The notes under the pieces were generated by a model. That model worked only from the letters and a program-made list of their open reading frames with translations, was not told where the DNA came from and searched no databases. Of a stretch of 39,659 nucleotides of DNA, positions 1 through 39,659 are shown piece after piece (positions within the stretch are counted from its first letter, which is position 1; each line of letters begins with the position of its first letter). Position numbers and translations under genes: made by a program. The DNA lies in the NCBI GenBank assembly GCA_002172535.2, contig NHFF02000027.1:1-39659 (forward strand), given 5' to 3'. Origin of the DNA: Gammaproteobacteria bacterium TMED104 (lineage in GTDB: Bacteria; Pseudomonadota; Gammaproteobacteria; Magnimaribacterales; D2472).

Positions 1-1
1 C

Positions 2-385
2 TATGGATTAGCTAATGCCTCATTAATTGAGAGTTTAAACAGAATCAGACAACCCTTTAATATTAATTCTTTTGCACAGAAGTTAGCTATCAGTGCTATT
101 GATGATAGGGAGCATATTCAAAAGAGCATAGATGCAAATCAAGAAGGGCTTAAGTACCTATCTGAAGAGCTTTCAAAATTAAAGCTTACAACAATACCAT
201 CCGTTGGAAATTTTATTTCTTTTCATGGACAGTTTAATGGGAAAGAGCTATTCGAGGCTCTTTTAAGAAAGGGAATAATTGTTAGACAAATTGATTTATA
301 TGACATGCCTGATTTCATTAGGGTGACTGTAGGCACTATGGAACAAAATCAAATATTCATCAGTGCACTTAAAGAATTATTATGA
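2..385 (+). CDS. hisC: Histidinol-phosphate aminotransferase-like protein, C-terminal part
   Basis: This is the C-terminal 127 codons of a PLP-dependent class I/II aminotransferase; the 5' part lies before the window. The frame is open from base 2 to the TGA at 383-385. The segments SVGNFISFHG and KGIIVRQIDLYDMPDFIRVT match the C-terminal domain of HisC-family enzymes, where the arginine near the end of the second segment belongs to the conserved (I/V)R(I/V)(T/S)xGT element that contacts the substrate carboxylate or phosphate. Position just before tyrA and aroA is typical of gammaproteobacteria, where this HisC paralogue can serve histidine synthesis or act as an aromatic aminotransferase. 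The active-site lysine and substrate-specificity residues are outside the window, so the exact substrate is open. The stop overlaps the tyrA start (ATGA), which indicates one operon. Confidence 0.85.
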   Translation, partial: YGLANASLIESLNRIRQPFNINSFAQKLAISAIDDREHIQKSIDANQEGLKYLSEELSKLKLTTIPSVGNFISFHGQFNGKELFEALLRKGIIVRQIDLYDMPDFIRVTVGTMEQNQIFISALKELL

Positions 386-1188
386 ATAATATTATCATTT
401 GTGGGATTGGCCTAATTGGCGGTTCAATTGCGAAAGGTCTCCCCAAGGACAATTTCAATGTATATGTCATTGATTCAAATCTTGACTCCAAAAACAACGC
501 TATTAGAAACAAGCATGCTCATGAGGCCATGGATTCAGTTGAAGAAGTAAAAAAACTAGAAGATGCTATTTTTATTTTTGCTACTCCGCCCAAAACAACA
601 CTTGAAATTTTAAAAAAAAATGAATGGTTACTTGGTTCAAAGTTTTCTGTCACTGATGTAACTAGTGTTAAAACCGAGCTTATAAAATATTTAAAAGGTT
701 TCGATGCTGAGAATTTCATTCTCTCTCATCCAATTTCTGGATCTCATCTAAGTGGGTTTGAGAATTCAAGTGAAAATCTTTTTGCTGGTAAGACAACTAT
801 TATCTCTTCATTTGGCTCATCTAAATTTCATTTAGACAGAATTCAGAATCTTTGGAAATCTTTAAAATCAAATGTAATTGAATTGGATTATGAGAATCAT
901 GACAAACTATTTTCATTAACAAGTCATCTACCTCATTTTGTTGCCTACAGTCTGATGAAAGTTCTTCATGATAATAATATTGATATAAGTACATATGCTG
1001 GAGGAGGCCTGAAAGAATTTATTCGCTTGTCTCAATCTTCACCTGAAATGTGGGGAGATATTTTTCAATCTAATGCACACCTTAATAAACACATCGATGA
1101 GTTGGTTGAAAAGTTAATTGAGTTAAAAGAGTTATCAAGCTCAAAAGATGGCTTTGCGCTTAAAGAATATTTAAAACAATTCAAATAA
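382..1188 (+). CDS. tyrA: Prephenate dehydrogenase
   Basis: Predicted to oxidise and decarboxylate prephenate to 4-hydroxyphenylpyruvate in tyrosine synthesis, or arogenate to tyrosine if it is the cyclohexadienyl type. The N-terminus (residues 1-20) has the dinucleotide-binding glycine pattern GIGLIGGSIA. The segment HPISGSHLSGFENSS (about residues 115-130) is the family H-P-x-x-G-S/A region that reaches the active site, and SHLPHF (about 182-187) is a second conserved histidine segment. At 268 residues it is slightly shorter than many TyrA proteins. No chorismate mutase or ACT domain is visible. The ATG overlaps the hisC stop. In Pseudomonas-type genomes this gene is fused to aroA; here 10 bases and an in-frame stop separate them. 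Confidence 0.9.
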   Translation: MNNIIICGIGLIGGSIAKGLPKDNFNVYVIDSNLDSKNNAIRNKHAHEAMDSVEEVKKLEDAIFIFATPPKTTLEILKKNEWLLGSKFSVTDVTSVKTELIKYLKGFDAENFILSHPISGSHLSGFENSSENLFAGKTTIISSFGSSKFHLDRIQNLWKSLKSNVIELDYENHDKLFSLTSHLPHFVAYSLMKVLHDNNIDISTYAGGGLKEFIRLSQSSPEMWGDIFQSNAHLNKHIDELVEKLIELKELSSSKDGFALKEYLKQFK

Positions 1189-1198
1189 TAATTCACTT

Positions 1199-2515
1199 AT
1201 GAGATTGATAGCCGAACCATGCAATAAAGTTTCTGGAGAGGTTTTATGTCCCGGAGACAAATCGATATCGCAAAGAATTGTAATGCTTGGCTCTTTACTG
1301 GATCATGATTTGAAGGTAGAAAACTTTTTAAGCGCAGCAGATCCAATTTCTACAATGTCAGCACTAGAAAGAGTGGGATTTAAATATCAATACCTACATG
1401 ACTTAGATACTGTAAATATTTTAAACTCGAAAAAAAGAGTGAATGATCCTGACTCTACCCTTAACCTAGGGAATTCTGGAACAGGCTTGCGTTTAATGTT
1501 GGGATTCTTGGGAGGCCTGAATATAAAGGCAGACTATATAGGAGATAATTCACTTTCAGCTCGCCCTATGGCCAGGATCTTAGACCCACTCAGTCAAATG
1601 GGAATTAAATACAATAGTAATGCAGGAAAGCTGCCAATTAATTATATAAATTCAACTCCTATTAAACGTTTTAGCTATAAACTTCCTGTTGCGAGCGCAC
1701 AGGTTAAATCATCAATTCTTTTAGCAGGCTTATGCTCTGGAGCCGAGATAGATATAATCGAGCCAACGGCTACCAGGGACCATACTGAAAAAATGCTTGA
1801 GTTTTTGGGTGCAAGAATTGAACTTGATAACAGCAGTGAAGGTAGAAGGATTAGGTTATCAGGACAATTAAAGAGTGAGGTTACTAATTATGATGTACCT
1901 GGTGATTTTTCTTCAGCAGCTTTTTTAATCATTTCTGCCTTAATAGCAAAGGATGCTGATTTACTTATTAAAAATGTTGGCATCAATAAAACACGATCTG
2001 GATTATTAGATGTATTGCTTGAAATGGGTGCTGATATAAAGCTTACGAATCAACAAAACATCATGAATGAGCCTAGGGCAGACATAAGAGTAAAAAGCTC
2101 AGAGTTACATGGAATAAATATAGGAGGCAGCATTATTGCCAACCTGATTGATGAAATACCTATACTTTGTATCGCTGCCTCTTTTGCCTCTGGCCAAACT
2201 AAAATCGAGGGTGCTGAAGAACTCCGTGTAAAAGAGTCAGATAGATTAAATGCAGTTGCACAAGGACTCCAAAGGCTTGAAATTAATTTTATTGAACTTG
2301 ATGATGGGATAATTATTGATGGAGGCAATAACGTAAACGTTAAAAACATTAATATTAATTCATATCATGATCACAGAATCGCAATGTCTTTTTTAATTGC
2401 CTCTTTGCGATCAACTGAAGCTATAACTGTTGATGATTGTTCTAACATTGAAACTTCATTCCCTTCATTCATGCACGTTATGAACCGGATAGGATTAAAC
2501 ATTCATGAAGCTTGA
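1199..2515 (+). CDS. aroA: 3-phosphoshikimate 1-carboxyvinyltransferase (EPSP synthase)
   Basis: Joins shikimate 3-phosphate and phosphoenolpyruvate to make EPSP, the sixth step of the shikimate pathway, in the cytoplasm. The 438-residue length is normal. Family signatures are present in order: GDKSISQR near residues 19-26, LGNSGTGLRLMLGFLGG near 89-105 (the PEP/glyphosate-binding loop), ATRDHTEKML near 190, EELRVKESDRL near 340-350, and a late DHRIAMSF segment near 392-399. The glycine run NSGTGLR instead of the enteric NAGTAMR suggests a class II-like EPSP synthase, as in Pseudomonas; this is a reading of one motif only. The start lies 10 bases after tyrA. The 3' end overlaps cmk by 11 bases. 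Confidence 0.95.
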   Translation: MRLIAEPCNKVSGEVLCPGDKSISQRIVMLGSLLDHDLKVENFLSAADPISTMSALERVGFKYQYLHDLDTVNILNSKKRVNDPDSTLNLGNSGTGLRLMLGFLGGLNIKADYIGDNSLSARPMARILDPLSQMGIKYNSNAGKLPINYINSTPIKRFSYKLPVASAQVKSSILLAGLCSGAEIDIIEPTATRDHTEKMLEFLGARIELDNSSEGRRIRLSGQLKSEVTNYDVPGDFSSAAFLIISALIAKDADLLIKNVGINKTRSGLLDVLLEMGADIKLTNQQNIMNEPRADIRVKSSELHGINIGGSIIANLIDEIPILCIAASFASGQTKIEGAEELRVKESDRLNAVAQGLQRLEINFIELDDGIIIDGGNNVNVKNININSYHDHRIAMSFLIASLRSTEAITVDDCSNIETSFPSFMHVMNRIGLNIHEA

Positions 2516-3152
2516 TAAGAAAATTATCACTATTGACGGACCTTCCGCATCAGGCAAAGGAGTTTTGTCTTCATCATTAGCAAATCATTTAAATTTTTCT
2601 CTTTTAGATAGTGGATTACTTTATCGGGCTTATGCTTATTGTTATGAATCATCTCTTGATCACAAATTAGCATTAAAAAGTTTCGAATCTATTAATTTTG
2701 TGAATGCATCAAATAAGTACTCTGTAAACCATGATGGAAATGAAATTACAAAACAACTAAGAAGAGAAAGTATGGCAAAAATCGCTTCTAAAATTAGCAT
2801 GATGCCAGAGACACGAAAAAATTTAATTTCGATTCAGAGATCCTTTAAGAATGACAACGGGCTTATTGCCGATGGGAGGGATATGGGTACGGTTGTATTC
2901 CCGGAGGCGGCATATAAGATTTTTTTAACAGCAGATCCTGAAATTCGAGCCAAAAGAAGGTTTCTAGAGTTGCAGAAAAAGGGACAAGAAGTTAATATGC
3001 GCGATCTGATTAAGGATATTGAAGCTCGAGATAAGGCTGATACGGAAAGATCTTTATCACCCTTAATTCCAGCATCAGATGCATCAATTATTGATACATC
3101 TAGTTTAAATCCTGATCAGGTATTATCTAGGGCTATTGAATTAGTCTGTTAA
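2505..3152 (+). CDS. cmk: Cytidylate kinase
   Basis: Phosphorylates CMP and dCMP with ATP, supplying the CDP/dCDP pools. The Walker A loop GPSASGKG is at residues 12-19. LLDSGLLYRAYAY at about 33-45 is the conserved LDTGAxYRA-type nucleotide-binding segment, and DGRDMGTVVFPEA at about 122-134 matches the family GRDxGTVVFPxA signature. The C-terminal region with the EARDKADTERSLSPL segment is the lid and core of the enzyme. Length (215 residues) is close to the E. coli enzyme. It overlaps the end of aroA and precedes rpsA by 16 bases, the standard gammaproteobacterial order. Confidence 0.95.
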   Translation: MKLDKKIITIDGPSASGKGVLSSSLANHLNFSLLDSGLLYRAYAYCYESSLDHKLALKSFESINFVNASNKYSVNHDGNEITKQLRRESMAKIASKISMMPETRKNLISIQRSFKNDNGLIADGRDMGTVVFPEAAYKIFLTADPEIRAKRRFLELQKKGQEVNMRDLIKDIEARDKADTERSLSPLIPASDASIIDTSSLNPDQVLSRAIELVC

Positions 3153-3153
3153 A

Positions 3154-3159
3154 AGGAAG
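3154..3159 (+). promoter_or_regulatory. Shine-Dalgarno site of rpsA
   Basis: AGGAAG lies 9 bases upstream of the rpsA ATG in the short cmk-rpsA gap and fixes that start. It is one of the clearer ribosome-binding sites in a window where many starts have weak or no such site. Confidence 0.7.
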
Positions 3160-3168
3160 TAAAAATAT

Positions 3169-4476
3169 ATGTCAGAGAATTTCGCTGCACTATTAGATGA
3201 AAGTCTAAACACATTAGAGATGCAGCCTGGAACAATTGTGTCTGGGGTTGTATTGGATCTTGATAAGGAATGGGTCACTGTTCATGTTGGTCTCAAGTCA
3301 GAAGGAGTTATACCACTTGATGAATTTAAGGATGTTGAGGGAAAAGTTGATATCAACGTTGGAGATGAGATTGAAGTAGCGCTCGAGGCAGTTGAGGATG
3401 GTTACGGTGAAACAAGGATCTCCAGAGAAAAAGCTAGAAAGATCTCTGCATGGAAAAACTTAGAAGAGGCTCTAGAAACTGGCGAATTTGTTACTGGCAA
3501 AGTTTTGAACAGGGTTAAAGGCGGTTTCTCTGTAGAGGTTGATGTAATTAAAGCATTCTTGCCGGGTTCCCTTGTTGATATTAGGCCTGTGAAAGAGGCA
3601 CCTGAACTGGAGAATACAATTCAAGAATTTAAGGTGATTAAGCTCGATTACAAGAGAAATAATGTTGTATTGTCTAGGAAGGCAGTACTTGAGCAAATTA
3701 ACTCCGCAGAAAAAGTCGAACTTCTTAAAAATCTTGAAGAAGGTCAAATTGTTAAAGGTATTGTTAAGAATATAACTGATTACGGTGCTTTCATAGACTT
3801 GGGTGGCTTAGATGGTCTACTCCATATAACTGATATTTCATGGTCAAGGGTTGTAAATCCAAAGGAAGCCTTGAATTTGGGCGAAGAAATTGAGGTAAAG
3901 GTATTAAGTTTTGATAAGGAGAAACTAAGAGTTTCTTTAGGCTTAAAACAAATTCAAAATGATCCATGGGAAGGCATCGAAGGTAAATATTCTGTTGGCG
4001 GCATTTACGAAGCAACAGTATCTAATTTAACTGACTATGGTTGTTTTGCAGAATTAGAGCAGGGCGTTGAGGGACTAATTCATTTATCAGAGTTAGATTG
4101 GACGAATAAAAACATTCATCCATCTAAAGTTGTAACTCTTGAGGAGAATATTAGAGTTATGATTCTAGAGTTAGATAATGAGAAAAGAAGAATTTCATTA
4201 GGCCTTAAGCAAACAAAACCAAACCCATGGCTTGAATTTGAAAACAAATACAATATTGGAGACAGTGTAGAAGGCTCAATCAAATCAATCACTGATTTTG
4301 GTGTATTTGTTGGTCTTGAGGGCGATATTGATGGCTTAATTCACCTTTCAGACTTGTCTGATAATGAAAATCCCGAAGAAGATTTAAAGAATTATAATAA
4401 AGGAGATAAGCTTTCCTGTATCATATTTGGTATTGATGCAGAGCGAGAAAGAATATCTCTTAAAATAAGTGACTAA
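3169..4476 (+). CDS. rpsA: 30S ribosomal protein S1, five-domain form
   Basis: Binds mRNA on the 30S subunit and helps initiation on structured or weak ribosome-binding sites. The 435 residues form five S1 (OB-fold) repeats at roughly 18-85, 104-170, 190-258, 276-345 and 363-433. Repeats 3 to 5 carry the usual GxVxxxTDYGxF(V/I)xL and DGLxHxSD(L/I) patterns; repeats 1 and 2 are the more divergent ribosome-docking type. E. coli S1 has about 557 residues and six repeats, so the sixth repeat, linked in E. coli to regulation and dispensable for growth, is absent. The protein ends within a few residues of repeat 5 and the stop is embedded in the start of the next gene, so this looks like the natural end and not a frameshift. 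Confidence 0.93.
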
Positions 4477-4750
4477 TAATACATTTAATAAATCTGATCT
4501 TTCTGAAAAAATATCCGGGTCATTAAATCTTAGTTCATCGTTAACCTCAGACTATTTAGTTCAATTATGTGGAATTCTGGCCTCTTCTATTGCATTAAAA
4601 AGCAGAGCAGAGTTTAGAGATTTTGGCACTTTCTTAAAAAAAACTATTAGGCCAAGAAAGTTTATAAATCCAAAAACTAAAAATGTATCTTTTTTAGGTG
4701 AAACCCATACCATCTTATTCTCACCTTCAAAGAACCTGCTCGATGACTGA
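4469..4750 (+). CDS. ihfB: HU/IHF-family DNA-binding protein, probable IHF beta subunit
   Basis: Small (93 residues) nucleoid protein expected to bend DNA as a dimer. The C-terminal half has the HU/IHF signature: FRDFGTF (family GFGxF) followed by a basic arm with FINPKTKNV, where the INPKT proline intercalates into DNA. The N-terminal half is helical and quite divergent. The call as IHF beta rests on position directly after rpsA, where ihfB sits in gammaproteobacteria, and on the general motif. The start is GTG at 4469, overlapping the rpsA stop by 8 bases; the 3' end overlaps pyrF by 8 bases. Tight overlap on both sides implies translational coupling with S1. Confidence 0.8.
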
Positions 4751-5423
4751 AAAGAATATTATTGTTGCTCTGGATGATCCTCTTGATTATCAAGGTGTGC
4801 TTGAAGTATTAGACCCAAAAAAATGCATTATTAAAGTTGGAAGCGTAATTTTTAATTATCATGGTAGAAAGATACTTGATGAAGTTTCGAATCATGGTTT
4901 TGAAATATTCTTTGACATTAAGTTTCATGACATTCCCAACACAGTAAGCAAATCTATTGAATCTTTTAAAGGTTATCCAATAAAGTTGCTGACTATTCAT
5001 CTCTCTGGTGGAAAGTCTATGATCAAATCAGCGCTAGTTTCAAGTAAAATTATTAATGCAAAGTGCATTGGTGTCAGTATTCTTACAAGCCTTAACGAAG
5101 AAGAGTCTATAGAAGTTTATAATCAAGAAATCTCAAAAACAGTTTCTTCTATGTTCAATTTAGCAAAAGAAACAGATATTGATGGAGTTGTTTGTTCTCC
5201 TCATGAGCTTAAACTTGCAGGTGATCTTCTTCAAGATAAAATTAAAATTACACCAGGTATAAGACTATCAGACTCTAATTCTGATGATCAGTCTAGAGTA
5301 ATGAACCCAAAAGAAGCGATTGATTTGGGTGCCACATATTTAGTAATTGGAAGACCAATCACATCTCATAAAGATAAAGCGTCTGCATTTGAAAAAATAT
5401 ATCAATCCATTTATGAAGAATAA
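4743..5423 (+). CDS. pyrF: Orotidine 5'-phosphate decarboxylase
   Basis: Decarboxylates OMP to UMP, the last step of de novo pyrimidine synthesis. The 226-residue TIM-barrel protein begins [13 protein letters not shown], with the substrate-binding Asp of ALD near residue 10. It carries FDIKFHDIPNT near residues 57-67, which is the family catalytic Asp-Lys-Asp array (DxKxxDI). PGIR and IGRPIT near the end form the phosphate-binding site. I chose the ATG at 4743 because a longer reading from 4698 would add residues unlike the family and lie wholly inside ihfB. It overlaps ihfB by 8 bases and pgi by 11 bases. Confidence 0.93.
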   Translation: MTEKNIIVALDDPLDYQGVLEVLDPKKCIIKVGSVIFNYHGRKILDEVSNHGFEIFFDIKFHDIPNTVSKSIESFKGYPIKLLTIHLSGGKSMIKSALVSSKIINAKCIGVSILTSLNEEESIEVYNQEISKTVSSMFNLAKETDIDGVVCSPHELKLAGDLLQDKIKITPGIRLSDSNSDDQSRVMNPKEAIDLGATYLVIGRPITSHKDKASAFEKIYQSIYEE

Positions 5424-6747
5424 GTATCTAAAGGAACTTAACAGTCTCAAAAAGTTCTCTACTTCTAGGTTATTTCATAAGAGCTATAAGCTTCCTTATT
5501 TAACAATTTCCAGCACTTATCAGAATTATTCAAAAGATGTATGCCAGATTATGGATAATATTTATCAAGAGCTAAAAATAGATGAATTATTAAGCGCATT
5601 ACTGGAGGGTAAAGAGGTCAATTTTACTGAAAAAAGGGCAGCTCTCCATCATCGTTATCGAGACCTATCCCAAAAAGATAGTGACTTTGATTCAATAAGC
5701 GCATCAAAATTTTTTTTAAAAAAGATAAAAGAAAATTCTTATAAAAATATTTTTGTTTTTGGAATAGGAGGTTCTTACGAAGGACCAAAATTACTGCATG
5801 AGTTTACTGAAACAAAAGATAATTTATTTTTTATTACTGGACCAGATAAAGACGAGTTCTTGAGTTTGGTAAAGCCAAGACTCAAAGAAAAAAATTTATA
5901 CGTTTTTATAAGTAAATCCTTTTCAACTGATGAAGTGCTTTTATCTCATTCATGGCTACCTAAAAGTATAGTTAAGAAGAATCTATTTGCTATTACGGCA
6001 AATAAGAGCAAGGCAATTCAGCTTGGTTTTATTGATCAAAACATTATAGGTTTCCCAGAAAGCATTGGAGGACGTTATTCAATTTGGTCACAGGTGAATT
6101 CTCCAGTTCTTCTACCCAAAGAGTGTACAAACTTTCTTAAGGGAGCAGCAAATATTGATGAAAATGTTCAAAAAAAATCAACTGTAAAAAGTGCTCTTAA
6201 AAATATTGTTTTTAATGATATTTGGTCTCATAACTTTATGGATAAAAAAAACAGAGTCGTACTTTCTTATAACTGGAAGCTTAGATCCATAACAAATTAT
6301 CTCCAGCAACTTGAAATGGAATCTCTTGGTAAGCCAAATAACCCTGAATCAATATTCGGGTATACAGGCCAAACTATTTACGGTGGATTTGGCCCAACAG
6401 CACAACATTCTTATTTCCAACTCTTGCATCAAGGCACCTCTAAACCCTCAGCTGATATAATTTCAAGCCAAAGCAGTCACTCGGCACTGCTAAATTCTCA
6501 AGCTGAGGGGCAATTCAAGTTATTATCTGGAAAGATCAAATTCAAAAAAGGGATGGATGCTGCCAATAGCAATATTGGAGGAAATTTTTTCTCATTAGAC
6601 AAGTTAGATCTTTTTTCATTAGGCTCTCTTGTAGCTTTTTGGGAATATCGGGTTTTTGTTACCGCTGCTATGCTCCAAATTAATCCTTTTGATCAATTTG
6701 GTGTAAATGCAGGCAAAAGAGTTGCTAGGAAAATTTTAAATAAATAG
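5413..6747 (+). CDS. pgi: Glucose-6-phosphate isomerase, short divergent form
   Basis: Interconverts glucose 6-phosphate and fructose 6-phosphate. The 444 residues hold two SIS folds. Recognisable elements in order are FGIGGSYEGPKLL (phosphate loop), FISKSFSTDE, GGRYSIWS (catalytic-region arginine), LQQLEMESLGK, AQHSYFQLLHQGT, SSHSALLNSQAEGQ (ring-opening histidine) and NPFDQFGVNAGK (C-terminal lysine). It is about 100 residues shorter than the E. coli enzyme. The segment that carries the catalytic-base glutamate in E. coli and rabbit enzymes (GEPGTNGQH) reads GGFGPTAQH here, so that Glu is not at the usual place. The ATG at 5413 is preferred over the upstream extension from 5347, which lies inside pyrF. 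Identity as a Pgi-family protein is firm; activity is inferred. Confidence 0.85.
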   Translation: MKNKYLKELNSLKKFSTSRLFHKSYKLPYLTISSTYQNYSKDVCQIMDNIYQELKIDELLSALLEGKEVNFTEKRAALHHRYRDLSQKDSDFDSISASKFFLKKIKENSYKNIFVFGIGGSYEGPKLLHEFTETKDNLFFITGPDKDEFLSLVKPRLKEKNLYVFISKSFSTDEVLLSHSWLPKSIVKKNLFAITANKSKAIQLGFIDQNIIGFPESIGGRYSIWSQVNSPVLLPKECTNFLKGAANIDENVQKKSTVKSALKNIVFNDIWSHNFMDKKNRVVLSYNWKLRSITNYLQQLEMESLGKPNNPESIFGYTGQTIYGGFGPTAQHSYFQLLHQGTSKPSADIISSQSSHSALLNSQAEGQFKLLSGKIKFKKGMDAANSNIGGNFFSLDKLDLFSLGSLVAFWEYRVFVTAAMLQINPFDQFGVNAGKRVARKILNK

Positions 6748-6764
6748 CTTTATACAATTATTTA

Positions 6765-8528
6765 ATGATCAAAGATTTATCACATGTTCCTAATAGGCCA
6801 GGGGTATATCAATTTTTTGATAGTTCAAAGATAATTTATATTGGAAAAGCAAAAGATTTGAATAAAAGAGTAAGATCTTATTTCACCCCAGCAATTAAAG
6901 ATAGAAAAACTGAGCAAATTAAAAAGCAGGCTATTAAAGTAGAGACATTTGCAACGCACTCAGAGACAGAGGCTCTAATATTAGAACAACAACTTATAAA
7001 AGAATATAAACCTAAGTTTAATATTCTTCTAAGAGATGATAAAACCTTTCCATTTATCTATTTTTTAGGTTCTCATGATTTTCCTTCCGTTAACTTAAAA
7101 AGAAGTAAGCAGGCAATTGATGAAAATTTCTATGGACCATATACGAATGCAAGATTAGTCCGTGATCAAATTAAAGAATTACAAAAAATTTTTAGACTAC
7201 GTAATTGTTCAAATAGTACGTTCAGCAATAGATCCAGACCTTGCATTGAGTATCAAATGAAGCGCTGCAGTGCGCCATGTGTTAATTTGATAAGCAAGTC
7301 TGAATATGCTGAAGATGTATCCTCAGCAAAACGATATTTAACCACTGAAAAAAAACATATAAAAAAAATCCTTAAACAAAAGATGCAACGGCATTCAGAG
7401 TTACTGCAGTTTGAAGAAGCTGATAGATACAAAAAAAGATTAGATAGCATTATTTCACTTGAAGATGAAGCATCCATCAATATCCATCCACTAGATATTG
7501 ATATTTGGCATGGGTCTTTTGAGCAAAAGACCGGGCTTGCTAAAATATCTGTCAGGAATGGGAAAGTAAGATCTACCAAAACCTACCTAATTGATTCTGA
7601 TGCATCCTCTGAAGTAGATAATGTATTTAGAAGGGCAATTTTTCATAATTACTTACATAAAAGTCAGATTCCAAATAAGATTCTTATTGCTAATAAGATC
7701 TCAGAAAGAAAACTTCTACAGGAAGCACTTGAAAAGATATTCAGAAAGAAAGTTAATATTTTTGTAAAAGCGCCCAAAGGCAGTAAAAGTTTTTTAGATT
7801 TAGCTAAGTTAAATTCAAAACAAACCCTCATAAATTCTGAAAAAAAAGCCCCCCCACTGAAGTTTGCTTTTAATGAATTAATGCAAAAATTCAAGCTAAA
7901 TATTGATAACCCAACATTGGATTGCATAGATATCAGTCATCATTCTGGTAGCAATCCAAAAGCTGGAATTATTAGATTTAATATAGAGGGTCCAGATAAA
8001 AAGTTTTATCGAGCTTATAATCTCCCTAAAGAACTGGGTGGTAATGACCCAGGATCAATAGCATTTGCAATCATGAAAAGACTTGAAAAAAAGGATGAAA
8101 AGCCAAACATTCTGTTGGTTGATGGTGGAAGAGCCCAATTAAATGCACTTACTTCAAAGATTAAAAATAAAGATATACTAATATTAGCAATTGAGAAGGG
8201 CTCTCAAAGAAAAGTTCTAACGGAGAATATCTATTCCATCAATGGACAAGAGTCTATTGATGTTAACTCCAAATTATTTAATCTACTAATCAGAGCAAGA
8301 GACGAGGCTCACAGGTTTGCTATTAAGGCAAACAGAAAAGCTAAGCGTATAGATATGCAAGTCTCAATATTGGATTCTATAAAAGGTATCGGGCCTAAAA
8401 CCAAAGAGAGACTTTTTAATAAATTTAAATCAATTGATGCTATTCTAAATGCAGATATAAATCATTTACAAAATATTAAGGGAGTGGATGAGCGAATAGC
8501 AAATGAGATTAGGAAGCTAGGTTTATAA
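6765..8528 (+). CDS. uvrC: UvrABC system protein C (excinuclease subunit C)
   Basis: Makes the two incisions around a DNA lesion bound by UvrB during nucleotide excision repair. Domains in order are a GIY-YIG nuclease (residues 10-90, with GVYQFFD and IIYIGKAKDLNKRVRSYF), a cysteine-containing segment RPCIEYQMKRCSAPC (about 157-171), a UVR motif that contacts UvrB (LLQFEEADRYKKRLDSI, about 213-229), an RNase H-like second nuclease (DCIDISHHSG near 385, DGGRAQL near 455), and tandem helix-hairpin-helix motifs at the end (KGIGPKTKERLFNKF). The length of 587 is normal. The stop TAA shares a base with the pgsA ATG; uvrC-pgsA linkage is conserved in gammaproteobacteria. Confidence 0.97.
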   Translation: MIKDLSHVPNRPGVYQFFDSSKIIYIGKAKDLNKRVRSYFTPAIKDRKTEQIKKQAIKVETFATHSETEALILEQQLIKEYKPKFNILLRDDKTFPFIYFLGSHDFPSVNLKRSKQAIDENFYGPYTNARLVRDQIKELQKIFRLRNCSNSTFSNRSRPCIEYQMKRCSAPCVNLISKSEYAEDVSSAKRYLTTEKKHIKKILKQKMQRHSELLQFEEADRYKKRLDSIISLEDEASINIHPLDIDIWHGSFEQKTGLAKISVRNGKVRSTKTYLIDSDASSEVDNVFRRAIFHNYLHKSQIPNKILIANKISERKLLQEALEKIFRKKVNIFVKAPKGSKSFLDLAKLNSKQTLINSEKKAPPLKFAFNELMQKFKLNIDNPTLDCIDISHHSGSNPKAGIIRFNIEGPDKKFYRAYNLPKELGGNDPGSIAFAIMKRLEKKDEKPNILLVDGGRAQLNALTSKIKNKDILILAIEKGSQRKVLTENIYSINGQESIDVNSKLFNLLIRARDEAHRFAIKANRKAKRIDMQVSILDSIKGIGPKTKERLFNKFKSIDAILNADINHLQNIKGVDERIANEIRKLGL

Positions 8529-9067
8529 TGAGAAATTTTATAATGCTACTGACTTATCTAAGAATTTTTTTTGGGCCATTAATTTTCATCATTGCTGTTT
8601 TTTTTAAAATGTACTTTATATCTCTTGTGATTTTCGTTATGTGCTCTTTTTCAGATTTTCTTGATGGCTATCTTGCAAGAAAGTTTAATAAGGAGTCATC
8701 TCTTGGCAAGCTTTTAGATCCAATAGCAGACAAAATATTGCTATGTTCGACTATTTTATCAATTATTTTAATTACTAATGACTATTTTATTGGTCTCATG
8801 GGAACATTAATTCTAATTAGAGAGTTTTGGGTTTCTGGATTAAGGGAATATACGGCTTTGAACAATATTCAAGGTGCCTCAGATGTTTCCTACCTTGCAA
8901 AAATCAAAACAACTCTTCAATTCATTGCTATTGGCTCATACTTATTTTCATTTAGTTATGGTTTGAGTCTTGGAATCTTCATATCATCATTTATCTTATT
9001 CTTAAGTTTGCTTGTATCTCTTAAAACCGGCATGACTTACACGGAGAATGTTTTAAAATCAAAATAA
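8528..9067 (+). CDS. pgsA: CDP-diacylglycerol--glycerol-3-phosphate 3-phosphatidyltransferase
   Basis: Makes phosphatidylglycerophosphate from CDP-diacylglycerol and glycerol 3-phosphate, the committed step to phosphatidylglycerol and cardiolipin, in the inner membrane. The CDP-alcohol phosphotransferase signature is complete: DGYLARKFNKESSLGKLLD followed by PIADK (residues about 46-69), with all Asp and Gly metal- and substrate-binding positions. About five to six hydrophobic segments surround it. The length of 179 matches PgsA. The ATG overlaps the uvrC stop by one base, and tRNA-Cys follows 36 bases later, as in enteric bacteria, where pgsA is followed by a tRNA cluster. Confidence 0.95.
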   Translation: MRNFIMLLTYLRIFFGPLIFIIAVFFKMYFISLVIFVMCSFSDFLDGYLARKFNKESSLGKLLDPIADKILLCSTILSIILITNDYFIGLMGTLILIREFWVSGLREYTALNNIQGASDVSYLAKIKTTLQFIAIGSYLFSFSYGLSLGIFISSFILFLSLLVSLKTGMTYTENVLKSK

Positions 9068-9088
9068 GTATTTTTTCAATACACTGTA

Positions 9089-9094
9089 TATAAT
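9089..9094 (+). promoter_or_regulatory. Candidate -10 box for tRNA-Cys and the gene behind it
   Basis: A perfect TATAAT, within TGTATATAAT, ends 9 bases before the mature tRNA-Cys. No good -35 hexamer stands 16-18 bases upstream. The same TGTATATAAT string recurs before wzz (24594-24603). Confidence 0.45.
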
Positions 9095-9103
9095 GACCAA
9101 TTT

Positions 9104-9177
9104 GGCTGGATGGCAGAGTGGTTATGCAGCGGCCTGCAAAGCCGTGTACGCCGGTTCGATTCCGGCTTCAGCCTCCA
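9104..9177 (+). tRNA. tRNA-Cys (GCA)
   Basis: A complete cloverleaf with encoded CCA. The acceptor stem GGCTGGA pairs with TTCAGCC (one G-T pair). The anticodon stem GCGGC/GCCGT encloses the loop CTGCAAA, giving anticodon GCA at 9136-9138. The T arm is GCCGG/CCGGC around TTCGATT. It follows pgsA as in gammaproteobacteria. The first glycosyltransferase gene of the polysaccharide locus starts only 3 bases after its CCA end. Confidence 0.97.
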
Positions 9178-9180
9178 ATT

Positions 9181-10521
9181 ATGAGTGAAATAGATATCAA
9201 TAAAAAGCTTGTAATCATAACTACCAGCTTTGCTCCAGAAAATGCAATTGGTGCTGTGCGATTATCGAGTATGGCAAAGTATCTCTCCAAAAAATTTATT
9301 TCAGTTCATGTAATATGCCCCAATTTTTCAAATTCCTTGCTATCAGACAAAACGCTTGACATAAATGACATACAAAATCTAGAAGTTACTAGAACTAAAA
9401 GTTCAATTATATTCAGGTTTGTTAAGTTGCTTAGAAACAGAGTTTTATCAGAAAAAAAAGCTAGTGAGGTTATTAACTTAAGTAACCAAAAAATTGCTAG
9501 TTCAGCAAGAATAAAAAGTTACTTTATGCGCTTAGCTTTCAAGGCATTCACTTTTCTTCGAAATAGAGATTTTTTAAATGGAGCTTTAAAAGCTTACAAA
9601 GAGCTTGCCAAAGTAAATGAGTTCAACATCTTAATTACTAGTTACCCAAGCTTTTCTTCTCATCAAGTCGGGCTTCGCATTAAGAGATTAGATAATAATA
9701 TCAAATGGGTAGCTGACTTCCGTGACCCAATGGTATATGAAAGTTTTAGTTCATCTAGAAATCTTGCTAGCATCCAAGCTGAAGTAATGCATAAATCAGA
9801 TCATGTTATTACTGTCTCAAATGGAGTAAAAGAAATGCTTCAAGAATCATCAGTCAATAAAAAAATAGATGTAATTTATAACGGATACGATAACTTACCT
9901 GATATTGAGACCTTATCTTCAATAAATAAAAAAGACTTAAATCTTTGTTATGTTGGGACCTTGTATGATGGCAAGCGCGACTTATCACCATTATTTAAAA
10001 TTTTGAATGCATTTTTAGTTGATGGTCGAAAAGAAAACTTAAAATTCCATTATGCTGGGTCAGATATAAAAACTTTAATTAACCAAGCTTCAAAATATGG
10101 ACTTTCTGCAAATATTATTAATCATGGCTACGTATCGAGACTTCAGTCCATGAAAATACAAAAAAGTTGTGATTTTGTGGTTGTAGGCACATGGAATTCC
10201 ATGCAAGAAAAGGGAATACTTACAGGTAAAATATTTGAAGCATTTATGCTAAGAAAACCGATCATTGGAATTGTAAATGGTGATCTTCAAAACAGTGAAT
10301 TCAAGAATCTAATAGAAGGTTGCAATGCAGGCGTTGCGATTGAGTCAAATTTTTTATCTGAAATAGATCAAAACAACATAATTGATATATTAAGCAGAGT
10401 TATGCAATCCAAGAATGATAGCAATAAGGAGAATTCTATTAGCAAGTTCACTTTTGAAGTTGATCAGTTCCACTACAAAGAAATTTTTAATAATCTGTCG
10501 AATATATTGATTTCTCTATAA
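9181..10521 (+). CDS. Glycosyltransferase family 4-like protein
   Basis: Probable GT-B sugar transferase that adds a residue to a lipid-linked oligosaccharide at the cytoplasmic face. The N-terminal half begins with a Rossmann strand and an FAPENAIGAVR acceptor-side loop (about residues 15-25), typical of GT4 proteins. It continues with DFRDPMVYES (about 180-189) and VITVSNGVKEML (about 212-223). The C-terminal half holds IYNGYDN, CYVGTLYDGKRD and KIFEAFMLRKPIIGI (about 345-359), the family donor-binding E-x7-E-like area. The length is 446. I chose ATG 9181; the reading from 9118 would run through tRNA-Cys. No separate ribosome-binding site can exist outside the tRNA. Donor and acceptor cannot be told from sequence. 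First gene of the polysaccharide locus. Confidence 0.85.
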   Translation: MSEIDINKKLVIITTSFAPENAIGAVRLSSMAKYLSKKFISVHVICPNFSNSLLSDKTLDINDIQNLEVTRTKSSIIFRFVKLLRNRVLSEKKASEVINLSNQKIASSARIKSYFMRLAFKAFTFLRNRDFLNGALKAYKELAKVNEFNILITSYPSFSSHQVGLRIKRLDNNIKWVADFRDPMVYESFSSSRNLASIQAEVMHKSDHVITVSNGVKEMLQESSVNKKIDVIYNGYDNLPDIETLSSINKKDLNLCYVGTLYDGKRDLSPLFKILNAFLVDGRKENLKFHYAGSDIKTLINQASKYGLSANIINHGYVSRLQSMKIQKSCDFVVVGTWNSMQEKGILTGKIFEAFMLRKPIIGIVNGDLQNSEFKNLIEGCNAGVAIESNFLSEIDQNNIIDILSRVMQSKNDSNKENSISKFTFEVDQFHYKEIFNNLSNILISL

Positions 10522-10555
10522 TCTAATTTTAATGATTAGTACTACTCATAAGTCA

Positions 10556-10582
10556 TTGGTTCTCAGTTTTTAGTGCTATTTT
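10556..10582 (+). promoter_or_regulatory. Possible promoter before the wbp-type sugar genes
   Basis: The 101-base gap between the first glycosyltransferase and the sugar dehydrogenase is one of the larger ones in the locus. It contains TTGGTT (10556-10561) and an extended -10-like TGCTATTTT (10574-10582) with a short 15-base spacer. No ops/JUMPstart GGCGGTAG element is present. This is weak pattern evidence only. Confidence 0.25.
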
Positions 10583-10622
10583 TGATGGATAAGTTTAAAA
10601 TCCACACTTAATTTTTAAAAAA

Positions 10623-11921
10623 ATGTCTACAAAATCAAAAAAATTGCTTAGCGTTGTAGGTCTTGGTTACGTAGGATTGCCATTGGCCGTTGAATTTGCA
10701 AAAAATAGGGAAGTTGTTGCCTTTGACATAAATACTGACAGGGTTAAACAATTAAAAGGTTTTAATGATGAAACTGGAGAATGTTCAGATAAAGAAATAA
10801 AGGCAGCTAAAAAAATCAAATTTACTAATAATGATGCTGATCTTGATGAACCAGAAATATATATAGTTACGGTTCCAACACCTATAGATAAAAGTAATAA
10901 TCCTGATCTGAATGCAATAAAGAGTGCCTCTTCTTTGGTAGGCTCCCACCTCAAAAAAGGAAATATTGTAATTTTTGAATCTACAGTCTTTCCTGGTTTA
11001 ACTGAAGAAGTATGTGTTCCAATACTTGAATCAATAAGTGGACTAAAGTTTAATTTAGATTTCTTCTGCGGGTACAGTCCCGAGAGGATCAATCCCGGTG
11101 ATAAGGTAAATACGCTCACAAAAATCACTAAAATTACTAGTGGCAGCAATCCTGAAACTGCATTAGAGGTGGATGCCCTTTATGCTGAAATTATTACCGC
11201 TGGAACCCACTTAGCAAGCTCAATCAGGGTTGCAGAGTCAGCAAAGGTTATTGAGAATTGCCAAAGAGATTTGAACATTGCGTTTGTGAATGAATTATCA
11301 AAAATTTTTCAATTAATGAATATCGATACAAAAGAAGTATTGGAGGCATCTGAAACTAAATGGAACTTTCTTCCATTCAAACCTGGTATGGTTGGCGGCC
11401 ATTGTATTGGAGTCGATCCTTTTTATCTTACGTATAAGGCTGAGGAACTTGGATATAATCCTGAAATCATCCTAGCAGGCAGAAGAATTAATGACAGTAT
11501 GGCTAAACATGCAGGTATTTCCATAATTCAAAAGATGTCTAAATCAAATATAAAAATTTCCGACTCAAGATTGGGAATACTTGGATTTACTTTTAAAGAG
11601 AATTGTCCTGATATTAGAAATACAAAGGTAATTGATCTTATAAACGAATTTCAGGATTGGGGAATAAATCCAATTATTGTTGATCCTTGGGCAAATAGTG
11701 ACGAAACAAATCAAATTTATGATATCAACTTATCAGATTCAAAAGAACTTGTTGATTTAGATGCAATTGTTGTTGCTGTTCCTCATAATGAGTTTAACAA
11801 ATTTAGATTGGAAGAGTTACGAGAAAAATGTAGAGTCTCTAACCCTGTTTTAGCTGATCTAAAGGGTATTTATAAAAAAGACGATGCTGAGTCGTTGGGT
11901 TTTAATTATTTTAGGCTTTAA
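10623..11921 (+). CDS. wbpA: UDP-N-acetyl-glucosamine (or galactosamine) 6-dehydrogenase, WbpA/TviB type
   Basis: Oxidises C6 of a UDP-HexNAc to the uronic acid in two NAD-dependent steps. The N-terminus has VVGLGYVGLPLAVEFA (residues 10-25). The central domain contains FESTVFPGLTEE and SPERINPGD; GGHCIGVDPFYL (about 258-269) holds the catalytic cysteine. The C-terminal UDP-binding domain has GFTFKENCPDIRNTK (about 322-336). The length of 432 matches WbpA/WbpO/TviB proteins. Because wbpB, D, E and I homologues follow directly, I favour UDP-GlcNAc as substrate. The locus also carries a TviC/WbpP-like 4-epimerase (23572), so UDP-GalNAc cannot be excluded. Confidence 0.88.
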   Translation: MSTKSKKLLSVVGLGYVGLPLAVEFAKNREVVAFDINTDRVKQLKGFNDETGECSDKEIKAAKKIKFTNNDADLDEPEIYIVTVPTPIDKSNNPDLNAIKSASSLVGSHLKKGNIVIFESTVFPGLTEEVCVPILESISGLKFNLDFFCGYSPERINPGDKVNTLTKITKITSGSNPETALEVDALYAEIITAGTHLASSIRVAESAKVIENCQRDLNIAFVNELSKIFQLMNIDTKEVLEASETKWNFLPFKPGMVGGHCIGVDPFYLTYKAEELGYNPEIILAGRRINDSMAKHAGISIIQKMSKSNIKISDSRLGILGFTFKENCPDIRNTKVIDLINEFQDWGINPIIVDPWANSDETNQIYDINLSDSKELVDLDAIVVAVPHNEFNKFRLEELREKCRVSNPVLADLKGIYKKDDAESLGFNYFRL

Positions 11922-11923
11922 AT

Positions 11924-12979
11924 ATGAAAGTATTACCAATTATCAAAAATAGAAAAATCAAAATTGGTATTGTAGGGTGCGGTAGAATTTCAAAAAATCA
12001 CTTTGAGGCTATCGTAGGTCATCATAAGGATTTTGAGATTGTTGCTGCTTGTGATCCTGTGAGTGAAATGCTTTCTGCTGTGAAAAAAACTTATAAAATT
12101 AATTGCTATACAGATCTTGAAGAAATGCTTACAAGCGAATCTCTAGATATAGTTTCTATTTGTACACCTAGTGGTTTTCATCCTCATCAAGCATCACTAT
12201 GTGCAAAGAACGGAGTTAGCGTTGTCACAGAAAAACCTATGGCTACAAGGTGGAGAGATGGAGTCCAGATGGTCAAAACTTGCGATGAAAATGGCGTTAG
12301 ATTATTTGTTGTAAAGCAAACCAGAATGAATCCAGTTATCCAATTGCTTAAGCAAGCCCTCTCAGAAGGAAGATTTGGGAAGATTCACCTTGTCCAAGCA
12401 AATGTTTTCTGGACGAGACCTCAATCTTACTATGATCATGGCACTGGCTGGAGAGGAACATGGGAATTTGATGGCGGCGCTTTAATGAATCAAGCAAGTC
12501 ATTATGTAGATTTACTTGATTGGTTAATAGGCCCGGTTGAGAAAGTTCAGAGCTTGATGTCAACATTTAGAAATATTGAAGTAGAAGATACAGGAGTTTT
12601 AAATCTTAAATGGAGAAATGGTGCTCTTGGATCAATGTCTGTAACAATGTGTACTTATCCTAAAAATTTTGAGGGCAGCATTACAGTTCTTGGCGAAACA
12701 GGAACGGTTAAAATTGGAGGCACAGCACTAAATAAAATAGAAGAATGGAATTTTAATAAAAAATGCTCATACGACAGAAAAGTGAATTCATTAAACAAGA
12801 GTATGGGCAATAAATTTCAAGGCCACTCCATGTATTATAAAAATGTTATTAATGTTATTAGAGGAAAAGCGAAACCTGAAACAGACGGCAGAGAGGGTTT
12901 GCGTTCTTTAGAATTACTAATTGCTGCTTATACTTCATCCAGAGACGGTAAATTAGTGTCTTTGCCTTTAGAGTTATAA
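11924..12979 (+). CDS. wbpB: UDP-N-acetylglucosaminuronate 3-dehydrogenase, WbpB-like (Gfo/Idh/MocA family)
   Basis: Predicted to oxidise C3 of UDP-GlcNAcA to the 3-keto form for transamination by the WbpE-like enzyme. The N-terminal Rossmann fold shows KIGIVGCGRISKNHFEAI (residues 12-29) and VTEKPMATRW (about 100-109), the EKP motif whose lysine is catalytic in the family. GGALMNQASHYVDLLDWL (about 184-201) matches the conserved GGGxLxxxxxHxxD segment. The length of 351 is slightly above the Pseudomonas protein because of an approximately 10-residue N-terminal extension. It starts 2 bases after the dehydrogenase stop, and the specific role is taken from the complete pathway around it. Confidence 0.88.
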   Translation: MKVLPIIKNRKIKIGIVGCGRISKNHFEAIVGHHKDFEIVAACDPVSEMLSAVKKTYKINCYTDLEEMLTSESLDIVSICTPSGFHPHQASLCAKNGVSVVTEKPMATRWRDGVQMVKTCDENGVRLFVVKQTRMNPVIQLLKQALSEGRFGKIHLVQANVFWTRPQSYYDHGTGWRGTWEFDGGALMNQASHYVDLLDWLIGPVEKVQSLMSTFRNIEVEDTGVLNLKWRNGALGSMSVTMCTYPKNFEGSITVLGETGTVKIGGTALNKIEEWNFNKKCSYDRKVNSLNKSMGNKFQGHSMYYKNVINVIRGKAKPETDGREGLRSLELLIAAYTSSRDGKLVSLPLEL

Positions 12980-12994
12980 TTTATTTCAATAATC

Positions 12995-13573
12995 ATGAAA
13001 GAGATATTTGTTCATCCTTCTGCAATAGTTGATGATGGTGCAGATATTGGTAGCGGCACAAAGGTTTGGCATTTCTCACATATAAGTTCTGAATCAAAAA
13101 TTGGTGAAAATAACTCTATAGGTCAAAATGTTTTTGTTGCAAATAATGTACGCATTGGTAACAACTGTAAGATTCAAAATAATGTTTCAATCTATGATAA
13201 TGTTTTTTTAGATGATGATGTATTTTGTGGTCCTAGCATGGTCTTTACGAATGTTTATAATCCCAGATCTGCTGTTAGTAGGAAAGATGAATATAGAGAT
13301 ACTATTGTAGAAAAAGGCGCAACAATGGGGGCTAATTGCACAATAGTTTGTGGGGTAACTATAGGTAAATTTGCCTTCATTGGAGCTGGAGCATTAGTAA
13401 ATAAAGACGTTAAACCGTATTCATTAGTTGTAGGCGTCCCTGCCAAGCAAATAGGTTGGATGAGTGAGTATGGAGAACAGATCCCCTTGCCAACTGATGG
13501 GGATGGCTCTTATGAATGCAAAAAGAGTAATGTGAAATATTTACTCAAAGACGGCAACCTGAGCAGAGAATAA
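12995..13573 (+). CDS. wbpD: UDP-2-acetamido-3-amino-2,3-dideoxyglucuronate N-acetyltransferase, WbpD/WlbB-like
   Basis: Expected to acetylate the 3-amino group with acetyl-CoA to give UDP-GlcNAc3NAcA. The protein is a left-handed parallel beta-helix with many hexapeptide repeats (for example [59 protein letters not shown]). The loop containing NVYNPRSAV (about residues 86-94) and the ending [15 protein letters not shown] (about 144-158) are characteristic of WbpD/WlbB. The length of 192 equals the family norm. It lies 15 bases after wbpB and 2 bases before the aminotransferase. Confidence 0.92.
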
Positions 13574-13575
13574 TT

Positions 13576-14691
13576 ATGTCCATTCCATTTATTGATTTAA
13601 AAAGTCAATTTCAGCAATTGCAAGCATCGATTGAGCTCGCAGTAAGCGAGGTATTGAAGCATGGTAAATATATCAACGGACCAGAAGTCCAAGAATTTGA
13701 AAGTCTTTTAAATGATTTTACTGGCGTCAAACACTCAATAACATGTGCAAACGGAACCGATGCTTTGGCTATTGCTTTGTTGGCGTTTGGAGTTAAAGAA
13801 TCAGATGCTGTTTTTGTGCCTTCCTTTACCTATATTGCAAGCGCTGAATCAATAGCACTGGTCGGAGGAACACCATATTTTATCGACGTAGCAGATGATT
13901 ATAATCTTTGTCCTTCTAGTTTAGAGATTGCAATAAATGATGCTCTGAAAAATAATCACAACCCCAAGATTGTTATTCCGGTAGATTTATTTGGTAAACC
14001 GTCAGTTTCGGTTGAATTAAACAATCTCATAAAAAAATACGAACTTAGCTCTATTTATGATGCAGCTCAAAGTTTTGGTTCATCTCATGAAGGCACGAAA
14101 ATTGGTAATTACGGTGACATAACTACCACCAGTTTCTTTCCAGCAAAACCATTAGGCTGCTATGGAGATGGTGGAGCAATTTTTACAAATGATGATGAAC
14201 TTGCTCAATTAATTCGCTCCATAAAAAATCATGGAATGGGGTCTCATAAATATGAACATGTAAATGTAGGCATGAATTCAAGACTTGATACCATCCAAGC
14301 AGCAATATTAATTGAAAAGATTAAATTACTAGAAGATGAGATCTTAAAGCGAAATGAGATTGCTGAAAGATACAATGCAGGATTGTCAGAAACTGAAATT
14401 ATTCTTCCTCACTTATCAAAAGAAAAAAGTTTTGCATGGGCGCAATATACAATTCGTCATAAACAAAGGGATTTTTTGATCAAGGCCCTAAAAGAAAAAG
14501 GAATACCTACAGCGATTTATTATCCAATTCCTCTCAATGAGCAAGCTGCATATAAAAACTGCAAAGTTGTTAGTTCGGGATTAAAGAAAACAGAAATGTA
14601 TTGCAATGAAGTTTTTAGTTTGCCAATGAGCCCCTATTTAACTAAAGAACATCAGGAATTTATAATTAGCTCATTAGTAGAATTGTGTTAA
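13576..14691 (+). CDS. wbpE: UDP-3-keto-GlcNAcA aminotransferase, WbpE-like (DegT/DnrJ/EryC1 family)
   Basis: PLP enzyme predicted to transfer an amino group from glutamate to C3 of the keto sugar made by WbpB. Family features are IPFIDLKSQFQQL at the start, CANGTDALAIAL (cofactor phosphate loop, about residues 57-68), YDAAQSFGSSHEG (the PLP-pyridine aspartate, about 158-170) and SFFPAKPLGCYGDGGA (about 183-198), whose lysine forms the Schiff base. NSRLDTIQAAIL follows. The 371-residue length is normal. SFFPAKPLGCYGDGGA is the form seen in WbpE/WlbC proteins, in contrast to the second aminotransferase at 15816. The stop overlaps the next gene by 7 bases. Confidence 0.92.
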   Translation: MSIPFIDLKSQFQQLQASIELAVSEVLKHGKYINGPEVQEFESLLNDFTGVKHSITCANGTDALAIALLAFGVKESDAVFVPSFTYIASAESIALVGGTPYFIDVADDYNLCPSSLEIAINDALKNNHNPKIVIPVDLFGKPSVSVELNNLIKKYELSSIYDAAQSFGSSHEGTKIGNYGDITTTSFFPAKPLGCYGDGGAIFTNDDELAQLIRSIKNHGMGSHKYEHVNVGMNSRLDTIQAAILIEKIKLLEDEILKRNEIAERYNAGLSETEIILPHLSKEKSFAWAQYTIRHKQRDFLIKALKEKGIPTAIYYPIPLNEQAAYKNCKVVSSGLKKTEMYCNEVFSLPMSPYLTKEHQEFIISSLVELC

Positions 14692-15812
14692 AAGTATTAA
14701 CAGTAGTTGGTGCAAGACCGCAATTTATCAAGGCTGCAGCAGTCAGCAGGACTATCAAAGCTCACAACGATAGCTTGCTTGAACGGAAGAGCACACTCAT
14801 AGATGAAAAAATCATTCATACTGGTCAACATTATGATACCAATATGTCTAATATTTTTTTTGACGAACTTGACATACCGAGTCCTGATTTAAACTTATCG
14901 ATATCAAACCTTTCACACTCTTCAATGACTGCAAAAATGTTAGAAAAGCTAAGTGAATTATTCCTTCATGAGAGACCAGATATTGTTCTTTTATATGGGG
15001 ATACTAATAGCACACTAGCTGGTGCTATGGCAGCTGCACAAAATAAAATACCTATTGCTCATGTTGAGGCTGGCCTAAGATCAAATAACCACTTGATGCC
15101 TGAAGAAATTAATCGTGTGGTAACTGATAGGCTTTCTTCTTTACTTTTTTGTCCTACAACACTTGCAACTAACAACTTAACCAATGAGGGTTATCCATTT
15201 CGAATTAATGACACAAAGAAGCAGAAGATTATTCTTAGTGGTGATGTCATGTATGATGTACTAACTTATTACCAGGAGTCAGCATCAAAAATAAACTTGA
15301 TTAATGACATTCCGCTTGAAGATAAAAATCTAATTACTTGTACGATTCATCGAGAATCTAATACCAATGATAATGACTTATTAGAGGGGATATTAGATGA
15401 GCTAATAGATCTTTCAAAGACTTTTAAAATTATTTTTTTAGTTCATCCTAGACTCAAAAAATCTAAATTGATATCAAACAAAAAATTTCAAGATTCAAAT
15501 ATAATTCTGTCGGATCCATTGGGTTATTTAGAAATGCAAAGACTTTTAATGAGCTCTAAATTTGTAATAACAGACTCAGGAGGCCTCCAAAAGGAAGCTT
15601 ACCTGCATAAGATACCTTGCCTTACATTAAGAGATGAAACTGAATGGCAGGAAACAGTGACCAGTGGTTGGAATATTCTAACAAATCCAAGAGACAATAA
15701 ACTTGTTGATGCCTTAAATTCCTTTAAATTAGATTTAAATAATTACGAAAATTTCTATGGTGATGGAAATGCCTCTCAAAAAATAGTAGATGGTCTTATT
15801 GAGTATACTTAA
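14685..15812 (+). CDS. wbpI: UDP-GlcNAc3NAcA 2-epimerase, WbpI-like
   Basis: Non-hydrolysing UDP-sugar 2-epimerase expected to convert UDP-GlcNAc3NAcA to UDP-ManNAc3NAcA. Signature segments are VVGARPQFIKAAA (residues 7-19), LLYGDTNSTLAGAMAA (about 101-116), HVEAGLRSNN and MPEEINR (about 125-143), TCTIHRESNTND (about 218-229), DSGGLQKEAY (about 299-308) and LRDETEWQET (about 317-326). The length of 375 fits. The GTG start at 14685 overlaps the wbpE stop and gives the expected N-terminus MLKVLTVVGARP. A generic UDP-GlcNAc 2-epimerase (WecB) would look similar; gene order with wbpABDE supports the diacetamido-sugar role. Confidence 0.88.
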   Translation: MLKVLTVVGARPQFIKAAAVSRTIKAHNDSLLERKSTLIDEKIIHTGQHYDTNMSNIFFDELDIPSPDLNLSISNLSHSSMTAKMLEKLSELFLHERPDIVLLYGDTNSTLAGAMAAAQNKIPIAHVEAGLRSNNHLMPEEINRVVTDRLSSLLFCPTTLATNNLTNEGYPFRINDTKKQKIILSGDVMYDVLTYYQESASKINLINDIPLEDKNLITCTIHRESNTNDNDLLEGILDELIDLSKTFKIIFLVHPRLKKSKLISNKKFQDSNIILSDPLGYLEMQRLLMSSKFVITDSGGLQKEAYLHKIPCLTLRDETEWQETVTSGWNILTNPRDNKLVDALNSFKLDLNNYENFYGDGNASQKIVDGLIEYT

Positions 15813-15815
15813 CCT

Positions 15816-17003
15816 ATGAAAATCCCAATTTCAAAATCTATATTTTCTGGGGAGGACTTAGAAAAAGTTCTTGAGCCCCTCAATGATGGTTGGGTTGTGC
15901 AGGGTCCAAGAGTTGCTGAGTTTGAATCACTGTGGTCCAAATTTACTGAATCAAAATATTCTGTAGCAACTACATCTTGCACATCCGCTCTTTTTTTAGC
16001 ACTAGAGTGCCTTGATCTAAATCCAGATGACGAAGTCATAGTTCCAGCTTTGTCCTGGGTCTCAACTGCAAATATTGTTGAAAATGTAGGATCAAAAGTT
16101 ATTTTTTGTGATATTGATTTACAAACTCTAAATTTAGATATTGATAAGCTTAATTCTAAGATTACTTCAAAAACAAAAGTGATCATCCCTGTTCACTTGT
16201 TTGGATATCCGTGTGACATAAAACAAATTCAGAAAGTTATAGGTAATAAAAAAATAAAGATTATTGAAGATGCTGCATGTGGTTTTGGTTCATATCTTGA
16301 TAATGATCACGTAGGTAACCATGGAGAGTTTGGTTGTTTTAGCTTTCATCCTAGAAAAGCAATCTCGACAGGTGAGGGTGGAATGATTGTAACGAGCGAC
16401 CAAAATCATTACAAGAAACTTCTTTCACTAAGGGATCATGGTATGGATTATTCATCTAAATCATCAGCTACCAGTGATCCTTCATTTATGAAAGATCATA
16501 TCCATGCTGGATATAACTTTAGAATGACAGACATACAAGCAGCTTTAGGAATTTCTCAGTTAAAAAGGGCAGAAAATATTCTAAAATCTAGAGAAGAAAT
16601 ATCTAAGAAATATCATCTTTCGCTAGGAGGTTGTGATCAGTTAAGCATTCCTATTGTTAGAGAAAAAAACATTCAACATAGCTATCAAAGCTATGTATGT
16701 ATTTTCAAAGCATCCTTAGTTAAAGACGCTTTAGAAAATCATGATTATAAGTTGTTATTGCAAATTTCTGAAGAAAGAGATCGTTTCATGAAATATCTTG
16801 CTAATAAAGGAATTGGGACTAGGCCGCCAACACATGCGATACATACCCTTTCATATTACAAAGAAAAATATAAAATTAAATCTGAGGAGTATCCGAGGGC
16901 ATGGGCTGTAAATCTATGTGGTTTTAGCTTACCAATTTTCCCGGGATTAACATTTGATGATCAAGATTTTGTTATCAACAAGATTATTGATTACCTAAAA
17001 TAG
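15816..17003 (+). CDS. DegT/DnrJ/EryC1-family sugar aminotransferase (second one)
   Basis: PLP-dependent sugar aminotransferase of 395 residues, different in type from the WbpE-like protein. GWVVQGPRVAEFE (about residues 25-37), SCTSALFLALE (phosphate loop, about 54-64), IEDAACGFGSY (about 150-160) and CFSFHPRKAISTGEGGM (about 173-189, with the Schiff-base lysine) resemble perosamine-synthase-like and 4-amino-sugar aminotransferases that act on 4-keto-6-deoxy nucleotide sugars. An insertion around residues 290-330 (KASLVKDALENHDYKLLLQI region) adds length. It starts 3 bases after wbpI and 8 bases before an SDR gene, which may make its keto substrate. The true substrate is unknown. Confidence 0.82.
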   Translation: MKIPISKSIFSGEDLEKVLEPLNDGWVVQGPRVAEFESLWSKFTESKYSVATTSCTSALFLALECLDLNPDDEVIVPALSWVSTANIVENVGSKVIFCDIDLQTLNLDIDKLNSKITSKTKVIIPVHLFGYPCDIKQIQKVIGNKKIKIIEDAACGFGSYLDNDHVGNHGEFGCFSFHPRKAISTGEGGMIVTSDQNHYKKLLSLRDHGMDYSSKSSATSDPSFMKDHIHAGYNFRMTDIQAALGISQLKRAENILKSREEISKKYHLSLGGCDQLSIPIVREKNIQHSYQSYVCIFKASLVKDALENHDYKLLLQISEERDRFMKYLANKGIGTRPPTHAIHTLSYYKEKYKIKSEEYPRAWAVNLCGFSLPIFPGLTFDDQDFVINKIIDYLK

Positions 17004-17011
17004 GATTATAA

Positions 17012-17974
17012 ATGATTAAAAACAAAACAATTTTTATTACTGGCGGGGCTGGTTTTATTGCGAATAACTTAATTAAAAGGTTGGTTGATAATAATCAAAT
17101 AATTATCTTTGATAATTTTCATAGAGATACTTTTTCAAACAGCGAAATTGCTAATAACAGATCTATAAAAGTTATTAAGGGTGATGTGCTTGACTTTAAT
17201 CATGTAAAAGAATCAATGGAAGGATCTGATATAGTTATACATGCAGCAGGAATTGCAGGAATTGATACAGTCATAAGAAATCCTGTGCTCACTGGAAGAG
17301 TGAATGTAATAGGAACGGCAAATGTGTTGGAAGCAGCGTTGGCTAATAAAGTCAAAGACAGATTCATTGATTTTTCCACATCAGAAGTTTTTGGCCCAAT
17401 GGCTTTTAGATCATCAGAAACTGACTCTACTGTTGCTGGCTCTGCAGGCGAGGCAAGATGGACATATGCAGTTTCTAAATTAGCTGGAGAACATCTCGCA
17501 CATGCTTATTTTAAAGAATTTAAGCTCCCAACTGTCACAGTAAGACCTTTTAATATTTACGGACCAGGTCAGACTGGAGAAGGAGCTATTCAAATTTTTA
17601 TTAAAAAGGCTTTAAATAATGATCCAATAAGCATTGATGGAGACGGTAATCAAATTAGAGCCTGGTGTTATGTTGATGATTTTGTTGACTGTATAATTGA
17701 ATGTTTAGAAAATCCGTTAGCGATTGGCGAAAGTTTTAATATTGGTAACGCTAGAGCTGTAATCACAATATTGGGATTAGCACATACTGTCTGCAGAGTT
17801 TTAAATTCCTCATCTGAAATTATTCACGAGCCACCACTCTCTGCAGATATAGCTATTAGGATTCCAAGTGTAGAAAAGATGAATGAGTTATTGGGTGTAA
17901 AAGCGCAAATTGACTTGGAAGAAGGAATTATTAAAACCTCAGAGTGGATTAAAAATAACTTATTGGATAAGTAG
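17012..17974 (+). CDS. NAD-dependent sugar epimerase/dehydratase (extended SDR)
   Basis: Nucleotide-sugar-modifying enzyme of 320 residues. The Rossmann motif [14 protein letters not shown] is at about 8-21, IHAAG at about 76-80, FSTSEVFG at about 119-126 (the conserved catalytic Ser/Thr region) and YAVSK at about 147-151 (Tyr and Lys of the YxxxK pair). [10 protein letters not shown] and [11 protein letters not shown] are typical of the extended SDR family (UDP-glucose 4-epimerases, UDP-glucuronate decarboxylases, 4,6-dehydratases). TSEVFG leans to the dehydratase/decarboxylase side, but sequence alone does not choose. Placement between an aminotransferase and an acyltransferase suggests the three act on one sugar. 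Confidence 0.82.
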
Positions 17975-17984
17975 ACTTAAGCTA

Positions 17985-18491
17985 ATGAAAGATACATTTA
18001 ATAGAGAAGCTTTTATTGCAGAATTTAAAGCTTTAAGAGATGAAATGTATAAGAAATTTAAAAGACATGTATCGTTACAAGATTTATTCTCTGATAGATG
18101 GGAAACAGCAAAGTTCTATAATTTTGGCAAAGGTTCATCTTGCTATAACAACGTATTGATTATCGGAGATGTTAGTGTTGCAAATGACACATGGATAGGC
18201 CCTAATGTAATTTTAGATGGTTCAGGCGGGCTATCTATTGGAAGTCATTGCTCAATATCGGCAGGTGTTCAAATCTATACTCATGATACTGTAAAAAAAT
18301 CGACTTCCTTGGGCCAAGACCCTATTGAAAAAGGAGCAACTTCAATTGGAAATGGAGTATATATAGGACCGAATACCATTGTTCAGCAAGGAGTAAATAT
18401 TGGTGATAAAGCGATAATCGGGGCAATGAGTTTTATTAACAAAGATGTTCCTGCTGGAAAAAAAGTATTTGGAATACCTGCTCGTGACTAA
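17985..18491 (+). CDS. Left-handed beta-helix acyltransferase (probable sugar O- or N-acetyltransferase)
   Basis: A 168-residue hexapeptide-repeat protein. After a helical N-terminal segment (residues 1-45), repeats run through [38 protein letters not shown] and [19 protein letters not shown] to [18 protein letters not shown] and the ending KKVFGIPAR. The loop with YTHD contains the histidine that serves as base in maltose/galactoside acetyltransferase-like and WbbJ-like proteins. The acceptor sugar is unknown. I chose the ATG at 17985; a reading from 17910 would overlap the SDR gene by 65 bases. The gene starts 10 bases after the SDR stop. Confidence 0.83.
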
Positions 18492-18518
18492 ATCTGTATC
18501 AGATACATTTAAAATCCC

Positions 18519-19664
18519 ATGAAAAACATACAAATTTGTACGAAATGTATCTATGACGAAACTACTCCCTCAATAGAATTCAATGAATCTGGTATCTGTA
18601 ATTATTGCTTAATGATAGATCAGCTATCTGATGAGTATGGTACTGGCAGAAAAAAGGGGAAAAAGATATTTGAATCCATCATAACCAAAATCAAAAGTGA
18701 TGGGAGAAACAAAGAATATGACTGTGTGATTGGGGTAAGTGGTGGCACAGATTCGTCATACATGTTGCACATGATAAAAGAATGGGGTCTTCGCCCATTA
18801 GCTGTTCACTATGATAATACCTGGAATACATCAATAGCTACTCAAAACATCAAAGTTATGCTTGATAGGTTAGGAATTGATCTCTACACACATGTTGTTG
18901 ATAACAGTGAAGCAGATTCAATTTTTAAAGCATTTTTTTATGCTAGTGTTCCTGAGCTTGATGCTGCAACTGATCTAGCTCTAGCAGAAGTTCTTTATAG
19001 GGCAGCAAATCATGTTGGAGTTAAATACATTATAGAAGGCCACTCATTTAAAACAGAGGGAGTTGCTGCGTTAGGTGATGTTTATTTTGATGGTAAATAT
19101 ATAAGTTCAATCAATAAGAAATTTGGAACCAAAAAAATTAAGACCTATCCCCTTATGACTTTTATGAGGTTTATGAAGTGGGTTCTAGTAAAAAGAATAA
19201 AAAAAATAAGACCTTTATGGTATCTAGATTACTCAAAAGAATCTGCAAGAAAAATCTTAGAACAAGAGTATGGATGGAAATACTATGGTGGCCATCATCT
19301 AGAAAATAGGCTTACAGCTTTTGTTCATACTAATTATTTACCACAAAAATTTGGTCGCGATTTAAGAGATCTTACACTATCTGCAAAAGCAAGGTCTGGT
19401 ATCATTTCGCGCGAAGCAGCACTCAAAGAGTATAGACAATCAATTTCGTATGAACCTGGATTAGTTGACTATTTTAAAAAGAGGCTTGAAATTACTGACA
19501 ACGAATACAAACGTGTTATGAGCATGAAAACAAAAACTTTTAGGGATTATCCATCCTATAAAAAGCTCTTTGAAACCCTGAGGCCTTTATTCTACCTTCT
19601 ATATAAATCCAATCTTGTACCCAAATCATTTTATATAAAATATACTTCTAAAAATGAAATTTAA
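18519..19664 (+). CDS. wbpG: N-acetyl sugar amidotransferase, WbpG/WbuX-like
   Basis: Predicted to activate an acetamido group of a nucleotide sugar with ATP and replace its oxygen with ammonia, forming an acetamidino group. The N-terminus has two cysteine pairs, CTKC (about residues 7-10) and CNYC (about 27-30), a likely zinc site. The PP-loop VIGVSGGTDSSYML (about 71-84) binds ATP. EGHSFKTEGVA near 174 and HHLENRLTAF near 266 are conserved in WbpG/PseA-like proteins. The length of 381 is typical. It is followed by HisH- and HisF-like genes, the known partner set that supplies ammonia from glutamine in Pseudomonas O5-type and E. coli O-antigen loci. Confidence 0.92.
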   Translation: MKNIQICTKCIYDETTPSIEFNESGICNYCLMIDQLSDEYGTGRKKGKKIFESIITKIKSDGRNKEYDCVIGVSGGTDSSYMLHMIKEWGLRPLAVHYDNTWNTSIATQNIKVMLDRLGIDLYTHVVDNSEADSIFKAFFYASVPELDAATDLALAEVLYRAANHVGVKYIIEGHSFKTEGVAALGDVYFDGKYISSINKKFGTKKIKTYPLMTFMRFMKWVLVKRIKKIRPLWYLDYSKESARKILEQEYGWKYYGGHHLENRLTAFVHTNYLPQKFGRDLRDLTLSAKARSGIISREAALKEYRQSISYEPGLVDYFKKRLEITDNEYKRVMSMKTKTFRDYPSYKKLFETLRPLFYLLYKSNLVPKSFYIKYTSKNEI

Positions 19665-19682
19665 CCCACATTCTTTCCTAAA

Positions 19683-20288
19683 GTGATAGCGATAATAGAC
19701 TATGAAATGGGTAATTGCCGCTCTATTGTCAATATGCTTTATAGGCTAGGAATTAACTCAATAATTACCCGCGATCACGAAAAAATTAAGTCAGCTGATA
19801 AAATTATTCTTCCTGGAGTGGGCTCATTCGATGCTGCAATGGCAAATCTTAAAAAGCACAATTTAATTAACATTCTTAACCAAGAAGTTATGGAAAAAAA
19901 GTGCCCAATTTTAGGTATTTGCTTGGGTATGCAAATACTTACTGAGAAAAGTCAGGAAGGAAAGCTTAGGGGTTTAGGGTGGATTTCTGGAGAGGCAAAA
20001 AAGTTTAAAGCAAATCAAGATATAAAAGTTCCTCACATGGGTTGGAACTATGTTGAAGTTAATAAAAATAGTAAACTTTCTAATGGGTTATCCCATGATT
20101 CAAAATTCTATTTTGTTCATTCATATTACGTTAATGTCAAAAATAATGAGGAATCTTCAATGAAAACAAACTACTCCTTAGAATTTGATTCAGCAATTGA
20201 AAAAGATAATATTTTTGGTGTTCAGTTTCATCCAGAGAAAAGTCACAAGTACGGCATGCAGCTTTTAAAAAATTTTTCGGATGTTTAA
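19683..20288 (+). CDS. hisH: Glutamine amidotransferase subunit for sugar amidination, HisH2/WbuY-like
   Basis: Class I glutaminase homologous to HisH, here expected to deliver ammonia for the WbpG reaction. The triad is visible: the nucleophile in GICLGMQIL (Cys about residue 79) and His plus Glu in VQFHPEKSHKYG (about 181-192). The oxyanion-area LPGVGSFDAAM is near 43-53. The length of 201 matches HisH. The start is GTG at 19683, giving the normal MIAIIDYEMGN N-terminus. Its place inside a polysaccharide locus, between wbpG and a HisF-like gene with a changed active site, argues against a role in histidine synthesis. The stop shares one base with the next start. Confidence 0.9.
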   Translation: MIAIIDYEMGNCRSIVNMLYRLGINSIITRDHEKIKSADKIILPGVGSFDAAMANLKKHNLINILNQEVMEKKCPILGICLGMQILTEKSQEGKLRGLGWISGEAKKFKANQDIKVPHMGWNYVEVNKNSKLSNGLSHDSKFYFVHSYYVNVKNNEESSMKTNYSLEFDSAIEKDNIFGVQFHPEKSHKYGMQLLKNFSDV

Positions 20289-21058
20289 TGCTAAGGTCAA
20301 GAATAATACCGATCCTTCTACTTCGTGATAAGAGTTTAGTTAAAACAGTTAAATTTAATAAATTTTCATATATTGGAGATCCTTGCAATACCGTAAGAAT
20401 CTTCAATGAGCTTGAAGTAGATGAAATCTCTATTCTTGACATTGATGCAACCCTTCATAATAGAGATCCTAAGTATGATTTAATTGGCGACATTGCATCT
20501 GAGGCATTTATGCCTTTAAGTTATGGGGGGGGGATCAATTCGCTGGACAAAGCCAAAAAAATCTTTGATTTAGGTGTTGAAAAAGTAATTTTAAATAGTG
20601 CAGCAATAAATAATCCAGAACTCATTAGCAAAATAGTTGGAATATATGGCTCTCAGGCAGTAGTTGTCTCAATAGATGTTAAGCTGTCGTATTTAAGAAA
20701 TAAGTACTCCATATTTTCACATTCAGGCAAAAGAAGAACAAAACTTGATCTATTGTCTTGGGTACAAAGGTGTGAGTCTCTTGGGGCAGGTGAAATTCTT
20801 TTAAATTCAATTGATAGAGATGGAACTTGGGAAGGCTATGACCTAGATTTATTTAATATAATTCAAAAACAAATCAATATTCCCTTAATTGGATGTGGAG
20901 GAGCAAAAGATATTGATAATGTTGCAAAATTAATTAAAGAAACTAGATGCTCTGGCGCTGGGGTTGGCAGTATGGTTGTTTTTCAAAAAAAAGATAAAGG
21001 AGTTCTAATAAATTTCCCTAACCCAAAAATCATTGATAAAAAATTACACTTAAAATGA
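20288..21058 (+). CDS. hisF: HisF-like ammonia-channel subunit for sugar amidination, HisF2/WbuZ-like
   Basis: A (beta-alpha)8 barrel related to the HisF cyclase, 256 residues, expected to pair with the HisH-like protein and pass ammonia to WbpG. The first strand reads RIIPILLLRDKSLVKTVKF, where HisF has an Asp (Asp11 in Thermotoga HisF, in PCLDV); here the position is Leu, so the cyclase acid/base residue is missing. The second catalytic Asp region is kept (VVSIDVK, about 135-141), as are NSIDRDGTWEGYD (about 177-189) and the phosphate-binding PLSYGGGI and IGCGGAKD loops. This pattern fits the WbuZ family. The gene overlaps both neighbours (TAATG before, ATGA after). Confidence 0.9.
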   Translation: MLRSRIIPILLLRDKSLVKTVKFNKFSYIGDPCNTVRIFNELEVDEISILDIDATLHNRDPKYDLIGDIASEAFMPLSYGGGINSLDKAKKIFDLGVEKVILNSAAINNPELISKIVGIYGSQAVVVSIDVKLSYLRNKYSIFSHSGKRRTKLDLLSWVQRCESLGAGEILLNSIDRDGTWEGYDLDLFNIIQKQINIPLIGCGGAKDIDNVAKLIKETRCSGAGVGSMVVFQKKDKGVLINFPNPKIIDKKLHLK

Positions 21059-22206
21059 GATCTTACCTTAAGAAATTTATTAGACAGTTAGTTTTCTTTA
21101 TTCAATTGTTTGTATTTTTTTTAGCATATCCTTTTGCCTATTTGTTTAAGGGCATTTTTAAATACAAAAAAGTAATTATTGGGAGAGAGACAGCTAATTT
21201 ACTTAATCTTTATGCAAAGCTATTTGATTGTTATTCAATTAATTTAGATGTGAATAGGTTTTATGATTCTAGATATCAAAATGATCTATCACATTTGCCT
21301 AAAGCTCTTAAGTTACTAGTTCTGCCTATTATTTTTCCATTTGTGCTAAGAAATAGCTCAATAATTTACTATTTTTCTTCTGCATCATTCTTCATATCAA
21401 ATGATGGAAGGAATTTTGAGTTTAAGATTGCAAAAAAGCATAATCTTCAAGTAATTTGTTTTTTAATGGGCTCAGAGATACGGTCACTCAAACTTGCACA
21501 AAATCTTAGCAAAAAGATTAATTCTGATCATTGGTCTAATTACCTAGATTCTAGGGTAAGCACTCAATTAATTGCTCAAAGTGATTTTAGATCTAGAATA
21601 TATAGTGAAGCAATTAATAATCATGCAGATGTAGTCTTTGGTGCTGAGAGAGACAATATTTCTTATATCAAAAAGAGAATACACTTTATTCCAATGCCTG
21701 TCTCCAGAGATAATTACAATATAAATAGAGAAAAATGGAATGATTTGTCACAAGTTAAAATCCTTCATTCTCCCTCTTCTCCACTCATAAAAGGTACGCA
21801 GATAGTAATGGCTGCAGTAAAAAAGCTCGAACTAGAGGGATATAAATTTACGTTTAAGTTTTTATCAGGAGTTTCGCAGGATAAAGTGATTCACGAACTC
21901 GATGATTGTCATTTTGCCTTAAATGAATTTTATGCATACTGTCCTGGCTTATTTGGAATAGAAGCTCTTGAGGCAAATTGCTTACTACTTACAAGTGCCA
22001 AAAAAGAATTCGAACCTTCATTATTTGATGGTTGTGATGATGCATGGGTTTCAACTCAGTATTACGAGATATATGATAACTTAAAGTATTATCTTGATAA
22101 TTTAGATTTAGCAAAAGCTCGTGCAAATCAGGGAACTCTTTGGGCTAAAAGGCATTGTTCTCATCTTGCTTCTACTAACTATGTTGATCGTATAGTTAAG
22201 TCGTAA
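21055..22206 (+). CDS. Probable GT-B glycosyltransferase
   Basis: A 383-residue protein with a hydrophobic N-terminal stretch (about residues 11-33), likely a membrane anchor or re-entrant helix. The C-terminal half resembles GT4-type donor domains: KILHSPSSPLIKGTQIVMAA (about 239-258) has the SP..PLIKGT strand-loop, and CPGLFGIEALEANCLLLTS (about 300-318) matches the nucleotide-binding (G/S)xxxxEALAxG-type segment. By context it adds one of the amino or uronic sugars made here. I do not recognise a specific family member. ATG 21055 overlaps the HisF-like stop, so it belongs to the same transcript. Confidence 0.7.
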   Translation: MRSYLKKFIRQLVFFIQLFVFFLAYPFAYLFKGIFKYKKVIIGRETANLLNLYAKLFDCYSINLDVNRFYDSRYQNDLSHLPKALKLLVLPIIFPFVLRNSSIIYYFSSASFFISNDGRNFEFKIAKKHNLQVICFLMGSEIRSLKLAQNLSKKINSDHWSNYLDSRVSTQLIAQSDFRSRIYSEAINNHADVVFGAERDNISYIKKRIHFIPMPVSRDNYNINREKWNDLSQVKILHSPSSPLIKGTQIVMAAVKKLELEGYKFTFKFLSGVSQDKVIHELDDCHFALNEFYAYCPGLFGIEALEANCLLLTSAKKEFEPSLFDGCDDAWVSTQYYEIYDNLKYYLDNLDLAKARANQGTLWAKRHCSHLASTNYVDRIVKS

Positions 22207-22236
22207 TGCTCAATAAATTCCTAGTAAAAAGATTTT

Positions 22237-23541
22237 ATGTTTAAGAATTTTTTCAGAGATTCTGTTGGTTTTACTGTAGCAAATATTTGTGTCAAAGCAC
22301 TAAATATTATTTTAGTACCCATTTACATAAGATATTTATCCTTTGATGACTACGGTGCCTTTGAGTTGATTACAACGCTAACTGTAATATTTGTTGTGGT
22401 TGTAACTTTAGAGCTTACACAGTCAATAGTTAGATTTGTTCCTGATAATGAAAGTAATGAAATATTACAAAGAAGCTACATTAGTTCAGCAGTCCATACA
22501 ATTCTTTTTTCATGTTTAATTTTCGTTCTTTTGGTATATTTTTTCTCGCCATGGATTTCAAATTTTCTCTTTAAAACACTTTCTTATTCTCAGACAATTA
22601 AACTGATTGGTCCTATCATTGCTCTTCAAGCATTAAATTATTCTATTGCAGTAACCTTCAGATCAAAGAGAGAATTTTCTTCTGCAATCTTCCATTCTCT
22701 CATGGTTGCATCTTTTATTGGAGGATTCGGTATTGTCTTTTTAATTTCTTCTTCAGGTAACTTGAATCAATTTTTATTAGGACAAATAATCGGAGGTTCT
22801 GTTGCTGTTTTGATTGGTTTTTATAAGATAAGAAGTTTAATTTTTTATAAAATCAATTGGCTAATTGTAAAACAAATAGTTAGCTTTTCTTTTCCGTTAA
22901 TTCTCTCTGGGATCGCTATTCATTTATCTACTTTCGCTGATAGGTTAATTATTAATGAATTGCTTTCATTAGAGTCATTGGCTGTATATGGTATAGCAGC
23001 AAAAGCAGCCTCATTAGTAACGATTGTTATATCAGGAGTGCAGGGCACACTTGCGCCTCACTTTATCTCCTCCTGGAATTCTTCGTCAGGGCTAAGGAGT
23101 CTCAGCCAGATTTTTTTTATTTACTTAATTCTGAGTATTTTTCTTTTATTTTTTTTATATGTCTTTGGCGAACATATTATTATATTTCTAGGTACTAATA
23201 AGGCAGCAAGCGGGGTGGATGTCTTATTAATTTTGGCAAGCTCAGCTGTCATAAATGGACTAAATATCTTTCTTTTTGGATTAATAAAATCATTGAAGAC
23301 ATCAATACTTTCATTGATTTATTTATGCACTGCAATACTAAATATAGTTTTAAATTATTATTTTATTTCTGAGTTTGGAATATTGGGAGCTGCCACTGCT
23401 ACACTAATTTCAACATCAATTGGTTTTTTAGTTCACTTTTATTTTTCCTCTAAACATTTGAAACTTCCATTTTCCTCATTTATTCCCATTTGCTTTATAA
23501 TCACAATGCTTAGTTTTAATATTCTCTATATATATCTCTAA
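22237..23541 (+). CDS. wzx: Polysaccharide flippase, Wzx-like (MOP superfamily)
   Basis: An integral membrane protein of 434 residues with about 12 hydrophobic helices and few charged segments between them. It starts FFRDSVGFTVANICVKALNIIL, the usual Wzx/RfbX opening, and contains SIVRFVPDN (about 68-76) and ADRLIINELLSLESLAVYGIAAK (split at about 235-257), a pattern shared by polysaccharide transporters of the PF01943/PF13440 type. Expected to move undecaprenyl-linked repeat units across the inner membrane for a Wzy-type polymerase. It lies 30 bases after the glycosyltransferase. Confidence 0.88.
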   Translation: MFKNFFRDSVGFTVANICVKALNIILVPIYIRYLSFDDYGAFELITTLTVIFVVVVTLELTQSIVRFVPDNESNEILQRSYISSAVHTILFSCLIFVLLVYFFSPWISNFLFKTLSYSQTIKLIGPIIALQALNYSIAVTFRSKREFSSAIFHSLMVASFIGGFGIVFLISSSGNLNQFLLGQIIGGSVAVLIGFYKIRSLIFYKINWLIVKQIVSFSFPLILSGIAIHLSTFADRLIINELLSLESLAVYGIAAKAASLVTIVISGVQGTLAPHFISSWNSSSGLRSLSQIFFIYLILSIFLLFFLYVFGEHIIIFLGTNKAASGVDVLLILASSAVINGLNIFLFGLIKSLKTSILSLIYLCTAILNIVLNYYFISEFGILGAATATLISTSIGFLVHFYFSSKHLKLPFSSFIPICFIITMLSFNILYIYL

Positions 23542-23571
23542 TGAGGGCCAAAATCCACAGATTTTAACATT

Positions 23572-24555
23572 ATGAAATTTCAAAAATTTTTTCTTACTGG
23601 TGTAGCCGGATTCATTGGATCTAATTTGCTTGAAGTCCTTCTAGAAGCAGGCCATGAAGTTATAGGCATAGATAATTTTTCAACGGGCAGTCAAACAAAT
23701 CTTGATCATGTAAAAGATAAGGTTGGAAAAAAATGGAAAAATTTTAAGTTTTTTGAAATGGACCTTGCTTTGTTAAAAGAGGATGTCCTAAATGATAACA
23801 GTTTAGGAGTAACATGTTGTATTCACCTTGCTGCACTCGGGTCTGTGCCAAGATCGATTGATAATCCTATCAACACTAATAATGCAAATATCCAAGGGTT
23901 TTTAAATATCCTTGATTTTGCTAGACGTCAAAAATTAGATAAATTTATCTTTGCAAGCTCAAGTTCTGTTTACGGCGATAACTCCAATCTTCCAAAGATA
24001 GAGAATGAGATTGGAAGCCCTCTATCCCCATATGCCCTTACTAAACGTGTAGATGAGATGTATGCTGAGGTTTTTGATAAAGTTTATAACTATCCAACAA
24101 TTGGGTTAAGGTTCTTCAATGTTTTTGGGCCAAGGCAGAATCCAGATGGTGATTATGCTGCCGTGATTCCCCGCTGGCTCAAAGCGATGAAAGAAAATAC
24201 TGAAATAAACATTTTTGGGGATGGAGAAACAACCAGAGATTTTTGCTATATTCAAAATGCAATAGAGGCTATTATGCTGGCGGTAAGAACTGAGCTAAAA
24301 ACTCACGAAATCTTCAACGTTGCTGTAGGAGCTCAAACTTCACTAAATACTATTGCTGACACTATCAAAAAAGAACTATCAATATATGGAATAAAATATT
24401 CAAAAGAATTTAATTACGTGGACTTTCGCGCTGGCGATGTAAGAGCCTCTGAAGCAGATATTACTAAAGCAAAGATCACTCTTGGTTATGATCCAAAGAT
24501 CAGATGTCTTGATGGAATTAAAGAATATGTTAAAGACAATATGTTAAGGAATTAA
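23572..24555 (+). CDS. wbpP: UDP-N-acetylglucosamine 4-epimerase, WbpP/TviC-like
   Basis: Extended SDR predicted to interconvert UDP-GlcNAc and UDP-GalNAc (or their uronates). The sequence shows FFLTGVAGFIGSNLLEVLL (residues 6-24), IDNFSTGSQTNL (about 35-46), AALGSVPRSIDNP (about 87-99, very characteristic of WbpP/TviC), FASSSSVYGD (about 124-133), YALTK (about 150-154; Tyr and Lys of YxxxK) and GDGETTRDFCYIQN (about 218-231). The length of 327 is near WbpP. It could supply GalNAc for the repeat unit or, together with the dehydrogenase at 10623, make GalNAcA as in Vi antigen synthesis. Confidence 0.88.
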   Translation: MKFQKFFLTGVAGFIGSNLLEVLLEAGHEVIGIDNFSTGSQTNLDHVKDKVGKKWKNFKFFEMDLALLKEDVLNDNSLGVTCCIHLAALGSVPRSIDNPINTNNANIQGFLNILDFARRQKLDKFIFASSSSVYGDNSNLPKIENEIGSPLSPYALTKRVDEMYAEVFDKVYNYPTIGLRFFNVFGPRQNPDGDYAAVIPRWLKAMKENTEINIFGDGETTRDFCYIQNAIEAIMLAVRTELKTHEIFNVAVGAQTSLNTIADTIKKELSIYGIKYSKEFNYVDFRAGDVRASEADITKAKITLGYDPKIRCLDGIKEYVKDNMLRN

Positions 24556-24597
24556 AAAATAGTATATCTATTAAGTGTCTCAGCGAAGTAAGGTGTA

Positions 24598-24603
24598 TAT
24601 AAT
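24598..24603 (+). promoter_or_regulatory. Candidate -10 box just before wzz
   Basis: TATAAT (in TGTATATAAT) ends 6 bases before the wzz ATG at 24610. Initiation at the normal distance would fall on the start codon itself, implying a leaderless or almost leaderless mRNA. No convincing -35 hexamer is seen. Confidence 0.4.
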
Positions 24604-24609
24604 CTGATT

Positions 24610-25557
24610 ATGGAAACAGATAAAAGAATATTAGACTTAAATAAATTTATAAAAATTTTATTTGAGACAAAAGAATTATTTTTTTTCGCGCTTTTCATCA
24701 TATTATCAATAACAGTTCTGTATTCGCTTTCACTAAAAAATATATACAGAGCTGATGCTCTTTTAGTTCCTACATCAGGCTCTTCATCATCATCTTCATC
24801 TTCAAATGAAACCGCTTCTCAGCTTGCATCATTGGCTGGAATAAGTATTGGCCAAGGTAATAGCGCTAGTGATAAAGGAACACAAGCATTAAAAATTTTA
24901 GAGTCAAGGGACTTTATTATAAATTTCTTAAAAGATTATGACTTAGTTCACATTATTTATGATGAAAAAAGCTGGAATTCCTCCAAAAAAGTACTAAATG
25001 TATCTAGTGACTATGATGAAAAAAAAGGGACTTGGATTAGAAATCAGCCTTCCGAAATGCAAACATTCAGAGAGTTTACAGGAAACCATTTGAAAGTGGT
25101 TCATGATGTTGACTCTGGATTCATATCCATCTCAGTTGAGCATCTTTCTCCAATTCATGCAAATCTAATACTTAAGAATATTATTATTGGAATAAATGAT
25201 CACATGAGAGAAATAGATCTTGATTATAGTAATAATGCAATTGAATATTTAACTGCTCAACTAAGATTAACTAATGTTAGTGAGGTAAGAAATGTTTTCT
25301 CAAATGTAATTGAAGATCAGATTCAAACTAAAATGCTTGCAAACATATCTGATGAATATATCTTAAGAACCATTGATCCTCCAAGAGTTCCAGACAGAAA
25401 GTTTAAGCCAAGACGATCAGCTATTTTAGCTGTTACTTTTGCGTTAACTTTCTTTAGTTTTATATTTTTATCATTAATTTTATTTATACAGAATAAAAAA
25501 ATGCACTTTAAGATTTTCCCGCCTAGAATTAACATTTTGAGTTCTGATCAAGATTAG
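24610..25557 (+). CDS. wzz: Chain-length determinant protein, Wzz-like polysaccharide co-polymerase
   Basis: Inner-membrane protein that sets the modal length of the Wzy polymer. The 315-residue layout is cytoplasmic N-terminus, TM1 (about 22-43), a long periplasmic domain and TM2 (about 274-296), followed by a short basic tail. Before TM2 is the proline-rich motif PPRVPDRKFKPRRS (about 257-270), a Wzz hallmark. A serine run (about residues 56-64) follows TM1, encoded by repeated TCA/TCT triplets. There is no C-terminal kinase domain, so it is a class 1 (O-antigen type) co-polymerase, not a Wzc-like one. The gap of 54 bases upstream contains a candidate -10 box. Confidence 0.88.
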   Translation: METDKRILDLNKFIKILFETKELFFFALFIILSITVLYSLSLKNIYRADALLVPTSGSSSSSSSSNETASQLASLAGISIGQGNSASDKGTQALKILESRDFIINFLKDYDLVHIIYDEKSWNSSKKVLNVSSDYDEKKGTWIRNQPSEMQTFREFTGNHLKVVHDVDSGFISISVEHLSPIHANLILKNIIIGINDHMREIDLDYSNNAIEYLTAQLRLTNVSEVRNVFSNVIEDQIQTKMLANISDEYILRTIDPPRVPDRKFKPRRSAILAVTFALTFFSFIFLSLILFIQNKKMHFKIFPPRINILSSDQD

Positions 25558-25569
25558 AGTGTCTGAAGC

Positions 25570-26805
25570 GTGAGTTTATCAGTAAATAGACTCCTTGGAT
25601 TAAGCATTGTTGGCGGAGCAACTCTATCTCTATTTACTTCGCTGAGATTTTCTTTTTTTGGACTCGGAGAACTGTTGATAATTTTTAGTTTTTTTTTAAC
25701 AAATTTTTCTAGAATACCACCCATCAATCTCTCAAATTATCCATTTACTATTTTTTGGGCTGTCTACATTACCGCGTCTCTTATGGGAGCATTTTTAAAT
25801 CTAACTATACTTAATAATCAAACTGGGACAACAGCAAAAATGAGCCTTGATTTGTTTGCATATATTTTTATTTTTGCTACTGCTTTCACTCTTGAAGCAA
25901 ACATAAATCAAAAATCAATAAACCCTTGGCAGTTACTTAAAGGATTCATCATTCTTTCATCAATTATCTTGACCATTCTTCTTCTTATTAGTTTTTATAC
26001 ACCAAGTTTATTAGGTTTAGCTCTCATGTACGATGAAACAAGTTTTGCTCCACTGGTAACCAACGTTCATCAGATAACAATGTTTTATATAATCCTTCCA
26101 TTTTTATGTATAGGTATTTTGATGAAAGAGTATGAGATTTATCCTGAACAGAATAGTATTTTTAAAACCATTCTTCTATTAACTCTCTTTTGTACAACCA
26201 TTTATATGGCGTTGACCGCTCAGGCAACAAAAGCCGTGGTTGGATTTTGGCTTGGAGTTGCATGCCTATTTCTTTTCTACTTTATTTCAAAGTCTGGAAT
26301 TATTTTAAGATCACTAATCATATATTCATTAATAATTTGTATTGTATTTATTTTTTATTATTTTGATCTGTTAAGAATTTTTTCGGATTTTTTTGTAGAT
26401 GCAGATGGCATTGATGGTGCTAGAGCACATCTGTATGGTGGGGCACTGAATTTGATTTCTGAGTCACCAATTTTAGGAAGGGGTCCTGGTGGACATATTT
26501 GGAAGGGCGAGCTTTATTGGGATGTACACCAAACATTTCTAACTGCTTTTATTCAGGCAGGAATTATTGGATTTGTAAGCTTAATGCTATTAATTTACAG
26601 ATTTGCAAGAGATATTTTTAACGAGAGTATTTTTCTAGCATCCATGGCTCCATTAGCTATTTACGCCCTAGGTGGGGATATATTAAGAAGATTGCCTGTT
26701 TGGATTCTTCTAATCTTGATAATGTATGCGGTGAGGCATGTTCGCCTAGAATCATATAAGAAAACCGATAATACGCCTCACCAAATGACTACTTTTAACA
26801 CTTAA
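25570..26805 (+). CDS. O-antigen polymerase/ligase-family membrane protein (Wzy or WaaL)
   Basis: A 411-residue protein with about 10-12 membrane segments. Near the C-terminal third is a long periplasmic-type loop with RAHLYGGALNLISESPILG (about 280-298), GRGPGGHIW and DVHQTFLTAFIQAGIIGF (about 316-333). The pattern of Arg, a Gly-x-Gly-Pro-Gly motif and a downstream His in the loop is that of the Wzy_C/O-antigen ligase family (PF04932). Polymerase and ligase cannot be separated by sequence alone. Because the locus has wzx and wzz but no other polymerase candidate, I favour Wzy. The start is GTG at 25570, 12 bases after wzz. Confidence 0.8.
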   Translation: MSLSVNRLLGLSIVGGATLSLFTSLRFSFFGLGELLIIFSFFLTNFSRIPPINLSNYPFTIFWAVYITASLMGAFLNLTILNNQTGTTAKMSLDLFAYIFIFATAFTLEANINQKSINPWQLLKGFIILSSIILTILLLISFYTPSLLGLALMYDETSFAPLVTNVHQITMFYIILPFLCIGILMKEYEIYPEQNSIFKTILLLTLFCTTIYMALTAQATKAVVGFWLGVACLFLFYFISKSGIILRSLIIYSLIICIVFIFYYFDLLRIFSDFFVDADGIDGARAHLYGGALNLISESPILGRGPGGHIWKGELYWDVHQTFLTAFIQAGIIGFVSLMLLIYRFARDIFNESIFLASMAPLAIYALGGDILRRLPVWILLILIMYAVRHVRLESYKKTDNTPHQMTTFNT

Positions 26806-26827
26806 TTTCAGGTAAAATCACCTAGAA

Positions 26828-29578
26828 ATGCAATCTCATAAACTTATATCATTGTCGGTTTTAGTAACGATTTTTGTTCTAACAAATCACTTACATGCTC
26901 AATCTCCTGAAATCCAAAAATCTTTAGAAAGGGCTTTAGGCACTTCTTCACAAGCTCGAATGAATCAATCCCTTCAAGAGGAAAGGGAAGTTGTAAATAT
27001 TGATAACTCTGTTAAACAATATGATGAGTTAGACAGGCTTGTTGAGGAACAAAAATATTTGGAGAGACAGATTGAAGCTCGAAAAGAACTAGCAACTAAA
27101 TTATGTTTCTTAGATGATAAGGCATGTTACCTAATAGATAATTATTCTAAATTTAAATCACAAGAATCAAGTGAATTATTGCTTGATGATCTAGAACTTT
27201 TCGGGAAAGATTTATTTACGGGTTATCCACTTAACTTTGATGTTGTAGATAATACACCTGTACCTGATTTTTATATATTAGGATATGGAGATGTTTTGAC
27301 TGTAAACGTCCTTGGTCCCAAACCCTCCTTAGATTTTTATCCTATTGGAAGAGACGGAACTCTTAATTTGCCAGAGTTTGGATCAATTTATATACAAAAC
27401 CTTACTTTCAAAGAAGCACAAGAAAAAATTTCTAACTTTATTTCTTCAAAAGGAATAGGAGCAGATGTTCAAATTTCCATAAAAAAATTAAAAAATATTA
27501 CAGTTAATGTGGGTGGATCTACTCGTTATCCAGGTACGTATAAAATTTCTAGTCAATCGTCTGCCTTGAATGTTATTGCTGCAGTTGGAGGTCTAGTAGG
27601 AAATCCTTCATTGAGAAATGTAAAAATAACTTCAGCTGATGGATCAGTTGTTTATGAGGATTTATATGACAGCTTAATATTTGGAACTGCATCAGGCACA
27701 ACCTATCTAAAAAGTGGAGATATTATTAACATTCCTCCAGCTGAAAATTTTGTATATCTGCTTGGCAACGTAAACAGACAAGCAATATATGAATTTAAGG
27801 AGGGAGAGACTACCTCTGATCTTGTAAAAATGGGGCTAGGCTTCAAACCAAATACTGACGATTTCATGGTTGTAAAAAGGCTGAATGAGCTTGGATCTTA
27901 TGTTTCACTGATGGCGACCTCTTCAAACCCTGTTAAGTTAAAAAAAGGAGATATTTTAGAAGTTAACCAGTATGAAAATCGGTTTGTAGATGGCATCGAG
28001 ATTTACGGTGCAATAAGAAGGCCTGGTAAATATCAACTCTCTAATGATGCTAAGCTTTCTTCTATCATTTCCTTGGAAAATGATTTAATTGAATCAACAT
28101 ATCTTCCAATCTTTGTAGTTCAACGCTTCAATCCATTGTCAAACAATTGGAAGTACAAATTTTACAATCTAATGAATAGAAATGAATTCAATGAAATCAA
28201 TATTCTCCCAAAAGATAGAATATTCTTTCTATCAAAAAATGATATTAATTTCCTAAATTCATTTCAGCTTGCTAATTTTTTAAAATCAGCAAGTCAGAAT
28301 TATTTTCAGGCCAGAAACTCAGTTTATGATAACTTTAACAGCGAGCCAGCATCCATGGACTCCAAAGAAGAAAATTCAAACACTATTTCTAGCTTAAAAA
28401 TTATTAATGAAAGAATTACAAATCTTGAGAGCGAAGTTGCAATTAGTTCATCCCAGCAAAAAACAAGTAATGATGTAATATGTTTTGATAATCTTTCAGC
28501 AACGTTAACACAGAATTTTCTAAAGGAGATATATCAAAAAACTTCATCATTTCTCCCAAAAAATAACTCAAGTTGCACAGATTTATTTTCAAAACATAGT
28601 TTTTTATTAGCTGCAGTTCTTCAAAATACTAAAGTTGTTTTTGGTGATGTAGATTCTCCTGGAATATATCCTGTTGGAGGGAAAGTTTTTATAAATGGAA
28701 TTTTTGATTACGTTCATGCATCGGGAGATTATGAAGACTTTAATCTTTCAATTAACAATGTCATTACAAATCAAAAAAATGCAATTATAGATTCATCAAA
28801 TCTTAGCTTCTTAACCTTTAACAAGGTCAATCAGGATCAATTAAGCAGATTTGTTCACTTGTCTGGTGAATTTGTTAATCCAGGAACCTATCCTATTTTT
28901 GACGGAGATACCGTTACTGATATATATGAAAGGGCTGGTGGTTTTAAGGAAACTGCTTTTCCTAGTGGTGCAATCTTTACTAGAGAATATCTCAAGCAGG
29001 AAGAGGAAAATACACTCAAGCTTTTCAGGAATAATCTTTCAGATATCTTAACAAACGCTATATCGAATGGTTATTTGCAGCAAAATCCAACAGACTTAAT
29101 GGTGCTTATGGATGTGATGGCTCAAGCAAATTCCGTTGCTGTAAGTGGTAGGCTTGTTACCGACTTACGTCCTAGTATAAAAAATTCATCAAAGGATTTG
29201 ACACTGCTTGATGGAGATATGATATTTATGCCACGTAAAACCAATACCATTAATGTAAGCGGTCAAGTTTTAAATCCCACCTCACTAGTTTACTCTCCTG
29301 ATTCTAAACCTTATGACTATATAAATTCTGCTGGTGGTCTAAAAGATGGCGCAGATAAATCAAGTATCTATGTTATTAACCCTAATGGTGAAACCTTTAA
29401 TTTGAGAGCATCTCGTTCACTAGGATTCAAGGCCAAGCATTCAATAATGCCGGGCGCTACTATAATTGTACCTAGAAAGGCCAGAAACTTAGATGGATTA
29501 GGATTGGTAGAAAGGATTGCTCCTACAATTGCAAGTCTATCTGTTACCGCAGCATCTATTGCCGCAATACAAGATTAA
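26828..29578 (+). CDS. Large Wza-like outer-membrane polysaccharide export protein with multiple SLBB domains
   Basis: Predicted periplasmic/outer-membrane export channel component, 916 residues. A signal peptide covers about 1-24 (LHAQ cleavage, no lipobox cysteine). A coiled-coil-like segment lies about 45-90. The polysaccharide-export domain (PF02563 type) starts near 146 with DFYILGYGDVLTVNV. SLBB-like repeats with the GxVxxPGxY theme begin near 223, 309, 390, 602, 676 and 807. A Ser/Asn/Gln-rich linker with coiled-coil character lies about 500-550. E. coli Wza is about 380 residues with two or three SLBB units, so this is an enlarged form of the kind found beside yjbH genes. The absence of lipidation is unlike Wza. 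Confidence 0.87.
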   Translation: MQSHKLISLSVLVTIFVLTNHLHAQSPEIQKSLERALGTSSQARMNQSLQEEREVVNIDNSVKQYDELDRLVEEQKYLERQIEARKELATKLCFLDDKACYLIDNYSKFKSQESSELLLDDLELFGKDLFTGYPLNFDVVDNTPVPDFYILGYGDVLTVNVLGPKPSLDFYPIGRDGTLNLPEFGSIYIQNLTFKEAQEKISNFISSKGIGADVQISIKKLKNITVNVGGSTRYPGTYKISSQSSALNVIAAVGGLVGNPSLRNVKITSADGSVVYEDLYDSLIFGTASGTTYLKSGDIINIPPAENFVYLLGNVNRQAIYEFKEGETTSDLVKMGLGFKPNTDDFMVVKRLNELGSYVSLMATSSNPVKLKKGDILEVNQYENRFVDGIEIYGAIRRPGKYQLSNDAKLSSIISLENDLIESTYLPIFVVQRFNPLSNNWKYKFYNLMNRNEFNEINILPKDRIFFLSKNDINFLNSFQLANFLKSASQNYFQARNSVYDNFNSEPASMDSKEENSNTISSLKIINERITNLESEVAISSSQQKTSNDVICFDNLSATLTQNFLKEIYQKTSSFLPKNNSSCTDLFSKHSFLLAAVLQNTKVVFGDVDSPGIYPVGGKVFINGIFDYVHASGDYEDFNLSINNVITNQKNAIIDSSNLSFLTFNKVNQDQLSRFVHLSGEFVNPGTYPIFDGDTVTDIYERAGGFKETAFPSGAIFTREYLKQEEENTLKLFRNNLSDILTNAISNGYLQQNPTDLMVLMDVMAQANSVAVSGRLVTDLRPSIKNSSKDLTLLDGDMIFMPRKTNTINVSGQVLNPTSLVYSPDSKPYDYINSAGGLKDGADKSSIYVINPNGETFNLRASRSLGFKAKHSIMPGATIIVPRKARNLDGLGLVERIAPTIASLSVTAASIAAIQD

Positions 29579-29591
29579 TTTGTTTTTTTGA

Positions 29592-31748
29592 ATGATCACT
29601 ACCAATATACTAAGGCTAATTTTAGTCTTATTTTTTGTTGGTCAGATTAATGCATCGAGACTAGATTACTTATTCCCTTACAATAATCCGTCATTTTCTG
29701 ATTATGGCACATTAGGACTAATACAAATGCCAAATTCAAGATTTCTTGAAGAGGGTTCTTTAGGCTTTGTTTGGTCTAGAAATGAGCCTTACATGCGTGG
29801 CGGTATTGTTGCGTATCCATTTAATTGGTTTGAGATCATTTATAAATATACGGATATCAATGATGCCCTATATTCAAATGTTAAAGCTTATAGTGGCGGT
29901 CAATCACTTAAAGATAAGGGTTTTGATGTCAAATTCAGATTGCTTGAGGAATCGTATTATCTTCCCTCAATATCATTTGGATTTAGAGATTTTGGAGGTA
30001 CAAATAGATTTCAATCAGAATATCTAGTGGCAAGCAAGTTTATTAATAATTTTGATTTTACTCTTGGCGTCGGATGGGGAGTAATGTCGGGAGGTAATTT
30101 CAGTTATAAAAATCCGCTAACTGATCTGGCTGATACTTTTATAGAAAGAGCCGCAAATGATGGAACCGGAGGTACTTTCTCAACTAATGCATGGCTAAGC
30201 GGAAGAAATATTGGTCTTTTTGGAGGAGTTGAATGGATGCTCCCAAATGCAAAAGGACATCGAATTAAGCTTGAATTTGATTCAAATAACTATGATAAAG
30301 ATTACCTTCCATTAGAGGGAAAGAGACCAATTAAAGCTGATACTAATGTGAATATTGGATACACAGTTCCGATTAATAACCTATTACAACTAAACTTTGG
30401 CATAACAAGAGGAAATACTTTTCAATTTGGATTTTCATTTACACATAATTATGGCCAAAGAACACCATTCTTTAATAAAACTGATAAGCCTAAGAGGGTA
30501 AAAAATGCAGAGATTATAAAATCTCTTAATTCTGAAAATAAACAATATCTTTATCTTACTTCTTTAAGAGATCTTCAGCTCGAGGGAATTTATCTTCAAT
30601 ATGCAAAACTAGAGGATGAAACATACACAGTTCGATATTCACATTCAAAATACTACAATGCAACCACTGCGATTGGTAGAGCTGCTCGCATTATTGACCA
30701 AATTGCGCCTGATGATGTTAAAACTATTAATTTAGGAGAAATTAACGGCCCATTTATAAATTTTGATGCTGAAATAGATAGGCATAGCTTCAATCTCAAT
30801 GCTAAAAGCCAAGATTACTCCACATCTTTTTCTACTATTAATTTTAAATCCAAGAAATTAGATGTAAATGAATATGAATTTAAACCTAAAGCTAAATTTC
30901 CTTTTTGGTCATATTCCTTTGGTCCTGCTCTAAGATCTCACATTGGAGGGCCAGATGGATTTGCTCTCGGTCAGTTATGGTTGAGAGGAGATGGCAGAAT
31001 TGTCTTCGATAGAAATAACTCTATTACAGGATCAGTCGGTGTTGGTGTATATGATAATTTTGACGAACTTAAACAGAAATCCAATAGTATTTTGCCACAC
31101 GTTAGAACTGAAATCGTGCAATATTTGAAGGGTACAAGAGACTACAATATTACTAGAATACAGTATGACAATATTCAAAAACCCTCCAGTAATTTCTATA
31201 CAAGATTTTCTGTTGGTATTTTTGAAGAAATGTTTGGTGGTATAGGTGGTGAAATTTTATATCGACCATTTAACTCAAATTTTGGCGTAGGTGTTGATAT
31301 GTATTGGGTTAAACAGAGAGATTATGATGGCATGTTAGATTTTATTGATTATTCAGTGGTTACCGGGCACACAACATTATATATTCAGGAACCAAGAACA
31401 AATGTATTGGTAAGGTTAATTGGCGGGAGATATTTAGCAAAAGATTCAGGTGTTACTTTGGATGTATCTAGAAAATTTAAATCAGGCCTTAGTATGGGAA
31501 TTTTTGCAAGTAAAACAGATATCAGTCAGGAAGAATTTGGTGAGGGAAGCTTTGATAAAGGATTCTATTTCAATATGCCTCTAGAGATATTTTTCCAAAG
31601 TTACAACAAGGCTGTTACTGGTTATGGATTAAGGCCGATAACTCGAGATGGTGCCCAAAGGCTAATTACGGGATATGATTTATGGGGTGTAACTAATTCT
31701 GCATCTTTCAATACACTTAATAGAACAAAAGATTATATTTATGATTAA
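29592..31748 (+). CDS. yjbH: YjbH/GfcD-like outer-membrane exopolysaccharide protein
   Basis: A 718-residue protein with a signal peptide (about 1-22, QINAS). The mature N-terminus, with NNPSFSDYGTLGLIQMPNSR (about 30-49), is the DUF940/YjbH signature (family: GxxGLxxxPTAR-like). Next come GGIVAYPFNWFEIIYKYTD and FRLLEESYYLPSISFGFRDF, alternating amphipathic strands expected for a beta-barrel. The second half is also rich in alternating aromatic strands, and the protein ends in a long C-terminal tail. In E. coli, YjbH/GfcD forms part of the yjbEFGH/gfc operons for exopolysaccharide or group 4 capsule. It lies 13 bases after the SLBB gene and overlaps the lipoprotein gene by 8 bases. Confidence 0.85.
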   Translation: MITTNILRLILVLFFVGQINASRLDYLFPYNNPSFSDYGTLGLIQMPNSRFLEEGSLGFVWSRNEPYMRGGIVAYPFNWFEIIYKYTDINDALYSNVKAYSGGQSLKDKGFDVKFRLLEESYYLPSISFGFRDFGGTNRFQSEYLVASKFINNFDFTLGVGWGVMSGGNFSYKNPLTDLADTFIERAANDGTGGTFSTNAWLSGRNIGLFGGVEWMLPNAKGHRIKLEFDSNNYDKDYLPLEGKRPIKADTNVNIGYTVPINNLLQLNFGITRGNTFQFGFSFTHNYGQRTPFFNKTDKPKRVKNAEIIKSLNSENKQYLYLTSLRDLQLEGIYLQYAKLEDETYTVRYSHSKYYNATTAIGRAARIIDQIAPDDVKTINLGEINGPFINFDAEIDRHSFNLNAKSQDYSTSFSTINFKSKKLDVNEYEFKPKAKFPFWSYSFGPALRSHIGGPDGFALGQLWLRGDGRIVFDRNNSITGSVGVGVYDNFDELKQKSNSILPHVRTEIVQYLKGTRDYNITRIQYDNIQKPSSNFYTRFSVGIFEEMFGGIGGEILYRPFNSNFGVGVDMYWVKQRDYDGMLDFIDYSVVTGHTTLYIQEPRTNVLVRLIGGRYLAKDSGVTLDVSRKFKSGLSMGIFASKTDISQEEFGEGSFDKGFYFNMPLEIFFQSYNKAVTGYGLRPITRDGAQRLITGYDLWGVTNSASFNTLNRTKDYIYD

Positions 31749-32343
31749 GAGTTTTCATACAGCCGTTCTTTGCCTGATAATAATTTCTTCTTGCACTACC
31801 GGAAGCATTACCTTTCAAAATTTATATACAAGCATTAAGCCAATTGTAAATCCTGATAAATCAATCCCTGACGAATACAATGAAGATTTTCCATACGCTT
31901 ATGCATCAGTAAGGGTAGGTAGAGGCCAAATAATTTATGTGGTTTTATCAGAAGCAGATAATAAAGTTCTAAGATGGATTTCTAATGACGGTTTTGAAAT
32001 CAAGACTATTAATGGGAAGATCATTGCTTCTAACGGGCTGGAAAAAAATATTTCTTTTTTAAATGCAAATCATGAACTTGCCTTATCAAATATAAAAGAA
32101 ATGAATTTTGTTGTGAGTATTTCTTCTGATACTCATACTGCTTTTGATGCAAATATGAATTTAATAAGAAAGAAAAAAGATGAGTTTATAGAAGAAGAAT
32201 TTTCAATCAAGTCAATCAAATGGAGCGGCAAGAATAAATTTTATTTAAATAACGAAGGTAAAGTTTATAGATCAATCAATTTCATCAATCCCTTGATGCC
32301 AAGAGTAGAGATGAATTTTTATAAATTACACAAGGATCACTAA
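31741..32343 (+). CDS. yjbF: YjbF/GfcB-like lipoprotein
   Basis: A 200-residue predicted lipoprotein. The signal peptide ends in the lipobox IISSC (Cys about residue 18) followed by TTGS. The body reads like YjbF/GfcB proteins: a long beta-rich domain with YAYASVRVGRGQIIYVVLSE (about 52-71), LRWISNDGFEIKTINGKII (about 78-96), a region of paired strands, then a C-terminal SIKWSGKNKFYLNNEG segment. In E. coli the corresponding gene lies in the same operon as yjbH. It is the last gene of the long + strand run; its TAA sits next to the A-tract and hairpin that form the terminator of the opposite gene. Confidence 0.8.
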   Translation: MIKSFHTAVLCLIIISSCTTGSITFQNLYTSIKPIVNPDKSIPDEYNEDFPYAYASVRVGRGQIIYVVLSEADNKVLRWISNDGFEIKTINGKIIASNGLEKNISFLNANHELALSNIKEMNFVVSISSDTHTAFDANMNLIRKKKDEFIEEEFSIKSIKWSGKNKFYLNNEGKVYRSINFINPLMPRVEMNFYKLHKDH

Positions 32344-32369
32344 AAAAAATGGCCCATTATTGGGCCATT
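32342..32369 (-). terminator. Rho-independent terminator of the minus-strand low-complexity gene
   Basis: A 9-bp perfect stem (AATGGCCCA / TGGGCCATT, 32348-32356 with 32361-32369) closes a TTAT loop. Read on the minus strand it is followed by a run of eight T (32349-32342, partly within the stem), as an intrinsic terminator needs. On the + strand no T-run follows, so it is at best a weak terminator for yjbF. Confidence 0.8.
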
Positions 32370-32388
32370 AAAATTAGGCTTTAAATAT

Positions 32389-33048
32389 TTATTGAGTAGT
32401 AGCAATAGTCGCTGTAGAGGTTGATGATATCTCAACTTCAACTTCAGTTGGAACAACAACTGTCTCTTCAACTATCTCTTCTATCTCTTGAAGTACTTCC
32501 GTATCAACAACGACCTCAACAACTTCTTCAACTATGATTTCGTTGCCTTGTGCATCAACTTCTACGATTACAGTGCCTGCACCTGTATTTGTTTCAACGG
32601 TTGCAGTAGCTGTTTGAGTAGCTGTAGCTGTTGTAGTAGCAGCAGCAGTAGCTGTAGCCGTTTGAGTGGCTGTCGCTGTAGATGTCGATGTTGAAGTAGC
32701 TGTAGCTGTTGAAGTAGAAGTTACAGGGAAACTAATTATTGTAGTTGGCGCTGGAGTAGGCGCTGGAGTAGGAGATGGTTGTGGCCCTAATGTAGGCGCT
32801 GGAGTAGGTGCAGGTGCAGCAGCTCCTCCGCCTCCAGAGTCTGCAGCAGCGGCAATAGCAGCAGCAGCAGCAACAGCAGCAGCAATAGCTCCAGCAGATA
32901 GTGATCCTTGAGCTTCTTCTTGAGCTACAGAATCATCATTAGTAGCAGCGCCTGAATCGTTAGATTCTTGAGCTACAAGGTTATTTCCAAATAGTGCCGC
33001 TAAAAAACCAGTAAGTAATACGTTAAACTTATTTTTAATCTTTGCCAT
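32389..33048 (-). CDS. Secreted low-complexity Ala/Pro/Thr/Glu-rich protein, YjbE/GfcA-like in layout
   Basis: A 219-residue protein made almost wholly of biased sequence. A signal peptide (1-26, cleavage after LVA) is followed by an acidic linker (27-48). Next come an Ala-rich hydrophobic segment (about 50-69), a GGGG turn (72-75), a Pro/Ala/Thr stretch with APTPAPT-type repeats (about 77-103), a Thr/Ser/Ala stretch (about 109-150), a Val/Glu stretch (about 158-197) and a Ser/Thr tail. No enzyme motif exists. The reading strand is supported by a signal peptide, a Shine-Dalgarno site, a TATAAT box and a strong terminator. E. coli YjbE and GfcA, encoded beside yjbFGH/gfcBCD, have the same order of signal peptide, small hydrophobic segment, Gly turn and Thr-rich tail; here the gene is convergent with the yjbH-yjbF pair. 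Homology is not proven. Confidence 0.75.
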   Translation of the reverse strand: MAKIKNKFNVLLTGFLAALFGNNLVAQESNDSGAATNDDSVAQEEAQGSLSAGAIAAAVAAAAAIAAAADSGGGGAAAPAPTPAPTLGPQPSPTPAPTPAPTTIISFPVTSTSTATATSTSTSTATATQTATATAAATTTATATQTATATVETNTGAGTVIVEVDAQGNEIIVEEVVEVVVDTEVLQEIEEIVEETVVVPTEVEVEISSTSTATIATTQ

Positions 33049-33052
33049 AATT

Positions 33053-33058
33053 TTTCCT
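33053..33058 (-). promoter_or_regulatory. Shine-Dalgarno site of the low-complexity protein gene
   Basis: On the minus strand AGGAAA lies 4 bases upstream of the ATG at 33048 (AGGA core 6 bases upstream), supporting this start and the choice of strand. Confidence 0.6.
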
Positions 33059-33104
33059 GTTTATTCTCTGACTAGATGCATTTTGAGATGACCCAGTAAA
33101 AGGA

Positions 33105-33110
33105 ATTATA
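33105..33110 (-). promoter_or_regulatory. Candidate -10 box of the low-complexity protein gene
   Basis: The minus strand reads TATAAT here, about 57 bases before the start codon. The upstream hexamer at the proper spacing (ATGTAC) is a poor -35. The 173-base gap to tRNA-Pro is very A/T-rich and must hold promoters for both directions. Confidence 0.45.
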
Positions 33111-33199
33111 TCTTTTTATGAGATTTTGTACATATTTTATGTTTTTTTTTAACAATAAAATAAACTAAATTCTTTTTAGTTAATTATTTAGTGTAATAC

Positions 33200-33205
33200 T
33201 ATATT
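33200..33205 (+). promoter_or_regulatory. Possible -10 box of tRNA-Pro
   Basis: TATATT ends 16 bases before the mature tRNA, and TAGTTA lies 17 bases upstream as a weak -35. This is pattern evidence only. Confidence 0.3.
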
Positions 33206-33221
33206 ATGAATTTTTGGTATT

Positions 33222-33298
33222 CGGGATGTAGCGCAGCCTGGTAGCGCACCACACTGGGGGTGTGGTGGTCGTCGGTTCAAATCCGGCCATCCCGACCA
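33222..33298 (+). tRNA. tRNA-Pro (GGG)
   Basis: A complete cloverleaf of 77 bases with encoded CCA. The acceptor CGGGATG pairs with CATCCCG. The anticodon stem CCACA/TGTGG encloses the loop CTGGGGG, so the anticodon is GGG at 33256-33258, with G at position 37 as expected for tRNA-Pro. The T arm is GTCGG (33271-33275) with CCGGC (33283-33287), with a G-C pair next to one mismatch-tolerant end. It stands alone, with its 3' end 1 base from the stop of the convergent oxidoreductase gene. Confidence 0.97.
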
Positions 33299-33299
33299 T

Positions 33300-34178
33300 T
33301 TATCTTGATTTATTAATAACTTCCTCTGCATACCAGTTTATTTCTGCAATCATGCTCTCGAGAGTTCTCTCATCAGGACCACCTTCATAAGCATTTCTAA
33401 AAGCAACAATTACCTCAGTTGCACCAAGATCTTCTAGTTGTTTTACTCCATCTGGGGAATATGCTGCTTCACCCATTACTTGGAATTGATAGTTGGGATG
33501 ATTAAGTGTGTCAAATTCATCTCTGAATTTGTTTATTTTATTTATCAGAGTTTCAGTTTCCTCAATTGACAAGCCTGCGCTTATCCATCCATCGCCAACC
33601 CTAGCAGCTCTTTTTAATGCAAGATTTGAATGTCCACCTATTAAAATGGGCACTGGTTTTGTTGGAACAGGACAAAGTTTAAGTTCTGGAATGTCATAAA
33701 ACTCCCCCTTAAACCCAAAATAATCACCATCCATAAGGCCTTTTAGTATTTCAATTTGCTCGTCCATCCGTTTGCCTCTTTTTTCCCATCTCTCTCCAGT
33801 TGCTAGAAAATCTTCATACCAAGGACTAACACCAATGCCAAAATGAAATCTATTATTTGTCATTACACCAAGCGTAGTAACAAATTTAGCAGTCGTTACT
33901 GCTTGTCTCGGCGCTAGCTTGTAAACAGATGTAGAAAATTCTAGCTTTGAAGTAACTGCTGCTATTGCAGGAATAATACTAAATGGCTCTAAAAAAGGAA
34001 CGCCATCTAGAAACTCTCTTGAACCATCATCGTTATACGGATAGGTAGAATCACATTCCTTTGGATAGCAAATACTGTCAGGAAACGTTATAACATCAAA
34101 ACCGGCAGATTCAGCTGCCTTTCCAAGTTCAAGGTAGAAAGATGGATCACACATGGATGGATGATAAGCAAATCGCAT
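33300..34178 (-). CDS. LLM-class flavin- or F420-dependent oxidoreductase
   Basis: A luciferase-like TIM-barrel oxidoreductase of 292 residues. It begins MRFAYHPSMCDPSFYLELGKAA and contains LEFSTSVYKLAPRQAVTTAK (about 87-106), RFHFGIGVSPWYEDF (about 117-131), RGKRMDEQIEILKGLMDGDY (about 140-159) and PVPILIGGHSNLALKRAARV (about 178-197), all typical of the PF00296 family. The cofactor (FMN or F420) and substrate cannot be read from sequence; many marine gammaproteobacteria carry several such genes of unknown function. The minus-strand ATG at 34178 is preceded by AAGAGG. It is transcribed away from aceE, with 68 bases between the two starts, and converges on tRNA-Pro. Confidence 0.87.
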   Translation of the reverse strand: MRFAYHPSMCDPSFYLELGKAAESAGFDVITFPDSICYPKECDSTYPYNDDGSREFLDGVPFLEPFSIIPAIAAVTSKLEFSTSVYKLAPRQAVTTAKFVTTLGVMTNNRFHFGIGVSPWYEDFLATGERWEKRGKRMDEQIEILKGLMDGDYFGFKGEFYDIPELKLCPVPTKPVPILIGGHSNLALKRAARVGDGWISAGLSIEETETLINKINKFRDEFDTLNHPNYQFQVMGEAAYSPDGVKQLEDLGATEVIVAFRNAYEGGPDERTLESMIAEINWYAEEVINKSR

Positions 34179-34220
34179 ATTTAGCCTCTTAGGGTATGGG
34201 GTTATTTAAATAATTTCCTT

Positions 34221-34226
34221 TATAAT
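34221..34226 (+). promoter_or_regulatory. Candidate -10 box of the aceE operon
   Basis: A TATAAT in the 68-base divergent gap lies 20 bases before the TTG start of aceE. No clear -35 is seen at 16-18 bases upstream, where the sequence is G/T-rich. A GGGAA stretch (34236-34240) may act as the ribosome-binding site. Confidence 0.45.
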
Positions 34227-34246
34227 AAACCACACGGGAATTAATT

Positions 34247-36886
34247 TTGAGTCAAAATAAGCAAATAACTGAAGATTACGAGCTTCAAGAGTGGTTAGAA
34301 GCACTTGACAACGTTATCAATGAAAGCGGATCAGATAGAGCTTCAGAAATACTAAGTGAATTAGCGTCCAAACTTACTGCCTCTGGAACGATACCTACAT
34401 TTAATCTGACAACTCCATTTAGGAATACCATATCAATTACAGACGAAGCTAGAATGCCTGGCGATCTATTTTTAGAAAGAAAAATACGTTCGTATATCAG
34501 ATGGAATGCACTAGCAATGGTACTGAAGGCTAACAAATCTGAGGATGATTTGGGTGGACATATTTCAACATTTTCATCAGCTGCAACTCTTTATGACGTA
34601 GGGTTTAATTATTTTTTTAAGGGTCATGATAGTGGAGAAGCAGATCTAATATATTTTCAAGGACATTGTTCACCAGGAATTTACGCAAGAAGTTTTCTTG
34701 AAGGCAGGTTAACAGAGAAAGATCTAGATAATTTTAGAAGAGAAGTAGATAAGCCAGGAATATCTTCATATCCGCATCCTTGGTTGATGCCTGACTACTG
34801 GCAGTTTCCTACAGTATCAATGGGCTTAGGCCCAATAATGGGAATCTATCAAGCACATGTAATGAGATATTTATCTGCAAGAGGTCTTATTGAGAGAGGC
34901 AACAGGAAAGTGTGGGTTTTTTGTGGAGATGGTGAAATGGATGAGCCTGAGTCAAAAGGCGCCATTGGCTTGGCTGGTAGGGAAAGCTTAGAGAACTTAA
35001 TTTTTGTTATAAATTGCAATCTTCAAAGGTTAGATGGTCCTGTTAGAGGAAATCATAAAATTATTCAGGAGCTCGAAAGAGAATTCAGGGGTTCTGGTTG
35101 GAATGTACTAAAAGTTGTCTGGGGCAGGCATTGGGATCAGATTCTTTCAAGAGATGGAAAAGGAAAACTTCAAAGACTTATGGATGCTGTCGTAGATGGT
35201 GAGCTTCAAAATTTCAAAGCAAAGGGCGGAGCTTACACTAGGGAAAAGTTTTTTGGTCAAGACCCTGAAGTGCTCAAGATGGTTGAAGATTTAACTGATG
35301 AGGATATCTATAAATTAAATAGAGGAGGGCACGACCCTTACAAGGTGTATGCAGCCTATCACAAGGCTGTTAATACCAAAGGTGCTCCAACTGTCATTCT
35401 TGCCTTAACAACCAAAGGTTATGGGACTGGATCAAGAGAAGCAGACAATACTACTCACCAAGTTAAAAAGCTGACAACGGATAATCTAAAAGCCTTTAGA
35501 GATAGATTTGATATTCCAGTTTCTGATAAAGATTTAGAAAAGCTTCCTTATATAAAATTTTCAAAGAATTCAAAAGAATATAATTACTTAAAAGAATCAA
35601 GAAAAAAACTTGGGGGGCCAATTCCTGCTAGGGTTTTTGATGATAGCCAATTGAAAAAACCCTCTTTGGAACATTTCAAAAAATACCTTGATGGCTCGGG
35701 TGATAAGAAAATTTCAACAACGATGACCTTTGTAAGGCTCATGACTGACTTAATTAAAGATAAAAATATCGGAGATAGGATAGTTCCAATTGTTCCAGAT
35801 GAGGCGAGAACATTTGGAATGGAAGCACTTTTCAGGCAGATTGGTATTTACTCATCTGAGGGTCAAAAATATCAGCCAGAGGATGCAGATCAGGTGATGT
35901 GGTACAAAGAGAGCAAGGAAGGGGTAATGCTTGAAGAGGGCATAACTGAGGCAGGAGCATTTTCTGCTTGGCTAGCACTAGCAACTTCGTACGCAAACTA
36001 CAACCTTCCAATGATTCCAATTTATCTTTTTTACTCTATGTTTGGCTTTCAAAGAATTCATGATTTAGCTTGGGCAGCAGGTGATTCTCAGGCTAGGGGT
36101 TTTTTAATTGGTGCAACATCTGGGCGTACAACCCTTAATGGCGAGGGTCTCCAGCACCAGGATGGCCATTCTCATCTGCTTTCAGCGACTATTCCTAATT
36201 GCTTGTCCTATGATCCCGCATTTGGCTATGAGCTCTCGATAATAACGCGTCATGGAATTGAAGAAATGTATCACAAGCGGAAAAAAGTCTTTTATTACCT
36301 AACTATTACAAATGAAAATTATGTTCATCCATCTCAGCCAAAAGGATCTGATGAGGGGATCATTAAGGGTATTTATTGTCTTGAAAAAGAAAAATCACCT
36401 GCACTAAAGCTAGTTGGCTCTGGAGCAATTTTAAATGAGTCAATTAAGGCAAAAGAAATGCTTAAAGAATTTGATATTAGTGCTGAAGTATGGAGTGTAA
36501 CAAGCTTCAATTTGCTAAGAAAAGATGGCATGGAAACTGAAAGAGAAAAAATTATGGATCCAATGTCAAAAAGAGAGACTTATTTAGATAAAGTTTTTAA
36601 TGATCCAAAAGTTCCAGTGGTTGCTTCAACAGATTATATGCGTGCATACCCTGAACAGATCAGGCCATATGTTTCCTCGGATTACTATGTTTTGGGAACA
36701 GATGGCTTTGGTAGAAGCGATTCTAGGCAAAGATTGAGAGAGTTTTTTGAGGTAGATGCAAAGACAATCGTTCAAACCGGTGTATATGCACTTCACCAAT
36801 CAGAAATCATAACCAAGCAAAAACTAAACTCAATATACAAAAAATTAGGCGTCAAAAAAAATAAGCCAAATCCATGGGAAGTGTAA
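34247..36886 (+). CDS. aceE: Pyruvate dehydrogenase E1 component, homodimeric type
   Basis: Thiamine-diphosphate enzyme that decarboxylates pyruvate and acetylates the E2 lipoyl groups. The 879 residues align along the whole length with gammaproteobacterial AceE (about 887). The protein shows RRIRSYIRWNA-type (here RKIRSYIRWNA, about 78-88), GHISTFSSAATLYDVGFN, YFQGHCSPGIYARSFLEGR, the ThDP-binding GDGEMDEPESKG (about 227-238) followed by VINCNLQRLDGP, and LNRGGHDPYKVYAA. In the C-terminal half come PDEARTFGMEALFRQIGIY and GRTTLNGEGLQHQDGHSH. The start is TTG at 34247; this gives an N-terminus aligned with the family, and no better ATG exists nearby. aceF follows after one base. Confidence 0.96.
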   Translation: MSQNKQITEDYELQEWLEALDNVINESGSDRASEILSELASKLTASGTIPTFNLTTPFRNTISITDEARMPGDLFLERKIRSYIRWNALAMVLKANKSEDDLGGHISTFSSAATLYDVGFNYFFKGHDSGEADLIYFQGHCSPGIYARSFLEGRLTEKDLDNFRREVDKPGISSYPHPWLMPDYWQFPTVSMGLGPIMGIYQAHVMRYLSARGLIERGNRKVWVFCGDGEMDEPESKGAIGLAGRESLENLIFVINCNLQRLDGPVRGNHKIIQELEREFRGSGWNVLKVVWGRHWDQILSRDGKGKLQRLMDAVVDGELQNFKAKGGAYTREKFFGQDPEVLKMVEDLTDEDIYKLNRGGHDPYKVYAAYHKAVNTKGAPTVILALTTKGYGTGSREADNTTHQVKKLTTDNLKAFRDRFDIPVSDKDLEKLPYIKFSKNSKEYNYLKESRKKLGGPIPARVFDDSQLKKPSLEHFKKYLDGSGDKKISTTMTFVRLMTDLIKDKNIGDRIVPIVPDEARTFGMEALFRQIGIYSSEGQKYQPEDADQVMWYKESKEGVMLEEGITEAGAFSAWLALATSYANYNLPMIPIYLFYSMFGFQRIHDLAWAAGDSQARGFLIGATSGRTTLNGEGLQHQDGHSHLLSATIPNCLSYDPAFGYELSIITRHGIEEMYHKRKKVFYYLTITNENYVHPSQPKGSDEGIIKGIYCLEKEKSPALKLVGSGAILNESIKAKEMLKEFDISAEVWSVTSFNLLRKDGMETEREKIMDPMSKRETYLDKVFNDPKVPVVASTDYMRAYPEQIRPYVSSDYYVLGTDGFGRSDSRQRLREFFEVDAKTIVQTGVYALHQSEIITKQKLNSIYKKLGVKKNKPNPWEV

Positions 36887-36887
36887 T

Positions 36888-38426
36888 TTGAAAAAAATTG
36901 TACAAGTTCCTGATCTTGGTGATGCAAATGAAGTTGAAGTAATTGAAGTTTGCGTAAAAAAAGGTGATGTGATTTCAGCTGAGGATCCATTAATTGTCCT
37001 TGAATCAGAAAAAGCTGCAATGGAGGTTCCCTCACCTGATGCTGGAAAAATTGTTGATATAAAAATATCTCTAGGAGATCAAGTATCTAAAGGTGACTCC
37101 ATTCTTGAGATTGAGTTTGAAGAAATTAAGGCCGGTAAAAAATCTAATCAATCAAAAACTAGAAATTCTAACGAATCAAATGCCATTCAAGGTATACCTA
37201 TTCCAGATCTAGGTGATGCTGAGGATGTTGAGGTCATTGAGCTTTGCGTCAAAGTTGGAGATAAAGTAAATCAGGATGATTCAATCATAGTTCTCAAATC
37301 AGAAAAAGCTGCAATGGAAGTCCCAACTCCGGTCGAAGGTGTTATAAAAAAAATCAATGTAGATATAGGAGATAAGGTTTCTTCAGGAAATATTTTTTTA
37401 GAAGTTGAAACCTCAGGGTCCTTATTACCGATTCCTGAAAAAGAAATCTCTTCACCTGATGCCGAAGTTCCTGCTGAGGGTGATTCGCATAAAAATGATG
37501 GTGCAACACCTAGTGAACCTCAACCAGTAACCCAGTCAAAATTTAAAATATATGCGGGTCCCGCGGTAAGAAAGCTTGCTAGAGAATTTGGAATCGATCT
37601 AAATTTGATTCAACCTACAGGTCCTAAGGGAAGAATTTTAAAAACTGATTTACATAGATTTGTTCAGAGGGAGTTGTCTGGACAAGAATCTTCAGGCTTT
37701 ACATTCAATCAGCCAAATGTTGATTTTTCTCAGTGGGGCAAGATAGAGAAAAAATCGTTAACTAAATTTGAGAAAACTGCACTAAAGAATTTACATAATT
37801 CATGGATAAATATTCCTCATGTAACTCAGCATCATGAAATAGATTTTTCATTAGTTTCAGGTATCAGAAAATCTAAAAAAAAGGAAAAGATAAGTATTTC
37901 CCCTTTAGCATTTATCGTTTATGCAGTTTCAAAACTGCTCAAGGACTTTCCATTACTTAACTCTTCTCTGAATGAAAGTGTAGATGGCTACATTTCCAAA
38001 GATTATATAAACATTGGAATAGCTGTTGATACAGAACGAGGATTAATGGTTCCAAACATTAAGAATGTGGATAAATTATCTGTTCAAGAAATATCGGAGA
38101 ACATCAATGAGCTTGCACAAAAAGCAAAGAATAAGAAGATAAAACCTGAGGACTTAAAGGGAGCAACTTTTAGTATTTCTTCGCTTGGAAATATTGGTGG
38201 TGGATTTTTTACTCCGATTATCAATCCACCTGAAGTTGCAATTTTAGGCCTCTCTAAAACCTATCAAAAACCATATTTAAGCTCTTCCAAAAGCTTAAAA
38301 GAAAAAGAAGTTTTGCCAATCTCGCTATCTTATGATCACAGGCTTATTAATGGAGTTTATGGCGCACAATTTGTTACATCGCTCGATGCTATACTCCAAG
38401 ATGCTAAATTATTTAAAAAAATATGA
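36888..38426 (+). CDS. aceF: Pyruvate dehydrogenase E2, dihydrolipoyllysine-residue acetyltransferase
   Basis: Core of the pyruvate dehydrogenase complex; moves acetyl groups from lipoyl arms to CoA. The 512 residues contain two lipoyl domains, with lysines in ESEKAAMEVPSP (about residue 44) and KSEKAAMEVPTP (about residue 143). An acidic linker follows, then an E3/E1-binding domain (YAGPAVRKLAREFGIDL, about 222-238, with GPKGRILKTDL) and the catalytic domain to the end. The active-site motif is DHRLING (about 483-489) with Asn where E. coli has Asp, as in Azotobacter- and Pseudomonas-type E2p. The start is TTG at 36888, the only sensible one, one base after the aceE stop. E3 (lpd) is not in the window. 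The stop overlaps the next ATG. Confidence 0.95.
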   Translation: MKKIVQVPDLGDANEVEVIEVCVKKGDVISAEDPLIVLESEKAAMEVPSPDAGKIVDIKISLGDQVSKGDSILEIEFEEIKAGKKSNQSKTRNSNESNAIQGIPIPDLGDAEDVEVIELCVKVGDKVNQDDSIIVLKSEKAAMEVPTPVEGVIKKINVDIGDKVSSGNIFLEVETSGSLLPIPEKEISSPDAEVPAEGDSHKNDGATPSEPQPVTQSKFKIYAGPAVRKLAREFGIDLNLIQPTGPKGRILKTDLHRFVQRELSGQESSGFTFNQPNVDFSQWGKIEKKSLTKFEKTALKNLHNSWINIPHVTQHHEIDFSLVSGIRKSKKKEKISISPLAFIVYAVSKLLKDFPLLNSSLNESVDGYISKDYINIGIAVDTERGLMVPNIKNVDKLSVQEISENINELAQKAKNKKIKPEDLKGATFSISSLGNIGGGFFTPIINPPEVAILGLSKTYQKPYLSSSKSLKEKEVLPISLSYDHRLINGVYGAQFVTSLDAILQDAKLFKKI

Positions 38427-39187
38427 CAGATAGAAATTTTAAAGATGGTTGCGTATTTGTTGTAGGGGGTACAGGAGGAGTTGGCTCTGCATGCGTTAAG
38501 AGCTTTCATGAAGCAGGGGCAAATGTTGTTTTTTCATATAATTCAAATCTTGAAGAAGCAAAAAAAATAGAAGATACACATAATGGAGTAGTATCTATAC
38601 AGCTAAATTTAATTGATGAAGATTCAATTAAAAATTCTATAGCCAAAATCAGCAAAGACCATAATGGCATTAATACAGTTGTTAACGCGGCTGGTTTCAA
38701 TATTCCTCAAAAATATATATCTGAGATAGACTCAAAATTATGGAGAGACGTTATTGAGTCTGATATAAATGGTTTTTTTAACCTTGTTCATCATAGTCTT
38801 CCTGAACTTCGCGAATCCAAAGGATCAATAGTATTTATTAGTTCAGCTGGTTTATTTAGGTATCCACCGGGTGATGCTTTATCTGTTGCACCTAAAGCAA
38901 CTATTGAGCATTTAATTAAAGGAATTGCCAAAGAAGAGGGAGTTAATGGCGTAAGAGCAAACTCAATTGCTTTGGGTGTTATTGATGCTGGAATTTTTCA
39001 TAGACTTCTAAATGAGGAAAACACATTTTTTGACGAGGCTTGGCATGAAGCAGTGTTGAATAATCTTGCTTTAAAAAGATTTGGACAAGCTGAAGAAGTA
39101 TCTGAAACAGCACTATTTTTGGCATCATCTAAAGCGGCTTATATTACTGGCCACTGTATACCAGTTGACGGAGGTTATCACCTATAA
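38423..39187 (+). CDS. SDR-family protein lacking the catalytic tyrosine
   Basis: A 254-residue classical-SDR fold protein. The N-terminal nucleotide loop is VVGGTGGVGSACVKSF (about residues 13-28), NAAGFN (about 89-94) and FISSAGLF (about 137-144, with the catalytic-type Ser) follow, and the C-terminal SSKAAYITGHCIPVDGG is typical. Where the YxxxK pair should lie, the sequence is ALSVAPKATIEHL, so the Tyr position is Ser while the Lys remains. It may be a divergent reductase or have another role. The ATGA overlap with aceF suggests co-transcription with pyruvate dehydrogenase, an unusual partner. No known substrate can be assigned. Confidence 0.82.
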   Translation: MTDRNFKDGCVFVVGGTGGVGSACVKSFHEAGANVVFSYNSNLEEAKKIEDTHNGVVSIQLNLIDEDSIKNSIAKISKDHNGINTVVNAAGFNIPQKYISEIDSKLWRDVIESDINGFFNLVHHSLPELRESKGSIVFISSAGLFRYPPGDALSVAPKATIEHLIKGIAKEEGVNGVRANSIALGVIDAGIFHRLLNEENTFFDEAWHEAVLNNLALKRFGQAEEVSETALFLASSKAAYITGHCIPVDGGYHL

Positions 39188-39191
39188 GCTA

Positions 39192-39659
39192 TTAAACAAA
39201 ATAATCTGTATTTTCAACGCCCAGCTGCATGGCACCAAAATTACGGCTAAAACCTACAGGATTATTTGCCACATGAGCCCTTGCAGTATGAACGTCTAAA
39301 AATAATTTTTGTATTTCACTTCCAAGAAAAACTGATGCACCGCCTGCATTAGCAAAAAGCTTATCAACAACACTTAGGCATTTCTCAAGAACTAGGGAGG
39401 CATCATATCTAAACTTAACCCTATCAATTAAGGGTATGCCACCTTGGTTACCAGCTAAATCTGACATGACATCATAATTTCTGAACATAACTGTTTCGAT
39501 AGCATCTAATTCAGCATGTGCATCGGCAACAAGGGTTTGGGTGTGAGTATCACCTGCAAGCTTTGCAGGATCACTTGATGCCTTATTGTTTGCACCTTCA
39601 ATAAATAACTCAAGCATTCTTTTGGTTGCACCTATTGCAGGAGTGGACACTGCTCGCAC
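39192..39659 (-). CDS. Acyl-CoA-dehydrogenase/HsaA-like flavoprotein, C-terminal part
   Basis: The last 155 residues of a flavoprotein whose start lies beyond the window; the edge codon GTG at 39659 is probably internal. The helical C-terminal domain contains HAELDAIETVMFRNYDVM, RYDASLVLEKCLSVVDKLF, ANAGGASVFLGSEIQKLFLD and VHTARAHVANNPVGFSRNFG. The pattern of a small A-G-G turn, then Q/L-x-x-F-x-D-x-H-x-A, matches the acyl-CoA dehydrogenase type 2 domain (PF08028) of group D flavin monooxygenases such as HsaA and of DszC-like proteins. An oxygenase role in aromatic, steroid or sulfur-compound degradation is possible, but the diagnostic N-terminal domains are not visible. It converges on the SDR gene with 4 bases between them. 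Confidence 0.78.
   Translation of the reverse strand: MRAVSTPAIGATKRMLELFIEGANNKASSDPAKLAGDTHTQTLVADAHAELDAIETVMFRNYDVMSDLAGNQGGIPLIDRVKFRYDASLVLEKCLSVVDKLFANAGGASVFLGSEIQKLFLDVHTARAHVANNPVGFSRNFGAMQLGVENTDYFV

Follow-up and report, generated by a model that had tools for sequence, protein, structure and literature searches.

The 219-residue protein encoded on the minus strand at 32389-33048 of the window (the whole 39,659-nucleotide stretch of DNA analysed here) belongs to a recognised but so far unexplained kind of protein, of which it is an enlarged form. This kind is typified by GfcA and YjbE, two proteins encoded in operons for capsule and exopolysaccharide export, whose function is unknown according to published work. 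Comparison of homologous sequences indicates that the open reading frame (ORF) is a real conserved protein, and its membership of the YjbE/GfcA-like class is well supported by profile searches and genomic position. The comparison separates a constant part, consisting of a helix, a turn and a Thr-rich end, from a freely varying tail; it thereby moves the protein from an orphan to a class in which specific residues can be tested, and provides a concrete candidate for the polypeptide proposed as the substrate of YjbH/GfcD. Its link to YjbH extends across both Gamma- and Betaproteobacteria, and most of the class is without a Pfam or NCBIfam model. As numerous bacteria encode relatives next to this export channel, the role is testable.

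The gene and its export locus

The window belongs to a 1.4 Mb, AT-rich genome; among named organisms, SAR86 cluster bacteria are its nearest relatives at this locus. The plus strand ahead of the gene is a Wzx/Wzy-type polysaccharide locus, and the gene is convergent with an OPX-yjbH-yjbF export block:

22237..23541 (+): Wzx flippase
24610..25557 (+): Wzz-like chain-length protein, score slightly below the curated cut-off
25570..26805 (+): Wzy_C-type polymerase/ligase
26828..29578 (+): OPX export protein carrying SLBB domains and, at its C terminus, a GfcC-like domain (PF06251); sequence match to Wza
29592..31748 (+): YjbH/GfcD, PF06082 E=4e-180; AlphaFold2 predicts a 12-strand barrel, a middle domain and a 13-strand barrel
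31741..32343 (+): YjbF/GfcB lipoprotein, PF11102 E=1e-15, sequence match to PDB 2in5 (E. coli YmcC = GfcB)
32348..32369 (-): terminator-like hairpin 3' of the 219-residue gene, right in position, at chance level in number
32389..33048 (-): predicted YjbE/GfcA-like secreted protein, 219 residues, an ORF with homologues in the genus and order
33105..33132 (-): sigma-70-like box upstream of the 219-residue gene, number not above chance

The arrangement convergent with yjbH and yjbF, proposed in an earlier sequence-only reading of the window, is borne out by the Pfam matches of both neighbours and by their opposite strand. The window therefore has counterparts of GfcB, of GfcD and, as a fusion with OPX, of GfcC; the 219-residue protein is the candidate GfcA. 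Nucleotide-sugar genes occupy 10623-21058 and encode a UDP-sugar dehydrogenase, an oxidoreductase, an acetyltransferase, an aminotransferase and a WecB epimerase, followed by WbuX, HisH-like and AglZ/HisF2 acetamidino proteins; by analogy with P. aeruginosa O5, the polymer of this locus may hold an acetamidino-mannuronic acid. A tRNA-Pro (GGG) at 33222-33298 lies between the 219-residue gene and a minus-strand gene for a TIGR03619-type luciferase-like monooxygenase.

The AlphaFold2 model of the SAR86 YjbH (pLDDT 82) contains 12 strands in residues 56-286 and 13 in residues 438-680, with a middle domain between the two sets. By prediction, this YjbH consists of two barrels of 12 and 13 strands, as described for GfcD by Fruet et al., who reported a two-barrel architecture with a lateral opening (PMC11494523). 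A Foldseek search of the model against the PDB returned generic barrels with TM-scores of 0.1-0.2 and no match to FapF or PgaA, and the poor superposition probably arises because two barrels were aligned as one.

The ORF begins with ATG and reads as the sequence-only reading had described it, with a signal peptide, an Ala segment, a Gly4 turn, and Pro/Thr, Thr/Ser/Ala and Val/Glu blocks:

32968..33048 (-): Sec signal peptide MAKIKNKFNVLLTGFLAALFGNNLVAQ, residues 1-27, from the sequence; AlphaFold2 helix at 2-20
32842..32901 (-): Ala-rich helix LSAGAIAAAVAAAAAIAAAA, residues 50-69, from homologue alignment, codon differences and AlphaFold2
32824..32841 (-): DSGGGG turn, residues 70-75, from sequence and homologues
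32740..32814 (-): Pro/Thr/Ala block, residues 79-103, from sequence and homologues
32599..32721 (-): Thr/Ser/Ala block, residues 110-150, from sequence and homologues
32425..32580 (-): Val/Glu block, residues 157-208, from sequence and homologues
32392..32424 (-): Thr/Ser C-terminal end STSTATIATTQ, from the sequence

Cleavage of the signal peptide probably occurs after Q27 or nearby. The AlphaFold2 model of the protein is disordered (mean pLDDT 49), with helices only at 2-20 and 52-68; Pfam and NCBIfam scans gave only low-complexity noise, and a PDB sequence search gave no match. The signal peptide, the Ala helix and an acidic or glycine turn (DSGGGG, DDDDD or DSGSGG) are constant among the SAR86 homologues, and within the helix GSLSAGAIAAAVAAAAAIAAAA the residues S51, G53, I55, A56, A60 and A64 are invariant in 14 homologues. 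The part after the turn varies, and total length runs from 123 residues (L073) to 788 residues (L069). The 788-residue version (L069:5974-8340) carries YVDPNTGGNAPGYLGDYVT-type repeats and has no significant Pfam match.

The sequence-only reading had also assigned the gene its own promoter-like box and a strong terminator. Both are in the right position, as a TGTACA-16-TATAAT box at 33132-33105 and a 9-pair hairpin with a T-run past the stop codon at 32369-32348, but their numbers do not exceed those in shuffled sequence (8 against 6.7 expected in the box scan and 1 against 1.0 in the hairpin scan), so they are plausible by position only.

Conservation and association with yjbH

A helix-only profile of 43 columns was searched in 41 genomes of the order and found exactly one copy in 15 and zero in the other 26. 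YjbH was detected with PF06082 in 25 of the 41, as a single strong full-length match in 17 and as a divergent two-piece match in eight. One copy thus lies beside YjbH in 15 of the 17 genomes with an ordinary full-length YjbH and in none of the other 24; since most of these sequences went into building the profile, presence in the 15 is no test, whereas absence from the 24 without an ordinary YjbH is. In all 15 genomes the gene adjoins yjbF/yjbH and is convergent with them, so the expectation that close relatives would carry such a gene near yjbH holds. One exception (G036) has a TPEP/GTGT-tailed protein, adjoining the OPX gene, that is cut by a contig end, and no candidate partner was seen in the other (G039), which has an ordinary YjbH. 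Across 21 helix codons from 13 SAR86 genomes, pairwise differences were 855 synonymous against 198 non-synonymous, indicating that the Ala run is conserved at the protein level rather than being simply a repeat in the DNA. A search of relatives with the single sequence had returned many false matches to Pro/Thr repeats, which the helix-only profile removed.

Beyond the order, a GTDB survey with a YjbH alignment yielded 80 loci, mostly from Gamma- and Betaproteobacteria, which together with two E. coli loci provided 5882 ORFs from 82 YjbH loci. A layout detector, requiring a signal peptide, a 17-residue uncharged window of Ala/Gly/Val/Ile/Leu/Ser/Thr, and Thr/Ser-rich last 14 residues, matched 66 of these ORFs, all beside yjbH and none elsewhere: 57 upstream on the yjbH strand, seven convergent (SAR86) and two upstream and divergent. 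Partners at L100 and L104 also lie outside the operon. The detector thresholds were chosen after examples had been seen, so its sensitivity is tuned, whereas the absence of off-target matches is not. At least eight more loci (L088, L089, L090, L105, L098, L115, L122 and L162) carry a protein that falls below a threshold. Twenty control stretches from YjbH-negative genomes (349 kb, 1527 ORFs) gave no matches, and the 77 ORFs of the window gave the 219-residue protein and one false match, a Wzy-like protein.

An even class-wide sample contained YjbH in 15 of 229 genomes. Of the 14 remaining after exclusion of the present genome, roughly six carry a recognisable partner (L167, L168, L169, L171, L173 and L177), and none was recognisable at the YjbH loci L170, L172, L174 and L175, suggesting that YjbH may not always need a partner. 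On these counts, ordinary YjbH has a strong tie to the protein and diverged types have a weaker one.

The class is defined by a signal peptide, an uncharged Ala/Gly/Val helix, a Gly/Asp turn and a Thr/Ser end, together with a gene beside yjbH (gfcD) and yjbF (gfcB), and the 219-residue protein has all of these. It departs from a usual, non-defining trait, the place of the first gene in the yjbEFGH/gfcABCD operon, as the SAR86 gene is convergent and lies at the far end. One yjbH (L169:10752-11466) has two tandem YjbE/GfcA-like genes of 96 and 110 residues. Enlarged versions occur in other gammaproteobacteria at L171:6190-6792 (200 residues), L162:2719-3405 (228 residues) and L168:11746-12261 (171 residues), where the enlargement lies on either side of the helix. 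Proteins at L099, L107, L110, L113, L115, L118, L155 and L165 finish with TTGTTGTTGT and a single further residue that is basic or polar; ends of this type occur in many distant members, and such conservation suggests that the C terminus is recognised.

Profile links to GfcA and YjbE

To search for relatives by profile, a SAR86-only helix profile was run on the 5882 ORFs. Its only non-SAR86 matches at E<0.01 were from Idiomarina (8e-4) and Burkholderiales (9e-3), each encoded in the gfcA position, upstream of yjbH, and iteration gained Pseudidiomarina, Halopseudomonas and others, all at the gfcA/yjbE position. A second profile, made from 28 sequences from outside Enterobacterales, was searched against 3266 ORFs of enterobacterial loci and gave 16 matches at E<0.02, every one of them in the yjbE/gfcA position; GfcA (E=0.0029) and YjbE (E=0.0037) were among them, and the first false match came at E=1.0. 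At 12.5 bits or more, it detected 15 of the 38 real sequences from Enterobacterales; no reversed sequence scored that well, nor did any of 1900 shuffles preserving signal peptide and composition. In the whole genomes of the enterobacterial loci the same profile found the gene in 10 of 18, as the top match in eight; in one, a giant 4877-residue frame outscored the gene.

The SAR86-only profile did not find enterobacterial members directly. Comparison of the SAR86 and enterobacterial alignments with hhalign aligned only the signal peptides, and comparison of A4 with the enterobacterial alignments gave a 4-column match. The Pfam YjbE model (PF11106, gathering score) matched neither the 219-residue protein nor anything else in its own genome; as it misses GfcA and the tested intermediates too, the model is narrow, and by sequence comparison the class is far wider than it. 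NCBIfam has no model for the class. Descent shared with GfcA and YjbE is thus indicated by profiles through intermediates only, direct comparison having failed, and class membership rests on intermediates, controls and position.

These results confirm the observation made in the sequence-only reading and support the main part of its interpretation; its further idea of O-glycosylation or fibre formation gained no support from them. The proposal of an enlarged YjbE/GfcA stands on the yjbH neighbourhood and on the profile chain through intermediates, without a direct link from the SAR86-only profile, hhalign or Pfam YjbE. Likewise, the expected recovery of YjbE and GfcA by a profile was achieved with the non-Enterobacterales profile but not with the SAR86-only profile.

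Possible roles and comparison with known systems

Larson et al. described GfcA as Ser/Thr-rich, proposed that it might receive an O-antigen modification and be directed to GfcD as an export substrate, and noted that GfcB resembles LolA (PMC8592465). The N-barrel of GfcD/YjbH has been matched to the polypeptide transporter FapF, and GfcD has been suggested to secrete a capsule-stabilising or capsule-anchoring polypeptide, an amyloidogenic substrate that was left unnamed (PMC9603273). The YjbE/GfcA-like class is the obvious candidate for the polypeptide that GfcD is proposed to secrete.

The reading favoured here, which we regard as evenly poised, is that the 219-residue protein is an enlarged YjbE/GfcA-like member and the secreted partner of the two-barrel YjbH/GfcD, held by its helix and with a tail that holds or carries polysaccharide. 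We infer its mechanism, including secretion, anchoring and glycosylation, as follows. Sec would export the protein and the signal peptide would be removed; the Ala helix, with its small-residue face (A56/A60/A64) and marginal hydrophobicity, would pass the inner membrane and be held at the outer membrane or in YjbH, helped by the LolA-like YjbF; and the disordered Thr/Pro/Ser tail, which SAR86 would have lengthened, would reach the cell surface and hold or covalently carry the exported polysaccharide. On an approximate residue scale, the membrane-insertion score of the helix is about 0, whereas the better Wzx, Wzy and Wzz segments score between -2 and -6, and no positive charges follow the helix, suggesting that it would cross the inner membrane more readily and bind at the outer one. 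If Ig-type proteins of sister SAR86 genera occupy the same slot, the part after the helix would by analogy face outside. The earlier suggestion that such proteins are a little-characterised group of matrix or surface partners agrees with this reading. More tentatively, and with rather less than even confidence, YjbE/GfcA-like proteins may be both polypeptide cargo and anchor of a YjbH/GfcD translocon that co-exports protein and polysaccharide, in this view Enterobacterales would have minimal forms and SAR86 extended ones, with certain SAR86 genera loading Ig-type surface domains into the same slot.

The match of the N-barrel to FapF and the proposed amyloidogenic substrate (PMC9603273), along with the disordered, low-complexity AlphaFold2 model, would also suit a matrix or fibre protein released through the N-terminal barrel of YjbH, as FapC is through FapF, and co-exported without being anchored. 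This is unlikely, given that the best-conserved part is the helix and turn and not a repeat, that no Pfam amyloid family model matched, and that Foldseek did not recover FapF. A periplasmic or inner-membrane regulator of polymer length or export, anchored in the inner membrane by the Ala helix, would agree with the annotation of GfcA as an inner-membrane protein and with the hydrophobic segment of 17-20 residues in every member; however, that segment is marginal for insertion on the approximate scale and lacks following positive charges, and sister genera have Ig/HYR/LapB-type surface domains in the same place, so that we consider such a regulator rather improbable.

It is also conceivable that the resemblance to YjbE/GfcA is convergent, a low-complexity secreted protein having come to lie beside an export locus without common descent. 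The helix and tail are compositionally simple and no direct profile match joins the SAR86 and enterobacterial proteins, but shuffled and reversed sequences fail to score, intermediates bridge the gap, and the matches are confined to one genomic position, all of which make convergence very improbable.

Among known systems, FapC/FapF of Pseudomonas amyloid secretion likewise pairs a low-complexity polypeptide with an outer-membrane barrel (PMC9603273), but showed no sequence or fold match in this analysis. SAR86 genera g5-g8 (L077-L084) encode secreted Ig/HYR proteins directly downstream of a divergent YjbH, for example at L084:4478-5875. These resemble the 219-residue protein in their signal peptide, in a hydrophobic segment that closes with an acidic turn, in a GTGTGT tail and in their position beside yjbH, but differ in length (371-935 residues), in a coiled N-terminal part and in Ig-like domains (Ig/HYR/cadherin); the class profile does not match them, and they are therefore analogues by layout only.

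The closest bridge to SAR86 is formed by the Idiomarina/Pseudidiomarina proteins at the gfcA position (L131, L152 and L153). That of L131 shares GGISAGAIAAGVAAAAVAAAAIAEANDDDD followed by Pro and Thr runs, whereas all three are about 110-120 residues long and encoded upstream on the yjbH strand. E. coli YjbE (PF11106) shares a signal peptide, a small-residue hydrophobic stretch, a GGGDG turn and a Thr tail, and is encoded with yjbF and yjbH; unlike the SAR86 protein, which its Pfam model misses, it has 80 residues and is the first gene of its operon. E. coli GfcA (YmcD) of the group 4 capsule has the helix GVAAGAVGTATVVGVATAVGVATLAVVAA, then NDSGDGGS and a Thr tail, and differs in its length of 101 residues and in a Thr-rich block ahead of the helix. 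GfcA is needed for capsule (PMC8592465, PMC3853201), and an EPEC gfcA mutant is unencapsulated (PMC3853201).
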